A stretch of DNA of 64,000 nucleotides from a virus (IMGVR_UViG_3300044998_001342:1-64000); one strand, 5' to 3'; positions 1 to 64,000 are shown, numbered from the stretch's first letter. Numbers and translations: made by a program. Notes: generated by a model not told the origin, from the sequence alone.

Positions 1-1
1 C

Positions 2-292
2 GGAGCCTCGGTCGGGCTCTACCGATGGGTCGAGCACAGGATCGAAACGTCTCGCGATGAGCGAGAAGAGCGCCAGGCGAAGGACCGCGCCGAGCAGCGC
101 CACCGCCACCGGCTGGAGAAGGCCGAGAAGCTGGAGACCGTCGCCAGCATCCTCATCGCCGACCGGTCCTTGGCCGAGGGCATCCGCGACAAGATCGACG
201 CGGAATACCCGAGGGTCCGGGTAGAGGTGGCCGAGGAAGAGGCCGACGAGGACGATCGCCAGGTCCGGCGGCGGCGATCAAAACGCCGCTAA
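2..292 (+). CDS. Partial hypothetical charged coiled-coil protein
   Basis: The C-terminal 96 residues of a rightward gene whose start lies before the window. The frame is open from base 2 to a TAA at 290-292. The first half is a run of Arg, Glu, Lys and His with heptad-like spacing, consistent with a coiled coil. The C-terminus alternates acidic (EEEADEDD) and basic (RRRRSKRR) patches. No enzymatic motif is visible and I do not recognise the family. It is followed by two promoter-like elements and then a membrane-anchored protein gene. The reading frame is convincing because codon use matches the neighbours; the function is unknown. Confidence 0.6.
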   Translation, partial: GASVGLYRWVEHRIETSRDEREERQAKDRAEQRHRHRLEKAEKLETVASILIADRSLAEGIRDKIDAEYPRVRVEVAEEEADEDDRQVRRRRSKRR

Positions 293-305
293 ATCCAGCT
301 ATAAG
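276..305 (+). promoter_or_regulatory. Candidate phage promoter P1 (CTATAAGC type)
   Basis: GATCAA at 276-281, an 18-base spacer, then TATAAG at 300-305 inside CTATAAGC. It lies just after the stop of the partial gene. The same -10-like core recurs at 386, 13925, 25017, 38129, 42797 and 61505. Assignment as a promoter is inference from recurrence and position. Confidence 0.4.
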
Positions 306-361
306 CGATCGAAAAAGGAGGCGCTGATCGGGTGTCTCCTGGGCTTGCCATGGGCGATCAG

Positions 362-391
362 CGTCAAAAACGTCGCAAGATCGGCTATGAG
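362..391 (+). promoter_or_regulatory. Candidate phage promoter P2 (CTATGAGC type)
   Basis: CGTCAA at 362-367, an 18-base spacer and TATGAG at 386-391, in the string CTATGAGCAGTAG. That 13-base string is repeated exactly at 42796, just before the receiver gene. It would give a short leader ending at the AAGGAG ribosome site of the gene at 442. Confidence 0.55.
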
Positions 392-441
392 CAGTAGAGG
401 AGCAGAACGCTCACCAACACCGAATCGAAGGAGAGACCACG

Positions 442-996
442 ATGACCACCGAGACCCAGACCCAGATGTCCCCCGAGTTCCAGGCCCTCATCAGCCGCGT
501 CCAGGAGATCGGCAAGGCCAACCACGAGAACCTCGTGGCCGAGAACCGCAAGATGATGGCGGAGGCGCTCGCGCAGGTGACGAAGGGCTTCCGGGCCCCG
601 GTCGCCGCGCCGCCCGCCGCGGCGCCCGCCCAGGGCGCGCCGACCCCGACGCTCCAGGCGCCGAAGCAGAACGACTCCTGGCTGGCGAAGGTCGGCCTCG
701 CCAACCCCTGGGAGCCGGTCCAGGTGCCGGTGACCAAGGACCAGGCGCTCAGCGCGCTCACCACGGCGGATCCCGGTCCGGTCGTGAAGGGCATCGCGGA
801 GCGCGGGCTCCAGGCCATCGGCATCGAGGCCGCGTACGAGCGTGGGCTCGTGCAGGCGCCGAAGAAGGGCCTGGAGACCTGGCAGGCGGTCGCGCTCGGC
901 GTCCTGGGCGCGACGGTCGTGGCCGGCGCGGCCACGGGCGTCGGGATGTACGTCGCCGAGGTCGGGCCGTTCGCGCCCGAGCGCGCCAGCCGCTGA
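442..996 (+). CDS. Hypothetical protein with C-terminal membrane segment
   Basis: A 184-residue protein with ATG at 442, preceded by AAGGAGA about eight bases upstream. The N-terminal half is charged and helical. Residues of about 52-75 form a Pro/Ala-rich linker (APVAAPPAAAPAQGAP). Near the C-terminus a hydrophobic Ala/Gly/Val stretch (AVALGVLGATVVAGAATGVG) looks like one membrane span, followed by a short tail. It is a single-gene transcription unit between promoter P2 and a hairpin shared with the convergent terminase operon. No family is recognised. It could be an inner-membrane accessory or a virion membrane-interacting protein; nothing in the sequence decides between these. Confidence 0.75.
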   Translation: MTTETQTQMSPEFQALISRVQEIGKANHENLVAENRKMMAEALAQVTKGFRAPVAAPPAAAPAQGAPTPTLQAPKQNDSWLAKVGLANPWEPVQVPVTKDQALSALTTADPGPVVKGIAERGLQAIGIEAAYERGLVQAPKKGLETWQAVALGVLGATVVAGAATGVGMYVAEVGPFAPERASR

Positions 997-1019
997 CCGC
1001 GGCGAGTGAGGAAGCCGGA

Positions 1020-1041
1020 GCCCCGGGCGAAAGCTCGGGGC
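1020..1041. terminator. Hairpin between convergent operons
   Basis: GCCCCGGGC-GAAA-GCTCGGGGC, a 9-bp stem with one G-U pair and a GAAA loop. TTTGC follows at 1056-1060 and meets the stop codon of the terminase gene on the other strand. No long T-run is present. The layout matches the hairpins at 18421, 43228 and 62294. Confidence 0.7.
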
Positions 1042-1059
1042 CTCGGCAATCTCACTTTG

Positions 1060-2895
1060 CTACCATTCGCTGCGCGACCAGTCGTTCGCCACGTGCATCT
1101 CGATCTCTTCGATGGCGACCTCTTCGCGGACACGCGCGGCGGCCTCCTCGGTCGAGACCTCCTGGATGGGCGCGATGATGTCGGGTCGTCGGTGATCGAA
1201 GAAGCTCACGATCATCGTGTAGAGGATCGAGTGGAAGGTGTCGTCGGGGATGCTGCGTGGCTTGTCGTACTTGATCATGCGCAGCGTGTCCGAGTACTCG
1301 GCGTGGATGCTGAGCAGGTCCTCGGCGTAGGGGGCCTTGAAGACCTCCCACGACGGCAGCCGGATCTTCATCGTCTTGATCGCCGAGAAGATGTCCGCCA
1401 TCACCGCCGTGCGGAAGACGAGCGACCGGTTCAGGGCTGCCTTGTAGACGATCTTCTTCGGCGCTCGGGCGGCGTACTGGAACTGGAAGATCTTCTTGGC
1501 CGAGAAGATGCTGGTGAGCTTCTTGTTCTGCACGAAGCCCATGCCGTAGTCGCAGCCGACGTACTTCAGGCGGAACCGGTTGATGAGCCGGATGATCTCC
1601 TTCATCTGCGGCTCGGGGTCCGTGAGCAAGCCGTCGAAGCGCTTGGCGTAGAGGATCTGGAAGCTGCTGTCCCCACGGACGTACCCGCCCACCGTCATGA
1701 CGGTGTAGGCGTTCTCGCCGGTGCCCCAGTCGATCCCGCCGTAGAGCTGGTGCGACTTCGCCAGCTCTGCGACCTGCTCCTCGTCCATCATGTACGTGTC
1801 GGTCTCGTCGCACGCCCGGGCCACCTCACCGCGCGTCAGCGGCTTCGTTCCGCTGTCGTACGAGATCGCCATGACCTCGTTCATGAACTGAGCGGTGGGA
1901 TAGGTCTCCAGGGTGTGGATGATCGACTTCCACGCCTTGTACGGGTCCTTGTCGGTGAAGTCCGGCTTGAAGTACCAGGGCACCATCAGACGGCAGATGC
2001 GGTAGCCCTCGACGGTCGCGCCGGGGTTCATCGCCACCCACTGCGCCTGCGGATGTTCGGGGTTGATCGCGTGCCCACAGCGCTCGCAGATGGGCCCCTT
2101 CTTCCCGATGTTCTTCGGCCCCAGCACGATCCAGTGGCAGGGGGTGTGGTGCTCGCACGGAACTACCCATTCGGACATGGTCGACTGCTTTCCCCAGATC
2201 CCCTCGATCGAGTTGTCGAACGTCTTCGGCGTACCCGAGTAGACGTGCAGCGCGTTGCGGAAGCGCGACGCGGACTCACGGATGACGGGGATGACGTCCT
2301 TCAGGAGGTCCTGCACCTCGTCGTAGAAGATGCTGCTGACCGAGATACCGCGGATACGATCAGCGTTGAGGAACGCGTACCGCAGGTAGATCTTCGACTG
2401 GGTGAGGAACTCCTTCTCCAGGATGTTCCAGGTCAGGCTCTTGTGGGTGAGCGCCTTGACCATCGGGCTGATCTCGACGATGTCGTCGATACGCGCCGAG
2501 CTGAAGACCTTCGTCTGCGTCGCCGAGGGGGTGACGAACAGAGCGTTCTGGTACCAGTTCATCCCGCAGAGCGCGATCAGCTTGTTGCCTAGCGTCGTCG
2601 ACTTCTCGGTCTGGCGGCTGGTCATGAAGAGGATCTCGCGCGCCTCGGTGTCGTACGGCCGCAGCAGGTAGCGCCGCTCATCGAACACCATGGGCGAGAC
2701 CCGCCCCCGGTCGCCGTCCTTCACCCGCACCATGTGGGAGGTCCACTGGGAGGTGCGCAGCGCGATCTGCGCCGGCGACCGAGCCGCCCGGGCAGCGCTG
2801 GTGGCGAACGGATCATCGACGTATCTTTGCTTCGAGCGGTCCCCACCCTCGAAGGAGCTGTAGTCGATGTCGGCGAAGATGGGTCTCGATGCCAT
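1060..2895 (-). CDS. terL: Terminase large subunit (packaging ATPase-nuclease)
   Basis: A 611-residue motor protein that pumps DNA into proheads and cuts the concatemer. The ATPase domain has a Walker A of the T4 gp17 kind (TSRQTEKST, residues 92-100), a Walker B ending in SSIFYDE (about 187-193) and a coupling motif SGTPKT (about 220-225). A four-cysteine site (C247, C253, C270, C273) sits between the ATPase and nuclease domains and probably binds zinc. The RNase H-like nuclease has GGIDWG (D389), GCDYG (D449) and an Asp pair near 551. It is the last gene of the RNA polymerase operon, and a terminator hairpin lies beyond its stop. The start at 2895 has no clear ribosome site, and a rightward frame overlaps its 5' end, so the true start could lie slightly downstream. 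Confidence 0.92.
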   Translation of the reverse strand: MASRPIFADIDYSSFEGGDRSKQRYVDDPFATSAARAARSPAQIALRTSQWTSHMVRVKDGDRGRVSPMVFDERRYLLRPYDTEAREILFMTSRQTEKSTTLGNKLIALCGMNWYQNALFVTPSATQTKVFSSARIDDIVEISPMVKALTHKSLTWNILEKEFLTQSKIYLRYAFLNADRIRGISVSSIFYDEVQDLLKDVIPVIRESASRFRNALHVYSGTPKTFDNSIEGIWGKQSTMSEWVVPCEHHTPCHWIVLGPKNIGKKGPICERCGHAINPEHPQAQWVAMNPGATVEGYRICRLMVPWYFKPDFTDKDPYKAWKSIIHTLETYPTAQFMNEVMAISYDSGTKPLTRGEVARACDETDTYMMDEEQVAELAKSHQLYGGIDWGTGENAYTVMTVGGYVRGDSSFQILYAKRFDGLLTDPEPQMKEIIRLINRFRLKYVGCDYGMGFVQNKKLTSIFSAKKIFQFQYAARAPKKIVYKAALNRSLVFRTAVMADIFSAIKTMKIRLPSWEVFKAPYAEDLLSIHAEYSDTLRMIKYDKPRSIPDDTFHSILYTMIVSFFDHRRPDIIAPIQEVSTEEAAARVREEVAIEEIEMHVANDWSRSEW

Positions 2896-3175
2896 GTCCG
2901 GTCTGTTCTTGACCTGGCTGGGAAGTGCGGTCGCCGACTCCCGGCGAGATCAGGACGGGGTGATGTGGTTCCGGTTCAGTTTGCCTCCCAGCGATCAGTT
3001 CCGCCAGGCCTCCGAGAAGTTCATCAAGGAGTACAACCGCGCGCATGGCACGTCGTTCTCCGTTGGCTTCCCGAAGGCCTACCGGATGACGATCAGAGAG
3101 GGGCGTCGATCGCCTCGAAGAAGCGATGGACGAAGTGCCAGGGGTCCATCGAACGGCCGAGGCCCCGCACGATGA
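2867..3175 (+). CDS. Possible small antisense-oriented gene in the terminase operon
   Basis: A 102-residue frame reading rightward, filling the 197-base space between two leftward genes. ATG 2867 has AAGGAG eight bases upstream, and an in-frame ATG lies at 2894. From 2894 to about 3103 the codons look like the phage's genuine genes (GAG AAG TTC ATC AAG GAG TAC AAC). The rest runs antisense into the 3093-3488 gene and turns Arg/Ser-rich. The segment around VMWFRF..LPPSD loosely resembles AMIFHF..PPGSD of the protein encoded at 3093-3488, so it could be a decayed duplicate. If it is not a gene, the interval holds nothing I can identify. Confidence 0.35.
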   Translation: MSAKMGLDAMSGLFLTWLGSAVADSRRDQDGVMWFRFSLPPSDQFRQASEKFIKEYNRAHGTSFSVGFPKAYRMTIREGRRSPRRSDGRSARGPSNGRGPAR

Positions 3176-3488
3176 TGCAGAAGCTGCGCAGCTCGCTCGT
3201 GTAGGTGGCCTTCACGAAGCGGATGTCGAACGCCTTCGGGATGGCCGCTTCGAGGCGGTCGTGGATCCGGTAGGCGTCCCGCCAGGAGCCCAGCTTGTTC
3301 GGCGGGTCGCTCCCCGGCGGGAAGAAGTGGAAGATCATCGCCTGGTCGTCGGCGCGGATCCCGTAGACGACGTCGTAGTCCGCCGTCTGCTTCGCCATGC
3401 GATCGGGGATGGCGTCCTTCAGTCCGCGGAGGGGCGAGCCCCCGTCGAGCACTTCCTTCTCTTCCTCGGTTGCCGGTGCGATGCTCAT
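3093..3488 (-). CDS. Hypothetical 131-residue protein next to terminase
   Basis: ATG at 3488 with AAGGAG six bases upstream; the start overlaps the stop of the preceding gene as ATGA. The product is an acidic-to-mixed soluble protein with no membrane segment and no motif I recognise. It ends with a Trp/His/Phe-rich helix (MDPWHFVHRFFEAI). Its place between a 312-residue protein and the large terminase in one coupled operon makes a packaging or head accessory role, such as a small terminase component, possible but unproven. Confidence 0.7.
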   Translation of the reverse strand: MSIAPATEEEKEVLDGGSPLRGLKDAIPDRMAKQTADYDVVYGIRADDQAMIFHFFPPGSDPPNKLGSWRDAYRIHDRLEAAIPKAFDIRFVKATYTSELRSFCIIVRGLGRSMDPWHFVHRFFEAIDAPL

Positions 3489-4423
3489 GCGATCTCCTTG
3501 TCTTCGGGCTGGACCTCGGGGACTTCCTCGAAGTCTTCGGGCTTCACGTCGATGACGGCAGGTGCCAGAGCAGGCAGCTCCTTCACCGACGTCATCCGAC
3601 TAGGATCGTACAGCGTCTGGATCTTGCGGAACTCTTCGAGCAGATCCGCCGAGCCGCCGCGATGCTTGGTCAGCTCCTCGTCGGCCATCTTCACCATGTT
3701 GAACGCCATGAACGCGCCCTGCGTGCGCTGAAGCGAGGGACGCGTCTGGAGTAGCGCGTGCTCCATGAAGAGCGAGAAGCCGTGGTCTCGGAACGCCGAG
3801 TACTGGACGACCGGGCTCAGGCTCTCCGCGCTGCGGTCCACGAGCGCCAGGGTGAGCGCAGCGCCGGCGGGGCTTCGCGGAGATCCCAGCGCCCCGAGGT
3901 AGTCGTTGTTGTTCTCGTCGGGGAGCCAGCGCGTGATCAGGGTCCGCCACTCCGCCGAGCTGAGCGCGCTGATGTTCCAGAAGTAGTGCGCGTACGCGTT
4001 GATCACACGCACGTTCATCACCGACTCGTCGAAGCCGAACCGGTTCTTCACCCGGGCCGCGATGGCGGTGGGGCTGATGGGGCCGAGGAGCAGGGCCTCG
4101 ATCATGCGGCGGACCACGGGCTCGCTGAGGATGTCGATGGCGAGACCCACGAAGGGGTCCTTCCGCCACATGTCCCCGATCTGCCAGTGGTTGAGGAAGC
4201 GGATCGTGTCGGGGTTCATCTGCTCGGCCAGCGGGTCGAACCCCGGAGGGATCTCCATCTCCTGGCGAGCACGCACCATCCGCCGGATGAACTTCACCAG
4301 CTCGGTGTCGAGCTGGGGCAGAGGCATGCGGAGATCGTCGAGGTGGGTGACCACGTCCGACGTGGTCATCCCCCTCTTCGAGAACAGGTAGTAGATGTAG
4401 TGGCGAGCGGGGTGTCGGAGCAT
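3485..4423 (-). CDS. Unidentified helical protein in packaging operon
   Basis: A 312-residue protein beginning MLRHPARHYIYYLFSKRG; ATG 4423 overlaps the previous stop (ATGA). It is mostly alpha-helical and rich in Arg, Leu and Glu. The central part reads AAIAARVKNRFGFDE, reminiscent of a helix-turn-helix, followed by an aromatic segment with Tyr-Ala-His-Tyr-Phe-Trp. The C-terminus is a disordered acidic tail (EEVPEVQPEDKEIA). It lies two genes before the large terminase in transcription order, where a small terminase or DNA-recognition factor would fit, but no family is recognised. Confidence 0.75.
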   Translation of the reverse strand: MLRHPARHYIYYLFSKRGMTTSDVVTHLDDLRMPLPQLDTELVKFIRRMVRARQEMEIPPGFDPLAEQMNPDTIRFLNHWQIGDMWRKDPFVGLAIDILSEPVVRRMIEALLLGPISPTAIAARVKNRFGFDESVMNVRVINAYAHYFWNISALSSAEWRTLITRWLPDENNNDYLGALGSPRSPAGAALTLALVDRSAESLSPVVQYSAFRDHGFSLFMEHALLQTRPSLQRTQGAFMAFNMVKMADEELTKHRGGSADLLEEFRKIQTLYDPSRMTSVKELPALAPAVIDVKPEDFEEVPEVQPEDKEIA

Positions 4424-6504
4424 CAGCGACCTGCCGATGCACCCTCCTGGACGTCGCGCAGCGCGAGCGCCTTGAGACCCTGGATCACCTCGTCGAGGGC
4501 GCGCGCCGCTCGTGCCGCCGCGAACTCCGGGATCTCCGTGAGCCCGAGGCGGCTGCCGAGCACCAGCTCGCAGACCTTCGAGAGGCACTTCTCCAGGTAG
4601 GGGATGCTGCTGATGAACGTGCGCACGTTCTCGGAGTTGATGAAGCCGAGCGACAGGACGGCGTCGACGGTCATCGCATCCGGGAGCGCTGCGGCCTCCT
4701 TCACGAGGTAACGGCGCAGGGCCATCACCTCGCGGCTGCGGTCGGAGGCGGTCTTGCGGGTCTGTTCGATGAGATCGGTCGCGAGACGCACGTCGTGCAG
4801 GCCGAGCACCTCGACGGTGTGGCCCATGGCGGCGGCTGCGATCTTGGTGTGGGCGATCTTGGCGGGCGCTCCGGCGAGGCAGAGCAGGAAGGCCGCCGAG
4901 TCGTGGGTGAGACGGGAGTTCGTGACGCTTGCGAGCTTGGGCATCCCCTGGAAGCGCACCGACACCTCGTCGGCGTCGCCTCCGAACAGCGTGATCGTGG
5001 GCCGCGTCATGTCCGCGGCGGTCTTCGAGATGCCGCTGACGTCCGAGACGAGCGGCACCATGGTCTCCTCGTTGAGCGGGAGGAACTTCGCCCCCGCCGG
5101 CATGTGGAACTCGCCCTTGAGGACGACCATCTTCGCCAGGCCGGGCACCAGGCGGATCCGAGTCTCCTCGCCGGTGAGGCTGCGGACGAGGAACGACGAG
5201 CCGCCGCTCATCCCCTCCTCGGAACCCTGCACGAGCACCGGCACGGTGCCCTGCACCCCGCCCTGGCCCGAGCAGTAGAAGATCCCGGTGCCCTTCGCCG
5301 GACCGCTCGGCAGGTCCACGCCGGCCGCGACGTGTGCGCCGACGATCTGGTCCTGGACCATCGCCGCCGCGCCGTTGGTGAACACGGACATCGGCACGAA
5401 GGTGCCGTCGAGATCGACGAGGTTCGGGATGACCCAGCCGACCTGCTCCTTGCCGTGGACCGTCTTCACCTTGTAGATGCCGGGCTTGTCGACGATCGCC
5501 CACTTCGAGGCGTCGAGCTGGATCTCGGTGGCCTTGACCGGCGTGGGACTGACGGTCACGACCCCCTCAGTGTCGACCTTCGACACGACCTCGGCGCCGG
5601 CGAACTTGAGCGCCTCGGCGCGGCCCATGAACACCGGGCGGGGCGCGCTGAACGCCGACCGGCTGGCCATCTTGACCCAGTAGCGGCCCTGGGCGTCGTC
5701 GTAGCCCATCTGGATGACGTCCGGCCGGGCCGAGACGCTCGCGGACTTCAGGAGCCCGCTGGCGTCGCGCAGGGCGGTCTTCTCGGCCTCCGCCAGGACG
5801 CGAGCGGCCCCGAACAGCGCCGAGTTGGTGTCGACCATCACGTCGGCGACGCCGGGCACGCTGGCCGCCTTGGCGACCTCCTCGATGTCCGGCGCGAACA
5901 TCGTGCTCGCCAGCGCCTTCAGCAGGACATAGTCCGCGCTGAGCTTCATGCCGGGGCCCTGGATGAACGTGACGGCGCCCTGGGTGCCGCCGATGCCCTG
6001 CGAGATGCCGGCGCCGAAGTCGTTGTCGGAGCGGCCCGGCGGGTAGAACTGGTTCCAGAGCGAGGTGTCGCCCCAGTCCTCGGTGATCATCTCGAAGGTC
6101 TCCGGCCGGAACAGCGCCTCGCGCAGCGTGTGGCCGTTCAGCGGGAGCATGCGCCCCGAGCGGAGCATGATCAGATCGAGGGGGCAGAGCGTGTGGTTCT
6201 TGATGACGACCGGCACGAGGACACGCTTGCTCGTCGGACCGGTGCGGGCGATCGACAGCGAACTGTCGGTGGCGTTCTCGATCACGATCACGCCGAGCCC
6301 GTAGCCCTGCTCCTCGTCGACCTTCATCATCTCGACGCGGGGCGTGTAGTCGCTCGTCTCGGGGGTCGTGCGGAACAGCTCCGTGAGGATCTGCCGCGGC
6401 CACGACTCGGTGTCCTCGTCGAGCTGAGCCGACGCAGCCTTCGTGGCCGAGGCCGGAGGGAACGTGAGCTGGGGCTTGCTGACGAAGAGATCCATGGCGG
6501 TCAT
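4423..6504 (-). CDS. Large unidentified virion-type protein (693 aa)
   Basis: A 693-residue protein between the baseplate spike and a packaging-side protein. It is beta-rich in the middle, with Gly-rich turns and alternating hydrophobics, and helical at the end. Several short Lys-x-Ala-Ser/Ala motifs occur along its length (KAASA, KAASV, KSASV, KLASV, KTASD). Comparable motifs appear in the proteins starting at 24973 and 7640. ATG 6504 lies 11 bases after the spike stop. No catalytic motif or known fold is evident. Size, composition and position favour a structural or virion-associated role. Confidence 0.8.
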   Translation of the reverse strand: MTAMDLFVSKPQLTFPPASATKAASAQLDEDTESWPRQILTELFRTTPETSDYTPRVEMMKVDEEQGYGLGVIVIENATDSSLSIARTGPTSKRVLVPVVIKNHTLCPLDLIMLRSGRMLPLNGHTLREALFRPETFEMITEDWGDTSLWNQFYPPGRSDNDFGAGISQGIGGTQGAVTFIQGPGMKLSADYVLLKALASTMFAPDIEEVAKAASVPGVADVMVDTNSALFGAARVLAEAEKTALRDASGLLKSASVSARPDVIQMGYDDAQGRYWVKMASRSAFSAPRPVFMGRAEALKFAGAEVVSKVDTEGVVTVSPTPVKATEIQLDASKWAIVDKPGIYKVKTVHGKEQVGWVIPNLVDLDGTFVPMSVFTNGAAAMVQDQIVGAHVAAGVDLPSGPAKGTGIFYCSGQGGVQGTVPVLVQGSEEGMSGGSSFLVRSLTGEETRIRLVPGLAKMVVLKGEFHMPAGAKFLPLNEETMVPLVSDVSGISKTAADMTRPTITLFGGDADEVSVRFQGMPKLASVTNSRLTHDSAAFLLCLAGAPAKIAHTKIAAAAMGHTVEVLGLHDVRLATDLIEQTRKTASDRSREVMALRRYLVKEAAALPDAMTVDAVLSLGFINSENVRTFISSIPYLEKCLSKVCELVLGSRLGLTEIPEFAAARAARALDEVIQGLKALALRDVQEGASAGR

Positions 6505-6515
6505 GGTACCACACC

Positions 6516-7640
6516 TTACTCCAGGAACACCTTCCTGGACAGAATCGTCTGGAGGGCTGCGACGAACGCCGGGGAGGGCGTCGCCTGGTTCGTCGTGGGA
6601 TCCACGATGAACATCGCGGTGCTCAGCACCTGCACCAGCTCGCGGCCGAGAACGGCGGGATCGCTGGCGCTACGGCTGGCGAGCTTCACCATGAGGCCGG
6701 CGAGGACGGCGCTCTGGCTCGCGATGAGTTCGATCTTGCCGTTCGCCGTGGTGACGTCGTCGCCGGTGATGTCGGTGGTTCGGCTGCCGTCGATGGTCAG
6801 CTCGTCGTTCCCCTTCACGTGGACGCTGCGGTCTGCCCCGATGATCTCGGCGAAGTTGCCCCCCGTGGTGATGACCATCGAGTACTTCTCGTTCTCGACG
6901 CTGCCGTCATCCCGATCGATGCCCTGCGGAGCGATGTGCACCTGCCACGCCGCCTTGTCGCTGCCGCCCAGCGGCATGTGCTGGATGCGCACCGTGGCCT
7001 TCGCGTCCTGGGCGAACTCGTTGAGGTGGAACGTGTACGTCGCGGGTGCGTCGCCCGAAGGATCGTCCTCCTGACGACCCACGGTCCACGACACGTCGCC
7101 GCCGAACGTGTGCATCTCGTAGTTCTCGGCGAAGTCCTTGATGAAGTTCAAGACGGGGATGTAGACGCGCTGGGAGATCGGCGTGGCACCGATCTGTAGG
7201 ACACCGCCGCGCCGCAGGATGATGAAGTTCTCGTCTCGGGTGGTGAACGCGATGTCGCCCGGGTTGAGCTGCGGGCGGCGCGAGCGGAAGCTGGCGTCGG
7301 TGTCCGAGCCTTCGGCAGCCACGGTGGAGCGCTCGGGGGCGCCATCCGTGCTCTGCTCCACGCTCGCCGCCCCGAGGTAGCCCATGACGAACGGCGGCGT
7401 GTTGTCGTTCGGCCAGCCGACGAGGCAGATCGCGCCGACCTCGGGAAGGTGGTGAATGCCCTCGCCGTTGGCGTAGTGGTGGTACGGCACGAGGACCTGG
7501 ATATCCTCGATCGTCTTGGCGGTGTGGCGCGACTCGGCCGTGACCGTGAACGTCTTGCGGTTGACGTTCGTGATCGTGCACTCCTCGCACCGGAAGTGCG
7601 AGAAGCGGTTGTGGGACGGCGATCCAGTGGTCCGTGCCAT
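6516..7640 (-). CDS. Baseplate central spike protein, gp5/VgrG/gpV-like
   Basis: A 374-residue protein whose N-terminal part looks like the OB fold of phage spike proteins: a stretch around residues 50-88 with VPYHHYANGEG, PEVGAICLVGWPN and PPFVMGYLG fits the usual pattern of a strand, a conserved Gly and G-x-x-V/I-x-V. The second half is repetitive and beta-rich (VHVKGNDELTIDGSRT, TDITGDDV), as in the triple beta-helix of spikes. Such trimers cap the tail tube and pierce the outer envelope of the host. No lysozyme domain is visible. Its ATG overlaps the RNA polymerase stop (ATGA), so the two are translationally coupled. Confidence 0.82.
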   Translation of the reverse strand: MARTTGSPSHNRFSHFRCEECTITNVNRKTFTVTAESRHTAKTIEDIQVLVPYHHYANGEGIHHLPEVGAICLVGWPNDNTPPFVMGYLGAASVEQSTDGAPERSTVAAEGSDTDASFRSRRPQLNPGDIAFTTRDENFIILRRGGVLQIGATPISQRVYIPVLNFIKDFAENYEMHTFGGDVSWTVGRQEDDPSGDAPATYTFHLNEFAQDAKATVRIQHMPLGGSDKAAWQVHIAPQGIDRDDGSVENEKYSMVITTGGNFAEIIGADRSVHVKGNDELTIDGSRTTDITGDDVTTANGKIELIASQSAVLAGLMVKLASRSASDPAVLGRELVQVLSTAMFIVDPTTNQATPSPAFVAALQTILSRKVFLE

Positions 7641-10600
7641 CAGCGTGCAGCGGTGCCGAACGGGCGAGCGTCGGCGGGCGCGCCGACCGTCACACCGACG
7701 GCGAGAGCGGGGATGGGGTGTCGTCCGGTCACGTCCGACTTGTGGCCGTGCTGGATGCCGCGCAGGACGCTCTGGCCGATGCGCTCGCCCTGAAGGCGCG
7801 CGATCCAGTCCTCCTGCCGGCGCAGCGGGATCATCTTCGTGGGCAGCAGCATCGGCTGGTACTTCACCGCCTCCTTGCCCTTGAGGACGCCGCGGTTGAT
7901 CTCGTCGAGCACCGACTTCTGGACGTAGTCGCCACGGACGTAGCCGTCGTGGTCTCCGGGATCGGTGACCCGCACGACGCCCGTGGCGTTCCGAACCGCC
8001 AGCTCGACGTGACGACGAAGCACACCCTCACGGCCGTAGATGGTACCGATCTTGTCGACCATGTGAGCCTGGACGGCGTCGAGACCCTTCGTCGCCAGGA
8101 GATCGTGGATGTTCGGGTCGCCTGCGGTGAGCGTGTCGCCGCGCTTCACCTCGGTGCCCGGCTTCACGTGCGGGAGCGGCTTCTGCCGGGTCTTCACCTT
8201 GCCGCGCTCGAACTGGATGACCCAGTCGCCCGCCTTGCTCTGGTGGACACCGACGATCTTGCCGTTGTTGGGAGCCAGGGCTGCGTCCTCGCGCCCCCGC
8301 TTCGCGGCGTCGAAGAGACGCTGCACGTCGCTGAACTCCGAGACGCTGTGGCCGGCCGTGGACACGATACCGCCGCCGTGCGTTTGCTTCAGCATGAGCT
8401 GCGCCGCTCGCTCACCGAGCGCCTGGGCCGCCACGATGCCGACGTTCTCACCGAGGTGATACTCCTTGCCGCTGGGGTGCACGCCCATGCACTTCGAGCA
8501 GACGCCCTGCGGCATCCGGCACTTCAGCGGACTGTGGACGACGAGCTGATCGACACCCTTCTCCTTGGCCTTCGACAGCACGTCTGGAGTGACGACCGTG
8601 CCGGCCTTGAACAGGTGGTCGCCGATCTTCACGTCGCTGGCGAGGTGCCGATCCACGATGTCCTTGTGGGTCACCGGCATCGACATCCCGTGGGTCGTTC
8701 CGCAGTCGGCCGAGGTGATCGGCTGGTCGATGTTCGCCTGCACGAGCAGCTTGCTCATGTAGCCGGGCTCGCGCACCGAGTCGGTCTTCTGGATGACGCC
8801 GCGACGCGCGCCGGCGGCCTGGAGGAAGTAGCCGCCGAGGTCGATGCCCTCGGCGAAGCTCTTCGTGATCGGCACCTTCGAGGGGGTGCCGAGGTGATCC
8901 TCGACCAGCATGGGGGCCATGATGAGCCCCTGGAACTGCTCGCGCTTCGCCTTGATGCCGGAGCCCAGCGGCGCCGGTGCCATGTCCGAGACGTTCGTGG
9001 GCTTGCCCTTGAGCACGTCGTTGTAGACGTCGTGGATCTTCCGGGTCGCCCGGAGCCAAGCCTCGGTCGTCTCTGCGGCGTCCGCGCCGCGCGCCTTCAT
9101 CGCCGCGACCTCCTTGGTGGCGTCGGCGATGATCTTGTCGCGGTGCTCACGCAGCGGCTCGATGTCCTTCAGCCCGACGGTGTGGCCCGACTCGTAGGCC
9201 ATCTTGAAGCCCAGCCGGCTCATCCCGTCGACGGTCTCGACGAAGTGCTTCGGCATGTTCTTCGCGACGTCCTTCAGGATGCTTTCCTGGACCTTGCGAT
9301 CGAACGGCTTGTCGAGCTTGGTGAGGACGTCGGAACGGAACTTCTCCGGCAGGACTTCGGCGATGCGGAGCCGTCCGAGCGTGGTGTCGCCCACGCCCTT
9401 CACGTGGATCTGCTGGTTGAGGTGGATGCGGTTCGAGCGGAACAGCGCCTCCGCCTCGTCCTTGTCCTTCAGCGCCCCCTGGTGCTTCCCGCGGGGGATC
9501 GACATGCGGTAGAGGCTGAGGGCCGACTCGTTCGCCGGCGAGAACAGCACGTCGCCCGAGCTGTCGCTGAGCGTGCGCTGCGACGGCATGATGCGCTTCG
9601 CCTCTTCGATCGCCTCCTGGGTGAGGGGGACCATCAGCGCCACGGTGTCGCCGTCGATGTCGCCGCCGAGCGGCGGCAGGATGAGCGGGCTCACCTTGAT
9701 CGCCGGGTCGTCGGTGAGCTTCGCCCGCTGGGCGACGAGACCGTACTGGTGCAGCACGGGGTCGCGCTTCATCAGGACGGGACGGTGCTGGACCTCCTGC
9801 TCCAGAGCCTTGATGGCGATGGGGTCCTTGCGGCTGATCATCTTCTGCGCCTCGTCCGGCCGGATGCGGGCCTGGACGAGGCGGCGCGCCACCATCGGGC
9901 GCATCAGCTCGATGGCAATCTTCTTCGGCAGACCAATCTCGTCCACCGACAGGTTCGGGTCCACGACGATGGTCGCACGGGACGTGTAGTCCTGCTTCTT
10001 CGCGATCATCTTGTCCTGGAAGAACCCGTCCTTCGGCTGGTCACCCGAGATCATGTGGATGATGCCGGGCAGCGTCTTGTCGGGATCTTCCTTCGTGCCG
10101 CGCATGTCGAGGTCGAGCGCCTTCTTCCCCTTCGGCGTGGTGCCGAAGAGGTTCGACAGCTCCTGGTAGAGACCGGCGCGCGCATCGAGCGTGTTGTTGT
10201 AGGGAACCTTGCCCTCGCCCTTCTTGAGCGACTCGTTCACCATGCCGAGACGCTTGTAGAGCGCGTTGAGGGGGTTGTTCTTGATCGTCCCGTCCGGCAG
10301 CGTGGCCTGCGGGCGGAACACGGGCGGCAGCACCGGCACGGCCTTGATGGTCCAGGCCTCGTCGAGCCGCTTGCCGGCGTCCTTCACGGTCTTCAGCGCG
10401 CGGTACTTGAAGTGCAGCTTGTCGAGCTGCGCGCCCTTCACCTTGGGATCCTTCAGCGCCGCGGCCGTCGCCTTCATCTCCTTGTCGATGTCGATCGACT
10501 TCAGAGCGTCGCGGAACGCCTTGCCGCCGATCTCTCCGTTCGGCAGCTTCGCCTTCCCCTCGATGATCTTGGGGATGTCGGTCTCCTTGATGCCGAGCGT

Positions 10601-13600
10601 GTGCGCGATGGCCCGGGCGTACACCGGGTTCGGCATCGGCTCGACCAGCTCGACGTGGCCCCAGTGCTGGCCCGCAGGACCGCCGGTGATGTTCGGGTCG
10701 AAGAGCCCGCCCTGCTCCGGCTTGTCGTCCTTGCCGCGGATGCTACGGGTGGGGCGCGTGATCTCGCCACGGCTCATGGCTCGCGTCTCGGCGTCGCTGC
10801 GCGGCATCAGGCGGATCTCAGCGCCCGACTTCTCGACGTTCACGCCGAGGCCCGTGAGCATCGACTCGAACTTCTTGAAGACGAACGGGATCTTCGGTGC
10901 CGGGATGCGCTCACCGTTCGCCAGCGCGCCCCAGACCTCACGGGCCTGCGGCTGGTCCGACTTCAGCGTCTGCATCTCGCGCAGGTTGTCCTTCAGGCCG
11001 GCGGCCAGCGCGGCGTAGATGCCAAGGCTGCCGAGGCTCTGCGCGCCGGTGTGGCCGCCACCGCGAGGGACACGCGTGTCGTTGTCGTAGTGGATCTTCG
11101 GCGCGTCGAACTGGAGCAGCTCGCTGCCGTAGCCGCCGGCGCGCACGTGCGTCTTCTTGTCGATCTGGTGTTCGAGCTGGAAGGCGTAGTGCGGACCGAC
11201 CATCACGTCGCCGAGCTTCCGGCCCGTCTTCGGGTCGTAGAGCGTCTCGGTGTCCTTCAGTCCGTGCTGCTTCAGCTCGTCCTGGATCTTCTTAAGGTAG
11301 TCGGTGCCTCCCTGGAAGTTGCGGACGAAGTACGGGCGTCCCGTCTTGTCCGCGATCTTCCCCGCGGCCGTCTCCAGGAGCTGGCCGGGGTTCATGCGTC
11401 CGGGCACGCTGACCGGGTTGATCAGCATCTCCACGGGCTTGCCCTTCTCGTCGTGGGGCATGTCCTTGTCGTCGATGATCTCCGTGACGATGCCCTTCGC
11501 ACTGTGGCGCGTGGAGATCTTCGAGCCGATCTGCGCCGGCTCCAGGGTCTTGAGGTGGACGACGACGTTCTTGCCGACGCGCTCCGCACGCACGACCTCG
11601 GCCTCGTAGTCGCCGTCCCAGACCATCGAGCTGTTCTGGTACTTGTTGCGGAGGCGCTTGCCGATCTTGTACTTCGCGTTGATGTCGGCGGTCCCGGGCA
11701 GCATGACCTCGCCGAGCGCCAGCACGAGCGGGTCGCCCGGCTTCACCTTCGTACCGGGCTTGACGATGCCGTCGTCACCGATCTTGTCGATGCGATCCTT
11801 CGAGTAGACCCCCGGCTTGCCGATCAGGAACTCCTTCTTCCCGAGCACGTGGGTGTCGGAGAGGAGCATGCTGGGCTTGTAGAGGTGCTCGGACGCCAAG
11901 CGGTCGGCGGCGCTTCGCGAGATGACGATGCCGTCCTCGTGGTTCGAGCCGTTGGCCAGGTACGCCACGCGCAGGTTCGCGCCCAGCGCGAGCGTGCCGT
12001 TCTTCGTGTAGTTGTTGTCCGCGACGATCTGCCCGGCTCGGACGCGGTCCCCCGGCTTCACCAGCGGCGAGCTGTGAAGCTGGCCCTTCGGATCGTTCGT
12101 TGGGTAGTGGTGATAGAGGTGAACCGAATGCGTCCCGTCCTTGCCCTGGATGACGATCTCGTCCTTCTTGATCTCCTTCACCACACCGTCCGCCTTGGCG
12201 CGGTGCGCGAGGAACCCGGAGCCCATGATCGCCTCGAACGACTTCCCGGCGCCGGCCTCGACCTGCACCTTGGGCGGCTCACGGCCGACCACCGAGATGG
12301 CCTGGGCCATGTGCCGAGCCGACATCGTCGAGCGTCCGGCGCTGTCGTTCTGCATGAACGGCACGAGGTTCGTCTCGACGGCGAAGACCTGCGCCGCGCT
12401 CGGCATCACGTAGTCGGCCGAGGAGAACGCGATGTCGTCGCGCATGTGGCCGCGGGAGTCCGACATCCGGACCGTCTTGCTGAGGGGCTTCGGCGTGCCC
12501 TTCTCCCACCGCACCTGGTCGGGGAGGACAACGTTCGAGACTGCCGCGGTCGCGGCGTCGACGTCCTCCATCTTCCCGGTCTTCGTGTTGTAGAGCCGGA
12601 CGTACGGCTTCCGATCCTTGATCGACACACCGAAGGTGAGGTGCGTGTTCACGCCGGCGTTCGACTCGGGCGTGAACACCGGGTCGAGGAAGCCGAGGTG
12701 CGACGGGTCGAGCGACGTGTTGCTCTTCGACAGCGCGTGCGGGTTCTGGATGCCGCCCGGTCCCGTGATCGTCACCATGGACCGGTCCGAGAGCATCGAG
12801 ACGGGGTTCGTCTGCTTCCCGTTCGCCGCCAGGGACGTCGTGAAGACGTGGTAGAGCGGGCGCTGGATGAGGTCGGGCATGAACACGTCGCGCAGGACGC
12901 TGTGGTCGCCCGACGCCAGACGACGCTGAACCGTGGGCTTCCCCAGCGCGCGCTGGATCCGAGACTCGATGTCGGGTGCGGCCTTGGCGATCCGATCGAC
13001 GAACTGGTCCTTCGCGGTCCACAGCTCCTTGTATCGGAGGCTGTCGATGGGGTCCGGATCCTTCCGCTTGGCGGCGACGTCCAGCAGCTTCTTCGACGCC
13101 TCGAAGAGCACGCTACCGTCGACCCGCTCGGACTTCACACCGACGTTGGCGTGCGCCACGACCGGATCGATGCGGGTGCCCTCGAAGATGGCCTTCGTCT
13201 CCAGGACCGGATCGGCCTTCTCCCCGAGCGGTTCCTTGCGCCAGGTCTCGTAGAGCGACTTGAGGTCGCGCGCGACGTTGGCCTTCTTGCGCGATGCCTC
13301 GTAGGCGTCGGCACCCCACGCCTTCTTCATCGCCTCGTCGTCGACGCCCATGGCGTTCAGAACGCTGTAGAGCGGGATCTTCCGCGACCCCAGCTTCATG
13401 TAGATCTCGCCACTGTCACCGGTCTGGAGATCGAAGCTGCGGCCCTTGGCGAGCTGGAACTGCGCCTCGAACTCGCCGGGCTTCTCGGTCGCCTTCACGT
13501 AGACGCCCGGACGCAGGCGCCACTGGTTCGCGATGAACTTCTCCGACCCGCCGATGATGTAGCTGTAGTGACGCGTCAGCTTCGGGATCTTGGCGACCGG

Positions 13601-13870
13601 CGAGTTCTTCTTGCTGACCAGCGTCTTCCCCGACGTGGTGTCGACGATCTCGATCGTTCCGACGACGGGAGCGGCCCACGACCGGCCCTCCATCTTCGCC
13701 TTGAACTGGTCCTTGATGTCGTCGACCCCGAGACGATCCTCGATCTTGAGGTCGCTCACGCGCACCTCGAACCGACCCGACCGGTCCTTCACCGGGAAAG
13801 TCTGGCCGATCTGCTGAAGGAGCTGATCCTTCAGTTCCTCGAACTGGTGGTGGGGGTCCGATGTCAGCAC
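7640..13870 (-). CDS. Single-chain RNA polymerase: beta and beta-prime fused
   Basis: A 2076-residue DNA-directed RNA polymerase. Beta-like motifs: NLRVAYLANGSNHEDGIVIS (about 632-651), KISTRHSAKGIVTEI (784-798), DMPHDEKGKPVEMLINP with VPGRMNPGQLLE (803-833) and GGGHTGAQSLGSLG (937-950). The beta end is near residue 1010. Beta-prime-like motifs: RSIRGKDDKPEQGGLF (1042-1057), KKQDYTSRATIVVDP (1291-1305), the active-site loop GGDIDGD (1402-1408; bases 9647-9667) with three Asp, a trigger-loop segment GARRGVIQKTDSVREPGYMS (1687-1706), a zinc site with C1723, C1784, C1791 and C1794, and GENVGIVAAQALGE (1807-1820). The four-Cys finger that normally follows GGLF in beta-prime is absent. GTG 13870 lies 6 bases after a -10 box, suggesting a leaderless message. 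No frameshift is seen. It probably transcribes late phage genes or is packaged; alpha, omega and sigma partners are not visible. Confidence 0.95.
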   Translation of the reverse strand: MLTSDPHHQFEELKDQLLQQIGQTFPVKDRSGRFEVRVSDLKIEDRLGVDDIKDQFKAKMEGRSWAAPVVGTIEIVDTTSGKTLVSKKNSPVAKIPKLTRHYSYIIGGSEKFIANQWRLRPGVYVKATEKPGEFEAQFQLAKGRSFDLQTGDSGEIYMKLGSRKIPLYSVLNAMGVDDEAMKKAWGADAYEASRKKANVARDLKSLYETWRKEPLGEKADPVLETKAIFEGTRIDPVVAHANVGVKSERVDGSVLFEASKKLLDVAAKRKDPDPIDSLRYKELWTAKDQFVDRIAKAAPDIESRIQRALGKPTVQRRLASGDHSVLRDVFMPDLIQRPLYHVFTTSLAANGKQTNPVSMLSDRSMVTITGPGGIQNPHALSKSNTSLDPSHLGFLDPVFTPESNAGVNTHLTFGVSIKDRKPYVRLYNTKTGKMEDVDAATAAVSNVVLPDQVRWEKGTPKPLSKTVRMSDSRGHMRDDIAFSSADYVMPSAAQVFAVETNLVPFMQNDSAGRSTMSARHMAQAISVVGREPPKVQVEAGAGKSFEAIMGSGFLAHRAKADGVVKEIKKDEIVIQGKDGTHSVHLYHHYPTNDPKGQLHSSPLVKPGDRVRAGQIVADNNYTKNGTLALGANLRVAYLANGSNHEDGIVISRSAADRLASEHLYKPSMLLSDTHVLGKKEFLIGKPGVYSKDRIDKIGDDGIVKPGTKVKPGDPLVLALGEVMLPGTADINAKYKIGKRLRNKYQNSSMVWDGDYEAEVVRAERVGKNVVVHLKTLEPAQIGSKISTRHSAKGIVTEIIDDKDMPHDEKGKPVEMLINPVSVPGRMNPGQLLETAAGKIADKTGRPYFVRNFQGGTDYLKKIQDELKQHGLKDTETLYDPKTGRKLGDVMVGPHYAFQLEHQIDKKTHVRAGGYGSELLQFDAPKIHYDNDTRVPRGGGHTGAQSLGSLGIYAALAAGLKDNLREMQTLKSDQPQAREVWGALANGERIPAPKIPFVFKKFESMLTGLGVNVEKSGAEIRLMPRSDAETRAMSRGEITRPTRSIRGKDDKPEQGGLFDPNITGGPAGQHWGHVELVEPMPNPVYARAIAHTLGIKETDIPKIIEGKAKLPNGEIGGKAFRDALKSIDIDKEMKATAAALKDPKVKGAQLDKLHFKYRALKTVKDAGKRLDEAWTIKAVPVLPPVFRPQATLPDGTIKNNPLNALYKRLGMVNESLKKGEGKVPYNNTLDARAGLYQELSNLFGTTPKGKKALDLDMRGTKEDPDKTLPGIIHMISGDQPKDGFFQDKMIAKKQDYTSRATIVVDPNLSVDEIGLPKKIAIELMRPMVARRLVQARIRPDEAQKMISRKDPIAIKALEQEVQHRPVLMKRDPVLHQYGLVAQRAKLTDDPAIKVSPLILPPLGGDIDGDTVALMVPLTQEAIEEAKRIMPSQRTLSDSSGDVLFSPANESALSLYRMSIPRGKHQGALKDKDEAEALFRSNRIHLNQQIHVKGVGDTTLGRLRIAEVLPEKFRSDVLTKLDKPFDRKVQESILKDVAKNMPKHFVETVDGMSRLGFKMAYESGHTVGLKDIEPLREHRDKIIADATKEVAAMKARGADAAETTEAWLRATRKIHDVYNDVLKGKPTNVSDMAPAPLGSGIKAKREQFQGLIMAPMLVEDHLGTPSKVPITKSFAEGIDLGGYFLQAAGARRGVIQKTDSVREPGYMSKLLVQANIDQPITSADCGTTHGMSMPVTHKDIVDRHLASDVKIGDHLFKAGTVVTPDVLSKAKEKGVDQLVVHSPLKCRMPQGVCSKCMGVHPSGKEYHLGENVGIVAAQALGERAAQLMLKQTHGGGIVSTAGHSVSEFSDVQRLFDAAKRGREDAALAPNNGKIVGVHQSKAGDWVIQFERGKVKTRQKPLPHVKPGTEVKRGDTLTAGDPNIHDLLATKGLDAVQAHMVDKIGTIYGREGVLRRHVELAVRNATGVVRVTDPGDHDGYVRGDYVQKSVLDEINRGVLKGKEAVKYQPMLLPTKMIPLRRQEDWIARLQGERIGQSVLRGIQHGHKSDVTGRHPIPALAVGVTVGAPADARPFGTAAR

Positions 13871-13876
13871 CCACGC

Positions 13877-13906
13877 AGTCTACCCGCGCCCTCGAATATG
13901 GGTCAA
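13877..13906 (-). promoter_or_regulatory. Leaderless-type promoter of the RNA polymerase operon
   Basis: On the minus strand, TTGACC (13906-13901), an 18-base spacer, TAGACT (13882-13877), then six bases to the GTG start. The same arrangement (TTGACC, N18, TACGCT, N6, ATG) precedes the 24973 gene. It resembles a sigma-70 promoter whose transcript would start at or very near the start codon. Confidence 0.65.
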
Positions 13907-13930
13907 CGCGAGCGTCCTCGCAGCTATCAG
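13901..13930 (+). promoter_or_regulatory. Candidate phage promoter P3 (CTATCAGC type)
   Basis: GGTCAA (13901-13906), 18 bases, TATCAG (13925-13930) in CTATCAGCAGG. It is followed by GTGGAGGA and the ATG at 13948. The GGTCAA hexamer is also the -35 box of the divergent RNA polymerase promoter, read on the other strand. Confidence 0.5.
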
Positions 13931-13947
13931 CAGGCGTGGAGGACCAG

Positions 13948-14088
13948 ATGCACGATCCCAACGAACAGACGAAGGAAGCCGAAGACCAGGACCAGTACGA
14001 GCACGACGACAGCCTGACCAGGTTCGAGAACGACCTGAACGAGGCGCTGGAGAAGTCCATCGAGGGCCTCTCGGAGGAACCCGGGTGA
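13948..14088 (+). CDS. Small acidic hypothetical protein
   Basis: A 46-residue acidic, probably helical protein (MHDPNEQTKEAEDQDQY at the start, ending SIEGLSEEPG). ATG 13948 has GGAGGA six bases upstream, so I prefer it over a longer frame starting at 13861. It is the first gene after promoter P3, and its stop overlaps the next GTG (GTGA). Function unknown. Confidence 0.65.
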   Translation: MHDPNEQTKEAEDQDQYEHDDSLTRFENDLNEALEKSIEGLSEEPG

Positions 14089-14192
14089 GCCTCTTCTCGG
14101 TCGTGTTCTGGTCGTTCGCCGCTGGCTTCGCCCTCGGTGTGGTCGACGCCGTGACAAACAGCCCGTTCTGGAGATGGCTCATCGGAGGCTGA
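14085..14192 (+). CDS. Small single-span membrane protein
   Basis: A 35-residue frame starting at GTG 14085 and overlapping the previous stop by four bases. Residues of about 3-22 (LFSVVFWSFAAGFALGVVDA) form one membrane helix, followed by a short polar-aromatic tail. GGAGG near its end is the ribosome site of the next gene, whose ATG follows the TGA directly. Too short to assign a family; the tight coupling argues that it is translated. Confidence 0.55.
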   Translation: MSLFSVVFWSFAAGFALGVVDAVTNSPFWRWLIGG

Positions 14193-14576
14193 ATGAAGGA
14201 CAAGATCAGCAGAGAGCAGATGGAAGCCGAAGCGGAGCCCCCGAACAACTTCGAGGGCTTCGACGACATCACCGCCCCGTGCGATCTCTGTGGGGAAGAG
14301 AACGTCGGGGTGGGCACCCCCGTCATCATGATGATCCCGGGGATGATCTTCCCGAGCCGAGAGTTCGACGTCCCGATGTTCGTGCCGGACCCGGACGCCA
14401 AGCTCCAGATCGTGAAGCTGCCGAACAACCAGCTCGGCTTCGTCACGGACGAGACAGTCACGAAGTACGCGCACGAGCAGTGCTACACGGATCTCGTCGA
14501 ACAGGCGATGTACGCCGAGGAAGCCGAAGACGACGAAGACGAAGACGAAGAAGAGGAAGACGAGGAGGACGAATGA
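14193..14576 (+). CDS. Hypothetical protein with CxxC site and poly-acidic tail
   Basis: A 127-residue protein, ATG 14193, with GGAGG just upstream. A CDLC pair near residue 30 and a later H..C (AHEQC) could bind a metal. The last 25 or so residues are almost entirely Asp and Glu, a DNA-mimic or protein-interaction type of tail. It precedes and overlaps the MoxR-type ATPase gene (ATGA), so it may be an adaptor for that machine. No family recognised. Confidence 0.75.
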   Translation: MKDKISREQMEAEAEPPNNFEGFDDITAPCDLCGEENVGVGTPVIMMIPGMIFPSREFDVPMFVPDPDAKLQIVKLPNNQLGFVTDETVTKYAHEQCYTDLVEQAMYAEEAEDDEDEDEEEEDEEDE

Positions 14577-15778
14577 CGACGTACGGGTTCAAGCCGGCCG
14601 AGATCTTGGTACGCCGCGAGCTGGAGATGCAGACGAAGCTGATCCAGAAGGGCGTCGAACACCCGCTCAACAACCCGCTGCTCCTCGGGCCGGTGGGCGG
14701 CGGCAAGACCGCCATCGCTCGTCGCGCCTGTGAGCACTACTCGCTCACGCTCCTCGCGATCAACTGCGGCGAGAACAGCGACGCCACGGACGTGTCGGGG
14801 GTGCCCGTTCCCGGCATGATCCGGTGGCTGATGCAGAACGGCACCGAGTCGGAGAAGGCCGGCGCGCGGGGCGCGTACATGGAGTGGGTGCTGAACCGCT
14901 ACGCCGCCATGGCGTGCATCCAGCCGGGCTTCCTCTTCTTCGACGACCTCGACAAGGCTCCGCCGGTCGTGCAGGGCGCCCTGCTCGGCGTCACCGCGAA
15001 CCGCAAGTTCCGCGACAAGGACCTGCACCCCGGCACCCTCATCATGGGCGCCGGGAACAGGCTCGACGACGACATCTACGCGAACGAGATCTCGGAGTCG
15101 CTGCGGACCCGCATGACCATCATCGAGATGGCACCGGACATCCTCAGCTTCACCGAGTACGGCCGCGACAGCGGCGAGATCCACGAAGCCGTGATCGGCT
15201 ACCTCCAGTTCAAGCCGGCCCACCTCCACGAGTGGAAGGAAGGCGTGGCGCGGTTCCCCACCCCGCGCGGGTGGTGGGAGGCCTCGCAGCAGCTCTTCGA
15301 GTACTTCAACCCGGTGGAGGACGTGTTCCAGAACGGAGCGAAGGAGAACTGGAAGGGCATCGTCGCGCGCAAGGTCGGCGACCACGTCGCGAACGACTTC
15401 TGGGCTTGGTACGAGATCATCCAGAAGGTCGACGTCCAGGAGATCCTACACCGCGGGAACCTTCAGCTCTCCGGCGACGCCGCTGCTCGCCGGATGCAGC
15501 AGTACGCTTCGGTCTTCGCCGTCGCCCAGTACCTCAACGTGAAGGGCGTCGAGAAGAAGCACGTGGGCTTGAAGAAGTGGGTCCCTGCTCTCGACGGCGA
15601 GATGCGCGTCGCGCTGATCGTGCAGCTCAAGCACAAGGTCCGCGTGAACATCGCGAGCCACTTCCCCGAGACGGGAGACGAGATGCTCGCCGAGTACACG
15701 CTGACCTCCGACGGGAAGCAGAAGGCCGTCCCGGGCAGCAAGATCTCGGCTGCCACAGACCAAGGAACCACGTCGTGA
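14573..15778 (+). CDS. MoxR-type AAA+ ATPase
   Basis: A 401-residue ATPase. Walker A GPVGGGKTA is at 39-47, Walker B FLFFDDLDKA at about 120-129, sensor 1 within IMGAGNR (158-163) and candidate arginine finger residues in SLRTRM (176-181). The combination and the downstream VWA gene are typical of MoxR/RavA-like chaperone ATPases, which remodel or activate partner complexes. The start overlaps the preceding stop (ATGA) and the end overlaps the next start (GTGA), so the three genes are coupled. Its substrate in the phage is unknown; virion assembly, host takeover or defence are all possible. Confidence 0.88.
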   Translation: MTTYGFKPAEILVRRELEMQTKLIQKGVEHPLNNPLLLGPVGGGKTAIARRACEHYSLTLLAINCGENSDATDVSGVPVPGMIRWLMQNGTESEKAGARGAYMEWVLNRYAAMACIQPGFLFFDDLDKAPPVVQGALLGVTANRKFRDKDLHPGTLIMGAGNRLDDDIYANEISESLRTRMTIIEMAPDILSFTEYGRDSGEIHEAVIGYLQFKPAHLHEWKEGVARFPTPRGWWEASQQLFEYFNPVEDVFQNGAKENWKGIVARKVGDHVANDFWAWYEIIQKVDVQEILHRGNLQLSGDAAARRMQQYASVFAVAQYLNVKGVEKKHVGLKKWVPALDGEMRVALIVQLKHKVRVNIASHFPETGDEMLAEYTLTSDGKQKAVPGSKISAATDQGTTS

Positions 15779-16986
15779 TCATCGAGAACAGCATCAAGGA
15801 CCGTGAGGCCTACGAGATGTTCCGGCGGGCCCTCCAGGACCTGCTGCTGTTCTTCCCGCTCTGCGGCCTCTCCTACCTGGGAGAGGCCGTAGAGGTCGTG
15901 GAAGACCCCACGATCGACACCATGGCCACCGACGGGCGCCGCGTGCACTACGCCCCGAAGTGGATCAAGAAGAACGAGCACGACGGGCGCGTGTTCGACA
16001 CGCTCCACGAGTGGCTGCACATCTTTTTCAACCACGTCGCCCGATGCGGTGATCGCAACCGCAAGGTCTGGAACATCGCCGCGGACATCGTGGTCGTCCG
16101 AGAGGCGTGCAGCATCCTCTCGCGAGACGGTGGCAAGCAGTGGAAGCCGCCGGAGGACGGCGTGATCCCGCCGGAGTGGGCGAAGGACATGACCGCCGAG
16201 CAGATCTACGACGCCCTCATCGAGAAGAAGCACCCCATGCCGGCTCCGGCGAAGGGCAAGGGCGAGATCGAGAAGGGCACCGACTTCCTGTTCGATCGGG
16301 ACGCGGAGAACAAGTCGACGGTCGGTCAGGAGGAGGAGGAGTTCCGCCGGAAGTTCACCGAGGAGCTTCAGCAGGCCGTCCTGATCCAGCAGCAAGTGAA
16401 GAACCAGACGCTGGAGCAGATGTTCGGCAAGACCGTATCCAGCCGACTCGAAGAGATCATCAAGGGCAGCGTGCCCTGGTCGAGGCTGCTGCGCGGCCGG
16501 CTCCTCGCCGACATGGGCTACGACATGCCGACGTACGCCCCTCCGAAGGCGAGATACTTCCCCGACATCACGCTGCCGTCGATGCGGTCGGTGAAGGAAC
16601 AGAAGCTCCTGCTCGCGATCGACGTCTCGGCTTCCGTCGGACCTACCCTGATGAAGACCTTCATCTCGAACGTGATGCCCGCAGCAATGCGCGCAACCGA
16701 GACGATCGTCGTGACCTTCGACGCCGTGGTCCGCGAGGTCCATCGGACCAAGCATCCGGCGAAGATCCTGGAGAACGTGAAGTTCCTCTCCGGAGCCCAC
16801 AGCCACACCTCGGTGCGCGGCGTCTTCGAGCTGTACGACAAGTTCAAGCCGAAGGCCTGCGCATGCCTCACGGACGGGCACATCTTCCTGCCCGAGCGGG
16901 CCTACCCCAACACGATCTGGGTCATCCCGCAGAACGGTCGACCTCAGCCCTGGGGGCGCAACTTCTTCATGGACGTCTCATGGTGA
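15775..16986 (+). CDS. Metallopeptidase-like plus VWA-like protein (DUF2201 type)
   Basis: A 403-residue protein starting at GTG 15775. The N-terminal domain has HEWLH (78-82) followed by a further His (FFNH, 86) and a WNIAADI segment, as in the zincin-like DUF2201 N-terminal domain. The C-terminal domain has LLAIDVSASV near 280-289, the DxSxS metal-binding signature of VWA-like domains. Between them is a helical, charged linker. Proteins of this architecture are usually encoded beside MoxR ATPases, as here. Whether the peptidase-like site is active cannot be told from sequence. Confidence 0.85.
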   Translation: MIIENSIKDREAYEMFRRALQDLLLFFPLCGLSYLGEAVEVVEDPTIDTMATDGRRVHYAPKWIKKNEHDGRVFDTLHEWLHIFFNHVARCGDRNRKVWNIAADIVVVREACSILSRDGGKQWKPPEDGVIPPEWAKDMTAEQIYDALIEKKHPMPAPAKGKGEIEKGTDFLFDRDAENKSTVGQEEEEFRRKFTEELQQAVLIQQQVKNQTLEQMFGKTVSSRLEEIIKGSVPWSRLLRGRLLADMGYDMPTYAPPKARYFPDITLPSMRSVKEQKLLLAIDVSASVGPTLMKTFISNVMPAAMRATETIVVTFDAVVREVHRTKHPAKILENVKFLSGAHSHTSVRGVFELYDKFKPKACACLTDGHIFLPERAYPNTIWVIPQNGRPQPWGRNFFMDVSW

Positions 16987-18422
16987 TCTCTCTCATCCAG
17001 AACCTGGCGAACCAGATCATCCGAGAGCGGTTCTTCAGGTACAGCTACATCAGCGTCTCGGAGAACCGGACCTTCGACGCGATGCTCATGGCGTCCGGGG
17101 ATCGTCTACGACAGATCCTGGGCCTCGTGCAGGAGACCAGCCAGCTCGACAGCGACGTGACGTGGTCGAAGGCGGTGGCGTACGGGATCAACCCGGTGCG
17201 GCTACGAACGGCTGGCATCGGGTACAAGAACCCGTACAAGACCGACGACGATCACGGACTCAGCGACCCGCTCCACATCGCCGCGTACTACGCCGTGTTC
17301 GGGAACGAGGAAGCGGCGAAGCTCGTCCTCGAAGAGCGTGCGGCGCTGATCAAGTCGCGGGATCGGTGGGCGGCGGCGAAGATGCCGGAGTTCTTCCGCG
17401 ACCCCGACCTCGGCAAGATGGACTGGGGGAAGTGGTTCACGGATCGGAACATGACGCGCACCTGGGTCATCCCCGACTTCGAGGAGCTTCGGCTCCCTCG
17501 TGTCGCGATGGATGATCAGGTCGACTCGTTCTACCTCGAAGGTGCGTTCACGCCCGAGAGCTACACCCACCGCCTGAAGCAGCGGCTCGGGCCCCAGAAC
17601 ATCGAAGCGTTCGCGATGATCTCGGGCCTGAAGAACCGCGACGTGCTGCCTGCCATGCGCGAGGCAGCGTTCGACCAGGCCCGCAAGCTGTGCACCGGCG
17701 ACAAGAAGGGCGGGTTCCGCTACGCGGACATGGCCGTCTTCGTCCGGCTCTGCACGCCACAGAGAGCCGCGAGCCTGTTCGACGATCTCCAAGGGTCGCG
17801 GAAGATGGTGGCGCTCTTCCGAAGCGACACCTCCGAAGAGCACTACGTGATGGGCCTGCGCCAGCTCGCCCAGAGCGCTCCGGACGTCCGCAAGGAGATC
17901 CTGGAGCGCATCGGGCGCGCCCCCACCATCGACGAGGTCCGCGCTGTGCGCTCAATCGGGATCATCAACATCCTCGACGAGATGGACTGGATGCTGATCG
18001 AGCCGGTGACGAAGCAGCCTGGGCTGCGGGCTGCGGCTCTGCCGTACGCCGAGAAGCTCGGGCCGGTCGTGCTCAGGCGCTTCCTCACCGATCACCCAGG
18101 CCGAGTGAAGCGTCTGCCGAACATCGAGAACGAGGCGGACCGCGCCGCCAAGAACCTCCGCATCACCGACGCCTCGTCGATCGCCGACTGGGAGACAGTG
18201 ATGGACCGTCTGCACCGCATGAACCGTGAATCGATCATGGTCCGTGAGGCTCTGCGGGACGTCACGGAGAACGACACGATCTCGTTCCTCGCGCTCCTGA
18301 AGCCGCACGGGGCATCGAGCCCGGACATCGAGAACGCCGTACGCTCCCACCCCCAGTGGAAGCACATCGAGAGGGTCCTGGCGGACTACACCCCGCCGAA
18401 CCTCTACAAGCTGTGGTCGTAG
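16980..18422 (+). CDS. Large helical protein, third member of MoxR-VWA operon
   Basis: A 480-residue predicted all-alpha protein with no signal peptide or membrane segment. ATG 16980 overlaps the end of the VWA gene by seven bases; a GTG follows immediately. Repeated helices with Arg/Glu-rich faces extend throughout. I recognise no domain. It is transcribed with the ATPase and VWA genes and may be the target or third component of that system. A perfect hairpin follows its TAG. Confidence 0.8.
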   Translation: MVISLIQNLANQIIRERFFRYSYISVSENRTFDAMLMASGDRLRQILGLVQETSQLDSDVTWSKAVAYGINPVRLRTAGIGYKNPYKTDDDHGLSDPLHIAAYYAVFGNEEAAKLVLEERAALIKSRDRWAAAKMPEFFRDPDLGKMDWGKWFTDRNMTRTWVIPDFEELRLPRVAMDDQVDSFYLEGAFTPESYTHRLKQRLGPQNIEAFAMISGLKNRDVLPAMREAAFDQARKLCTGDKKGGFRYADMAVFVRLCTPQRAASLFDDLQGSRKMVALFRSDTSEEHYVMGLRQLAQSAPDVRKEILERIGRAPTIDEVRAVRSIGIINILDEMDWMLIEPVTKQPGLRAAALPYAEKLGPVVLRRFLTDHPGRVKRLPNIENEADRAAKNLRITDASSIADWETVMDRLHRMNRESIMVREALRDVTENDTISFLALLKPHGASSPDIENAVRSHPQWKHIERVLADYTPPNLYKLWS

Positions 18423-18442
18423 CCCGGGGACAGCCCCGGGCT
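18421..18442. terminator. Hairpin between convergent operons
   Basis: AGCCCGGGG-ACAG-CCCCGGGCT, a perfect 9-bp stem starting in the TAG stop of the rightward gene. TTTGC follows at 18455-18459, two bases before the stop codon of the leftward portal gene. Probably serves both directions. Confidence 0.7.
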
Positions 18443-18461
18443 TCGCCCGTCTACTTTGCCC

Positions 18462-20384
18462 TCAGACGGCCCCTGCGCGGCGCGGAGGGAGCTGCTCGGG
18501 CATCGGGCGCATGTCGACCGCCGGAGGGGCCGGCATCGCGCCCTGGGAGCCGTCCTGGCCCGGCAGGACCGCCCCGGCCTCGGGCGGCATCATGAGCCCC
18601 TGCTGCGCCAGCAGCTCGCCCATCTCGGGGGCCTTCTGCTGGAGCTGCTGGAGGTACACCTTCTGCTGCTCGGGCGGCATCGTCTTGATCTTGTTCGCCA
18701 GAGCCGCCGCGACGGCGTCCATCGAGTAGCCGCCCGGCTGGGCTGCTGCGCTCTGACCCTGGATCTCGTCGAACGGCGTCCGCTTCGGCGCGGTCTCCTT
18801 CAGCATGCCCTTCTGCATCGCCGCCTGGGCTTGTGCCTGGTACTTGGCGATCACGAGCTGAGCCTCACCCTGGGCCTCGGCCTCGACGAGCGTCTTCTGT
18901 CGGAGCGCCTCCGCCTTGACCTTCGCCTCCTTGAGCATCAGCTCCGCCTCGTCCTCGACCTTGAGATCGGTGTACGAGAGCAGGGTGGCGTCGCTCACCT
19001 TCCCGAACTGGTTGAGCTGCATCATCATCGCCTGGCGCTGGAGATCGTCCGCCATGCGGAACGGCTTGAAGCGGCCCTGCGGCAGCGGCCAGTTCATGTA
19101 CGCGCCCATCCGCTTCAGCACCCAGTCGAGCAGGCGGTGATGGCCGAGCACGTTCGAGAGGAAGAAGTTCTCCAGCATGCGCATCGACACGCTGGTGCCG
19201 GCGTACGTGCCGTGACCGAAGACGAGATCGATGGGGAAGCCGAGGCCCGCCACCATGATCTCGTACATCTGCTGGATCTCCGGCATCAGCAGCAGGCTGC
19301 GCCCGTTCTCGCCGATGACCTGGTGACCGAGCGGGAACGGCAGGATGCCGTAGTAGCTGGGGTCGACGCGCTGGCGCGCCAGCTCGCGCCGGATGTGGTC
19401 TCGCCAGTTCGCGAGGTCCACCGTCGTGAACGGATCCGCGCCGGCGGTGGCCGGCTGCGGGAACAGGAAGATCTGCGGCACGAGGTGCGTGAGGAGCACG
19501 GCCTCCTGCGCCTTGCGCATCACCTGGATGTAGAAGGCATCCTTCAGCACCGGCATGAGCAGCGGGATGCCCCAGCCGCGCGACATCGTGGACAGCCCGG
19601 GCCTCCGCATGTGGAAGACCTCGGACTTGTCGAACACGAGCTGACGGTGCGTGCGGACGGCTTCGAGGAAGATCTCGGGTGTGGTCGCGACGAGATCCTT
19701 GCGGCCCATCATGACCTGCGCGCGGAAGTCCGGGCTGATGTCGAGCCCGTAGTCCATCCGGCCGGTGGCCTCGTTGTAGAAGATGTGGACGTACTCCGGG
19801 TTCCAGCGGATCAGACCGATCTCGCTGTACTTCGGATAGTAGTCGTCGCGGCTCCGAGCGAAGTCGGTCTGACCGCAGGTCGGGCACTGGAACCAGAACC
19901 GACCGCTGATGTAGCGCCAGCTCGGCCGGACGTTGAGGCAGTCGTGCTCTGCGCGGCACATGCTGTTGCCGCAGATCAGCTTCTTGCGGAACGGGAAGCT
20001 CGCGCTGAGGAACGCGTTGCCGTAGACGAAGTAGTCGAGGTTGATCTCGTACTGGTGGACGCGGTAGTTCATCACGCCCAGCAGCAGCTCCTCCCACCGC
20101 GAGCGGACGCCCTCGTCCTTGTGCTGGAGGATGAGATCGGTGACCGGGTACTCGGCGGCCTTGGTGACGACGGCGTTGATGATGCCGTGCGTCAGGAAGT
20201 AGAACCGACAGAACCCGAACAGTGCCTTGATCGACGGCGGCGTGTACGTGCTCGCCTGATCGAAGAAGGGGTTCGCGAAGGGCTGGTACCTACGGCCGAG
20301 GATCTCGCTGCGGTTCGCGTTGCCGCTCACCGCCATCCGACCACCCATGCCGAGGGCAGAACCTGAAACGCCGCTGAAGAACAT
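18462..20384 (-). CDS. Portal protein
   Basis: A 640-residue protein with portal-like features: an N-terminal helical region, a central domain with FDKSEVFHMRRP and GWGIPLLMPVLKDAFYIQ, a long helical stem and crown region, and a Gln/Ala/Met-rich disordered C-terminus. This fits the dodecameric ring through which DNA enters the head. An insertion carries C138, C143, C149, C167 and C170, probably a zinc knuckle, unusual for a portal. ATG 20384 has GGAGGG seven bases upstream and overlaps the previous stop (ATGA). It is the last gene of the head operon. Confidence 0.8.
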   Translation of the reverse strand: MFFSGVSGSALGMGGRMAVSGNANRSEILGRRYQPFANPFFDQASTYTPPSIKALFGFCRFYFLTHGIINAVVTKAAEYPVTDLILQHKDEGVRSRWEELLLGVMNYRVHQYEINLDYFVYGNAFLSASFPFRKKLICGNSMCRAEHDCLNVRPSWRYISGRFWFQCPTCGQTDFARSRDDYYPKYSEIGLIRWNPEYVHIFYNEATGRMDYGLDISPDFRAQVMMGRKDLVATTPEIFLEAVRTHRQLVFDKSEVFHMRRPGLSTMSRGWGIPLLMPVLKDAFYIQVMRKAQEAVLLTHLVPQIFLFPQPATAGADPFTTVDLANWRDHIRRELARQRVDPSYYGILPFPLGHQVIGENGRSLLLMPEIQQMYEIMVAGLGFPIDLVFGHGTYAGTSVSMRMLENFFLSNVLGHHRLLDWVLKRMGAYMNWPLPQGRFKPFRMADDLQRQAMMMQLNQFGKVSDATLLSYTDLKVEDEAELMLKEAKVKAEALRQKTLVEAEAQGEAQLVIAKYQAQAQAAMQKGMLKETAPKRTPFDEIQGQSAAAQPGGYSMDAVAAALANKIKTMPPEQQKVYLQQLQQKAPEMGELLAQQGLMMPPEAGAVLPGQDGSQGAMPAPPAVDMRPMPEQLPPRRAGAV

Positions 20385-21340
20385 CAGGTCCCTCCGGGAA
20401 CGCCGAGGGTGGTGTTGATCGCCTCTTGTCCGGCCTCACGAGAGGCCTTCGCGAGACGCTTCTTCCCGCCGAGCGCCTTGCTCGCTGCTGCGTCGACGGC
20501 CACGCCGCCCACGAGCTGGGGAAGAACGGGAACGCCCGCGGTGAGTGCGCCTCCGACGAGACCCGAGCCGACGCCCACGAGCTTCTGCCTCATGGACCGC
20601 CCGCCGTGCGCACTCTCGTCTCCGCGAGCCAGATCGGGAGTTGCGATGGCGAGGGGGAGCCCGAGCGCGACCGAGGTACCCAGGGCTCCGCCTCCGCCGA
20701 CCATGTCCTTGCCCATCGCCTTCATCGTGGAGAACGGGCGCGTCGCCATGCCCTTCACGATGCCGGGGATGTTCGTGATCCCCGCCTTGAGCGCCGCGTC
20801 TCCGCCGGCGCCCCACTCGCGGAGACCCTTCGCCTCCTCGACGAGCTTCTTCTTCGCCTTGTCGGTCAGCTCTCCGTGAGCGGCCAGATCGGCCTGGCGC
20901 TTGCGAAGGAGATCAATCTTCTTGGACGCAGCAGCTCGACTGCGCATGCCGATCTCACCGGCCTGGTCGGCGTACGCGCCGGTGAAGCCGTGGATCTGAC
21001 GCTTGCCGAAGTCCTTGATGCCCTGACCGATCCGCTTCGCGGTCTCGCCCACCGCCGCGCCCGACGACAGCGCCGGGTTGAGCAGACGGGTGTCGCGGTA
21101 GGCGCGCCCGAGCCCGCCGGCAGCTCCACCGACCGCCGCCCCTCGAAGGCCGCCCTTGAGGGCTGCCGCACCGACGCCTTCGTCCCCGTGCATGAGCGCG
21201 CCCTGGGCGGCACCGACTCCGGCACCGACCAGGGCGGTTCGCCCGGGCGATTCGGTCAGCCAGCGAGCAGCACGGGTGAGCGCCCGTGTGGCTGTCGCCG
21301 ACTTCGTGACCTCCTCGTAGAAGACGTCGTACGCGTTCAT
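20384..21340 (-). CDS. Gly/Ala-rich virion-type protein with amphipathic segments
   Basis: A 318-residue protein. I place the start at ATG 21340 (MNAYDVFYEEVTKSA), which overlaps the upstream stop as ATGA, rather than 66 bases further up. Residues of about 30-80 are Gly/Ala/Val-rich (GAGVGAAQGALMHGD, GGLRGAAVGGAAGGLG), and a similar stretch recurs near the C-terminus, like membrane-active or internal virion proteins. The N-terminal F-x-EE-x-x-K-x-A motif also begins the protein encoded at 44151-44849. It sits beside the portal gene. Function unknown; an ejected internal protein is a reasonable guess. Confidence 0.75.
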   Translation of the reverse strand: MNAYDVFYEEVTKSATATRALTRAARWLTESPGRTALVGAGVGAAQGALMHGDEGVGAAALKGGLRGAAVGGAAGGLGRAYRDTRLLNPALSSGAAVGETAKRIGQGIKDFGKRQIHGFTGAYADQAGEIGMRSRAAASKKIDLLRKRQADLAAHGELTDKAKKKLVEEAKGLREWGAGGDAALKAGITNIPGIVKGMATRPFSTMKAMGKDMVGGGGALGTSVALGLPLAIATPDLARGDESAHGGRSMRQKLVGVGSGLVGGALTAGVPVLPQLVGGVAVDAAASKALGGKKRLAKASREAGQEAINTTLGVPGGT

Positions 21341-22293
21341 CACCTGCCGCCGATCATCCTGAGCTGCTGGATCATCTGGGACTTCACGGTCTTGACGAGG
21401 TCCCACTCGACCAGCAACCGGTATACCGCAGAACCGGCACCGGTGTCAGGAAGGTTCTCGACGGCATCCGCCAGGGGCAGCTTCTTGCGCGCGTCCCAGA
21501 GCTGCTTGCACTCGGCCTTCAGCTCCTCGAACTCGAACGGGATCTTGCGCAGCTTCGCTTCCCCACAGGTCACGCACCGCACGTCGTTGTCGTCACGATG
21601 GACGGCCAGGCAGTGGGTGCATTCGATCTTGGGCTCCTCCAGCTCACGCTGGGCGAAGTCGAGCGGTGCCGGGATGAACGGGATCCCCTCGTGCTTGAAG
21701 ACGGCGGCCACGAACTTGTCGACCTCGTACGAGGTCTGACGCTTCGGGTCGACGAGCTTCATGATCTCCATCCCGACCACGAGGTGACCGATCTCAGCCT
21801 CCTCGTAGAAGACGAAGTTCGGGCTCTCGCCGCTCAGCGCACGCGACACCCAGTGGAAGACCTCCCACTGGCGCCACGGCGACGGCGACATCAGCACGAC
21901 TCGTCCGGCCAGGATCTTGTTCCAGACCTTGTTGGAGAGCGCGATCCCGTCTCGCTCCAGCGTCATCTTGAGGACGTCGGGATGCCACTCCAGGTACTCC
22001 TGCCCGTACTTGTCGAGCAGGAGCAGCATGAGGACGATCGGGTGCGCGTTGGGATGCCGCCAGATGTCCTTCATGGACGGCACCTGGCCCGCGAGGTCGA
22101 TCGACGCGTCGCTCTTGAGCGCGGCGGTCTTCTCTTCCTCGTCGACGCACGACACCGCCCGGGACACCAGCGACTCGATGCTGATGGCCTCCTCGGGCGG
22201 TGGCGCTTCGTCCGAGCCACCCGACGCAGCAGCGGATCCGGCCCCACGAGGAGGCCAGACCCGCATGCTGCTCTCGTCGAGCAGGATGCTCAT
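21340..22293 (-). CDS. Hypothetical head-operon protein with zinc ribbon
   Basis: A 317-residue protein with a disordered Pro/Ala-rich N-terminus, a helical middle, and a C-terminal zinc-ribbon pattern C225-x2-C228 and C240-x2-C243. ATG 22293 lies three bases after the previous gene's stop. It precedes two head-operon genes including the portal. No family recognised; the conserved context suggests capsid or portal assembly. Confidence 0.75.
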   Translation of the reverse strand: MSILLDESSMRVWPPRGAGSAAASGGSDEAPPPEEAISIESLVSRAVSCVDEEEKTAALKSDASIDLAGQVPSMKDIWRHPNAHPIVLMLLLLDKYGQEYLEWHPDVLKMTLERDGIALSNKVWNKILAGRVVLMSPSPWRQWEVFHWVSRALSGESPNFVFYEEAEIGHLVVGMEIMKLVDPKRQTSYEVDKFVAAVFKHEGIPFIPAPLDFAQRELEEPKIECTHCLAVHRDDNDVRCVTCGEAKLRKIPFEFEELKAECKQLWDARKKLPLADAVENLPDTGAGSAVYRLLVEWDLVKTVKSQMIQQLRMIGGR

Positions 22294-22296
22294 CGA

Positions 22297-23373
22297 TCAG
22301 GCGGGGGAGGGCAGGTAGGCGATGACGTAGCTGCGGATCCCGTCCGGAGCCGTCGCCGGGATGTAGCGCCCGTAGGGGTCCGCGTTCGTGACGCTCTCCG
22401 GATCGAGCGCGCCGGCCGCGGGCACCGCCCACACGCCGGTGCCCGGATCGTTCGCCTCGCGGATGACCGCGACCGCCTCGACGTCGCTGAGCGGGTTGAC
22501 GTCCACGCCCAGCTCGGTGTTGAGGAAGCCGACCGTCGCCGTGCCCACCGAACCGCCCTGCGCCGGGATGCTGATCTTCAGCACCTGGGCGTAGAACTTC
22601 GTGGTGTTCACGGTGCCGCCGCCACCGTTCGGGACCGCGATGGTCTCGGAGATCCGCTTGCCGCGGACGTCGAGACCCTCGATCGTGATGTTCGAGGTGA
22701 TCCAGTCCGCGCTGGCGCCGAAGATGAACGAGATGCGCCGACCGTACGGCATCGGACGGTTGCCGACGCGCGCGCGGTTGAACTCCGCGTTCGTGTCGAT
22801 GACCTGCGCCGAGGTCGAGGCGACGAGCGACGCGATGTTCGCGGCGTCGGCCGCCACGCCGAGCGTGAGCTGCGCGAGCGCGCCGCCCTGCGCCGGGATC
22901 GACACGCTGTCGAGCTGGGCGAAGTAGTTGACCGTGGTCGTGGTGCCCGCGCCCGCGCCCGACGCGACGGTCTCGCTGAGCGCCTTGCCGTCGACGTCCT
23001 TGCCGGTGAAGACGAGATCGCCGCCCGTCCAGTGAGCCGGCGTGCCGCCACCGCCGACCGTGAGCGTCACGCGCTTGGGCGACTTGATCAGCGCCGAGCC
23101 GGTGCCCGGGGCGAGGATGCCGTCGAAGTCGGTGCCCGTGAGGACGACCGGCGCGACCGACGACACGAAGGTCGTCTTGATCCCGTCGGCGTCGACCGCG
23201 TCGGTCGGCACCTGGGTGAAGTACTTGACGATGATGCCGCCCTTCTCCAGCGAGAGGAAGGCCTCGTCGACGTCCGACCGCAGCTTCTCGATCTCGTTCG
23301 CCTGACCCCCGGGCCCGACGACGAGGTGCGGGCGAGCGGGCGACTTGCTGCCGAATGCCTTGGAAAGTCCCAT
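22297..23373 (-). CDS. Virion protein with duplicated beta domain
   Basis: A 358-residue protein with ATG 23373 and AGGAGG eight bases upstream, the strongest ribosome site in this operon. Two homologous segments (about residues 114-173 and 224-283) share the pattern D-V-x-G-K-x-x-S-E-T-x-A, then YFAQ or FYAQ, then SIPAQGG. The composition is Gly/Thr/Ala/Val-rich and beta-like. This suits an abundant decoration, fibre or tail-tube-like virion protein. It is not obviously a HK97-type major capsid protein. Location in the head operon supports a structural role. Confidence 0.75.
   Translation of the reverse strand: MGLSKAFGSKSPARPHLVVGPGGQANEIEKLRSDVDEAFLSLEKGGIIVKYFTQVPTDAVDADGIKTTFVSSVAPVVLTGTDFDGILAPGTGSALIKSPKRVTLTVGGGGTPAHWTGGDLVFTGKDVDGKALSETVASGAGAGTTTTVNYFAQLDSVSIPAQGGALAQLTLGVAADAANIASLVASTSAQVIDTNAEFNRARVGNRPMPYGRRISFIFGASADWITSNITIEGLDVRGKRISETIAVPNGGGGTVNTTKFYAQVLKISIPAQGGSVGTATVGFLNTELGVDVNPLSDVEAVAVIREANDPGTGVWAVPAAGALDPESVTNADPYGRYIPATAPDGIRSYVIAYLPSPA
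22525..22704 (-). repeat. Second copy of internal beta-domain repeat
   Basis: Codes for residues 224-283 of the protein at 22297-23373; shares the GKxxSET and SIPAQGG signatures with the copy at 22855-23034. Confidence 0.6.
22855..23034 (-). repeat. First copy of internal beta-domain repeat
   Basis: Codes for residues 114-173 of the protein at 22297-23373; protein-level duplicate of 22525-22704, consistent with an old tandem domain duplication. Confidence 0.6.
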
Positions 23374-23398
23374 GATCGTATCCTCCTGTGTTCTTCCT

Positions 23399-24973
23399 TC
23401 AGACCCTGAACGTGCCGGCGTTGCTGTCGCCCGCGAGCCGCGAGAGTACCACCTTCTGGGGGCTCGGCATGCTCTTGAAGACCCCGATCGGGTCCTTCTG
23501 GAACTCGTCGGCGAACCCCGCGCCGAACATCTCGTTGAGCTTGAGCCCCTGCTTCGCCAGGGCCATGAGCTGCATGCCCGAGACGTAGTCGCCTCCCTCG
23601 TTCCAGGAGTACGTCTCCTCTTCCTTCGGCTTCTTGGCCGCGACCTTCGCGCCACCGTAGACGGCCGCGTACGGATCGAGCAGCCCGACGCCCGGCCGGC
23701 CGTACGAGCGGGACGCGCCGGTCTCCTCGTCGGCCTCGCGGAGCATCTCCGCCATGATCATCGGATCGACCTCGGCGCGCTTCTCCAGCAGCAGCTCGTA
23801 GACCGCCTCGTGACCCGTCCCCTCGAACTGGTGGATGCGGGCGTGCAGCTCGGGCACGAGGTTCGGGCCGTAGCCCTCGCCGGCGTAGTCGAGGACGCGC
23901 CCGGCGACCTTCACCCCCAGCTCGTCGGCGCGCGACACGACCGACTGCGCGAACACGCGTCGCTCGGTGAGCGGGAAGTCGAAGAGGTGCTCGTCGAAGT
24001 AGGACGCCGCCTTCGTGACGAGGGCGGCGCTGTCGATCGGGTAGCGCTGGAGGTGGGGAAGGGCGAAGCGCGTGTGGCTCGCCTTCTTCACCGTCACCGG
24101 CGCCTCGGCCCGCGTGATGTCGCCGGCGTGGACCCAGCCCTCGGGGACCATCACCGCGGCGATCTTCCCCGCTGCCGTCTTCATCGGGAGGTTGAGGCGC
24201 GAGGTCGGCGACGGCCGGCCGCTCCCCGACCGCAGGGTCGCCTGCGGCATCGCCTCGGTCCCGACGAGATCGGCCTTCTTGTGGCGGTGGGGGTGCCCGC
24301 CGAGCACCGGATCCGGCTGGTCGCGCTTCGCGAGCTGGGCATCGAGCTTGCGGTGCGTGGCTTCGAGATCGGAGAAGTGCGAGAAGGCGTCCCAGATGTG
24401 CCCGCTCTCGGGACCCTCGCCGCGCTGCATCGCGGAGTCCTGATCCAGCGAGAGCTGGATCTCCCGGCCCGACGAGGTCTTCGTGCCGCTCGCTTGCGCC
24501 TGACGGAACGCCTCCATGCGCTCCCGGCCCTGCTGTGCCCCCTCGCGCGCCTTCGACGCCATGTCCATGACGCCCATGCCCGCGGTGAGCGCCGTGAGGG
24601 CTCCGCCGATCATCGCGCGCTTCACCAGCGCCTCGGGCGGATCCATCGCATACCACGAGCAGCCATTGATCAGGTTCGCCGCGACCTTCTGCTGCACCTC
24701 GGGAGGAAGGAGGTGCCCGGCCTCGTCGAAGTAGATCATCGACAGGACGAGGTGTGCCTCGTCGTGCATCGCGTACTTGCGGACGACCTCGTCGCCGTTG
24801 GTCGCGACCATGGCGAAGAGCCGGTCCGGCAGGCGCTCCAGCTCTTCGGCGCTGAGGACGCGAGCCGAAGCGAGCTTCGGCGGCAGTTGACGGTCGGACG
24901 ACGCGAGCTTGTTCCGAAGGACGACACCCTTCGGATCGTCGTAGAGGTCGAGCACGATCCCGGCGATTCGCAT
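23399..24973 (-). CDS. Large head-operon protein, first gene of operon
   Basis: A 524-residue protein. I choose ATG 24973 (MRIAGIVLDLYDD) over an in-frame TTG at 25009, because a TTGACC-N18-TACGCT promoter ends exactly six bases before it and the TTG would sit inside the -35 box. No ribosome site is present, which fits a leaderless message. The middle has a hydrophobic Gly/Ala/Met stretch (MIGGALTALTAGMGVM), then a charged disordered region, then a helical C-terminal half. Lys-x-Ala motifs recur (PKLAS, MKTAAG, VKKAS, VTKAAS). No family recognised; probably a head or internal virion protein. Confidence 0.78.
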   Translation of the reverse strand: MRIAGIVLDLYDDPKGVVLRNKLASSDRQLPPKLASARVLSAEELERLPDRLFAMVATNGDEVVRKYAMHDEAHLVLSMIYFDEAGHLLPPEVQQKVAANLINGCSWYAMDPPEALVKRAMIGGALTALTAGMGVMDMASKAREGAQQGRERMEAFRQAQASGTKTSSGREIQLSLDQDSAMQRGEGPESGHIWDAFSHFSDLEATHRKLDAQLAKRDQPDPVLGGHPHRHKKADLVGTEAMPQATLRSGSGRPSPTSRLNLPMKTAAGKIAAVMVPEGWVHAGDITRAEAPVTVKKASHTRFALPHLQRYPIDSAALVTKAASYFDEHLFDFPLTERRVFAQSVVSRADELGVKVAGRVLDYAGEGYGPNLVPELHARIHQFEGTGHEAVYELLLEKRAEVDPMIMAEMLREADEETGASRSYGRPGVGLLDPYAAVYGGAKVAAKKPKEEETYSWNEGGDYVSGMQLMALAKQGLKLNEMFGAGFADEFQKDPIGVFKSMPSPQKVVLSRLAGDSNAGTFRV

Positions 24974-24979
24974 GCCCGA

Positions 24980-25009
24980 AGCGTATCTCGGAGAGGGGAA
25001 AGCGGTCAA
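24980..25009 (-). promoter_or_regulatory. Leaderless-type promoter of the head operon
   Basis: On the minus strand, TTGACC (25009-25004), 18 bases, TACGCT (24985-24980), six bases, ATG at 24973. It has the same geometry as the promoter of the RNA polymerase gene. Confidence 0.65.
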
Positions 25010-25016
25010 ACGAGCC

Positions 25017-25022
25017 TATCAG
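25017..25022 (+). promoter_or_regulatory. Candidate phage promoter P4 (CTATCAGC type)
   Basis: TATCAG within CCTATCAGCAGGTGGAGG, 20 bases before ATG 25037. The core CTATCAGCAGG is identical to P3. No matching -35 box is seen at 18 bases. It lies back to back with the leaderless promoter of the head operon. Confidence 0.45.
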
Positions 25023-25036
25023 CAGGTGGAGGTACT

Positions 25037-25684
25037 ATGCAGCGACCCCAGACCGGGCTCACCCTGCTCGGTCCGACTGGAAGCCCGAAGAACTGCACGT
25101 CCTGGGCCGAGTACGAGACGCCCGGGAGCAGCTCGACCGCGAACATGTGCAACGGAGGCTGGTACAAGGGCGAGTACTACAACGAGTGCAAGTCGAAGGC
25201 GGAATGCGTCGCGGCCACGATCCGCGCGAAGTCCATGACGAGCGATCGTAGATCGCTCCCCGTCCACACGAACGAACCCAAGCCCTTCGGCGACAGAGGA
25301 AACGGCAGCCAGCTCCTCGGCCGAACGCCCAACCTGGCCGACCACCTGAAGGGCTGGGGTGCCTGGGGCACCGCGCCCACCACGATCCCGAAAGCAGACG
25401 GCCCGCCTCGCCCCGGTGCCGTGCTGCCCACCCCGTTCCAGGTGCCGGCTCCCCTGCCGTACCCGGTGCAGCCGCCGGTGGAGTGGCCGGTGGCGATGCA
25501 GACGCCCTATGCTGCGCCGATGCCCTCGCACAGCGGAGGCGTCTCGCCCACGTTCCTGCCCCACGAGGAGGAGTCCGTTCTCGGCCGCCTCTTCAAGAAC
25601 GTCGCTCAAGGCTGGATCGCCTCGACCGGCTGGCACGTCTACGACTACTCTCGCACCGTCGACCTCTTCGGACGAAGGAAGTGA
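25037..25684 (+). CDS. Hypothetical Cys- and Pro-rich protein
   Basis: A 215-residue protein, ATG 25037 with GGAGG upstream. The first 60 residues contain four cysteines in an aromatic, Gly-rich setting (NCTSWAEYE, MCNGGWYKGEYYNECKSK, ECVA), possibly a small disulfide or metal-binding module. The middle is proline-rich and disordered. The C-terminus is a helical aromatic segment (LGRLFKNVAQGWIASTGWHV). No signal peptide. It is a single-gene unit between P4 and a GC-rich hairpin. Function unknown. Confidence 0.7.
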   Translation: MQRPQTGLTLLGPTGSPKNCTSWAEYETPGSSSTANMCNGGWYKGEYYNECKSKAECVAATIRAKSMTSDRRSLPVHTNEPKPFGDRGNGSQLLGRTPNLADHLKGWGAWGTAPTTIPKADGPPRPGAVLPTPFQVPAPLPYPVQPPVEWPVAMQTPYAAPMPSHSGGVSPTFLPHEEESVLGRLFKNVAQGWIASTGWHVYDYSRTVDLFGRRK

Positions 25685-25687
25685 TCG

Positions 25688-25707
25688 GGGGCGGCGAAAG
25701 CCGCCCC
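25688..25707 (+). terminator. GC-rich hairpin before helicase gene
   Basis: GGGGCGGC-GAAA-GCCGCCCC, a perfect 8-bp stem with a GAAA loop, three bases after the stop of the preceding gene and nine bases before the next ATG. No T-run. It could terminate, attenuate, or structure the 5' end of the helicase message. Confidence 0.55.
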
Positions 25708-25716
25708 ACCTCTATC

Positions 25717-27114
25717 ATGACGACGTTCTACAAGCGCGAACCCGGCGTCGGGTACATCGACTCGTGGCTCTGGCTCCCGAAGACGCACGTCGCGCAGGCG
25801 CAGGTGGAGTCGACCTTCACCTACGTCGGTCGCAACAACGAAGCGATCGAAGCGTGGAGGGACGAGCCTCACCACTTCCGCGTCCCCCGCAACTACCTGC
25901 GCATGGAGACGTTGTCGAAGCTGCCCTTCAAGATCTACGACGCACGCGTGCGATCGTTCCCGAAGGTGAGCTTCACCAGTCGCGTCGTCCTCGACGCCAA
26001 GGAGCCCGAGAAGGACTACCAGCGGCGAGGGAGCGCGGCTCTGCTCGCCACGCATGACGGCATTCTTTGCCTGCGGTGCGGTGCGGGGAAGACGGTGGTG
26101 GGCCTACACAGCGCCGCCCAGCTCGGAGTACCGATCCTCATCACGGTCACGGACGAGGGCCTGGCCGAGCAGTGGATGGAAGAGATCGAGGACTTCCTCG
26201 GCATCGACTCGAAGGACATCGGGTACGTCGGCGGCGGGAAGTTCAACTGGAAGAAGGCGATCACGATCGCCCAGGTCAACACCCTGGCGAAGCGTGCCGA
26301 CGAGGACCGCCTGCCTCCCGAGATGCTGCACCACTTCGGGGTCATCATCTCCGACGAGGCGCACGTGATGGGCGCTCCGTACTTCAACAACGCGATCCCG
26401 CCGTTCCACGGCAGGCGATGGGGGCTCAGCGCGACCCCGGATCGCGAGGACGGCTTCGACACCTTGCTCCGATACACGATCGGCGAGGTGGTCTACACGT
26501 ACCTCACACCGGACCTGCGTCCTGACTTCGTCTTCCGCCAGCTCCCGACGACCCTCAACCTCGCCGACAAGGTCGTCCACGAGAACACGCACGACAAGAC
26601 GAACAAGTTCCACTTCGGGATGACGTACGGCTTCATCGCGCGCACCAACAAGGACGGCCGCACCGATCGCATCGTGAAGGACATCCAGGCCGCCCTCGAC
26701 TCGGACCGTCAGGTGCTCGTGCTCGCGCACAGCAAGGAGATGACCGAGATCCTGGGCGCTCGTTTCCCCAACGCCGGCGTGGTGAACGGCGACGTGAAAG
26801 GAAAGGAGCGCAGACGGCGTATCAGGGAGTGCAACCCCGTCATCGCCATCATGACGCTGGGCAAGCAGGCGCTGAACAAGCCGATGCTCGACACGCTGTT
26901 CCTCGTCGAGCCGTTCGCGAAGAAGGGCGTGCTCCAACAGACGATGGGTCGGGTGCTCCGGAAGTACTACGGCAAGAAGCACCCGATGGTGATCGTCTTC
27001 GAGGACAAGTACATCAAGCAGCTCGCTGCGCTCTGTGGCAAGATCCGCTGGCTCTTGAGCCACTGGCCCGCCCACAAGGGCGGCAAGATCCCGTACACGA
27101 CCATGAAGATCTGA
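25717..27114 (+). CDS. SF2 DNA helicase, UvsW/RadD-like
   Basis: A 465-residue superfamily 2 helicase. Motif I LRCGAGKT (119-126), motif II SDEAH (212-216), motif III GLSATPDRED (236-245) and motif VI QQTMGRVLRKY in the C-terminal RecA-like domain are all intact. An N-terminal region of about 100 residues precedes the core, as in T4 UvsW, which unwinds recombination intermediates and R-loops. ATG 25717 has no clear ribosome site; the hairpin at 25688 lies just upstream. First gene of the replication-recombination block. Confidence 0.88.
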   Translation: MTTFYKREPGVGYIDSWLWLPKTHVAQAQVESTFTYVGRNNEAIEAWRDEPHHFRVPRNYLRMETLSKLPFKIYDARVRSFPKVSFTSRVVLDAKEPEKDYQRRGSAALLATHDGILCLRCGAGKTVVGLHSAAQLGVPILITVTDEGLAEQWMEEIEDFLGIDSKDIGYVGGGKFNWKKAITIAQVNTLAKRADEDRLPPEMLHHFGVIISDEAHVMGAPYFNNAIPPFHGRRWGLSATPDREDGFDTLLRYTIGEVVYTYLTPDLRPDFVFRQLPTTLNLADKVVHENTHDKTNKFHFGMTYGFIARTNKDGRTDRIVKDIQAALDSDRQVLVLAHSKEMTEILGARFPNAGVVNGDVKGKERRRRIRECNPVIAIMTLGKQALNKPMLDTLFLVEPFAKKGVLQQTMGRVLRKYYGKKHPMVIVFEDKYIKQLAALCGKIRWLLSHWPAHKGGKIPYTTMKI

Positions 27115-27125
27115 GAGGACCGAAC

Positions 27126-27629
27126 ATGAGGAACAAGCCCCCCACGAAGTTCAAGACCGAGAAGGGCGAGATCGACCTCGCCCAGGACACCCCGATGGGC
27201 AAGCAGACCTGGCGCGAGCGCCTCGTCCTGGTCTCCGCCGTCCCCCACCGCCTCGTCGGCATCCTCGACGAGAACGCGGAGATCAAGCCGGGCTTCAAGC
27301 TCTACGCGTCGCTGCTCTACATCTCCGAGCTGAGCTTCTCGCCGGTCGTGGAGATGGAAGAGGTCCCGATGGACCCCCGGAACCCCGAGGGCCCGAAGAA
27401 GCGGCAGCCGGTGATGGACCACGGCCAGCCGAGGATCGTCGGCATGCAGGGCGGGACGAAGCTCCACGCCCTCGTCCCGTACGACTTCATCGGCACGCCG
27501 ACGATCGAGGTCAACTCCTGGGAGTACGTCATCCGGGTCGCCGACCAGGACGAGGGCTTCAAGGAGTGGATGTACCGCGAGTACCTCGCGTTCTTCGACC
27601 CGCCGCGGGTCCAGCTCGTCAAGGGCTGA
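27126..27629 (+). CDS. Hypothetical protein in replication block
   Basis: A 167-residue soluble protein, ATG 27126, with GAGAGGA seven bases upstream. It is a mix of beta strands and Pro-rich loops with no Cys site or ATPase motif. It lies between the UvsW-like helicase and the uracil-DNA glycosylase. The composition could suit a single-stranded DNA-binding or structural accessory, but I do not recognise it. Confidence 0.72.
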   Translation: MRNKPPTKFKTEKGEIDLAQDTPMGKQTWRERLVLVSAVPHRLVGILDENAEIKPGFKLYASLLYISELSFSPVVEMEEVPMDPRNPEGPKKRQPVMDHGQPRIVGMQGGTKLHALVPYDFIGTPTIEVNSWEYVIRVADQDEGFKEWMYREYLAFFDPPRVQLVKG

Positions 27630-27634
27630 GGTCG

Positions 27635-28324
27635 ATGGACGCGCAGAAGAAGCTGCGCGTGCTGCGTGATCGCTGGCTGGGCTGCACGAAGTGCAGCCTG
27701 GCCAAGCTCCGCGGCAGCGCCGAGATCATCTTCGGTGCCGGGTCCTACAACGCCGACTACCTCGTCATCACCGAGGGGCCGAGCGAGGAGGACATCAACC
27801 AGAACATGCTGCTCAGCGGCGACGAAGGGCAGCTCGTCGAGGACATGCTCGACCGAGCGGGCATCGACGCGAGGAAGAACGTGTTCTACACGTCGATCGT
27901 CGCGTGCCGTCCCTACGTGCTCATCCCGGCGACCGACGACACGCCGGAGCGCACGCAGAGCCGAGGTCCGGACAAGACCGAGATCGAGGCGTGTCAGCCG
28001 CGCGTCGAGGAGATCGCCTACCTGGTCGATCCTCGGATCATCATCGTGATGGGCGACGAGCCGTGGAAGGCGCTGGTGTCCACGAAGCACCGCGGCAAGC
28101 ACAAGACCATCAGCACCGCCGCGGGCGAGCTGTTCGACTCGTGGATCCCGGGCCGGCTTCGCCCCGTCCGCTATCCGGTCATGGCGACGCTCGCGCCCAA
28201 GCAGCTCATCGCCAACCCCAGCGTCGCCACCCACGGGCCGATCGCCACCACGATCGAGGCCTTCATGAAGGCGTCGCGCTACGTCAACCTGCTGAAGAAG
28301 AAGGAAGAAGAGGAAGCACAGTGA
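27635..28324 (+). CDS. Uracil-DNA glycosylase, iron-sulfur family 4/5 type
   Basis: A 229-residue member of the uracil-DNA glycosylase superfamily. It has the N-terminal GCTKCSLAKLR (C17, C20), a TEGPSEED active-site segment (47-53), IVACRPY (C91) and IEACQP (C120). The four cysteines are placed as in the 4Fe-4S family 4/5 enzymes. It would remove uracil from DNA or process modified bases. The C-terminus is a charged helical tail (KKKEEEEA). It overlaps the next gene as GTGA. The usual TyHP motif near the end is altered (ATLAPKQ), so activity is not certain. Confidence 0.82.
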   Translation: MDAQKKLRVLRDRWLGCTKCSLAKLRGSAEIIFGAGSYNADYLVITEGPSEEDINQNMLLSGDEGQLVEDMLDRAGIDARKNVFYTSIVACRPYVLIPATDDTPERTQSRGPDKTEIEACQPRVEEIAYLVDPRIIIVMGDEPWKALVSTKHRGKHKTISTAAGELFDSWIPGRLRPVRYPVMATLAPKQLIANPSVATHGPIATTIEAFMKASRYVNLLKKKEEEEAQ

Positions 28325-28731
28325 CCGCCAAGAACCCCCCGCTCGTGTTCGTCGCCGCGGTGTCGAAGATGGAGGCGGCCCGGGAGGCCCTGAACGCCTT
28401 CCGTACGCAGAACGCCCGGATCCTCGAACAGTACGACCTGCTCGTCACGAGCTACAACGACTCGCTCACCGAGGCGAAGGGTCTCGCGAAGAAGCACGCC
28501 GACGACATCGGCCCGCGGTACGGCGAGTTCAAGATCTCGGTGCGCACCGAGGTCGACGCGAAGAAGCTGCTCGACCTGATGCCGAACGCCGAGGCGGCGG
28601 TGAAGATCGAGTACAAGATCGACCGCGAGGAGTACAACAAGCTCTGCAAGGCCGGCCTCATCCCGCAGGACGTGATCGACCAGATCGAGTCGACCGGGTC
28701 GGTCACGGTCTACGGACCGAAGGAAGCATGA
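28321..28731 (+). CDS. Hypothetical helical protein
   Basis: A 136-residue protein from GTG 28321, overlapping the glycosylase stop. The N-terminal half is a long helix (MEAAREALNAFRTQNARILE); the second half is mixed and ends with a beta-like SVTVYG. No motif recognised. Both ends overlap neighbours, so it is clearly part of the coupled replication operon. Confidence 0.72.
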   Translation: MTAKNPPLVFVAAVSKMEAAREALNAFRTQNARILEQYDLLVTSYNDSLTEAKGLAKKHADDIGPRYGEFKISVRTEVDAKKLLDLMPNAEAAVKIEYKIDREEYNKLCKAGLIPQDVIDQIESTGSVTVYGPKEA

Positions 28732-29108
28732 GGGACGCCGCGTTCATCGAAGCGGACATCGAGCTGTGCGATGAGCGGGGGAACGTCATCGTGCAGGTCG
28801 GAGGACAGGACGCTTCGAGGAAGGTGCAGATCATGAGGACGAACGACAAGTACAAGGCCATCCTGGGCGACGCCAACGCGAAGGTGAACGTCAACCTGAG
28901 CGAGAGCATCGGTGGCCCGTACGGCTACAGCAACGTGAAGATCAGCGTCAGCGTGACGCTGTCCTGCGACCAGAACGCCGACTCGATGCAGATGGCGAAG
29001 CAGTACTGCCTCGACGAGTGCCTGGACTTCCTCCAGTCAAACATCGGCGTGGCGTACGAGATGCTCAACGATCACCTCAAGACGCACTACGTTCGCGAGG
29101 GCGGATGA
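28728..29108 (+). CDS. Hypothetical protein
   Basis: A 126-residue protein, ATG 28728 overlapping the previous stop. The sequence alternates beta strands (NVIVQVGG, VKISVSVTLS) and ends in a helix with two cysteines (YCLDECLDFL). It resembles small phage proteins that bind DNA or a polymerase partner only in general composition; no family is recognised. Confidence 0.7.
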   Translation: MRDAAFIEADIELCDERGNVIVQVGGQDASRKVQIMRTNDKYKAILGDANAKVNVNLSESIGGPYGYSNVKISVSVTLSCDQNADSMQMAKQYCLDECLDFLQSNIGVAYEMLNDHLKTHYVREGG

Positions 29109-29443
29109 GCATCAACACCGGCTTCAAGGGAAGCATCGTCTCGATCACCGACATGAAGGTGATCGGCAAGGGCTCGGCGGGGCCCGTCGTCTCCTACACC
29201 GCGCTGTTCTCCGATGCCGACGGCACGGTGCACGGCACGGTGAGACATGAGGTGGCGGCGGGAGAGGACCCGGCCTTCGTGGAGGCGATCAAGAAGCTCC
29301 ACGACGCGTGCAAGCGGCACGCGGAGAACGCCCACTTCACCAGCCCCTCGACACCCACCGTACGACAGGCACTGCAACGTGGAATCTCTGAAGCCCTATC
29401 TGGATCGTCTGACTCCGCTGACGACCCTGGCGAAGAGGGTTGA
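29105..29443 (+). CDS. Hypothetical protein
   Basis: A 112-residue protein, ATG 29105 overlapping the preceding stop as ATGA. The N-terminal half is beta-like (GFKGSIVSITDMKVIG, VVSYTALFSD), then a helix with KKLHDACKRHAE, and a Ser/Asp-rich acidic tail. Its last 65 bases overlap the start proposed for the next gene. Function unknown. Confidence 0.68.
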   Translation: MSINTGFKGSIVSITDMKVIGKGSAGPVVSYTALFSDADGTVHGTVRHEVAAGEDPAFVEAIKKLHDACKRHAENAHFTSPSTPTVRQALQRGISEALSGSSDSADDPGEEG

Positions 29444-30434
29444 GGCGTTCGCTGCGCTCTGCCTCCCCGACTTCGTCTACACCGACGCGGAGACCCGCGA
29501 CATGACGTTCATCGAGATCGACATCGCGCCCTTCGTGGGCGACGACAAGCCGGACGTTCTGGCCGCGATCTCGATGCGCGACGACACCAAGACGATGCCC
29601 TACGCCTTCACGAAGTGGAGCCGTAGCCAGCTCCTCTCTCATCTCGGCGCCCGCGAGAAGTGGTTCGAGACCGTCACGCGGACGCAGGAGGTCGAGGAGC
29701 TGAACATCCGGCTGCACGCGCTCCGGAACTTCATGTTCCGGACGATGCAGAGCTTCGACTCGCCCGACCTTCGGCTCATCCGAGGGATCGTCAGCTCGAA
29801 GTACGCCGACCTACCCGACGTGGCCATCATGAGGGCGATCGTCGAGCTGATGCCGAACGGCTACGCGGTGAGCGCGTACTCCGGCAAGACCGACCGCGCG
29901 TTCTACGCGTACACCGTCACGGACGAGCGGATCGGCATCCCGGGCACGTCGTTCTACGGCTTCCCCGGCATCGTGCTGAAGAACAGCGAGGTCGGGTTCA
30001 CCTCCCTGTGGATCATCCCCATGCTCTGGCTCGCGGATCACGGGGTGCCGGTCGTGCTGAAGAAGCAGGCCGTGCTCCGCCGCATCCACCGGGGCGACGT
30101 CGCGAACCTCACCGAGAAGTTCACCGAGGCGCTCCAGAAGACGAAGGTCCTCTGGGGTCCGATCGAGGAGAAGCTCTCGAAGCTCAGGACGATCTCCTAC
30201 TCCAGCGAGGACATCGCCATCTCGGCGATGAACGACATGCTGGAGGCGGCGGGCGCCGAGCGTCTCTTCATCCACCGCTGCGAGTCGGTGTACCGCCAGG
30301 CCGCGCACACCGTGCACGACGCCTTCGGTCTCTTCGAGGCCATCCTCGCGAACGTGAAGACGGAGGAAGGCCCCGACGACGCATACGTCAGCGCGGAGCT
30401 GGCGGGCGCCGTGCTCATGCAGCTCATCAAGTAG
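29379..30434 (+). CDS. DUF932-like phage protein
   Basis: A 351-residue protein with segments typical of the DUF932 family found in phages and plasmids: LIRGIVSSKYADLPD, then a beta-rich middle and NSEVGFTSLWIIPMLW. Family function is unknown. I place the start at GTG 29379; there is no strong ribosome site and it overlaps the previous gene, so a downstream start is possible. It ends the first half of the replication operon, followed by a long hairpin. Confidence 0.7.
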   Translation: MESLKPYLDRLTPLTTLAKRVEAFAALCLPDFVYTDAETRDMTFIEIDIAPFVGDDKPDVLAAISMRDDTKTMPYAFTKWSRSQLLSHLGAREKWFETVTRTQEVEELNIRLHALRNFMFRTMQSFDSPDLRLIRGIVSSKYADLPDVAIMRAIVELMPNGYAVSAYSGKTDRAFYAYTVTDERIGIPGTSFYGFPGIVLKNSEVGFTSLWIIPMLWLADHGVPVVLKKQAVLRRIHRGDVANLTEKFTEALQKTKVLWGPIEEKLSKLRTISYSSEDIAISAMNDMLEAAGAERLFIHRCESVYRQAAHTVHDAFGLFEAILANVKTEEGPDDAYVSAELAGAVLMQLIK

Positions 30435-30451
30435 CTCCGGCAGCGTAGTCC

Positions 30452-30491
30452 GGGGCGGGCAGCCACAACAGGTTGTGGTCGGCGCCGCCCC
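30452..30491 (+). terminator. Nested hairpin upstream of the DnaB-like helicase
   Basis: Outer arms GGGGCGG and CCGCCCC enclose inner arms CCACAA and TTGTGG. It lies in the 107-base gap between genes ending at 30434 and starting at 30542. The rest of the gap contains CGGGAG, the ribosome site of the next gene. Without a T-run it may be an attenuator or a processing site rather than a full terminator. Confidence 0.55.
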
Positions 30492-30541
30492 TATTGCGCA
30501 GCGGGAGCAGGGCCCTTAGAACGGCAGGTCCGGGAGCGTCA

Positions 30542-32092
30542 GTGGTCAACGTAGAACTCCGACTTCTCGCCAAGATGCTTCACAGCGGGAACTTCACCCC
30601 GATCCAACAGGGTGAGATCACCGCGGAGCACATGACGACCGAACAGGGGACGGTCGTCTTCAACTTCATCACGACGTATCGCTCGAACACGGACGGGGTC
30701 GCGCGTTTTCCTTCCCTGTCTGTGGTGAGAAGCAGGTTCACGAGCGGCGCGATCGACCTCCCCGACCCGGATCCCGGCGACACTCTCGAAGCTCTGGTCT
30801 ACGAGACCCAGACGCAGAAGATGAAGTCGCGGATCCAGGAGATGTCGATCGAGCTGGACAACCTCGCGAAGTCGCCCGACAGCCTCATCGATCCGCTCAT
30901 CAAGACGCAGGCAGAGCTGCGTCGGATGACGGACAAGCTCCAGAGGTCGAAGCACATCAGCCTCGCCACTGGGTTCGACGAGGTGCTCGCCGACTACGAC
31001 AACGGGGTCATCCTGCCCGAGGGGATCCCGTGGCCGTGGCCGACCCTACAGAAGCCGACGCGCGGCATGCAGCGCGGCGAGTTCACGATCATCGCGGGAC
31101 GTCCGAAGTCCCGGAAGACGTTCACCGCGATCAGCGTCGGGGTGCACGCCTTCGCCTACCACCGCGCGCGGGTGCTCATCTTCACCCCGGAGATGAAGCG
31201 CCGGCTCGTCCTGCTTCGTGCGATCGCCACGCTCTGCAAGCTGCGCTACAGCGAGTTCAAGGACAGCTCGCTCGACCCCGCCGAGGAGATGCGCCTCATC
31301 GAGGCGGCTCGGGCGTGGGGGAAGTGGCCGAACGAAGAGGACGACCACTACGAGTTCCGCCTGCGCAGCTCGATCCCCGACCTCCCTCCCGGTTCGCTGC
31401 CGTCCATCGACATCATCGAGTCGACGGGCCGGCCGGTGTCCTGGATGGAGTCTCAGATCGAGCTGTTCCGGCCGGACATCGTCATCTGCGACTCGTTCTA
31501 CCGACAGGTCGCGGACGGCGCCAAGCGCAACGACACCGACTGGAAGGTCATGTCGGCGCTCTCGCGCAACCTCAAGGATCTCGCGATGACCATGAACGTC
31601 GTGATGATCGGTACGCACCAGCTCAACCGCGAGGCCGACAACAAGATCGGCTCGCTCTCGAACCTCGGCTACTCGGACGCCTTCGGCCAGGACATGGACA
31701 TCGGCTTCCGAGTGATCACCGGCAAGATGAACGGCGAGGACGTGTCCGCGCTGGTCGCTCTCGGTGGTCGCGAGTTCCCGTTCGACGGGATCCTCATCCA
31801 CAACGTGCCGTGCTCGGACTTCAGCGAGATGGCCACCATCACGAACAAGAAGATGGTCGCCGATCTGCTGAAGCAAGAGGACGAAGAGGAGGCGAAGGAA
31901 GAGGCCGAGGAGGTCAAGAAGAAGGCCTCCAACTTCGGCACCAAGACCAGCGCGAACAAGCAGCTCGTGCAGGCTGAGGCGAAGGCCGCAGCCCGCCTGG
32001 AGGAGAAGCGCATCATGAACGACTTCCCCGATGCGGCGGAGACCGACACCACGCCGCTCGTGTCGGAGGGCGAGGAGGGCGAGGAGGGCTGA
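30542..32092 (+). CDS. Replicative DNA helicase, DnaB-like
   Basis: A 516-residue RecA-fold helicase. The core begins GMQRGEFTIIAGRPKSRKT (Walker A near residues 185-192), followed by LIFTPEMKR, a Walker B region with DIVICDS, and a Gln-containing GTHQLNR as in DnaB motif H3. The Walker A Gly before Lys is replaced by Arg (SRKT). An N-terminal region of about 170 residues and a Lys/Glu-rich C-terminal extension flank the core. I choose GTG 30542, which has GGGAG seven bases upstream, over an earlier ATG at 30473 that lies inside the hairpin. It overlaps the primase gene, its expected partner. Confidence 0.87.
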   Translation: MVNVELRLLAKMLHSGNFTPIQQGEITAEHMTTEQGTVVFNFITTYRSNTDGVARFPSLSVVRSRFTSGAIDLPDPDPGDTLEALVYETQTQKMKSRIQEMSIELDNLAKSPDSLIDPLIKTQAELRRMTDKLQRSKHISLATGFDEVLADYDNGVILPEGIPWPWPTLQKPTRGMQRGEFTIIAGRPKSRKTFTAISVGVHAFAYHRARVLIFTPEMKRRLVLLRAIATLCKLRYSEFKDSSLDPAEEMRLIEAARAWGKWPNEEDDHYEFRLRSSIPDLPPGSLPSIDIIESTGRPVSWMESQIELFRPDIVICDSFYRQVADGAKRNDTDWKVMSALSRNLKDLAMTMNVVMIGTHQLNREADNKIGSLSNLGYSDAFGQDMDIGFRVITGKMNGEDVSALVALGGREFPFDGILIHNVPCSDFSEMATITNKKMVADLLKQEDEEEAKEEAEEVKKKASNFGTKTSANKQLVQAEAKAAARLEEKRIMNDFPDAAETDTTPLVSEGEEGEEG

Positions 32093-33174
32093 TGACGGAC
32101 GTCGCGTCGGCCCTGTTCTCCCTCGCGCCTGGGCTCCAGGCGAACTCGAAGCGGGGCAGCGGCTACGTGATGATCCAGTGCCCGTTCCACGGCAGCGGTC
32201 AGGAGAAGACCCCGTCGTGCTCGGTGTCGCTGGAGAAGCCCGTGTTCTTCTGCCACGCCTGCCAGGCGTCTGGGCACCTCTCGAAGATCCTGAAGAGCTT
32301 CGGGCTCGGCAGAGAGGGCGTCAGCACGATCCTGAAGGCGACCGGGATGGACAAGCCCGGTCCCGCGCTCTCGGCGAGGGGGAAGGTGGCCGCGCGCCTC
32401 ACGGCGAGCACGAACGTGTACCGCGGCCCCTTCATCCTCGACGAGGACATCCTCGACGACTACCGCATGGCTCCGAAGGCGCTGATGCGGCAGGGCTTCG
32501 ACAAGCGCACGCTTCGGCACTTCGAGGTCGGGTACGACGTGAGCAACATGCGCATCACGTTCCCGATCCGGAACATCTACGGCGAGCTGGTGGGCATCTC
32601 GGGCCGCGCCATCCTGGACTACCAGGAGCCTCGCTACAAGATCTACGACTCCGAGATGAAGCTCCGGGACGGGTTCCACATCCCGGAGGACTACTCGATG
32701 GAGGAGGTGAAGGACGCGGTCCTCTGGCACGCCCACGTGGTCCGGCCGTTCTTCTACACCAACACCGAGCAGGACGAGCCCTTCATCGTCACCGAGGGAT
32801 TCAAGGCCTGCATGTGGACCTGGCAAGCCGGCTATCAGAGCACGGTCGCCCTCATCGGTGCTTATCTTACGGGTCTGCACGCCGAGCTGATCGCTTCGAC
32901 CGTCCAGTACGTCATCCTCTTCCTCGACAACAACGAGGCCGGTTGGCGTGGTACGGTGCGCGCCGGGAGGATACTCTCCCAGTACGGGATCGACGTCCGC
33001 GTGGCGGCGTATCCCGACGAACGTGAACAGCCTGACGATCTGACTACTGAAGAAGTTCGACTTTCGATCAAAAACGCTGAGCGATACATCCACTGGAGAC
33101 AACACGATCATGTCCAACGGTTCCTTCATGAAGACGCGAAGCGCTGGCGCCCTCGGGGCCCCGCGCCTGGGTGA
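32092..33174 (+). CDS. DnaG-type primase
   Basis: A 360-residue primase. The N-terminal CHC2-type zinc site reads CPFHGSGQEKTPSC then FFCHACQASG (about residues 30-61). The Toprim domain follows, with the glutamate in VTEGFKA and the VILFLDNNEAG acidic motif (about 276-286). It is much shorter than bacterial DnaG, lacking the helicase-interaction domain, as is common in phages. The ATG overlaps the helicase stop (TGATG). The C-terminal 65 bases overlap the start of the next gene. Confidence 0.87.
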   Translation: MTDVASALFSLAPGLQANSKRGSGYVMIQCPFHGSGQEKTPSCSVSLEKPVFFCHACQASGHLSKILKSFGLGREGVSTILKATGMDKPGPALSARGKVAARLTASTNVYRGPFILDEDILDDYRMAPKALMRQGFDKRTLRHFEVGYDVSNMRITFPIRNIYGELVGISGRAILDYQEPRYKIYDSEMKLRDGFHIPEDYSMEEVKDAVLWHAHVVRPFFYTNTEQDEPFIVTEGFKACMWTWQAGYQSTVALIGAYLTGLHAELIASTVQYVILFLDNNEAGWRGTVRAGRILSQYGIDVRVAAYPDEREQPDDLTTEEVRLSIKNAERYIHWRQHDHVQRFLHEDAKRWRPRGPAPG

Positions 33175-34384
33175 TCAGGGTCGCCGCCGCCAGGAGGCCA
33201 ACAAGCGGGGAGGTGGTAGCGGCAAGATCGCCGTCGGCCAGTTCGACCGCTTCTACCCCGGCGAGACCCCGATCTGGATCAACATCTCGCCGTTCGCACT
33301 GTACCAGCAGGAGATCTACGATCGCAAGGAGAAGGCGGTCGTCCAGACCGAGACGACCTGGTACGAGACGCAGAAGCACTACATCCCGCGCAACAAGAAC
33401 CGGACCCACAACGGGAAGCGGGTCGACGCGGACTTCATCTGCTCGGCCGGTCCGTACCGGAAGCACCCCTGCTGGGGCTGCGCCATCCGCTCGAACCACT
33501 ACGCCAAGCTCGACAAGATCGAGCAGGAGAAGGGCGTGCGGCCGGACACGAAGGCCCCGATCAGCAGCATGCCGCAGTTCTCCCTCGGCATCACGGTGAT
33601 GGAGAAGATCTTCGCCATCCCGCTGCGCGACAGCGGCGGCATGGTGAAGAAGTCGAAGGCCACCGGGCAGATCCTCTACCGGTACGTCCCGGCTCCGTTC
33701 GCGGAGGCGCGGGCCGACGACATCGCCGAGCTGGCGCAGTTCAAGTACCAGTTCGGGCACCGCATGCACTGGACGATGGGGCCCGAGGAGCTGGGCGTGC
33801 TCATCGAGTCCGACGACAAGATGAAGAACCACTGCGCGAACTGCGCGAACCTCCTCTTCGCCACCCACGTGATCTGCCCGGGCTGCGAGACCGTCCACCC
33901 GATCGGGAAGACGGTCAGCGGCGTGGACCTCACGATGGAGCGGAACAAGAACCGCTCCTGCGGGGCCTGCGGGGAGAAGGGCGCCTTCGTGCCGAAGGTC
34001 GAGTGCGCGGAGTGCGGCAACGGTGTCGAGGGTCGTCTGACGTCCTTCGACATCCGCATCACCCGCAAGAAGACCGGCACGAAGTACCTCACCGAGATCG
34101 TGGCCATCCGCGTGCCGGGCGTGCCCGGCAACGCCGAGGACCACAAGCGGGCGATGGAGCTGATCGAGAACCCGCTCAACCTGGCCGAGATCTTCGTCCC
34201 GAAGAGCCTCGACACGCAGAAGTTCCTCTGCGGCGAGGAGCTGACCAAGGGCCTGCGCCCCGACCTCGCCGTGAAGAAGGACGACGACGCCCCCGACGAG
34301 GGCGGCGACACCGAGTCCTACGCCGACGAGGGCGGTGGGGACGAGGACGACGACGGCGACGGCAACAAGTCGATCAAGTTCTGA
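33110..34384 (+). CDS. Probable single-stranded DNA-binding protein
   Basis: A 424-residue protein between primase and DNA polymerase. It has a C-rich region (CWGCAIRS, HCANCAN, ICPGCETVH, CGACGEKG, CAECGNG) suggesting two or more zinc ribbons, and a long acidic C-terminal tail (DDDAPDEGGDTESY, then DEDDDGDGNKSIKF). Acidic tails with a final hydrophobic residue are characteristic of phage and bacterial SSBs and recruit partner proteins. Position, tail and zinc content are like T4 gp32-type function, but no OB-fold signature is clear, so this is inference. ATG 33110 lies inside the primase gene; ATG 33128 is an alternative. Confidence 0.6.
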   Translation: MSNGSFMKTRSAGALGAPRLGDQGRRRQEANKRGGGSGKIAVGQFDRFYPGETPIWINISPFALYQQEIYDRKEKAVVQTETTWYETQKHYIPRNKNRTHNGKRVDADFICSAGPYRKHPCWGCAIRSNHYAKLDKIEQEKGVRPDTKAPISSMPQFSLGITVMEKIFAIPLRDSGGMVKKSKATGQILYRYVPAPFAEARADDIAELAQFKYQFGHRMHWTMGPEELGVLIESDDKMKNHCANCANLLFATHVICPGCETVHPIGKTVSGVDLTMERNKNRSCGACGEKGAFVPKVECAECGNGVEGRLTSFDIRITRKKTGTKYLTEIVAIRVPGVPGNAEDHKRAMELIENPLNLAEIFVPKSLDTQKFLCGEELTKGLRPDLAVKKDDDAPDEGGDTESYADEGGGDEDDDGDGNKSIKF

Positions 34385-34387
34385 CCG

Positions 34388-36397
34388 ATGCCGAGACTGC
34401 GTCTACTTCCGCCGGTGACGGCGGCTGAGACGCCGGAACAGGCCGCCCCGATTCTGAACTACCTCATGAATCGGGGCGGTCCTGTCGCGATCGACACGGA
34501 GACGACCGGCCTCGACGTGATGAGGTCCCGCGTTCTCTTCTGGTCGATGGCGACTGAGGACCGGCGGTACTTCTTCCCGTACGAGCTGCTGGGCTTCTTC
34601 GATCCACTGTTCCAGCGGCGCGACATCACGTGGTACCTGGCGAACGCCAAGTACGACATGCACATCCTCCGGAACATGGGCTACGGCCTCGTCGGTGACG
34701 TCTGGGACATCATCGACATGGACGCCATGGAGGACGACACGCGCGATCACGGTCTGAAAGATCAGGCCTGGTTCGCGTACGAGGCGAGGTGGGGCGAGTT
34801 CAAGGAGCTGTTCCTCGATCCTCACATGGTCTCGGAGTCCCTCGGGCTCGACAAGTACACGTTCGCGAAGTTCAAGAAGATGGAGGGCGGCGACAAGCTG
34901 AACTTCGTCTACAACGAGCAGCCCGAGCTGGTGCAGAACTACGCGAGCTGCGACTCGTACTTCACCTTCATGCGCGCTCAGGATCTCGCGAAGAACCTGG
35001 CGAACGTGGGGCTGGAGTCGACGATGACGCCCATGGCGTCGCTGTTCGACTACTACCGGACGATCGAGGTGCCGCTCACCAAGGTCCTCTGGGGGATGGA
35101 GCGCGCGGGCTTCCTCGTCGACCTCGACTGGGTGAAGAAGATCGAAGGCCCGATGAAGGACGGCATCGCGGCGGCCGAGAAGAAGCTGTACGACCTGATG
35201 GGGTACCGCTTCAACACGAAGGCCGAGGACGAGATCCGCGACATCCTCTACGGCAAGGACCACTTCGGGATGAAGCCGATCAAGTTCACCTCGGGCGGCA
35301 AGGGCTCGGAGCCCAAGCCGTCGGTGGACGAGAAGACGCTGAACATCCTGAAGCTCCGCGTGTCGCACGACTCGCCGGAGTTCCAGTTCATCGACGCAAA
35401 GCTCGCGCTGGCGAAGCTCAACAAGCTCTACGGCACGTACGTGAAGAAGATCCGGACCTACCTGGGCCCGGACGGTCGCGTGCACTGCCGCCTGAACCAG
35501 AGCGGAGCCCGCACCTCGCGCCTCTCGTCGTCGAACCCGAACATGCAGAACATCCCGGTGAGGAACGACCCCTACAAGATCCGAGGGTGCTTCATCGCCG
35601 ATCCCGGCTACGACCTCATCGACTTCGACTACCCGCAGATCGAGTTCCGCATCGCAGCGGCGCTCGCGGGCGAAGAAGAGATGATGGAGGCCATCCGCAA
35701 GGGCTGGGACATCCACTCCGCGAACGCTGCCGCCATGTACAAGAGCGATCCTCTCGTCACGTACGAGGCGATCATGGCGGCGAAGGACAAGAAGGACCGC
35801 AAGGACCCATCCTTCGGCGACATCGACAAGTACCTCCTGAAGAAGCGCGACGGTGCGAAGACCTCGGGTCTCGGCGCGCTCTACGGCGAGGGCGCCGGGA
35901 AGATGGCGCAAGACCTGAAGTGCTCGAAGGAAGAGGCTCAGGAGCTGATCGACACCTTCTTCCGGACGAACGCGAACATCGAAGCGCACATCGAGTACAT
36001 GCACAGGTTCGCCGAGGCGAACGAGTACACGTACACGATGCTCGGCCGCGTCCGGCGTCTCTACCGGATCAACAACGCGTACAACCGCGGCATCGCGGCT
36101 GCCGAGCGCCGCCAGGCCTACAACACCCTCATCCAGGGCTCCGGGTCGGAGATGATGAAGCTCGCGATGCTTCAGATCGCCCACGACAAGGAGTTCAACG
36201 AACTCGGGGGGATTCTCATCCTCACGGTCCACGACGAGCTGATCGCTCGCGCTCCCAAAGAGACGAGTCGTCGGTGCGCCGAGATCATGAAGGAGAAGAT
36301 GGGCGACCCCTACAACTGGGGACCGATCCGGATCACCTACCCGGTGCCGGTCGATCCCGATGGTGCCGTCGGGCACCGATGGACGGACGTGAAGTGA
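34388..36397 (+). CDS. DNA polymerase, family A, with 3'-5' exonuclease
   Basis: A 669-residue replicative polymerase. Exonuclease: Exo I IDTETTGLD (about 34-42), Exo II with NAKYDMH, and a later Asp-containing Exo III region. Polymerase: motif A DFDYPQIEFR (about 415-424), motif B KRDGAKTSGLGALYGEG (about 485-501), motif C TVHDEL (about 613-618). No 5' nuclease domain is present. In motif B the position equivalent to E. coli Phe762 is Leu. ATG 34388 follows the previous stop by three bases. It lies in the replication operon with primase, helicase and probable SSB. Confidence 0.95.
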   Translation: MPRLRLLPPVTAAETPEQAAPILNYLMNRGGPVAIDTETTGLDVMRSRVLFWSMATEDRRYFFPYELLGFFDPLFQRRDITWYLANAKYDMHILRNMGYGLVGDVWDIIDMDAMEDDTRDHGLKDQAWFAYEARWGEFKELFLDPHMVSESLGLDKYTFAKFKKMEGGDKLNFVYNEQPELVQNYASCDSYFTFMRAQDLAKNLANVGLESTMTPMASLFDYYRTIEVPLTKVLWGMERAGFLVDLDWVKKIEGPMKDGIAAAEKKLYDLMGYRFNTKAEDEIRDILYGKDHFGMKPIKFTSGGKGSEPKPSVDEKTLNILKLRVSHDSPEFQFIDAKLALAKLNKLYGTYVKKIRTYLGPDGRVHCRLNQSGARTSRLSSSNPNMQNIPVRNDPYKIRGCFIADPGYDLIDFDYPQIEFRIAAALAGEEEMMEAIRKGWDIHSANAAAMYKSDPLVTYEAIMAAKDKKDRKDPSFGDIDKYLLKKRDGAKTSGLGALYGEGAGKMAQDLKCSKEEAQELIDTFFRTNANIEAHIEYMHRFAEANEYTYTMLGRVRRLYRINNAYNRGIAAAERRQAYNTLIQGSGSEMMKLAMLQIAHDKEFNELGGILILTVHDELIARAPKETSRRCAEIMKEKMGDPYNWGPIRITYPVPVDPDGAVGHRWTDVK

Positions 36398-36828
36398 CCC
36401 AGCTACTACAGGCACGAGGGTGGTACGGCGTGTTCCTCCGTGCAGAGCCCATGGAGCCGGTGGCGGTCGAGCAGGACGGGGAGGAGGGCCTGCGCGAGCG
36501 GGCCCGTCTCCACGTTCAGCTTCGCCCCCTGATCGGCTGGACTTCGTGGGAGGGCGGCTTCCAGGGCCTCTACTACAACGAGGCGCGGGGGCTGCTGTCC
36601 ACGAAGACCAAGATCTGCGAAGACCATCCCGGGTTCCACCTCGGCGACATCTGCCAAGACGAGACGACCACCATCCGCAACCTGCTCGTCCGGAACGTAC
36701 TCGCCACTGGCGCAGAGCGGTACGAGCAGTACAAGCAGCAGTTCGAGATCCACCTCAGCGACGAGGCCGAGGCCCTTCTGGTGAAGAAGCGGATTCCTCT
36801 TCCTCGTCTTCCGATCGAACAGGAGTGA
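36394..36828 (+). CDS. Hypothetical protein after DNA polymerase
   Basis: A 144-residue protein. I choose GTG 36394, which overlaps the polymerase stop as GTGA in the style of this genome; an ATG at 36379 is also in frame. It is mixed alpha/beta with a central SWEGGFQGLYYNEARG segment and a C-terminal helical part ending IPLPRLPIEQE. No motif recognised. The gap to the RecA-like gene is two bases. Confidence 0.68.
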   Translation: MTQLLQARGWYGVFLRAEPMEPVAVEQDGEEGLRERARLHVQLRPLIGWTSWEGGFQGLYYNEARGLLSTKTKICEDHPGFHLGDICQDETTTIRNLLVRNVLATGAERYEQYKQQFEIHLSDEAEALLVKKRIPLPRLPIEQE

Positions 36829-36830
36829 AG

Positions 36831-38126
36831 ATGGCAACGAGGAAGGCCGCACCGAAGAGCAACAAGAGCAAGAAGGCGACCACGGCCAGCCAGACGAAGC
36901 AGGCGGTGAGCGCGAAGCCCCAGACGAAGCAGCGGAGCAAGACCGAGCCCAGCGAGGCCAAGGAGGCCGTCACGCTCGACGACGTGATGGACTCGGTGAA
37001 CCGAGAGCTGGGCATGAACGTGGTGCGCCGTGCCTCGGACATGGAGACGCTGTACCTGCTGCGCCGTCCCACGGGGATCACCTCGCTCGACATCGAGCTG
37101 GCTGGGGGCTTCCCGGCCAGCGCTACCACCGTTCTGGTCGGCCCGGACGGCGCTGGCAAGGACTACCTGCTCTGGGTCACGGCTGCCGAGGTCCAGCGCA
37201 TCTACGGCGACGACTTCGGCATGTGCATCTTCTTCACCGAGTTCAAGGCGGACAAGCTCTTCATGCGCGACTTCTGCGGCCTGAAGATCGCCTTCTCGCC
37301 GAAGGAGCTGGACGAGCTGGACGAGGCTCTCGTGAAGGAGGGCAAGCCGCCGATGAGCGAGGAACGCCGTGCCGAGCTTCAGACGCAGGTCGGCCAGATC
37401 CTCATCATCGACGGCGTGACGGCCGAGAAGGGCTTCGACGCGATCATCAAGCTGGTGGCCTCGAACCGGTGCCAGATGATCGTCGTCAACAGCATCGGCT
37501 CGCTCCAGACCGAGGCGAAGGAGGAGCAGGAGAGCTTCGAGGACTTCGCGCGCCAGAGCAGCGAGGCCACCCTGATCTCGAAGTTCATGCCCAAGCTCGC
37601 CATGACGCTCAACAACGATCGGAGTGGGCGCAACGAGACCACGCTCTTCCTCGTCAACCAGATGCGGGCGAAGCGAGACGCGGCGCCGGTGCGTGGCCGC
37701 CCCGTCATGGAGAAGGACAAGTACGAGGGCGGAGCCAAGGTCTGGGCGCTGAAGCACGGCAAGGCGATCGAGCTGTCGATCCACAAGGGTCCCTACCACC
37801 ACGATGCGGTCGAGAAGGTGAACATCGGCCGCAAGGTCCGGTGGGAGCTGACGAAGGGCAAGCTCGGGACCCACGACGGCAAGAACGGCGAGTTCGACTT
37901 CTACTACGACATCGGCGTCGACAAGATCGGCGATCTCGTCACCACCTGCCTGAAGCTGGGCGTGTTCGAGGGCACCACCTGGATCAAGTACGAGCACGAG
38001 GAGTTCGGCTTCAACCTCCAGGGCCGCGACAAGGTGCGCCGGTACATCACCGAGCACCCCGAGCTGATCGACCTCCTTCGTTCGGAGTGCTTCCGGCGCT
38101 CCGGGATCATCTACAGGTTCCGCTGA
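36831..38126 (+). CDS. RecA/UvsX-like recombinase with altered ATPase motifs
   Basis: A 431-residue RecA-fold protein. A basic, disordered N-terminus of about 45 residues precedes the core. RecA-like features include TGITSLDIELAGGFP, a Walker A GPDGAGKDY (104-112), VNSIGSL where RecA has the Walker B VDSVAAL, and FLVNQMRAK matching the RecA NQIR motif. The Ser/Thr after the Walker A Lys is Asp, and the Walker B Asp is Asn. It would pair homologous DNA in recombination-dependent replication, but ATP hydrolysis may be weak or use other residues. The gene sits with the resolvases and nucleases downstream. Confidence 0.85.
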   Translation: MATRKAAPKSNKSKKATTASQTKQAVSAKPQTKQRSKTEPSEAKEAVTLDDVMDSVNRELGMNVVRRASDMETLYLLRRPTGITSLDIELAGGFPASATTVLVGPDGAGKDYLLWVTAAEVQRIYGDDFGMCIFFTEFKADKLFMRDFCGLKIAFSPKELDELDEALVKEGKPPMSEERRAELQTQVGQILIIDGVTAEKGFDAIIKLVASNRCQMIVVNSIGSLQTEAKEEQESFEDFARQSSEATLISKFMPKLAMTLNNDRSGRNETTLFLVNQMRAKRDAAPVRGRPVMEKDKYEGGAKVWALKHGKAIELSIHKGPYHHDAVEKVNIGRKVRWELTKGKLGTHDGKNGEFDFYYDIGVDKIGDLVTTCLKLGVFEGTTWIKYEHEEFGFNLQGRDKVRRYITEHPELIDLLRSECFRRSGIIYRFR

Positions 38127-38128
38127 CC

Positions 38129-38134
38129 TATCAG
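38129..38134 (+). promoter_or_regulatory. Possible promoter P7 (CTATCAGG variant)
   Basis: TATCAG directly after the RecA-like stop, with GATCAT 18 bases upstream. It departs from the other copies after CTATCAG. Weaker evidence than P2 to P4. Confidence 0.3.
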
Positions 38135-38135
38135 G

Positions 38136-38163
38136 CCGTGCTCGGGACCTTCCCCGGGCACGG
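38136..38163 (+). terminator. Hairpin after the RecA-like gene
   Basis: CCGTGCTCGGG and CCCGGGCACGG form an 11-bp stem with one G-U pair and a six-base loop, in the 50-base gap before the Hjc-like nuclease gene. No T-run follows, so attenuation or message processing is as likely as termination. Confidence 0.5.
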
Positions 38164-38176
38164 CCGTGGAGACCAC

Positions 38177-38776
38177 ATGACGATCCAGAGACGCAGGAAG
38201 AAGCGAGCCACCGCGGCGGAGCGGCAGACCGCCTCCGATCTCGGTGGGCGCAAGACCTTCCTCTCGGGCGCCGGCGACGAGAAGGCCGACGTCGTGGTGC
38301 CCTCGCGGGTCCAGATCACGGATGGCGTACTGCGAGACAGCTCGCTGTTCACCTTCCGAGTCGAGGTGAAGACGACGCGCAGCTCGGGCTACTCGCTGAG
38401 CAGCTCGGACTGGCAGAAGCTCCTGGTGGCCGCCGAGAAGGCGGGCCAAGCCCCGGTCTTCGTCATGGAGATCGGGATCGGGAGCCTCGCAGAGTACGGG
38501 AAGTTCGCCGCGATCCACTCGAACTTCTTCAGCGAGTTGACCGGGTGGAACCTCGTGCCGATGGCCACCAAGGACGTCGGCCGGCGAAGCATCAAGGTCG
38601 GGCGTGGGGTCCGGACTGACGGCTGGGGCGCGGGGAACACCCCGTGCCGCCGGCTGTGGCTCAAGCTCGACCTGGAACAGCCCGGCAAGAAGGGCGACAT
38701 CACGATCATCGCCTACAGCGATCTCCTCCGTCTCGTCCAGACCAGGGAGCAGCAGTGGGCCAAGGAGCAGCGATGA
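38177..38776 (+). CDS. PD-(D/E)xK nuclease, Hjc-like
   Basis: A 199-residue protein with the nuclease core: an acidic EKADV segment (D38), then FRVEVKTT (E63, K65) followed by Ser-rich SLSSSDWQKL. The order and spacing resemble archaeal Hjc Holliday-junction resolvases and related VSR-type nucleases. The basic N-terminus (RRRKKRATAAER) suits DNA binding. ATG 38177 lies after GTGGAGA. The end overlaps the next gene as ATGA. A role in resolving branched replication DNA is inferred from the fold and the RecA-like neighbour. Confidence 0.7.
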   Translation: MTIQRRRKKRATAAERQTASDLGGRKTFLSGAGDEKADVVVPSRVQITDGVLRDSSLFTFRVEVKTTRSSGYSLSSSDWQKLLVAAEKAGQAPVFVMEIGIGSLAEYGKFAAIHSNFFSELTGWNLVPMATKDVGRRSIKVGRGVRTDGWGAGNTPCRRLWLKLDLEQPGKKGDITIIAYSDLLRLVQTREQQWAKEQR

Positions 38777-39591
38777 GAAGCGCCATCACGATCGCGGATG
38801 CCGCGGCACTCGACAAGTCCGACATCTTCGACCTCGAAGGCGCGTACACGCTCGCCCTGGCCACCGTGACCCGCGACGGCAGCCGGCAGGGGTACTTCCA
38901 CCCCTCTGGCGTCGGCGCGTGCCGGCGGAAGCAGGTCTACGAGTACATCCGAGCGCCCTTCATCCCCACCCTCGACCCGGACTCCCTAGAGATCTTCGAC
39001 ATGGGGCACGCCATCCACGAGCTGGTGGGCAAGAAGCTCGAAGACGTCGGCCGAGTCCTGAAGCCGAGGAACATCGGCTACGAGCTGTGCCGCGAGGTCC
39101 CCTTCGATCCGAAGTGGGACAAGCTGTTCTCCGATCTCGGCATCGGCGGAACCGCGGACGGGGTTCTTCGCATCTGGTGCGACGACTGGCAGCAGCGGTC
39201 GATCATCGAGGCGAAGAGCATCAATCGCAAGAACTTCGAGGCCATGGTCGCGCGCGGCACGCCGAAGACGGAGCACCTGATGCAGGCGCACCTCTACGCG
39301 TACCGCTACGATTGCCCGATCATCTACAACTGGTACTACTGCAAGGACAACTCGAAGCGACACGTCTTCCCGTCGCTCTTCGATCCCGCGGTCTTCGCCA
39401 CCGCGATCGACTACTTCGAGCAGTTGATGAAGCACGTCGAGGCAGAGACCCTGCCTGCCCGGGACGAGGACTTCTTCGAGTGTCCGCGCTGCGAGTACCG
39501 AGACACCTGCAAGCCGTCGGTCCTGACCCAGCTTCGCAGGAAGGACGACAACGCCGCGATGAACGCGATTCGCAACCGCGGCAGGCTGTAG
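38773..39591 (+). CDS. Cas4/RecB-like exonuclease with iron-sulfur cluster
   Basis: A 272-residue PD-(D/E)xK nuclease. H79 in MGHAIHELV, D129 in GGTADGV, and E146/K148 in IIEAKS form the catalytic set. C50 (VGACRRK) and C237, C240, C246 (ECPRCEYRDTC) match the four-cysteine iron-sulfur cluster of Cas4 and AddB nucleases. No CRISPR genes are nearby, so it most likely processes DNA ends for recombination. Coupled to the preceding nuclease gene by ATGA. Confidence 0.85.
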   Translation: MRSAITIADAAALDKSDIFDLEGAYTLALATVTRDGSRQGYFHPSGVGACRRKQVYEYIRAPFIPTLDPDSLEIFDMGHAIHELVGKKLEDVGRVLKPRNIGYELCREVPFDPKWDKLFSDLGIGGTADGVLRIWCDDWQQRSIIEAKSINRKNFEAMVARGTPKTEHLMQAHLYAYRYDCPIIYNWYYCKDNSKRHVFPSLFDPAVFATAIDYFEQLMKHVEAETLPARDEDFFECPRCEYRDTCKPSVLTQLRRKDDNAAMNAIRNRGRL

Positions 39592-39597
39592 GAGAAC

Positions 39598-40233
39598 ATG
39601 CCCAAGATCGATCTCAACAACGCCCCGCTCCTCGACAAGGAGGAGATGGAGCAGTTCAAGAACGCCGACGATCTCCTCGCTGAGGTGGGGAACCAGGCGG
39701 CCCGGCTCGGCCTGCTGCCCTACCCGAAGCCGACGAACGTTCCCGAGAACCTCGCCGACATGGACATCAGCGAACTGCCGAACAACCAACTCGGCAACCT
39801 CTACAGCCAGTACACCGCGCACGCGCAATACGTGAACGGTGAGCTGGTGAAGGCCGAGATCGCCTACCGCGCCGCCAACACCAGCCTGAAGCAGCTCGAC
39901 GCGAAGCTGAAGCTCAAGCTCTTCGCGAGGGGCGTGCCGAAGGCCGAGGTGCCGGCGATGGTCCGCGAGGATCCGATCCGGATCGACTACGAGATGGAGG
40001 TGCTCAAGCTCTTCGCGATGAAGGAGATCCTGGAGGCGCACTACAAGGTCTACAGCAAGCAGGCCGAGGCGCTCTCCCGGATCATCGCGTTGCGGGAGCT
40101 GGAGTTCAACCAGTCGATGCGAGATCACACCATCCAGAACCGGCGGAAGGACCAGGTCCGCCGCCAGCCGCTGGGCAGCGGCGGGCAGTTCGAGCGCGCC
40201 GCGCCGTCGAAGGGGAGCAAGGACGATGGGTGA
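39598..40233 (+). CDS. Hypothetical coiled-coil protein among recombination genes
   Basis: A 211-residue, predominantly helical protein with heptad-like stretches (NGELVKAEIAYRAANTSLKQ; KEILEAHYKVYSKQAEALSR) and a basic disordered tail (RRQPLGSGGQFERAAPSKG). ATG 39598 has AGGAG upstream. It overlaps the RusA gene by eight bases. It could be a mediator or nuclease partner; no family recognised. Confidence 0.72.
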   Translation: MPKIDLNNAPLLDKEEMEQFKNADDLLAEVGNQAARLGLLPYPKPTNVPENLADMDISELPNNQLGNLYSQYTAHAQYVNGELVKAEIAYRAANTSLKQLDAKLKLKLFARGVPKAEVPAMVREDPIRIDYEMEVLKLFAMKEILEAHYKVYSKQAEALSRIIALRELEFNQSMRDHTIQNRRKDQVRRQPLGSGGQFERAAPSKGSKDDG

Positions 40234-40822
40234 TCAGCTCGGCCTCTTCGCCGGTGACGACAACAGGCGCCACATCGAGATGGTGGAGCGCGAGAAGTCG
40301 GTCATCAGCGCCTATGAAGCTCAGCGGGTGCAGGCGACCGAGTTCTGGGCCGTGCTCCGCGATCCCCGCCCGGTCTCGATCAACAAGGCCTACTCAGGGG
40401 TCGGGAACCGCTTCCTGACCGCGGAGGGCCGGAACTTCGAGGACAAGCTGAAGGCGGCCACCGCTGCGGCGCTCGGCACCCAGCCCATCGCGTGGAAGCA
40501 CGTGGTGGATGCCGTCTATAAGCAAGGGGGGCACATTGACCTCACGATCTGGCTCTACATGGAGGATCTCCTGAACCGGGCGTGGCAGGTCGGCGGGAGC
40601 ATGACGGTCCCGAAGAAGCCGAAGGCCGGGAAGAAGGCAGCGAAACCCCAGCCCCGATCCCCCTACCAGAAGAAGGACGGCAGCAACTACATCAAGCTGA
40701 TCGAAGACGCCGTCGTCAAGGGCACCGGGATCGACGATTCCGCGCACCTCGACGTCGCTATCAAGAAGCGGGAAGATCGTCTGGATCCCCGCATCGTACT
40801 CGTCTACAAGGTCTACGAATGA
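40226..40822 (+). CDS. RusA-like Holliday junction resolvase
   Basis: A 198-residue protein. The segment RPVSINKAYSG near residue 50 and KKDGSNYIKLIEDAVVKGT with IDDSAHLDV (about 148-176) correspond to the RusA signature in which Asp, Asn, Lys and paired Asp residues bind magnesium and cut four-way junctions. It is longer than phage RusA because of an N-terminal extension and a Lys/Pro-rich insert (VPKKPKAGKKAAKPQP). It may debranch DNA before packaging. Confidence 0.82.
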   Translation: MGDQLGLFAGDDNRRHIEMVEREKSVISAYEAQRVQATEFWAVLRDPRPVSINKAYSGVGNRFLTAEGRNFEDKLKAATAAALGTQPIAWKHVVDAVYKQGGHIDLTIWLYMEDLLNRAWQVGGSMTVPKKPKAGKKAAKPQPRSPYQKKDGSNYIKLIEDAVVKGTGIDDSAHLDVAIKKREDRLDPRIVLVYKVYE

Positions 40823-41073
40823 GCAAGGCGACCGAACTGGTCACGCTGAACAAGGACAAGGCCGACGATCCGCGCTACGCCGTGTGCTACGCACGGGGCT
40901 CGGTCTTCAAGGCCGAGGGCCACTTCTTCCGCGTGGAGAAGGGCAAGCGTACCGTCGTCCTGCGGGCTCTCTGCCTCAGCCAGTACTTCGGCAGCCGGTG
41001 CAAGATCTGCCCGCACAGCCGCTTCTCCGTGAAGTTCGTCTCGACGGGAGGTTCCGATGCTGGATCTCCTTGA
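40819..41073 (+). CDS. Small hypothetical protein with paired cysteines
   Basis: An 84-residue protein, ATG 40819 overlapping the RusA stop (ATGA). Cysteines in VCYARG, LCLSQ and CKICPHS could form a metal site. The composition is basic and aromatic. Function unknown; it overlaps the following gene by 17 bases. Confidence 0.62.
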   Translation: MSKATELVTLNKDKADDPRYAVCYARGSVFKAEGHFFRVEKGKRTVVLRALCLSQYFGSRCKICPHSRFSVKFVSTGGSDAGSP

Positions 41074-41389
41074 CGAGATGAACGCCAGCGAGCTACTGCT
41101 GCTCGCTCAGGAGAACAACCTCAACGCACACAGAGGACTCGGCCGCGAGGTCCTCACCAAGATCATCCTCGGTGAAGAGATCGACCTCCCTGAACGGCAG
41201 GTCGACAAGATCCGACTGAAGATCATGACGTTCATCGACGAGAACTTCAAGCAGGTGGAGCCTCTCGTCCAAGCCTGTCCCGCCAAGACACGAGATCTTA
41301 GGGCGTGCTTCCAGTGTACTGATGTCCAGGTCACGGAGTGCGCTCTCGGAAACCCGATCATCTTCGACCACAGCAACCGGAAACAGTGA
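41057..41389 (+). CDS. Small hypothetical protein with C-terminal Cys cluster
   Basis: A 110-residue protein with ATG 41057 and GGGAGG about six bases upstream. The N-terminal two thirds are helical and acidic; the C-terminus has four cysteines (ACPAK, ACFQC, ECALG) that could bind zinc. Function unknown. Confidence 0.68.
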   Translation: MLDLLDEMNASELLLLAQENNLNAHRGLGREVLTKIILGEEIDLPERQVDKIRLKIMTFIDENFKQVEPLVQACPAKTRDLRACFQCTDVQVTECALGNPIIFDHSNRKQ

Positions 41390-41402
41390 GGAGATAGAAC
41401 AG

Positions 41403-41861
41403 ATGGCACTCCCGAACGGAATCGAGCCGAAGTCGCGCGAGAAGTGGATCGAGCTGGGCAACAGCCAGGACGCCGCGCAGCGCAAGCAGGTCACGGACGC
41501 GCTCCGCGCGCTCGGCATGGCGTCGCCCGACTACATGCCGCTCAGCACCGAGGACCGCGTCGCGATCATCATGAAGCACCAGGGCGAGGGCGCCCCGGCG
41601 ACCGAGACGAAGGCCTCGGGCGGCGGCAAGAAGGACGCCGTCAGCAAGGCCGAGGGCGGCAAGGCCGAGAGCGGCGGGGGCGGCGGCATGACCGCGGCGG
41701 ACCGCGCGCTCCTGAAGGAGGTGGGCGAGAAGCTCGACACGAGCATCGCGCTCCAGCGCAAGATCCACGACCTCCTCGTCGTCCAGATCTTCACCGACCC
41801 GAAGGTGAAGGCGAACGCCGAGGACATGGACATCAAGGTCGAGCTGCTGGGAAACGGCTGA
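41403..41861 (+). CDS. Hypothetical protein with Gly-rich linker
   Basis: A 152-residue protein. ATG 41403 has AGGAGA eight bases upstream. An N-terminal helical domain is joined by a Gly/Ala/Lys-rich linker (ETKASGGGKKDAVSK, ESGGGGGM) to a C-terminal helix. The architecture suggests two interaction modules on a flexible tether. Its stop overlaps a possible CTG start of the next gene. No family recognised. Confidence 0.7.
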   Translation: MALPNGIEPKSREKWIELGNSQDAAQRKQVTDALRALGMASPDYMPLSTEDRVAIIMKHQGEGAPATETKASGGGKKDAVSKAEGGKAESGGGGGMTAADRALLKEVGEKLDTSIALQRKIHDLLVVQIFTDPKVKANAEDMDIKVELLGNG

Positions 41862-41935
41862 CGTCCTCCCGGCCGACCGCCTGGGAACGCAAGCCGATCC
41901 AGCCCATCCCCGGTGTGGAGCCGCTCCCGCCGGGG

Positions 41936-42103
41936 ATGGAGGTCGTGATCGACGCCGACAAGCTGCGCAAGATGACCCTCCCTCAACTGAAGGAGTTCGC
42001 GCAGAAGATCGGTGTGAGCCTGGCGGGTCTGGAGGACCGAGAGTCAGCCCTGTACACCCGGCTCATGCAGCACGCCGCTGAGGTCGAGCCGATCGAGTCC
42101 TAA
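41936..42103 (+). CDS. Small helical hypothetical protein (start uncertain)
   Basis: A 55-residue frame from ATG 41936 (MEVVIDADKLRKMTLPQLKE). In-frame alternatives are GTG 41915 and a CTG at 41858 that would overlap the preceding stop by four bases, like most junctions here. The sequence LRKMTLPQLKEFAQKIGV resembles a SAP/HeH-like helix pair. It is the last gene before a strong terminator. Confidence 0.55.
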   Translation: MEVVIDADKLRKMTLPQLKEFAQKIGVSLAGLEDRESALYTRLMQHAAEVEPIES

Positions 42104-42150
42104 GAGGTGGGGTGGGGTCCGTGAGGGCCCCGCCCCTCTCGCTATTTTTT
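42104..42150 (+). terminator. Rho-independent terminator with T-run
   Basis: GAGGTGGGGTGGGG pairs with CCCCGCCCCTCTC (with G-U pairs) and is followed by GCTATTTTTT. This is the only hairpin in the window with a classical T-run, and it closes the replication operon. Confidence 0.85.
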
Positions 42151-42175
42151 GTTACCCTTCGAGAAGGAGGATCTC

Positions 42176-42778
42176 ATGAACTACGTGCTGTTCGCCCTCA
42201 CTGCTCCGTTCGGCGTGATCGTCGGCTGGGGCTGGCTCGCTCTGCTGTTCTGCATCGGCGCGGTGAAGGACTTCCGCTGGGAGCCCACGCTCGTGCTCAC
42301 CGCAGTGTTCCGCGACTGGGTCGTGAAGCCCCGGAAGTTGCCGTGGGTCCCGAAGCTCCCCGATGGTACCCGCGCGCTGATCCCGCTCTGGCGCTACTCG
42401 ACCACGCTGTGCCGTGCCATCGCCTACCAGCCGAACGCCCGTGCCCCGCTCGGCGCCCCGATGACCCGAACGCAGCAGCACGAGCACGTGCACGTCCGGC
42501 AGTCGGAGGATCGCATGGCCTGGATGTTCCTCGTGGGCCTCGTCACGATGCTGATCGTCGGACCGGTCACTGGGGACTGGGGCCTCGCGGTCGGCCTCTT
42601 CCTCGGGCTGTGGTTCTCCGGCGGCCTCTCGCAGCTCATGAACATGCTCACGGCGGTGATGCGCCGCGGTGACGTCTACCGTGACGCCGAGCACGAGCTG
42701 AGCGCCTACGCCCAGACCGACCCGTGGGGCCCGAACGGGGAGAACTGGCTCGACTGGAAGGCCCGGCAGAAGCGCTGA
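42176..42778 (+). CDS. Membrane protein with zincin-like HEHVH motif
   Basis: A 200-residue protein, ATG 42176 with AAGGAGG upstream. Hydrophobic spans lie at about residues 4-30, 115-130 and 135-156. Between the first and second is HEHVHVRQSE (102-111), an HExxH sequence followed by the VxQ seen in some small membrane zincin-like proteins; a later YRDAEHELSAYA could supply a third ligand. Function unknown. A strong terminator precedes it, so it has its own or read-through transcription. Confidence 0.7.
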   Translation: MNYVLFALTAPFGVIVGWGWLALLFCIGAVKDFRWEPTLVLTAVFRDWVVKPRKLPWVPKLPDGTRALIPLWRYSTTLCRAIAYQPNARAPLGAPMTRTQQHEHVHVRQSEDRMAWMFLVGLVTMLIVGPVTGDWGLAVGLFLGLWFSGGLSQLMNMLTAVMRRGDVYRDAEHELSAYAQTDPWGPNGENWLDWKARQKR

Positions 42779-42796
42779 GATCGTGTCGGATTCCCC

Positions 42797-42802
42797 TATG
42801 AG
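42797..42802 (+). promoter_or_regulatory. Candidate phage promoter P5 (CTATGAGC type)
   Basis: TATGAG inside CCCTATGAGCAGTAGAAGGAG, immediately before the receiver gene. The 13-base string CTATGAGCAGTAG is identical to P2. No -35 match at 18 bases. The ribosome site AAGGAG starts a few bases downstream. Confidence 0.5.
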
Positions 42803-42825
42803 CAGTAGAAGGAGAATCCGAACAC

Positions 42826-43221
42826 ATGACCAAGAAGTGCATCCTGCTCGTCGAAGACGATGATCACGTGGCTCGCGCCATCACCCGCCTCCTCGGACTC
42901 CACAAGGTGCAGGTGGTGCGCGCGACCACGATGGTCACGGCCGTGCGCATCATCCGCGAGGGCGCCGAGTTCATCGGGGTGAAGTGTGAGATCGGCGCGG
43001 TCCTCACGGACTGGCAGTTCCCGTTCCGCGAAGACGAGCAGTTCCCGCGCGACAATGCCGGCGAGCGCGTCTACCGCGAGGCCAAGGAAGCCGGGCTCCC
43101 GGTCGCCGTGATGTCGGGGCGCGAGGGAGGGGCGATCGACGGCTTCGAGCCGTGGTTCCCCAAGCCGGTCGACAAGGCGGTCCTGGACACCTGGATTCAG
43201 GTGGTCTTGCCCGGTCTGTGA
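42826..43221 (+). CDS. Stand-alone response-regulator receiver domain (CheY-like)
   Basis: A 131-residue protein consisting of a receiver domain only. The acidic pocket is E10, D11, D12 (LLVEDDDH); the phosphoacceptor is D62 (VLTDWQFP); the switch Ser is S97 (AVMSG); and the conserved Lys is K113 (FPKPVD). An 11-residue insertion follows the phosphorylation site. No histidine kinase or DNA-binding domain is present. It could intercept host phosphorelay signals. It has its own promoter-like element and terminator hairpin. Confidence 0.85.
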   Translation: MTKKCILLVEDDDHVARAITRLLGLHKVQVVRATTMVTAVRIIREGAEFIGVKCEIGAVLTDWQFPFREDEQFPRDNAGERVYREAKEAGLPVAVMSGREGGAIDGFEPWFPKPVDKAVLDTWIQVVLPGL

Positions 43222-43227
43222 GCACCT

Positions 43228-43265
43228 CTGGGGATCCCCGGGCGCCGGCCCGGGGCTCTCCCCAG
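43228..43265. terminator. Large hairpin between convergent genes
   Basis: An inner stem CCCCGGGC-GCCG-GCCCGGGG is extended by outer arms CTGGGG and CCCCAG. TTTGC (43269-43273) follows and abuts the stop codon of the leftward gene. Bidirectional use is likely. Confidence 0.75.
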
Positions 43266-43273
43266 CTCTTTGC

Positions 43274-43777
43274 TCACATCGAGCTGGCGGCCCAGGCGGT
43301 GAGACCTACGATGACGCCGGCGAGCACGATCCCGACTACCGCACCGAACGCGAAGGTGTCGAACCAGGGGTGCTCACGGGCCTGCGCCTGGGCGAAGGTC
43401 TCGGCCTGGTGCCGAAGGTCGCCGCGCAGCCCCTCGATCTCCCGCTCGTAGCTCTCCCGGACCAGCCGCAGCTCGGTCTCGTGGGACCGTCGCACCGCGG
43501 CGAGGATCTCCGCGTCGGTCCGCATCACCAGCCGCAGCTCGTTCCGGAACCAGCTCAGCCGGTTGGTCCACCGGATGGCGGTGTCGGTGTCGAGGAGCAT
43601 GCCGCTGTGGGGCGCCCTGGAGCCCTCGGCCACGGCCGTGATGACGTCGTCCCCCGGGGGCAGGTCCGGGGGCTCCCGGGGCTCCACGGCGGGCTCTGCG
43701 GCCTCGTCCTGGGCCCGGACGGCCTCCGGGGCGCCCAGGAGCGCCACGACGGCCAGGAGGGCAGCCAGGAGCCTCAT
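43274..43777 (-). CDS. Signal-peptide coiled-coil membrane protein, lysis region
   Basis: A 167-residue protein with an N-terminal signal sequence (MRLLAALLAVVALLGAPEAV, likely cleaved after VRA), a Pro/acidic linker, a charged coiled-coil region (about residues 85-130) and a C-terminal membrane span (FGAVVGIVLAGVIVGLTAWA). The Cys needed for a lipobox is absent. It overlaps the preceding TM-coiled-coil gene as ATGA. The pair recalls spanin gene pairs but the topology is different, so I do not assign spanin. Confidence 0.7.
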   Translation of the reverse strand: MRLLAALLAVVALLGAPEAVRAQDEAAEPAVEPREPPDLPPGDDVITAVAEGSRAPHSGMLLDTDTAIRWTNRLSWFRNELRLVMRTDAEILAAVRRSHETELRLVRESYEREIEGLRGDLRHQAETFAQAQAREHPWFDTFAFGAVVGIVLAGVIVGLTAWAASSM

Positions 43778-44148
43778 CGGCCCCTCCCCGGCTTGCCGGC
43801 CTCCAGCATCGCCTGCCGGAGCTTCTCGGGGTCGTCCCGGAGGGCCTGGACCTCGTTGGCGAGCCGCTGCTCGAACTGCTCGCGGAGCTGGTCGCGCTCG
43901 CGGGTGACCCCCGCCAGCTCCAGGGCCAGCCGGTTCCGCTCCTCTTCGAGCTGACGAGCCCGGGTCTCGGCCTCGATGCGGGCGCGCTCGTCGGCCGCCG
44001 CGGTCGGATCCACGACGACCGTCTTGCCGCCCATCACCCGCATCATGATCATGCCCAGCGCGACGAGCGCCATCAGCGGCAGGAGCAGAAGCACCCACCA
44101 GTTGCCCTTGAGCCAGGGCCAGCCCTTCTCGGTCCACCAGGTCTTCAT
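43774..44148 (-). CDS. Membrane-anchored coiled-coil protein, i-spanin-like
   Basis: A 124-residue protein. A Trp-rich N-terminus and a membrane span (WWVLLLLPLMALVALGMIMM) precede a long coiled coil (ERARIEAETRARQLEEERNR onward). This is the topology of an Rz-type inner-membrane spanin. Its neighbours include a holin-like gene and another coiled-coil membrane protein. A tail-assembly or membrane-sensing role is also possible. Confidence 0.65.
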   Translation of the reverse strand: MKTWWTEKGWPWLKGNWWVLLLLPLMALVALGMIMMRVMGGKTVVVDPTAAADERARIEAETRARQLEEERNRLALELAGVTRERDQLREQFEQRLANEVQALRDDPEKLRQAMLEAGKPGRGR

Positions 44149-44150
44149 GA

Positions 44151-44849
44151 TCACGCCATCGCGGGAGCCGGCGCGCCGAGCGGACGCCGCCGGACCTTGG
44201 CGACCGCTGTGCCTCCGGCGGGGTTGGAGTGGATGTGCTGGAGCGGAGCCGGCGCACCCGCAGCAGCCTCGGCGCCGAACGGGTTGCCGGGCGTGGAGAT
44301 CCGACGACCACCGACTTGCCCGAGCTGCGTGCGGTCGGCGATCTGGGTGGGAGCGATCTGCGTGGCACCCGTCGCGCTCACGGCCGGCTGCGCACGCATC
44401 AGCCCCTTCGGGTCGTGGATCACACCGGCGCCACCGGTGATCAGCTTCAGGTGCGCTGCGGAGTACGCGTGCTCGCCGCCCATGTAGCCTTCGTGGGTGC
44501 GGAGCGGGCGCGACATGTCGTAGCGCTGCGCGGCCGGCATCGCCTCGGCGGCCTGCACGCGAGCGAGCAGCCCGGACTTCGGGCCCGACCACGCTGACTC
44601 GACACGGCGCGCGGCGAGCCCGCCCTCGACGACTCCGCCCATGCGCGCCTTCGCGAGCCCGCCGCCGGCAGCGAGAGCCTGGCGCGCCGTCGTGGCCCCG
44701 CCGGCTGCGGCACCGGCGACCTGGCGGCCGAGCGCGGCGGCACCGCCGACGCCCTGCGCCGCACGACCCGCGAGAGTCCGCTGGAGAAGCCCGACGCTGA
44801 TCGCGCGCTTCTCCAGCTCCTCACTGAACACCTGGAAGACCGGATCCAT
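44151..44849 (-). CDS. Gly/Ala-rich protein with F-x-EEL-x-K-R-A N-terminus
   Basis: A 232-residue protein beginning MDPVFQVFSEELEKRAISV. The following 60 residues are Ala/Gly-rich (GVGGAAALGRQVAGAAAGGA). The rest is low-complexity with His and Pro. The N-terminal motif is similar to that of the protein at 20384-21340, which is also Gly/Ala-rich. The start overlaps the upstream stop (ATGA). Probably virion- or membrane-associated; no family recognised. Confidence 0.7.
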   Translation of the reverse strand: MDPVFQVFSEELEKRAISVGLLQRTLAGRAAQGVGGAAALGRQVAGAAAGGATTARQALAAGGGLAKARMGGVVEGGLAARRVESAWSGPKSGLLARVQAAEAMPAAQRYDMSRPLRTHEGYMGGEHAYSAAHLKLITGGAGVIHDPKGLMRAQPAVSATGATQIAPTQIADRTQLGQVGGRRISTPGNPFGAEAAAGAPAPLQHIHSNPAGGTAVAKVRRRPLGAPAPAMA

Positions 44850-45337
44850 CACCCAGCGTTCTCCTCGTCCTTCTCGTCGGCCTCGGGCGGCTTCGAGCTG
44901 CTCGACGAGCTTCCGCCCGAGCGAGCGAAGACCTCCATCGCGCCCTTGGCCTTCGAGAAGAGGTAGTCGGCGAACTGCCCGCACGCTGCACCCCACGCCG
45001 CGAAGAGCAGGTAGAGGCCGGCACCTGCGATCTCGTGGGTGGCCGCGTACTCGATGATGACCTCGGGACGTGCCGGCACGATGCACGCGCATGCCGTGCC
45101 GTAGACGATCGGCAGACCCGGCAGGATGAGGCGGTTGAGGACGCGGTTGAACAGCTCCTCTCGGCTCTCGCGCAGCTCCTTGCCGACCTTCGCCATGTCG
45201 CGGACGGTCGGTGTCGGGACCGCGTGCCGATGCCCGCGCCCGATGTCGATGATCACCTTCGTGAGCTGGGTCAGCCCGGTCGCCGCGCAGGCCACGAGCA
45301 GGGCCTGCCAGGAGTAGATAATCTCGATGGGGTTCAT
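44849..45337 (-). CDS. Holin-like membrane protein
   Basis: A 162-residue protein. ATG 45337 has GGAGGA a few bases upstream. Membrane spans at about residues 9-30 (WQALLVACAATGLTQLTKVI), 70-90 (LPGLPIVYGTACACIVPA) and 105-125, then a Ser-rich, acidic C-terminal tail. Size, spans and charged tail suit a holin that times lysis. No endolysin is recognised nearby, so this is inference. Confidence 0.55.
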   Translation of the reverse strand: MNPIEIIYSWQALLVACAATGLTQLTKVIIDIGRGHRHAVPTPTVRDMAKVGKELRESREELFNRVLNRLILPGLPIVYGTACACIVPARPEVIIEYAATHEIAGAGLYLLFAAWGAACGQFADYLFSKAKGAMEVFARSGGSSSSSSKPPEADEKDEENAG

Positions 45338-45525
45338 GCTTCCTCCGTCGGCTCGGGCTGCGCCATGGGGCAGGACTGAGGGGCCGAGCAGCCCTTCCAC
45401 GTCCCGTCCTCCTGCTTCGTCCAGCCGTTCTTCTCGGCGACCTTCTCGACGTCCGCGTCGGACATCTGGTCCGGGCAGGAGATGCTGTTGAGGCAGCCCG
45501 GCTGCCCACACTGAAGGATCTTCAT
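45334..45525 (-). CDS. Small cysteine-rich protein
   Basis: A 63-residue protein with six cysteines arranged CGQPGC, SC, GC and SC around a short acidic helix. It could be a small zinc or disulfide-stabilised protein. ATG 45525 follows the fibre gene by two bases, and its end overlaps the holin-like gene. Function unknown. Confidence 0.65.
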   Translation of the reverse strand: MKILQCGQPGCLNSISCPDQMSDADVEKVAEKNGWTKQEDGTWKGCSAPQSCPMAQPEPTEEA

Positions 45526-45527
45526 GA

Positions 45528-47813
45528 TCAGCCTCCGATGCCGCCCGGTCCGATTCTGGTGTAGCGGACGACGTGCTTGAGGGCCCGCAGCCTGTCGCCC
45601 ACACGCTCACCACGAATGCGAATCGCGTAGTTGTTGGAGCCCAGGTTGATCAGCGTACCCGACCCGAGGCTGTGGCTGATGAAGCCCTCGCCCCAGACGC
45701 CGTTACCGAACGAGATCGAGGACTCGTTCGCGTTGGTGACACCAGGGGGATTGGCCGGAGTACCCCAGTTCGGGGTCGTGATCTGGAGAGCCGCGTAGAC
45801 CGTGTGGATGCTGCCCGCCGACGAGAACGACTGCGCATACGTCTGCATCAGTCGCCCGGTGAACATGATCGGGAAGTAGAGCGCAGAGTCGCCACCACCG
45901 CCCAGGGTGATCAGCTCCCACCAGCCGTTCGTGCGGTCGAACCTCCAGAGAGGATTCCCGGATGCGTCTTCCTCGGGGTAGCCGTTCCGCAGATCGACGT
46001 TGATCGTGCGATCGGTCTGTGCACACGTGATGAAGTAGTTACCGGAGACCGTCATCTGGTCACCGGTGACGTGACCAAGCGACGTGACGACGCCAACCGT
46101 TCGGATGTCACCATCCGCGTCGATCGACACCGCCTCTCCGAAGTTGTCACCGAGACCGGGAGCGGACGCGAACATCTTGATGAACGATCGCGTGCCTCCG
46201 CCGATGGTCTTGTCCGGCATGAACAGCGCGAGCGCCGCCGAATCCACCTCGGGACCGCCCGAGAGGACGTTGTGTGCGGTGACAGTCGCGCCGCTTCCGG
46301 AGAGGCCGAGAGCGTTGGGGAAGTTCACCTTCCGTCCGAGACCCGACGAGCTGTAGACGGCGTTGAGCGTGCACGTGCCCGCTGCCGGGAAGTGCGTCGG
46401 GACCGAGTTGTCGGCGCGACGCAGCAGGAAGCCCTGGTTACCGGACACGATGTGCTCGGCGACGTAGTAGAGCCCGTTGGCCGTGCTGGCTCCCGAAATC
46501 TCGACGAACATGCCGATGCCGAACAGGTAGAACGGCAGGTTCGCGCTCTGCGGCGCGTTGAAGAGCAACTCGCCGGTGACCGGCGAGTTCGCCGTGAACG
46601 TCATGGTCACGCCGGTCAGCGGCGTGATCGCGGGAACCACCGCGGGGTCGAACGGCACGAGGGACAGGAAGTCGTAACGATTCGAGATCGTGGAGTACGA
46701 CTGGAGGACGTGCCCGACTCCGGGGTTCGTGGCGTACTGCTTCCACGTGTAGTAACCGCCCATCCGGACGTTCTTGTCGACTTCGTCGATGATGTCCGAC
46801 GATCGATCGAGCAGTTGCTCCATCCGGCCCAGGTGATCGATCACCAGGCCCTCTTCGGTGGAGCCGTCGTTGTTCTTCCGCATCACCCGGAGAGCGCGAT
46901 CCGACCCACCGGCCGGGGTGTCGCTCTGGTTCCGCGCAGCGAGGACATCGAGGGCCGACGTGGCATCCGGCATGCCGACCGAGACCGCCGCCGAGAGTCG
47001 CGTGCGGTTCGTGAAGCTGCCGAACGTGCCGAAGCGGATCCGGTAGACCGTGATCGTGCACGCCTCGTTCGCGACGAACGCCGGCGCTCCACCGTCCAGG
47101 GTCTCCAGGATGGCGTCGGTGGTCAGGCCGCCGACGTTCGAGAAGATGTAGAGACCGTCGGAGCCTGCGGTGCCACTGATCTGGACGAGATCGTAGCCTC
47201 GCGCTAGATCCGTGTTGCCGCCGCTGTGGAACTGGCCGGCCGACAGCCGCACCGTGGTGGCCAGCGCGCCGCCCGGGTTCAGCGTGGCGACGTTCGAGTT
47301 CGTGAGCTGCGTCAGGCCGGTGGTCTTCGCGAACACCCGACGATCGAGCAGGCCGGCGATGGCGTCGAATCCGCTCTGGCCGCTCGCGCCGACGCGACGA
47401 GCGAGGAAGTCGAAGCCGACCGAGCCGCCGGCGGTGTCGCCGAGCGCGTTCGCCCGGAAGTGCGCGTTGTCCCGGACGGTGTCGCCCGACATCGCGCCCA
47501 CCGAGCTGACGGTCTCGACCGCGCCGGCGTCCTTCGTGATGTCGCGTCCTCCGCCGGACGGGCCCACGGTGCCGTTGTCGTAGGCGCCGTTGAGGCCGCC
47601 CACCTCGAACGAGGCGAGGCGGGCGTTGAGGTCCTCGTCGTTCAGGGCGAGCGCGTAGTGGGTCCGGTTCGCGATGGCCGCTGTGAGCTGCTCACCGAAC
47701 TGGATGCCCCGGTTCCCGGCGCTCGTGCCCGGAGGGTTCGTGGTGGAGTACGGAACGGCGGGACCGAAGCCGCCGCCGTCGCCGAACATCTCCTCCTTCG
47801 TCTTGATCGCCAT
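45528..47813 (-). CDS. Tail fibre or receptor-binding-type protein
   Basis: A 761-residue beta-rich protein, dominated by Gly, Ser, Thr and Asn with few charged residues. The N-terminal part contains NEDLNARLASFEVGGLNGAY-like segments near residue 60; long repeats of short strands follow, and a C-terminal domain ends in VGDRLRALKHVVRYTRIGP. The composition, lack of enzymatic motifs and place after tail and baseplate genes point to a fibre or tailspike-like adhesin. It is the gene most likely to determine host range in this window. Confidence 0.7.
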   Translation of the reverse strand: MAIKTKEEMFGDGGGFGPAVPYSTTNPPGTSAGNRGIQFGEQLTAAIANRTHYALALNDEDLNARLASFEVGGLNGAYDNGTVGPSGGGRDITKDAGAVETVSSVGAMSGDTVRDNAHFRANALGDTAGGSVGFDFLARRVGASGQSGFDAIAGLLDRRVFAKTTGLTQLTNSNVATLNPGGALATTVRLSAGQFHSGGNTDLARGYDLVQISGTAGSDGLYIFSNVGGLTTDAILETLDGGAPAFVANEACTITVYRIRFGTFGSFTNRTRLSAAVSVGMPDATSALDVLAARNQSDTPAGGSDRALRVMRKNNDGSTEEGLVIDHLGRMEQLLDRSSDIIDEVDKNVRMGGYYTWKQYATNPGVGHVLQSYSTISNRYDFLSLVPFDPAVVPAITPLTGVTMTFTANSPVTGELLFNAPQSANLPFYLFGIGMFVEISGASTANGLYYVAEHIVSGNQGFLLRRADNSVPTHFPAAGTCTLNAVYSSSGLGRKVNFPNALGLSGSGATVTAHNVLSGGPEVDSAALALFMPDKTIGGGTRSFIKMFASAPGLGDNFGEAVSIDADGDIRTVGVVTSLGHVTGDQMTVSGNYFITCAQTDRTINVDLRNGYPEEDASGNPLWRFDRTNGWWELITLGGGGDSALYFPIMFTGRLMQTYAQSFSSAGSIHTVYAALQITTPNWGTPANPPGVTNANESSISFGNGVWGEGFISHSLGSGTLINLGSNNYAIRIRGERVGDRLRALKHVVRYTRIGPGGIGG

Positions 47814-47835
47814 GTGTCAGCCTCGCTCGGGTTGC

Positions 47836-48468
47836 TCAGAACCGGAACTCCCACCGCACCTCGATCGAGAACAGGCCCGTCTTGTGGATGGTGTCGAAGG
47901 TGTCGTAGGCCATGGTGTGGCCGCCGGTCCCAGGATACGCTCCCGCCGACCCGTTGGGTAGCGAAGGATCCGCGCTGCTCTTGTAGAGACCGATCTCCGA
48001 GAGCGGGACGCTGGTGTAGCCGCCGTAGTTGATGTCGGTCTCCGAGAAGACCGCGATGAACCGCGTGCTGGTCGTGGTGGGGAACGTGCCCGGGGTGGAG
48101 ATCTCCCGCATCCAGAGCGGGGCCGCGGTGACCCGCACCGGGCGCTCCAGCCGCGCGACCGTCACGTCGGTGTCGGTCTGCACGTTCGTGCCGGGGTAGT
48201 CGACCGAGTAGGGCGCGCCGGAGGCCGACGAGCTGTTCTGCCGGTTGCCGCCGATGCCGAAGCCGATGTAGCGGACGACCGTGTCCTGGTGCCGGACGAA
48301 GCTGCCGACCCCGAGCGACTGCGGCGTGATGACCTCGCAGAACATCTGGCGTCCGGTGTTGACGACGATGTTGTGCGTGCGCTGATGCCACCGCCGCTTC
48401 TTGCCGCGCTCGATCAGGTCGATTTCGAGGTTCCAGGTGGCCTCGATCTTCTCCGTCAGGATCATCAT
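47836..48468 (-). CDS. Hypothetical tail/baseplate protein
   Basis: A 210-residue, mostly beta protein. It begins MMILTEKIEATWNLEIDLI and contains RTHNIVVNTGRQMFCEVIT and GYTSVPLSEIGLYKS segments seen in phage tail appendage proteins. ATG 48468 overlaps the stop of the 1242-residue tail protein, with which it is coupled. Function beyond virion structure cannot be assigned. Confidence 0.7.
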   Translation of the reverse strand: MMILTEKIEATWNLEIDLIERGKKRRWHQRTHNIVVNTGRQMFCEVITPQSLGVGSFVRHQDTVVRYIGFGIGGNRQNSSSASGAPYSVDYPGTNVQTDTDVTVARLERPVRVTAAPLWMREISTPGTFPTTTSTRFIAVFSETDINYGGYTSVPLSEIGLYKSSADPSLPNGSAGAYPGTGGHTMAYDTFDTIHKTGLFSIEVRWEFRF

Positions 48469-51400
48469 AGAAGCACGACTCCTCCGCCTTTGATCGTCGC
48501 GGTCACGCGGTAGGTACCTGCCGGTAGATTCATATCATAGGTCGGGGTGAAGAAGGAGCCCGGCGGACCCAGCGTACCGCTCACGTCCTCCACCTGCGTG
48601 TCGAAGAAGAAGATCGAGTCGTAGGTGATGATCCCGCCTCCCCACACGATCGTGAGGACGAACTCGATGATGTCGAGCGGGCAGTCGACGATGCCGTCGT
48701 AGTACGTGAGCCCGTCATCGAACAGGGACCAGATCGTCCCGTCGCCGCGGTAGTCGTCGTACATGAAGGCTCGCGGCGATCCGCAGACGCTGTCGTAGAG
48801 GTGCATCACCAGCGTCATTCGGAGGTCGTCCTGGACGTCGATGTCCTCCTCGGCCTGCCGAAGACCCACGAGCATGTGGTGCGTGTACGTCGGCTTCACC
48901 GTGGTGATGAAGTTGAAGAGCAGGCTGAGGTTCGCCAGGGTGACGAAATCCAGGTTGTACCGGACGAGGAAGGTGTGGAACTTCTCGATCTCGGTCATCA
49001 GCCCGCTGCGGACGTACGGCACGTACCACTTCGGGTCGTTGTACAGGTCGATGATCTCGACGCCTGCCCCGATGGGGGAGAACTGCGGGATGGTGTCGCC
49101 CACCGCCCACGGCACGCCCGTCTTCGGGTTCACCGCCAGACCGCTCGTCGAGGTCAGGTCGAGCGGGTCCTTGCGGTAGTAGTAGGTCCGGACGATCTCG
49201 GACTGAACACTCGGGTCCCCAGTGGAGTCGCGTACGAGCATCCGGCCTGTGGTGGGCGAGAAGTCGTCGCTGATCTCCTCGATGGTCCCGGAGACCTCGG
49301 CGAACGGCTGGCCGAAGAGGATCTGGGCACCGACGCGGACAGCCTCCACGCTCGGGCCGCGCTGCTGAGCGTAGATCAGGCCCGCCACGCCCGAGACGTA
49401 GTTGAAGTCGGACGAGAAGACGGAGGCATCGTCGCGCAGGAACCCAGCGAGCCGACCGAACAGGTCCTCGACGTTCTGGTCGTTGCTGAAGATCGTCAGC
49501 TCGGCCCAGAAGATGTCGGGCGGTTCGAGGTCGGGGTCGATGAAGACCGAGTCCCGGAACTGGAGCTGCGGGATGGGCGCGCCCCCGATGTCTCGGTAGA
49601 ACGGCTCCAGCACGTAGTGCTCGTTCTCCCGCCAGATCGTCTGGCCAGAGGGGACCTTGGCGCCGTTCTCGTCGTACTTGTTGACGGGGATGATGTCCTG
49701 GAGCCGGGGGATGCTGACGACGTCTTCGGCGATCGGCATCGCCTTGCGCCGCTTCACACCCAGGAGCCGGATCTCGTACCGCTCGTCGTCGAGCAGCGCG
49801 CCGAAGAACCCGGTCAGGTTCGCGGCGAGCTGCGTGCCCTTCTGAGCCACGACACGACCCAGGACATCCGTGGTGGTGTTCGTCTCGGCATCGAAGACCT
49901 CTGCCTTGACGAGATCTCCCGGGTACGCGCCCTCGAACTCGTAGTCGACCACGGTCGATCGGACGATCGACGGGATGCTCCAAGACTCGCTGGCGTCGAA
50001 AGGCAGTTCGTCGACGAGGAGAAGGCGCTGCCCGGGGAGGGGGTCGTCCTGGGCCGTGAGAATGCGGTCGATCCGGAACGACTGGCCGTTGTTGAGAACG
50101 AGCAGATCACCACGACTGACGCCGTGCTCGCTGAGGTCGACGCCGTCGCCTGCGTAGTACGTTCGGTCGGTGACCAGCGCCCCATCCAGACCCTCCAGGT
50201 AGTTGTACGCCGTGGTGATGCCCAGCGTCGCCATGGCGGTGCCGGACGCGATCCGGAACCCGCGCATCCCCTTGAAGCCGAGCCGAGCGATCCGGTAGAC
50301 GACGAAGGTGACACCCGACAGGTTGTCGGGCAGCTCTTCGGCCGTGATCGTGAGCGAGCCTCCGGGGTTGTTCACCGTAGCGATCGTGAAGCGTTCTCCC
50401 CCGAGGACCAGCGTGTCCCCCGCCGCCACCCACGACGGGAGCGAGAGCGGGGGGAACGACAGCGTCAGCGTCAGCCCGTCGCCGTCTCCGTCGTCGGTCG
50501 TGGAGCCGCCCGTGATGATGGCGCGGTACGTGGCGTCACCGCGGCGAAGCGCGTACCCGAAGGCCGAGATCCCGGTGCCGACCATCGCGGCGTTCACGTC
50601 TGCGATGATGCTGGCCAGACTGGTGCCGGTCAGGATGACCGTGCGCTGCTCGACCGCCGTAGCGCTCGTGCCGGTGAAGTACTCAAACACGAGGGTCTGC
50701 CCCACCACGGCCGGAGCGCTGGTCTCGAACTCGTGGGAGGCGCGCACCAGGCCGTAGCGCGGAGAGATCACAGCACCATCCGGATCTGTCTCCGTGATGA
50801 GCGACCGGTACGCGACCCACTTGCGCTGGAAGGTGCGCTGCGCATCGCGGAGGCTGTAGTTGTAGTGATGCTGCCAGACCTCCAGCAGCCTCCCGGCCAG
50901 GATCTGCGCGACCCCTCGCCAGGATTCCTCGAAGACCTCCTTGCCGCGCACGAGCTGCCACTCGTCACCCAGCGCCTTCCAGATCGGGGAGACGTCCGGC
51001 TCGACCCCGAAGGGGGCGCGGGCCCCGACGATGCTGGCCAGAGCTTCGGCCGGCTCGCTGTCGGACTCGCCGTCGTTCACGATCAACTCGACCCGGTAGA
51101 CGCCCTGGACGTCCGCCACGAGGTACGGGGTCTCGGTGTCGGAGCCCACGAGCGCGCTCTGATCGATGATGCGGAACGGGACGTTCGACAGGTTGTCGGG
51201 GATCGTCTCGGCCTCGGTCGTGAGCTGTCCCCCGGGGTTGTCGACGGTGGCGATGATGTGCCGAGCAGCTCCGATGCGGAGCATGTCTCCGGGCGCCACC
51301 CAGCCGGGGAGCGAGTTCGGGGTGAAGCTGAGCAGATCGGTGAACCCATCGGCGTCGCCGTCGTCCACCGTCGAGCCCGAGCTGTTCTCGGCGGCGTACT

Positions 51401-52193
51401 GCGAGCCGAACGGGGCGTCGAAGATCCTCCAGAGGTAGGTGAGCGGCGCCCCCTCGATGTCGAAGCTGGACCGGCCGTCGAAGCGCACCGCCTGTCCGAC
51501 GGGAGCCACCCGATCCGGCCCAGCGATGGCGGTCGGCGGGAAGTTCGGGATGACCAGATCTCCGGCGAGCCGCAGCGCCTTGATCTCGACTCGGCTAGGC
51601 TGCGTCGAGAGTCCCTTCACGAAGAGGCGGAAGACGTCGAGCACCGTCGCCGGCGTCGCCTCGACCGGCAGGATGAACCGGACCTCGGGGTCCACGGTGG
51701 ACTCGTTCCCGATGAAGACGTACGCACGACCGAGCCCCGAATCGACGGCCACGCGGATCGTCTTGAACGTGACGGCGATCTCCTCGGTGGTGTCGGTGGT
51801 GTCGGGTAGCGCGGTCACGCTCCCGAAGTCGTCGACTCGGCTGACCGCCAGACCGGTGGTAGCGAAGTAGATCGCGATGCCGCGTCCACCGTCATCGGCG
51901 ACGGTGAGGCCCGCACGTCGCGATTCGAGGTCGGCGAGGTTGTGTGGCATCTCGGGGAACCGCAGCGTCATCTCGACCGTGAACCGAGGCGGAATCGGGA
52001 CGTGGAAGTCCAGCATCGCCAGGGCTCCGTCGGCCGACCGAGCTGTCAGGACGCTGAAGTCGTCGTTGTACGAGAAGTAGGGCGACGTCGACGGGGTGAT
52101 CGTGAGATCACTGGGGCCCAGCGACAGCAGGCTGCCCAGCGTGGGGCCGCTGAAGTCGGCGAGAGTCCAGGTCGGCGAAGTCGGGAGAGCCAT
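48465..52193 (-). CDS. Giant tail/baseplate protein with interrupted PKD domain
   Basis: A 1242-residue protein. Residues 1-215 look lectin- or jelly-roll-like. A PKD-type beta sandwich begins at about 219 (PPTAIAGPDRVAPVGQAV) and resumes at about 355-385 (GVYRVELIVNDGES). Between them lies a 70-residue module (274-343) with STVDDGDADG and GDMLRIGAARHIIATVDNPG. A second copy of the module is at 564-633, outside a PKD domain. The C-terminal half is mixed, with an acidic, aromatic region and ends ATIKGGGVVLL. It is probably a baseplate or tail-fibre network component. ATG 52193 has no clear ribosome site. Confidence 0.75.
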   Translation of the reverse strand: MALPTSPTWTLADFSGPTLGSLLSLGPSDLTITPSTSPYFSYNDDFSVLTARSADGALAMLDFHVPIPPRFTVEMTLRFPEMPHNLADLESRRAGLTVADDGGRGIAIYFATTGLAVSRVDDFGSVTALPDTTDTTEEIAVTFKTIRVAVDSGLGRAYVFIGNESTVDPEVRFILPVEATPATVLDVFRLFVKGLSTQPSRVEIKALRLAGDLVIPNFPPTAIAGPDRVAPVGQAVRFDGRSSFDIEGAPLTYLWRIFDAPFGSQYAAENSSGSTVDDGDADGFTDLLSFTPNSLPGWVAPGDMLRIGAARHIIATVDNPGGQLTTEAETIPDNLSNVPFRIIDQSALVGSDTETPYLVADVQGVYRVELIVNDGESDSEPAEALASIVGARAPFGVEPDVSPIWKALGDEWQLVRGKEVFEESWRGVAQILAGRLLEVWQHHYNYSLRDAQRTFQRKWVAYRSLITETDPDGAVISPRYGLVRASHEFETSAPAVVGQTLVFEYFTGTSATAVEQRTVILTGTSLASIIADVNAAMVGTGISAFGYALRRGDATYRAIITGGSTTDDGDGDGLTLTLSFPPLSLPSWVAAGDTLVLGGERFTIATVNNPGGSLTITAEELPDNLSGVTFVVYRIARLGFKGMRGFRIASGTAMATLGITTAYNYLEGLDGALVTDRTYYAGDGVDLSEHGVSRGDLLVLNNGQSFRIDRILTAQDDPLPGQRLLLVDELPFDASESWSIPSIVRSTVVDYEFEGAYPGDLVKAEVFDAETNTTTDVLGRVVAQKGTQLAANLTGFFGALLDDERYEIRLLGVKRRKAMPIAEDVVSIPRLQDIIPVNKYDENGAKVPSGQTIWRENEHYVLEPFYRDIGGAPIPQLQFRDSVFIDPDLEPPDIFWAELTIFSNDQNVEDLFGRLAGFLRDDASVFSSDFNYVSGVAGLIYAQQRGPSVEAVRVGAQILFGQPFAEVSGTIEEISDDFSPTTGRMLVRDSTGDPSVQSEIVRTYYYRKDPLDLTSTSGLAVNPKTGVPWAVGDTIPQFSPIGAGVEIIDLYNDPKWYVPYVRSGLMTEIEKFHTFLVRYNLDFVTLANLSLLFNFITTVKPTYTHHMLVGLRQAEEDIDVQDDLRMTLVMHLYDSVCGSPRAFMYDDYRGDGTIWSLFDDGLTYYDGIVDCPLDIIEFVLTIVWGGGIITYDSIFFFDTQVEDVSGTLGPPGSFFTPTYDMNLPAGTYRVTATIKGGGVVLL
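50295..50504 (-). repeat. Copy 2 of 70-residue module in tail protein
   Basis: Codes for residues 564-633 (STTDDGDGDG, then GERFTIATVNNPGGSLTITA and LPDNLSG). It matches the copy at 51165-51374 at roughly two thirds of positions by eye. Confidence 0.75.
51165..51374 (-). repeat. Copy 1 of 70-residue module, inserted in PKD domain
   Basis: Codes for residues 274-343 (STVDDGDADG, then ARHIIATVDNPGGQL and IPDNLSN). It separates the two halves of a PKD-like fold. Confidence 0.75.
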
Positions 52194-52221
52194 GTCGCTG
52201 TGCTATCGTACTCGTACCGCG

Positions 52222-52533
52222 ATGAAGTTTCGACCGCTTCCGCCAGGTCTAGCCCAGCGCATGATCCAGGGCATCCCCGACGAGCTGACCCCGCTCGCCG
52301 AGAGCCGGACGGCGTTCATCAAATCCATGCCCTGCCCGCGCTGCCGTTCGGCCATGTCGCCGCAGCTCTACACGCCGCAGGTCTTCTCCGAGCACGACCC
52401 GCTTCCCCGGATGATGGCGTACTGCCAGGACTGCGGCGCGACCGTGGACCCCCGTACGAACATCGTGCTCGACACGGGGGATCCTCGCAGAGTCGACGAC
52501 GCGCTCCCGATCGTCCGAGGTCACGGCGACTAG
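52222..52533 (+). CDS. Small zinc-ribbon protein on opposite strand
   Basis: A 103-residue protein with C38-x2-C41 and C68-x2-C71 (MPCPRCRS, AYCQDCGA), a zinc ribbon. It reads against the flanking tail genes. ATG 52222 has no ribosome site, but TATCGT lies about a dozen bases upstream, so a nearly leaderless message is possible. Its TAG stop and the TAG stop of the convergent baseplate gene share the palindrome CTAG at 52530-52533. An upstream in-frame ATG (52192) would overlap the neighbouring gene. A regulator or nucleic-acid-binding role is possible. Confidence 0.65.
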   Translation: MKFRPLPPGLAQRMIQGIPDELTPLAESRTAFIKSMPCPRCRSAMSPQLYTPQVFSEHDPLPRMMAYCQDCGATVDPRTNIVLDTGDPRRVDDALPIVRGHGD

Positions 52534-55500
52534 CGGATGCCGCCCGTGGTGATACGAGTGAGCGTGATCTTGTCGGGGATGTAGCGCTGGGTCCGCACGG
52601 TCGTCACGTAGTCCTTGACGATCAGTGCGTGGATGGCCCGGTTCTCGTCGTGGTAGACGACGATGAAGAACGGAGCCGTCCGGCCCGTGGAGCTGCTGGA
52701 GTCGGGCGTGAACACCGATGTCGCGCTCCGGCGACGCAGCACGTTGGTGAGGTCGGTGACTTCGAGCTGCTCGTCCGGCTCGATGCCATCGAGCAGATCC
52801 TGGATCGCGCGGAGCATGTCCGGCTCGCTCGACCCGCCGGCGTAGTTCCAGGTCATCGAGACGTAGTGAGGGAGGAGGTGGCGGACGAGGATCTCCTCGC
52901 AGATCACCCGCTGGAAGTCCGAGTCGGCGAAGCTCTGGACCTCGTCGACGAGCTGGGAGCGGTCGTACGTGACCTGGACGTTCTGCTGGCTGAGCTGCAC
53001 CGCCTCGGTCGGATCGTCTGCACTGCCCACGAGGAGCATCGTCCGGCTGATCTCGGCGCGGAGCACCTCCGCCCTGCTGAACGACGTGACGGGGTTGTCC
53101 ACGATCAGCCGATAGCCATCGCTGCGCACGCCCGAGATCTCCAGCGAGACCCCCGACGTGATGTTGTAGATGTCGCCGGGCGCCAGCGACAGCATCTGCA
53201 CGTCGGCGTAGTAGAGCCCCGAGGAGTCGAGGTTCAGGTTCATCTCCGTGGGGGAGATGCGCTGGACGTACCGTCGGATGCGGTAGAGCGTGTCCGCCGT
53301 GGTTCCGCTCGTGATCTGCTGGCCCGTCTTGGTGGAGAACGTCAGGACGTTCTCCGACACGGTGCGGACGATGTACGTGCCCTTGTCGGGGTGATCGGTG
53401 TTCAGCGCCGCGCCGGCGAGGAACAGGGGGTTCGACGCGTGCGTAATGACGGTCGACGTCGGGTCCAGCTCGATGCGGCGGCTCGACCGCAGCCGCAGGT
53501 TCCCGCCGCTGGTGAGCGAAGCGATGTCCTCACCGACCTGCTCGTTGATGAAGTCGACGACGTCCTGTCGCGGCATCGGGAACGGGAACGACACCGTGAT
53601 GAAGGGATCGGTGTCGAGCCGGATGCGCAGGACGTTGTTCAGCCCGGTGAACGCGATGTTGCCGCTGGGCGGCAGAGGCCCGGTTCCCACGATCGGGACG
53701 TACAGGACGTCGACGAGGTCGCCGAGCTGGATGCCGAACAGGAGGAAGTTCGCGTCGTTGTCGGTGAGTTGACCCGGCGTGGTGTTGTCCGTGATGCCGG
53801 TGTTCGGCAGCTCGGTGATCGGCGGAGGCGGGCGCACGATCCGCAGGTTCTCCGGGTCGGGCCGGAAGAGCAGGGTGGCCTCCGGGACGCTCGCGGTGAA
53901 CCGCGTGGTGCGGTAGTCGAACTCCGCGGCCGTGGGCCCGAGGAAGAAGACGCGGGCCGAACCGACCGAGGCGCGCCCGATCCTCACCAGGACGTTCACG
54001 TCGGGGTTGAACACGACGTTGTTGAAGAGCCCAGAGAAGCCGGACGTCTCCTCGGGACCGACCGGACCGGTTCCGACGAACACGGTGTCGCTCGGTCCGC
54101 CGACGATGGGGCCTGCGATGATCCGACCGAGGATGCCAGCGCTGTTCCCCTCGACGACCTCGATCGCATCTCCGAGGCGCACACCGGCATCGGAGAACTG
54201 GTCCTCCACGCTCCGCATCATCGAGTTCCGGACGCCGGCGCCCCAGCCGAACGCACTGAGCGCGGTGCCGCCCACGAATCGGATGTGGGAGGAGGTCACG
54301 ATCCCGACGTAGTCGTTGTTCAGCTTCGTGATGACGCGAGCCTTCACGCCCATGAGATCGAGCAGGACGTCCGCGTTGATCTCCGCGACCACCTGCGCTG
54401 CGGTCTTGGCCGGGCCGGCGATGAACGTGAACGTGCCGACGTTCACCGGGTCCAGCCAGATCGTGTCGGGGTTGTAGACCTCCCAGTCGATCGTCTGACC
54501 GCCGACCACGTACGCCGCCGAGCCCGACGGCTCGGGGTCCGACACCAGGCCGACGAGGCAGAGGCCCTCGAACACGAAGCCCGAGCCCTCGTTCTGGAAC
54601 GCGTTGCTCAGCGCGAGCACGGGATCGCGGTACGGGATGACGGTGCCACTCGGCGCGCCGGTGCTGTCGAGCAGCTCCATCGAGGACACCCGCACGAGCG
54701 GCGGATCGACCGCCTCCGAGCGGCGGAACACGCGGTACGACACGGACGTGAAGGTCCGCGCCGGCGCCGGCGAGACCTTCAGGGACACGGCGTTCACCTC
54801 GTCGACCGCGAACTCGCCGCCGAAGTCCTCGTCGAACAGCTCCAGCACGTCGCCGGGCTGGACGTTCGCGTCGATGAAGTTCGTGGCGCTCGACGTCGTG
54901 ACAACCTGGTTGCCGGCCGAGGTGACCATGTCGGCTCCCTCGACCTTGATGTCCTTGGGGTCGGTCAGCTCGACGTCGATCTCGTCCACCACCTTCCACG
55001 CGAGCGAGCCCTGCGCGCCCGTCATGTCGGTGTCGACCCGCACGTAGAGCGGGGACGGGCCGCTCACGATCTCCAGGATGCGGTAGCTCCCGGCATCCAC
55101 GCCCTCTTCCAGAACGAGGCTCGACCCCGGGGCGATCAGCCCGCTGGGGTCGTTGATCCTGATGATGTCTTCGCTTCCCGGGGTGAGGCCCTGCGTCTGG
55201 GCGTTCGTGCCCTTCGCCGCGGGGCTCTCGTCGGTGAGGCTCTCGATCTGCGCCGTGGCCAGCTCGGTCTCGCCCGCGATGTACACGTCGGTCTTGCCGC
55301 CGATGTGGACTTCGTCCTTCTTGATCTCCAGCGTTCCGGTCGCCGTGTCCGGAAGCACGATGCCGCCCGGGATGTCCGAGATCGTCAGGCTGCGCTGGCG
55401 CAGCATCCACGTGACGGACTGGGCCGGCGAGGTCACCGGGAACTCGTGATCCAGCCGGACCTGCGTCGAGCTGAGCACCTCCAGCACCGCCACGTCCTCC

Positions 55501-56555
55501 ACGACGAGCGTCGCGCCCACCGTGTAGACGACCGTGACGAACCACCCCTCCGGCTGCGCGCCGACCGGCCCGAGGCGCGACACGAAGGCCCCGCCAGGAG
55601 CATCGAGGATGGGGGTGAGCAGGTCGCCGTCGAAATCGTCGACCGCGGTGCCGGCGCCGAAGAAGTCGCCGGAGATGTCCGCGCCGGGGACCGGGCCGAG
55701 GCTTCCGCCCTTGATCACATCGCGCTGCATCTCGGGATCACGGAAGCCGACCGAGAAGATGCGACGGATGGCGGGGAAGCTCTCGGTGAGCGTCGAGATG
55801 ATGCCGCGCTCCACGGTGAGCGTCTTGTCGCTCAGGCTGCGCTGAGCGCGCGCCGCGAAGTCGAGGATCCCCTCCTGCGGGACGCCGCCTCGGAAGCGAC
55901 GGGGGTTCCGGATCCGCGTGGCCGTGGGCAGGTTCGCCACGGAGACGATCTCGTTCGGCTCGACGTTGTACTCGTCCCCGCGTTTCTCCGCGGTGTAGTT
56001 CACGTCGAAGTAGAACTCGCTGCCCTCGCGGTTGAGCAGCATCTGGTCGGCCGTGATCGCCTGCGGACGAGTCGGCCGGAAACGAAGCCCGGCCTTCGTG
56101 GTGGCCGGGTTCGTCAGCGTCAGGCTGAGGCTCTGTGGGGTGGCGAAGTAGACCCGCACGACGCCGACCGAGAAGCCGCCGGTGATCCGCGAGATGAAGA
56201 AGTTCGCGAGGAGGGCCTCGACCTCATCGTCCGAGAGGCTCTCGATGTTGCGCAGGCTGCCGCGGAGCTTGACGAGCTTCACCTCGCGCACGAGCGGCTC
56301 GATGAGCACGCGCATCGCGTCGAGCAGAATGTCGGTGAGCGGATCGTCCTCGGTGATGGCGAGGTTCGGGAACGACTGCTGCACCCTCGTTCGCACGAAC
56401 GTGAGGATGTCGTCGTCGAACGGGTCGATGCCGATTCGCTGGAGGATCGGCTGCACCAGCTCTGTGTCCGCGCGCGAGCCTTCGCTCAGGTCGATGTCGG
56501 GGTCGTACCTGACGAGCGCGTCCTGGAGGAACTGGCGGGTGTCGTTGTTCGCCAT
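52530..56555 (-). CDS. Baseplate J-like wedge protein, very large
   Basis: A 1341-residue protein. The N-terminal region (about residues 1-110) and the block around 190-230 with RRGDEYNVEPNEIVSV-type sequence and GVPQEGILDFAARAQRSL resemble baseplate J/gp6 proteins, which form wedges of contractile-tail baseplates. The rest is a series of beta-sandwich segments with PG and DT repeats typical of extended baseplate arms. It is far longer than P2 gpJ (about 300). TAG of the preceding gene lies 12 bases before ATG, with AGGA between. Confidence 0.82.
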   Translation of the reverse strand: MANNDTRQFLQDALVRYDPDIDLSEGSRADTELVQPILQRIGIDPFDDDILTFVRTRVQQSFPNLAITEDDPLTDILLDAMRVLIEPLVREVKLVKLRGSLRNIESLSDDEVEALLANFFISRITGGFSVGVVRVYFATPQSLSLTLTNPATTKAGLRFRPTRPQAITADQMLLNREGSEFYFDVNYTAEKRGDEYNVEPNEIVSVANLPTATRIRNPRRFRGGVPQEGILDFAARAQRSLSDKTLTVERGIISTLTESFPAIRRIFSVGFRDPEMQRDVIKGGSLGPVPGADISGDFFGAGTAVDDFDGDLLTPILDAPGGAFVSRLGPVGAQPEGWFVTVVYTVGATLVVEDVAVLEVLSSTQVRLDHEFPVTSPAQSVTWMLRQRSLTISDIPGGIVLPDTATGTLEIKKDEVHIGGKTDVYIAGETELATAQIESLTDESPAAKGTNAQTQGLTPGSEDIIRINDPSGLIAPGSSLVLEEGVDAGSYRILEIVSGPSPLYVRVDTDMTGAQGSLAWKVVDEIDVELTDPKDIKVEGADMVTSAGNQVVTTSSATNFIDANVQPGDVLELFDEDFGGEFAVDEVNAVSLKVSPAPARTFTSVSYRVFRRSEAVDPPLVRVSSMELLDSTGAPSGTVIPYRDPVLALSNAFQNEGSGFVFEGLCLVGLVSDPEPSGSAAYVVGGQTIDWEVYNPDTIWLDPVNVGTFTFIAGPAKTAAQVVAEINADVLLDLMGVKARVITKLNNDYVGIVTSSHIRFVGGTALSAFGWGAGVRNSMMRSVEDQFSDAGVRLGDAIEVVEGNSAGILGRIIAGPIVGGPSDTVFVGTGPVGPEETSGFSGLFNNVVFNPDVNVLVRIGRASVGSARVFFLGPTAAEFDYRTTRFTASVPEATLLFRPDPENLRIVRPPPPITELPNTGITDNTTPGQLTDNDANFLLFGIQLGDLVDVLYVPIVGTGPLPPSGNIAFTGLNNVLRIRLDTDPFITVSFPFPMPRQDVVDFINEQVGEDIASLTSGGNLRLRSSRRIELDPTSTVITHASNPLFLAGAALNTDHPDKGTYIVRTVSENVLTFSTKTGQQITSGTTADTLYRIRRYVQRISPTEMNLNLDSSGLYYADVQMLSLAPGDIYNITSGVSLEISGVRSDGYRLIVDNPVTSFSRAEVLRAEISRTMLLVGSADDPTEAVQLSQQNVQVTYDRSQLVDEVQSFADSDFQRVICEEILVRHLLPHYVSMTWNYAGGSSEPDMLRAIQDLLDGIEPDEQLEVTDLTNVLRRRSATSVFTPDSSSSTGRTAPFFIVVYHDENRAIHALIVKDYVTTVRTQRYIPDKITLTRITTGGIR

Positions 56556-56567
56556 GCGGGGATCCTA

Positions 56568-57209
56568 CTACGTCTGGATGGTGGCGGCGCTACGCGCGCC
56601 GGAATGCGAGGTGAGCACGATGGTGACGAACGCCGTCGTGCTCTGGGGATCGACCGTCAGGGCCTGGATCTCTGCCGACAGCAGCCTCTCGGACGGCGGG
56701 ATGTTGCGGTCGGCCGTCTGGACGTTGATCATGTACTGCTTGGCGGATTGCACGGCGATCGCGATGTCGGCCGCAGTCTGGTTGTTCGCCGTGCTACCGA
56801 TTCGCTTCAGCAGGCCTCCACCGCTTCGGGGGTGGAAGCGGTTCGACCCCGGCGACCGCAGCAGGATGCGGAGGAAGTTCTGCATCAGCCGCAGAACCCC
56901 CGACGCCTTCTTCGGCCGGGTGCCGAACGTGAACTCGACGAGGCTGCGCTCCGTCAGCGTGAGCGATCCGCTGAGCACGCTGACGTCCGTGATGACGGCC
57001 TGGCGAAGCGGTGCCGGGACTTCGGCGATCATCTCGGTCATCGAATAGGCGACGAAGGACGGCGAGACGAAGCCATCCATGATGACCTGCTCGACGTTCC
57101 TGAAGTCCTCTCCCTTGATGATGAGCGATCGCGGGCTGACCCCTGGGGCGTTGCGCGCGCTGTTGACGCGCAGCACGTCGAGTAGGCGAACGACCTGGAT
57201 GGTGTCCAT
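56568..57209 (-). CDS. gp25-like baseplate wedge protein
   Basis: A 213-residue protein whose C-terminal half (NNQTAADIAIAVQSAKQY, then PSERLLSAEIQAL and TTAFVTIVLTSHSG) matches the pattern of T4 gp25/P2 gpW-like proteins that join sheath to baseplate. The N-terminal 100 residues are an extra domain with DFRNVEQVIMDGF. It lies directly before the baseplate J-like gene, the order usually found in myoviruses. Confidence 0.68.
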   Translation of the reverse strand: MDTIQVVRLLDVLRVNSARNAPGVSPRSLIIKGEDFRNVEQVIMDGFVSPSFVAYSMTEMIAEVPAPLRQAVITDVSVLSGSLTLTERSLVEFTFGTRPKKASGVLRLMQNFLRILLRSPGSNRFHPRSGGGLLKRIGSTANNQTAADIAIAVQSAKQYMINVQTADRNIPPSERLLSAEIQALTVDPQSTTAFVTIVLTSHSGARSAATIQT

Positions 57210-57210
57210 G

Positions 57211-57543
57211 TCAGCCCTCGTCCTCGGTCTCGGGTGCCGTGTTCACGTCGCCGTCCGGGTCGTGCCGGCGGAAGTCCGACGGCGGCGTGGCCTTCATCGC
57301 CTCGATGTTGTCGGCCAGCTCCTGGCGCACTCTCTGGATGCGCTGGAGCCGGCTGGGGTTCAGCCCGTCTTCCGTCCCCTCCAGCCGATCGATCTGCTGA
57401 TCGATCAGCTCTTCGAGGCTCAGGGCGGCGTAGCTGTCTCGGATCTCGTTCGAGCGCAGCTCGCCCACCGCATTCGCGACGATGCGGCGGAACTCACGCT
57501 GCTGCTCGCGCGCGCTGCTCCTGGGGGTGGCTTCCTCGGTCAC
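57211..57543 (-). CDS. Small hypothetical helical protein
   Basis: A 110-residue helical protein rich in Arg and Glu (REQQREFRRIVANAVGEL, LQRIQRVRQELADNIE) ending in an acidic tail. GTG 57543 follows the preceding gene's stop by 14 bases. Lies between an 865-residue tail protein and the gp25-like gene; possibly a baseplate connector. No family recognised. Confidence 0.68.
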   Translation of the reverse strand: MTEEATPRSSAREQQREFRRIVANAVGELRSNEIRDSYAALSLEELIDQQIDRLEGTEDGLNPSRLQRIQRVRQELADNIEAMKATPPSDFRRHDPDGDVNTAPETEDEG

Positions 57544-57557
57544 CCCCGAACTCTACC

Positions 57558-60155
57558 CTACCGCTGCGTGTCTTCGCCACGCGGATCGAAGGGGTCCGGC
57601 TGGAAGCTCGTAGTCCGCCACTCCTGGACGACCCGATCACTGCGGGCGTACTTCGAGACGGGGACGACCTCCCGAGCCACCGTGGCCGACTTCCTGATGA
57701 ACCAGGTGGTGTAGGAGACGCCGTCGGGCTCCATGCTGAACAGCTCCTCCACCTCCAGCGTCAGCAGCAGGTCGAGGGCCCGGTCGAGCCCCTGCTCCCG
57801 CAGCGTGCGCACGACGTTGTCGATGGTCCGCTCTCTCGGGACCGTGTACGTGCTGAGCGCCGTCGCGAGCGCCGACAGCGAGCTTCGGTACTGCGCCAGG
57901 CCCGTCACGATCTCTCCGGCGAAGCGAGCCCCGCGGATGAGGCGCCCGACGAGCGTATCGATCGCCGCGAAGTCCTCGGCGTACGGGGTGACGAGGAACG
58001 CGCTTGCGCTCGACTGGAGCGCGGTGAACTGGTCGGCCCTGTAGCTCCTGATCTCGTACGTCCAGTTCCCCGGCTCGAACACCACACCGTCCAGCTCGAT
58101 CGAGAGTGTGGTGGTCGCCACACTCTCGATCAGAACCTCGTAGATGATCAGCGACGGGCTCGTGAGCTTGATGATGTCGCCGCTGCGCACTCCCCGAACG
58201 ATGAAGTCGCCGGCACCCACGAGCTGGAGGCGGGTGAGGAGCGGCCGGGTCTCGGCCGACACGACCAACCCGAGAGCCGTGGCGCCCTGGCTCGGAGCGG
58301 ACACGCCCACGCCCGAAGACGTCGTGGTTCCCCGCGCCTCGATCCTGATGAACTGCCGGAAGACCGACACCGAGACGGTGTCAGCGGTCTGGAGATTCCG
58401 ATCGACCACGATACGCGCGACCTGCCCGCCACCCGCGGCTACTCGGTAGAGTCCGCTGTTGTCGCGGTTCCCGCCGCTTGTGACCTGCACGCGCGCCCCA
58501 TCGGGGATCGTGCGGTAGTCCGGCCCGATGTAATAGGTGAGGGGTCCGGTCGGGGGAGTCGGGCTCAGTGTGAGCTGGGGACCACTCACGGCGACGATCT
58601 CGTAGTCCGCGACGCCGGGCGCCGTAGTGTGCAGCGCCATCCCAGGCGCGATTCCGAGCGACTCGAAGTTCCGGCTCGGGCTGATGACCTCGGCCACTCC
58701 GACGGTCGACACCAGATCGTTTCCGCTGTCTCGCCGATCCCAGAGCACCGCCTCTTCGCCACCGACTGCCGTACGCACGGCGGTGAAGCCGGCCAGGTCC
58801 TCCGAAACAGCGAGAGCGTCGAGGAGCGGCGACGCCGCCCCGACTGCCGACACCACCTCGTCGATCGGAACACCGGCGCCCCTGTTCTCGATGAACAGGA
58901 TCTCAGCGACCGGGAATGCCCACGCCCTGAACTGCTGACGCACGAGGGTGTCGGTCAGCAGCCGCAGATGCGAGGCGTCACCCTCGTTGGTCGACTGGAA
59001 CACGAGCTGGTTGGTCGCCGCGTCCCACGTCACCTGCATGCTGGGCCCGAGACCGGCGTTCAGAGCAGCCGCCGCCACAGGACCACTGGCGTAGGCTGCG
59101 CCGATCACGAAGCTCGACGTACCGGCCAGATCCACCGTGAAGGCCGCTTCGTCGCCGGGGGTCGGCGCGACCCACGGCGAGAAGACCCGAGAGCGCAGCT
59201 CAGCACGGGAGCCCGTGCTCGAACGAGGGAGCGTCACGGCGACGGGTGTGCCGCCGTTCACCGACAGGCTCAGCGCGGCACCGGGGTCGTAGTTGAACGG
59301 GCCCGAGACGGTGCCCTGGATCCCCGCCTGGGTACCGCTGCTGTCCACGAAGGAGACCACGGAGGTGTCCCGGGTCTTCGGCATCAGGACCAGCTCGGGG
59401 TTCCTGAAGGTCGATGCCTTCGTGAGCAGCGTGCGCATCGTCAGCAGGTCGAGCATCGAGGAGCGGCTCTGCTCGATGGCCGAGCTGCCTTCCATCACCC
59501 CGCGGATCTCGGCGAGGCGATCTTGGATCCTCGACACGATGTCGCGCACGGACGACTCGGGCAGCCGCACCGACTCCAGCGTGGAGAGGGCGCCGGCGAT
59601 GTTCGTCGCGAGCTGGACGATCTGCGGATGGCGCTCGACGGCCTGGGCCCAGGTCTGTGCGACGAGCGTCCGAAGCTCGGGGCCCGTCTCCGTGACCTGG
59701 CCCGACACCACGACGTTCTTCGTCAGCTCGGAGGACACGAAGCTGGAGATGCTCTTCCGGAAGCGATCGACCGCCGGACCGATGCTCCCCCTCACGCCGG
59801 TGTTCCGAGCATTCAGGCCGGCATTCAGGTCGAGCAGGGCCGCCTGAGCAGCCGCGAGATCCGTGGTGCTCTTGATCTTCTTGGCGGACCGTGTCGTGTT
59901 GGGCCCAGCAGCCGTGATGGCATCGATAGCGGCGATCTGCTGGTTCACCAGTGCGAGCAGCCGGTTCCTGGCGAGGTAGATGACGTAGAAGTAGGAGTCC
60001 GGACGAAGCAGGAGGGCCGTCGAGAGGAGGTCGTACACTCGGTCGCGCAGCGTGAGCACGTCGCGCGCACCAGTCTTGAGCTGCGGGACTTCGAGCTGCT
60101 TGAGCAGGAAGCGATCGACCGCCGCTGCGACTTCCTCGTCGGTGAAGCCCGCCAC
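57558..60155 (-). CDS. Large tail/baseplate structural protein
   Basis: An 865-residue protein. GTG 60155 has AAGGAGG seven bases upstream. The N-terminal 220 residues are helical (VDRFLLKQLEVPQLK onward). The centre contains beta-sandwich modules, including VAAALNAGLGPSMQVTWD, a strand-helix-strand pattern that recurs in the neighbouring baseplate proteins. The C-terminus is helical again. No enzymatic motif. Context indicates baseplate or tail-tip structure. Confidence 0.75.
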   Translation of the reverse strand: MAGFTDEEVAAAVDRFLLKQLEVPQLKTGARDVLTLRDRVYDLLSTALLLRPDSYFYVIYLARNRLLALVNQQIAAIDAITAAGPNTTRSAKKIKSTTDLAAAQAALLDLNAGLNARNTGVRGSIGPAVDRFRKSISSFVSSELTKNVVVSGQVTETGPELRTLVAQTWAQAVERHPQIVQLATNIAGALSTLESVRLPESSVRDIVSRIQDRLAEIRGVMEGSSAIEQSRSSMLDLLTMRTLLTKASTFRNPELVLMPKTRDTSVVSFVDSSGTQAGIQGTVSGPFNYDPGAALSLSVNGGTPVAVTLPRSSTGSRAELRSRVFSPWVAPTPGDEAAFTVDLAGTSSFVIGAAYASGPVAAAALNAGLGPSMQVTWDAATNQLVFQSTNEGDASHLRLLTDTLVRQQFRAWAFPVAEILFIENRGAGVPIDEVVSAVGAASPLLDALAVSEDLAGFTAVRTAVGGEEAVLWDRRDSGNDLVSTVGVAEVISPSRNFESLGIAPGMALHTTAPGVADYEIVAVSGPQLTLSPTPPTGPLTYYIGPDYRTIPDGARVQVTSGGNRDNSGLYRVAAGGGQVARIVVDRNLQTADTVSVSVFRQFIRIEARGTTTSSGVGVSAPSQGATALGLVVSAETRPLLTRLQLVGAGDFIVRGVRSGDIIKLTSPSLIIYEVLIESVATTTLSIELDGVVFEPGNWTYEIRSYRADQFTALQSSASAFLVTPYAEDFAAIDTLVGRLIRGARFAGEIVTGLAQYRSSLSALATALSTYTVPRERTIDNVVRTLREQGLDRALDLLLTLEVEELFSMEPDGVSYTTWFIRKSATVAREVVPVSKYARSDRVVQEWRTTSFQPDPFDPRGEDTQR

Positions 60156-60156
60156 G

Positions 60157-60585
60157 TCAGTCCTCCTTGATGTGGTTGTTCAGCGTCTGGATGTCCTCGC
60201 GGGTCATCGACAGCGCGCGCTGGCGGACCTCGGTCGGATCGAGATCGAGCATCGAGCAGATGTACTTGAACGTGTACCGCCCTTCCTCGTCGATCTCCTC
60301 TTCGCCATCCCAGAAGAGCCACCCCGCGGCGTCGGTCGCGATGGCGAGGTCGCGTTCCGCGCGCTTGCGCTCGTTCTCCGCGCGCTTCTTCGCCTTGGTG
60401 CTCTTGAACTTCTCCGGATCGAACTGGGACGGGTCCTCGTCCTTGTACAGAACGAAGTCCCAGATCGCCCGGCGCATGATGGCCACGAGGAGGCGCTGCG
60501 ACGGCGTGGTGCCCCGCTTCCTTCCCTCAGCGTACTCCGCGTCGACGGATACGCTAGGCGACCGTGATCGGAACGACCGCTCCAT
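60157..60585 (-). CDS. Small conserved-type phage protein (start uncertain)
   Basis: A 142-residue protein if ATG 60585 is used, overlapping the previous gene by 32 bases. GTG 60486 and ATG 60477 are alternatives. The C-terminal part AAGWLFWDGEEE, then FKYICSMLDLDPTEVRQRAL resembles a widespread small phage motif with a Trp residue followed by an ICxxLxLDPxxxR helix. Function of such proteins is unknown, though a DNA-binding or regulatory role is often suggested. It is coupled to tail genes on both sides. Confidence 0.6.
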   Translation of the reverse strand: MERSFRSRSPSVSVDAEYAEGRKRGTTPSQRLLVAIMRRAIWDFVLYKDEDPSQFDPEKFKSTKAKKRAENERKRAERDLAIATDAAGWLFWDGEEEIDEEGRYTFKYICSMLDLDPTEVRQRALSMTREDIQTLNNHIKED

Positions 60586-61468
60586 CGATGCCGGGATCGG
60601 GGATGTAGACGATCGACGTGTCCTTGCGGGTGACACGAAGGGATGTGCTGCCTGCGGAGAGTCCATTGAGAACGATCGTGCCTTGGTTGATGGTGAGCCC
60701 GACCACGCTGGGGTCGTCCACCGCGTACTGTACGTCCTCCACGGCTGTCCCTTCCAGTACCTGGAAGTTGCTGGCGGTGATCTGCGGTGTGAGGGTGATG
60801 ATCCCTCCGAGGGGGACGGCGACGGGGCTGACCACGCCGAAGTCCACGTCGACGATGATGGGGAAGAGCAGGTGCATGATGTTGATCGAGGAACGGTCGG
60901 GCACGACCACGCACCTGGTGACGTTCTCGTGCGACTCGACGACAGCCTCGTACTTCCCGTCTCGGATCAGATCGACCTGGAAGAAGCCGTTCTTGTCGCT
61001 CTTGATGTTCACGCGCTCGCCCAGGATGCCGATCCCGTCGACCACCAGAGGCGTGAACATCGGGATGAAGGCGATGTCGATCCCGAGCTTCGGGCGACCG
61101 TTCGGCCCCCAGATGTACCCGGAGGCGCGGCAGAGCCGGGGGTTGGTCGCCGTGGGCAGCGTGAAGAGGCTCGCCGTGATCAGGAAGTTGTTCGCGCCGG
61201 TGGGCGCGGCTGCCGGGGGCGAGAAGACGTCGATGTACTGGGGAGACGGGATCGAGCCACCGTTGATGTAGAACCGGAGCTGGTACCGGATCGCCGGGTT
61301 GTTGCCGTCCAGCGTGAACTGGACTTTCCCCGGAAGCACCACGCCGGTGGTCCCCTCGGTGATCAGCGAGGTCCCCGTGACGTCGAACACCCGGACGACG
61401 ACGCCGTCGACCAGCGCCGGCACGATCTGGTCGTCCTGAACCGTGATCTCGACTGTCTCCAGAGCCAT
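60554..61468 (-). CDS. Tail/baseplate protein with beta-sandwich domains
   Basis: A 304-residue protein. Residues of about 115-200 (SGYIWGPNGRPKLGI; ERVNIKSDKNGFFQVDLIRD) form a carboxypeptidase-regulatory-like sandwich. A related domain is present in the protein at 62670-63632. The C-terminal 80 residues (DPSVVGLTINQGTIVLNG and AGSTSLRVTRKD) look like a bacterial Ig-like (Big_2) domain. Baseplate or fibre attachment is likely. ATG 61468 has an AGGA-type ribosome site (GTAGGAT). Confidence 0.72.
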   Translation of the reverse strand: MALETVEITVQDDQIVPALVDGVVVRVFDVTGTSLITEGTTGVVLPGKVQFTLDGNNPAIRYQLRFYINGGSIPSPQYIDVFSPPAAAPTGANNFLITASLFTLPTATNPRLCRASGYIWGPNGRPKLGIDIAFIPMFTPLVVDGIGILGERVNIKSDKNGFFQVDLIRDGKYEAVVESHENVTRCVVVPDRSSINIMHLLFPIIVDVDFGVVSPVAVPLGGIITLTPQITASNFQVLEGTAVEDVQYAVDDPSVVGLTINQGTIVLNGLSAGSTSLRVTRKDTSIVYIPDPGIDGAVVPITVA

Positions 61469-61504
61469 GCCGGAATCCTACACGAAATCGGAGCCCGGTG
61501 CCCC

Positions 61505-61510
61505 TATAAG
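61505..61510 (+). promoter_or_regulatory. Candidate phage promoter P6 (CTATAAGC type)
   Basis: TATAAG inside CCCCTATAAGCCAGTG, about 50 bases before ATG 61558. It is the only rightward promoter candidate for this isolated gene. No matching -35 box. Confidence 0.45.
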
Positions 61511-61557
61511 CCAGTGAACGGGCTCCGGCCCACCGAACACACGAGGAGAGCACCCAC

Positions 61558-62286
61558 ATGAACACGACGAACATCGAGATGCAGCGGCTTCGCGAGGAGA
61601 ACCAGAAGCTGCGCGCGGACAACGAGGCCCTCTCCGCCAAGGCGCTGCGGTACGCAACCTTCGGCGACTTCATGAAGACGCTCGTGATGCTGCCGCTCAG
61701 CGACGCGCGGAAGACCGACGACTTCTCGGCGAAGGTCGAGGTCGCGCTGATGATCCACGGCATCGACTCGCGCTCGGCGGAGGGCGAGTCGATCAAGAGC
61801 TTCTTCGTCCGGCTGATGAAGCCGGAGCGCGAGAAGCTCGTGCGCGCCTTCGTCGCCGCCGGCGACGAGCGCGAGCGGATGCACACCGAGCGGCTCACGC
61901 CGGGCTGCTCGTGTGCGCTCTGCGCGAGCGTCGAGTCGGCCGACAAGATCCGCTCGGCCGAGTACCGCGGTCGGATGCCGGAGCCGGCGACCGACCACTT
62001 CCTCACCAAGAGCCTCAACCGGGACGAGAACGAGGAGGACAAGCAGGGCGTGCGGGAGACCGCGCGCAACCTGCTCGACCTCGCCAACGAGATGGGGCTC
62101 GGCGGGCCGTCGGCCGGCGGGGTCCTCGGCGCCCTCTTCGAGATGCTCCTCGGCGGGCCGCCCGGCGGTCGCCGCGGGCGTGGTCGGAGCGGCATCCCGG
62201 GCCTCGACATCCAGGTGATGGAGCTGGGCGGCGGCGACCTGCCGCCCGAGCTGCGTCGGATCCTGAGCGGCGGCGACGAGGGCTGA
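61558..62286 (+). CDS. Isolated rightward hypothetical protein
   Basis: A 242-residue protein, ATG 61558 with GAGGAGAG upstream. An N-terminal coiled coil (EMQRLREENQKLRADNEA) leads to a helical middle with a Cys cluster (CSCALC). The C-terminus is Gly/Pro/Arg-rich. It has its own promoter-like element and a strong hairpin terminator, and it reads against the surrounding tail operon, a layout seen for moron-type accessory genes. Function unknown. Confidence 0.75.
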   Translation: MNTTNIEMQRLREENQKLRADNEALSAKALRYATFGDFMKTLVMLPLSDARKTDDFSAKVEVALMIHGIDSRSAEGESIKSFFVRLMKPEREKLVRAFVAAGDERERMHTERLTPGCSCALCASVESADKIRSAEYRGRMPEPATDHFLTKSLNRDENEEDKQGVRETARNLLDLANEMGLGGPSAGGVLGALFEMLLGGPPGGRRGRGRSGIPGLDIQVMELGGGDLPPELRRILSGGDEG

Positions 62287-62293
62287 CGGAGCG

Positions 62294-62319
62294 GTGCGGG
62301 CCCCCTCGGGGGCCTGCAC
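62294..62319. terminator. Hairpin after isolated gene
   Basis: GTGCGGGCCCCC and GGGGGCCTGCAC form a 12-bp stem with one G-U pair and a very short loop. TTTGC at 62328-62332 follows and abuts TCA (62333-62335), a stop codon on the minus strand. Confidence 0.75.
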
Positions 62320-62332
62320 CACATCCGTTTGC

Positions 62333-62391
62333 TCAGGTCGCGGCCTTCTGGATCACGTTGTCGACGAGGCCCTTGCCGACTTCCTGGCGGG
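62333..62391 (-). other. Possible C-terminal extension of the 62392-62673 gene in another frame
   Basis: Read on the minus strand in the -1 frame relative to 62392-62673, this codes for ARQEVGKGLVDNVIQKAAT ending in TGA at 62333. It looks like an ordinary protein C-terminus. The TGA sits exactly at the TTTGC-hairpin junction that marks the ends of the leftward genes at 1060 and 43274. No start codon with a ribosome site precedes it. Either a programmed frameshift, a recent mutation or a sequencing error would join it to the upstream gene. Confidence 0.4.
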
Positions 62392-62673
62392 CTAGGCCGC
62401 ACGTGGAGGACGGTCCTCCTTCGCCGGACCGGTCCGATCGAGACGAAGTAGGCCGAGCGCGGTATGCATCTCGCTCGGCTCGTCGTCTTCGATCGACTTC
62501 ATGACGCGATCGACGAAGCCCTTGAACATGGCTCGGTCGACGGCTGCACGCTTCTCGACGACCTCGACCAGCTTCTTCTCGGGGTGCTCCACGATCTCTC
62601 TCACTTCCTTCGGCACTCCGGCGTGGTGCATCGCTGCCGGGAGGACCACCGTCACGAGCTTGCCGCGGCTCAC
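62392..62673 (-). CDS. Small tail-operon protein, probably frameshifted
   Basis: A 93-residue protein from GTG 62673, overlapping the previous stop as GTGA. It is helical and charged (KLVEVVEKRAAVDRAMFKGF) and ends RPPRAA. A 7-bp inverted repeat (GGAGGAC, GTCCTCC; 62405-62419) and an internal AAGGAGG on the minus strand occur near its 3' end. The continuing open -1 frame to 62333 suggests the gene should be about 20 residues longer. Function unknown. Confidence 0.6.
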   Translation of the reverse strand: MSRGKLVTVVLPAAMHHAGVPKEVREIVEHPEKKLVEVVEKRAAVDRAMFKGFVDRVMKSIEDDEPSEMHTALGLLRLDRTGPAKEDRPPRAA

Positions 62674-63632
62674 GACGTCCTCACCGCGAAGTCGATGTTC
62701 GGCTCCTGGATGCCGAACTCGTCCTCGACCACCAGCGACGGGTCGAGCAGGTCGACGCTGTCGCCCGTGGTGGGGATGCCGAGGCGTCGGATGAAGTTCG
62801 TGCCGTCGACCGCCACGTCGACCTGCATCCCACGCAGCACTCGGATCTGAGCGTAGCCCTCGCTGTCGGTGGTCATCTGCGCGTAGTGGCGGAAGATCCC
62901 CCACCGAGACGCTCCCGACACCACGGTGTTCGGGATGAACGGGTTCAGAAGAGTCACGATCCGCCCGGCCAGCGGGCGGCCTCCCAGATCGGTCAGCCGG
63001 ATGTAGCACCAGATCTTGGTGCTGTTGGGCGTTCCGATCGGCCCTGCCTGGAACGCCGGGCCGGCCCCCTTCGTCTGCGCAGTCACGCTGTGGAGCAGCT
63101 CGACCCGGTACCAGAAGTCCACCGAGCTGTTCTGATCGGTGTAGAGGTACTCGTGGACGCCGGCGGTGAGCACGAGGTCGGCGTCGAGCCCGACAGCCGC
63201 CTGCCCCACATCGAAGCCGAGGAACGGGGCCGCGTCGCACTCCAGGATCTCGATGCTGGCGCCGCTGCCGGTCGCCACGGACGCGAGGTGCAGCTTCCCG
63301 CCCACGTCGGTGGCCACGACCAGCGCCGTCGCGCCGGTGATGGCCGCCACGACCTGCGTGGTCGTGACCGGGTCGGGATCCGCGAAGAGCACGTCGACCT
63401 GGGTCACGCCGCTTACCCGGAAGCTCAGGGTCTTGCCGTTGAGCTGGTGCGGGGTCTCGGAAGTGCCCTCCAACTCTGCCGGTGCTGCCGCAGCGGCCGT
63501 CGCCGGCTCGTAGAGTCCGTCCTGTCCGGTGCGGCTTCGCCAGAAGCGCAGCCGGTTGTACGTCAGCAGCTCCGTCGCCGGGTCGGCGACGAAGTACGAG
63601 AGCTGCACGGGCTGCTGCGTGACGACGGGCAT
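62670..63632 (-). CDS. Tail/baseplate protein with carboxypeptidase-regulatory-like domain
   Basis: A 320-residue beta-rich protein. Residues of about 85-130 contain a strand-helix-strand module (TTTQVVAAITGATALVVATD). The C-terminal part has GRPLAGRIVTLLNPF and MTTDSEGYAQIRVLRGMQ, the pattern of a carboxypeptidase-regulatory-like domain shared with the protein at 60554-61468. ATG 63632 lies 14 bases beyond the preceding gene's stop and has no clear ribosome site. A baseplate or fibre-adaptor role is likely. Confidence 0.72.
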   Translation of the reverse strand: MPVVTQQPVQLSYFVADPATELLTYNRLRFWRSRTGQDGLYEPATAAAAAPAELEGTSETPHQLNGKTLSFRVSGVTQVDVLFADPDPVTTTQVVAAITGATALVVATDVGGKLHLASVATGSGASIEILECDAAPFLGFDVGQAAVGLDADLVLTAGVHEYLYTDQNSSVDFWYRVELLHSVTAQTKGAGPAFQAGPIGTPNSTKIWCYIRLTDLGGRPLAGRIVTLLNPFIPNTVVSGASRWGIFRHYAQMTTDSEGYAQIRVLRGMQVDVAVDGTNFIRRLGIPTTGDSVDLLDPSLVVEDEFGIQEPNIDFAVRTS

Positions 63633-63646
63633 GGGAGGAGTCTACC

Positions 63647-64000
63647 TCAGTACCGCGCCGTCGCCGAAGGATCCCACTCGCGCGGGATCGGGTAGCCCGG
63701 ACCGTTCTTCGGGTTCGAGGCCGGCAGGACGAGATCGTTGTTGACCTTCAGGCCCAGCACGGGCACCGCGTACTTCAGCACGACCTCCTCCCAGATCTCC
63801 TGCCCGGGGTCGCTGCGACGAGTCGAGGACGACTGGCGGTGGGCGTACACCCACTCCAGCGGGGAGCCCAGCATGCGCCCTCGCTCGTAGAGGAAGGTGA
63901 TGCCGGTGCGTGCCGCGTCGATCGTCGCGCGCGTCAGCTTCGTGACGTCCTTGGGATCGCCTGCGGCCGTGCGGAGGTTCCCCTTCAGTCCGCAGTAGAG
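63647..64000 (-). CDS. Partial hypothetical tail-operon protein
   Basis: The C-terminal 117 residues of a leftward gene that begins beyond the window. It reads LYCGLKGNLRTAAGDPKDVT at the cut edge and ends REWDPSATARY. An in-frame ATG at 63874 is internal, because the frame stays open and coding-like up to base 64000. No domain recognised; the context is the baseplate/tail operon. Confidence 0.7.
   Translation of the reverse strand, partial: LYCGLKGNLRTAAGDPKDVTKLTRATIDAARTGITFLYERGRMLGSPLEWVYAHRQSSSTRRSDPGQEIWEEVVLKYAVPVLGLKVNNDLVLPASNPKNGPGYPIPREWDPSATARY

Follow-up and report, generated by a model that had tools for sequence, protein, structure and literature searches.

Can the two large subunits of a bacterial-type RNA polymerase (RNAP) exist in a phage as one protein, and, if so, where does such an enzyme stand among known polymerases and when might it act? 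This question is raised by an open reading frame (ORF) in a 64,000-nucleotide stretch of viral DNA (IMGVR_UViG_3300044998_001342:1-64000), referred to here as the window. A first-pass annotation, made from the sequence alone, had proposed that positions 7640-13870 encode a single 2076-residue chain with beta and beta' motifs in order, and that the product is a phage enzyme representing a near-complete bacterial-like fusion. Both claims held. The ORF is exact, with 2076 codons and no internal stop, and carries the beta motifs SNHEDGIVIS, TRHSAKGIVTEI and VPGRMNPGQ followed by the beta' motifs QDYTSRATIVV, GGDIDGD and EN-VGIVAAQALGE; the second claim is supported by gene neighbors, Pfam and PDB matches, and mapping to the E. 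coli subunits. The window lies within a 64,434-base IMG/VR record and is 99.8% identical to positions 39616-103607 of a 171,909-base contig, and is therefore a fragment of a genome of ~172 kb or more. The gene and its parts are as follows.

7640-13870, minus strand: fused RNAP beta-beta' gene, 2076 aa, GTG start, TGA stop
10811-13870, minus strand: beta part, residues 1 to ~1020 (alignment to E. coli RpoB and structure model)
10736-10810, minus strand: beta/beta' joint, residues ~1021-1045, with no flexible linker and lacking the N-terminal zinc domain (ZBD1) of beta'
7643-10735, minus strand: beta' part, residues ~1046-2076 (Pfam, PDB search, E. coli mapping and structure model)
11930-11944, minus strand: beta NHEDG, in which E645 and D646 equal E. 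coli E813 and D814 (E. coli mapping)
10142-10291, minus strand: beta' clamp-helices region, residues 1194-1243 (E. coli mapping)
9647-9667, minus strand: beta' active-site GGDIDGD, residues 1402-1408, in which D1404, D1406 and D1408 equal E. coli D460, D462 and D464
8489-8704, minus strand: beta' second zinc site, C1723, C1784, C1791 and C1794, equal to E. coli C814, C888, C895 and C898
8363-8452, minus strand: bridge-helix/trigger-loop region, in which Q1824 and H1831 equal E. coli Q929 and H936

The matches of this ORF to beta and beta' are far above chance. In Pfam, the chain matches Rpb2_6 at residues 558-918 (E 2e-55), Rpb1_2 at 1355-1428 (2e-17), Rpb1_3 (2e-7) and Rpb1_5 at 1675-1840 (6e-19), and a phmmer search against PDB chains recovers beta' with E 3e-87. 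Two AlphaFold models were made, covering residues 1-1190 (mean pLDDT 83, pTM 0.68) and 880-2076 (84.5 and 0.82). The beta model (m111e750a17cd) has a TM score of about 0.66 with solved bacterial beta chains, and the beta' model (md10de7d02a06) scores 0.74-0.77 with solved bacterial beta' chains; Foldseek matches of the two halves to solved chains have E 8e-59 and 8e-67. Across the joint, pLDDT in the beta' model is about 83-96, with no floppy linker.

The main catalytic residues checked are intact. In beta, E645, D646, K784, K792, R825 and H901, corresponding to E. coli E813, D814, K1065, K1073, R1106 and H1237, are all kept. In beta', the DxDxD metal triad (D1404, D1406, D1408) is kept, and mapping to E. 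coli finds R425, D460, D462, D464, Q929, H936 and the second zinc site preserved. By its metal triad, beta catalytic residues and beta/beta' fold, the protein is a two-barrel RNAP of the cellular type, whose activity is inferred, and a bacterial-type RNAP thus has its two large subunits joined in one phage protein. The clamp-helices region, also recognizable, is the sigma-2 contact in bacteria. Some features depart from E. coli. G1402 occupies the position of N458, and without this usual contact the properties of the enzyme might differ from those of bacterial RNAP. Several rifampicin-pocket residues are altered (D516, H526, R529 and S531), so rifampicin resistance would be expected, an untested inference from sequence. 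Finally, ZBD1 (E. coli C70-C88) is not present in the chain according to the E. coli mapping.

Ten or more other distinct IMG/VR contigs encode the same full-length chain (about 2060-2080 aa), with the same gene order, at 52-83% identity. The closest named relatives are Salmonella phage Arash and Vibrio phages D69, D148 and D181, whose RNAPs (Gp206 plus Gp216 in Arash) have the ZBD1-less joint of the window chain and align with 97% of it at about 28% identity. They differ in their active site, AADYDGD, and in a beta' that stops after residue ~1490 (E. coli ~550-573) and continues in a second gene: Arash gp206 (1525 aa) comprises beta and beta' to residue ~1490, and gp216 (606 aa), ~5 kb downstream, is the remainder. 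RNAPs of the Arash type are numerous in IMG/VR. A scan of IMG/VR for NADFDGDxxM, combined with profile searches, found at least 17 further complete diverged chains of ~2000-2390 aa with full beta and beta', and many truncated fused chains besides; these counts are lower bounds.

ZBD1 is absent, and beta runs straight into beta', in every one of the 46 phage chains compared that are fused or share the joint, the Arash type among them. ZBD1 is present in bacterial beta', in the bacterial fusions L302, L262 and L278, and in the phage beta' of RHph_Y65, Carin-5 and Vibrio 1.031.O. One sister group has an extra chain break ~100 residues into beta', and the beta/beta' joint is intact in the broken-chain members examined. 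Among individual contigs, L043, L046, L047, L050, L052, L054 and L057 encode Arash-type RNAPs with the break ~100 residues into beta', seen as three pieces in contigs of sufficient length, and L041:7974-13489 has an Arash-type beta split at residue 517/518 with ~0.9 kb between the halves. A group of separate-subunit phage enzymes (L114, L162, L166, L199 and L227) also lacks ZBD1, a loss that is probably independent; L166 has a gp23-type capsid gene.

Searches outside these sets yielded little. With RHph_Y65 beta' as query, no relatives were found in IMG/VR, and GTDB genomes scanned with clade-specific peptides gave no match. A broader scan returned mostly bacterial rpoC, together with two fused phage-like chains, L228 (2079 aa) and L230 (2167 aa), in contigs of bacterial metagenome-assembled genomes (MAGs); this binning might point to hosts, and is too weak for assignment. 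Some unannotated "phage" records (for example, OR846602, OR844998 and OR847295) gave matches of ~26% identity and resemble bacterial rpoBC contamination. Bacterial MAG contigs L302 (Omnitrophota), L262 and L278 (Vermiphilus) carry ORFs of 2515-2610 aa in which beta and beta' are fused and ZBD1 is retained.

Phylogenies were inferred with FastTree (LG+gamma) from 905-910 beta' columns, without a site-heterogeneous model and without archaeal or eukaryotic sequences. In the beta' trees, the 48 fused-type phage tips form one clade with support 0.92, or 1.00 when the long-branched L126 is omitted, and the 19 bacteria fall in a separate clade; the fused phage clade is distinct from bacteria and their rpoB-rpoC fusions as well as from phage enzymes with separate subunits. 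In a tree built earlier from both beta and beta', L126 adjoins bacteria instead, which leaves its position unsettled. Fused chains bearing NADFDGD surround the window clade (support 1.00), and the Arash group forms a different branch. L127, an ORF with beta' alone, lies within the fused clade and is likely one more secondary break. The fusion is therefore not confined to the window lineage and belongs to a large, diverse phage clade, which amends the first-pass annotation. One old fusion followed by several breaks is the simplest reading, with the deep position unsettled given the limits of model and sampling.

How this enzyme relates to described systems was assessed system by system. The known polymerases cited in the first-pass annotation were correctly characterized: phiKZ-like enzymes are split, crAss-like and YonO-type enzymes are distant, and natural bacterial fusions exist. 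The RNAPs of jumbo phages phiKZ and AR9 share with the window and Arash enzymes the lack of alpha, one of their enzymes is packaged in virions, and the Arash-type break is, as in these phages, after the DPBB; they differ from the window chain in comprising several polypeptides and in being far more diverged (PMC7598289). The crAss-like gp66, YonO and P23-45 enzymes have two DPBB domains in one phage polypeptide, as does the window chain, and some are virion enzymes, but they are distant and show little similarity to cellular subunits (PMC10770324). Such high divergence is not met by the window chain, whose Pfam beta and beta' matches are strong. Bacterial rpoB-rpoC fusions have the same head-to-tail order of beta and beta', but keep ZBD1 and nest within bacteria, indicating independent origin.

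Multisubunit-RNAP-encoding Caudovirales (mReC) have been described as having beta and beta' subunits, a required NADxDGD motif and a gp23-type capsid (Weinheimer and Aylward 2020, PMC7481178). As in the window chain, theirs are deep-branching tailed-phage beta and beta' that can be aligned with the bacterial enzyme. They differ, as described, in having subunits, NADxDGD and gp23, as opposed to one chain, GGDIDGD and a tree position apart from gp23-bearing contigs. The window protein does not meet the NADxDGD requirement, and one clade member, L014, has NADIDGD; most of the window clade would therefore be excluded. The gp23 capsid family (PF07068) was absent from nine window-clade records and 10 other fused-chain records, many of them fragments, and was found in two separate-subunit contigs. 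The mReC study itself reported MCPs for only 8 of its 97 contigs (PMC7481178). The window clade is separate from gp23-bearing contigs in our trees, which did not include published mReC sequences. Membership in mReC was set aside, as the capsid and motif tests were unmet and the tree position is apart from gp23 contigs, with the caveat that published mReC RNAPs were not in the tree.

The first-pass annotation had also stated that, as far as it was aware, no tailed-phage lineage with such a fusion was described, and this held in part. In the open-access PMC literature searched, with subscription papers and preprints mostly outside its scope, no account of a tailed phage with a bacterial-like beta-beta' fusion came to light, but partly fused members have already been cultured or sequenced (Arash gp206 and D69/D148/D181), annotated merely as "beta subunit" or hypothetical. 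The one-chain bacterial-like core, the shared ZBD1-less joint and their wide spread therefore appear undescribed, as far as open-access literature can tell; the kind of enzyme, a two-barrel RNAP, is known.

The surroundings of the gene bear on how the enzyme might be used. These gene classes depend on our own gene calls.

1060-2895, minus strand: terminase large subunit (TerL), phrog_675, E 5e-44
4423-6504, minus strand: conserved 693-aa protein in the same operon as RNAP (gene-order comparison), with no assigned function
6516-7640, minus strand: baseplate hub/spike-like gene, phrog_430, weak (E 5e-4), its start overlapping the RNAP stop (TGATG)
18462-20384, minus strand: portal protein, homologous to Arash gp204 portal, E 1.5e-71

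Related contigs keep the order portal ... RNAP - baseplate-like - 693 aa - 131 aa - TerL, and the baseplate-like gene directly follows RNAP in all relatives compared. RNAP is thus encoded among structural genes, in a baseplate-TerL operon. Because TerL, portal, baseplate-like and DNA polymerase genes flank it, in contigs of up to 196 kb, the enzyme is that of a phage. Arash and the window phage have RNAP, portal, TerL, DNA polymerase and sigma homologues in common, and in neither was alpha found: the alpha family (PF01193), whose dimer is the assembly platform of cellular-type enzymes, was not detected in 11 phage records, some of them fragments, although 13 of 14 controls were detected. Elsewhere in the window, 45528-60155 (minus strand) encodes four very large proteins (761, 1242, 1341 and 865 aa) without PHROG match, the 1341-aa protein having a weak homologue in Arash. 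The protein best conserved between relative G001 and Arash is a 694-aa product of G001:127905-129989 (minus strand), 46% identical to its Arash counterpart and assigned to phrog_1735, of unknown function.

Two classes of promoter-like elements can be distinguished.

13877-13906, minus strand: host sigma70-like promoter TTGACC-N18-TAGACT, 6 nt before the GTG, in leaderless layout
13924-13930, plus strand: CTATCAG element belonging to the divergent gene that lies upstream of RNAP (motif scan)
299, 385, 25016, 32832, 38128, 40516, 42796 and 61504, plus strand: other CTATNAG copies (motif scan)

A TTGACC...TAGACT-type sequence ends 6-7 nt before the RNAP GTG, itself kept, in 12 of 12 clade members compared, so that the start is well defined. 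In G001 and G009, the site before RNAP is the only exact match to TTGACC-N18-TAGACT per genome. Similar host sigma70 promoters precede leaderless genes in high-GC bacteria. The leaderless layout might hint at a high-GC, possibly actinobacterial host, which we regard as a lead only. More generally, TANNNT ends exactly 6 nt before the start of six genes each in G001 and G009, versus 0-1 at most other distances, and sites of this class stand before RNAP, before the operon that leads to portal and before large genes of structural type. Sites in G001 are at 7289, 33272, 42149, 78632, 89735 and 131912 (8 nt before the start in the last), with equivalents in G009.

The second class, CTATNAG, has all nine of its window copies on the plus strand, mostly ahead of non-structural genes. 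In G001, 29 of 35 copies touch intergenic DNA, mostly 14-50 nt before a same-strand start, as do 16 of 24 in G009; intergenic DNA makes up only 6.5% of the G001 genome (6.5-6.8% across the two). CCTATNAG exceeds its reversed control in 7 of 7 other clade genomes tested; in Arash it does not, and CTATNAG is not enriched there. Throughout G001 and G009, CTATNAG is strongly enriched a short way upstream of non-structural genes; it has no evident -35 element and is kept across the whole clade. As sequence classes, the leaderless host-like elements of RNAP and structural operons and the CTATNAG elements of non-structural genes are shown.

A divergent sigma70-family homologue of Arash Gp10 is present in nine of nine clade genomes searched. 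In G001, which is 99.8% identical over the window, its gene lies just outside the window (G001:37944-38774), with a CTATNAG copy 16 nt before it. A clade sigma profile matches solved sigma factors with E 8e-11; NCBIfam sigma models match weakly, Pfam PF04542 and PF04545 are negative or weak in the clade, and the homologue was reached only through Arash gp10. In purified Arash virions, spectra were most numerous for Gp206 (3516), with 1210 for Gp216, 467 for sigma Gp10 and 1333 for the major capsid protein, and the authors allow either packaging or mere carry-over of abundant enzymes with particles (PMC10585845). Such spectral counts are not molar. Presence in virions is shown solely for the Arash homologues; for the window clade, without virion or expression data, it can be argued only by analogy.

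We propose that beta and beta' joined head to tail, at a joint placed where their ends adjoin in the bacterial enzyme, would form a one-chain core RNAP without ZBD1 and without alpha. Together with the divergent phage sigma encoded elsewhere, this core most likely constitutes a holoenzyme that reads CTATNAG before non-structural genes. The polymerase would probably be packaged with the sigma and ejected with the DNA, whereupon the holoenzyme would start early transcription at CTATNAG sites. The structural operons, with their host-like leaderless promoters, would then fall to host RNAP, and the polymerase would be remade with virion proteins, because its gene lies in the baseplate-TerL operon downstream of a leaderless promoter of host type. 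We favor this packaging reading by a modest margin. Packaging, holoenzyme formation and the pairing of polymerase to promoter class are all inferred, and several points could tell against it: Arash is only about 28% identical and no virion or expression data exist for the window clade; no host-type promoter in the genome is better than that of RNAP, so expression might instead be host-first, as in T7; and which polymerase uses CTATNAG, unenriched in Arash, is not shown.

The main rival, which remains possible and is not decided by the data, is an unpackaged, host-launched polymerase: host RNAP would transcribe the gene early from its strong TTGACC/TAGACT promoter, and the new enzyme with phage sigma would then read middle or late genes. 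In its favor, the near-consensus host-type promoter right before RNAP is conserved in 12 of 12 members and is the only exact match in two genomes, and in Arash the RNAP gene overlaps the preceding gene in the portal operon, leaving no room for such a separate site. Against it, the same leaderless class precedes structural-type operons, RNAP runs into baseplate and TerL genes, suggesting late expression, and the Arash homologue is abundant in virions.

The remaining alternatives question the fusion, its origin or its activity. An assembly artefact, or a pseudogene-like read-through of two adjacent genes, could be suspected in a single metagenomic contig, especially as high GC yields long spurious ORFs on the opposite strand; such an ORF (7634-14017, plus strand) does lie opposite RNAP, owing to 66% GC. 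Because the full-length chain recurs in many independent contigs, an assembly join of two genes is excluded; the diverged fused relatives, conserved joint residues and intact catalytic residues also leave this alternative practically no room. The first-pass annotation had named assembly error as a possible refutation, which thus failed, and the checks it suggested (profile searches, structure prediction, phylogeny and a search of metagenomic phages) all support a beta-beta' fusion recurring in phages. Recent capture of a bacterial rpoB-rpoC fusion of the Helicobacter, Omnitrophota or Babelota type is conceivable in that bacterial fused genes exist, three of them found here, but it is most improbable, since these nest in bacteria and keep ZBD1, whereas the phage chains form a separate clade without it (the tree did not include Helicobacter). 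An inactive or regulatory RNAP-like protein for host takeover might be argued from the change of N458 to G and the altered rifampicin pocket; conservation of the metal-binding and main catalytic residues across deep alignments makes this, too, a remote prospect.

Beyond the packaging reading lies a bolder one, toward which we are slightly more skeptical than accepting: a deep-branching, large clade derived from one ancient fusion with loss of ZBD1, re-broken at several sites, whose enzymes are ejected as a two-component holoenzyme reading its own CTATNAG early promoters. A natural one-chain core lacking both alpha and ZBD1 would rank with the simplest known RNAPs of bacterial type and could serve structural and in vitro work as a compact tool. 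It suggests one way to dispense with alpha, in which fusion would perform the assembly step. Because a relative, Arash, can be cultured, the claims about virion and holoenzyme are already open to test. Moreover, this would be one clade in which RNAP fusion and repeated re-splitting can be read from extant genomes, with bearing on the origin of split phage RNAPs.
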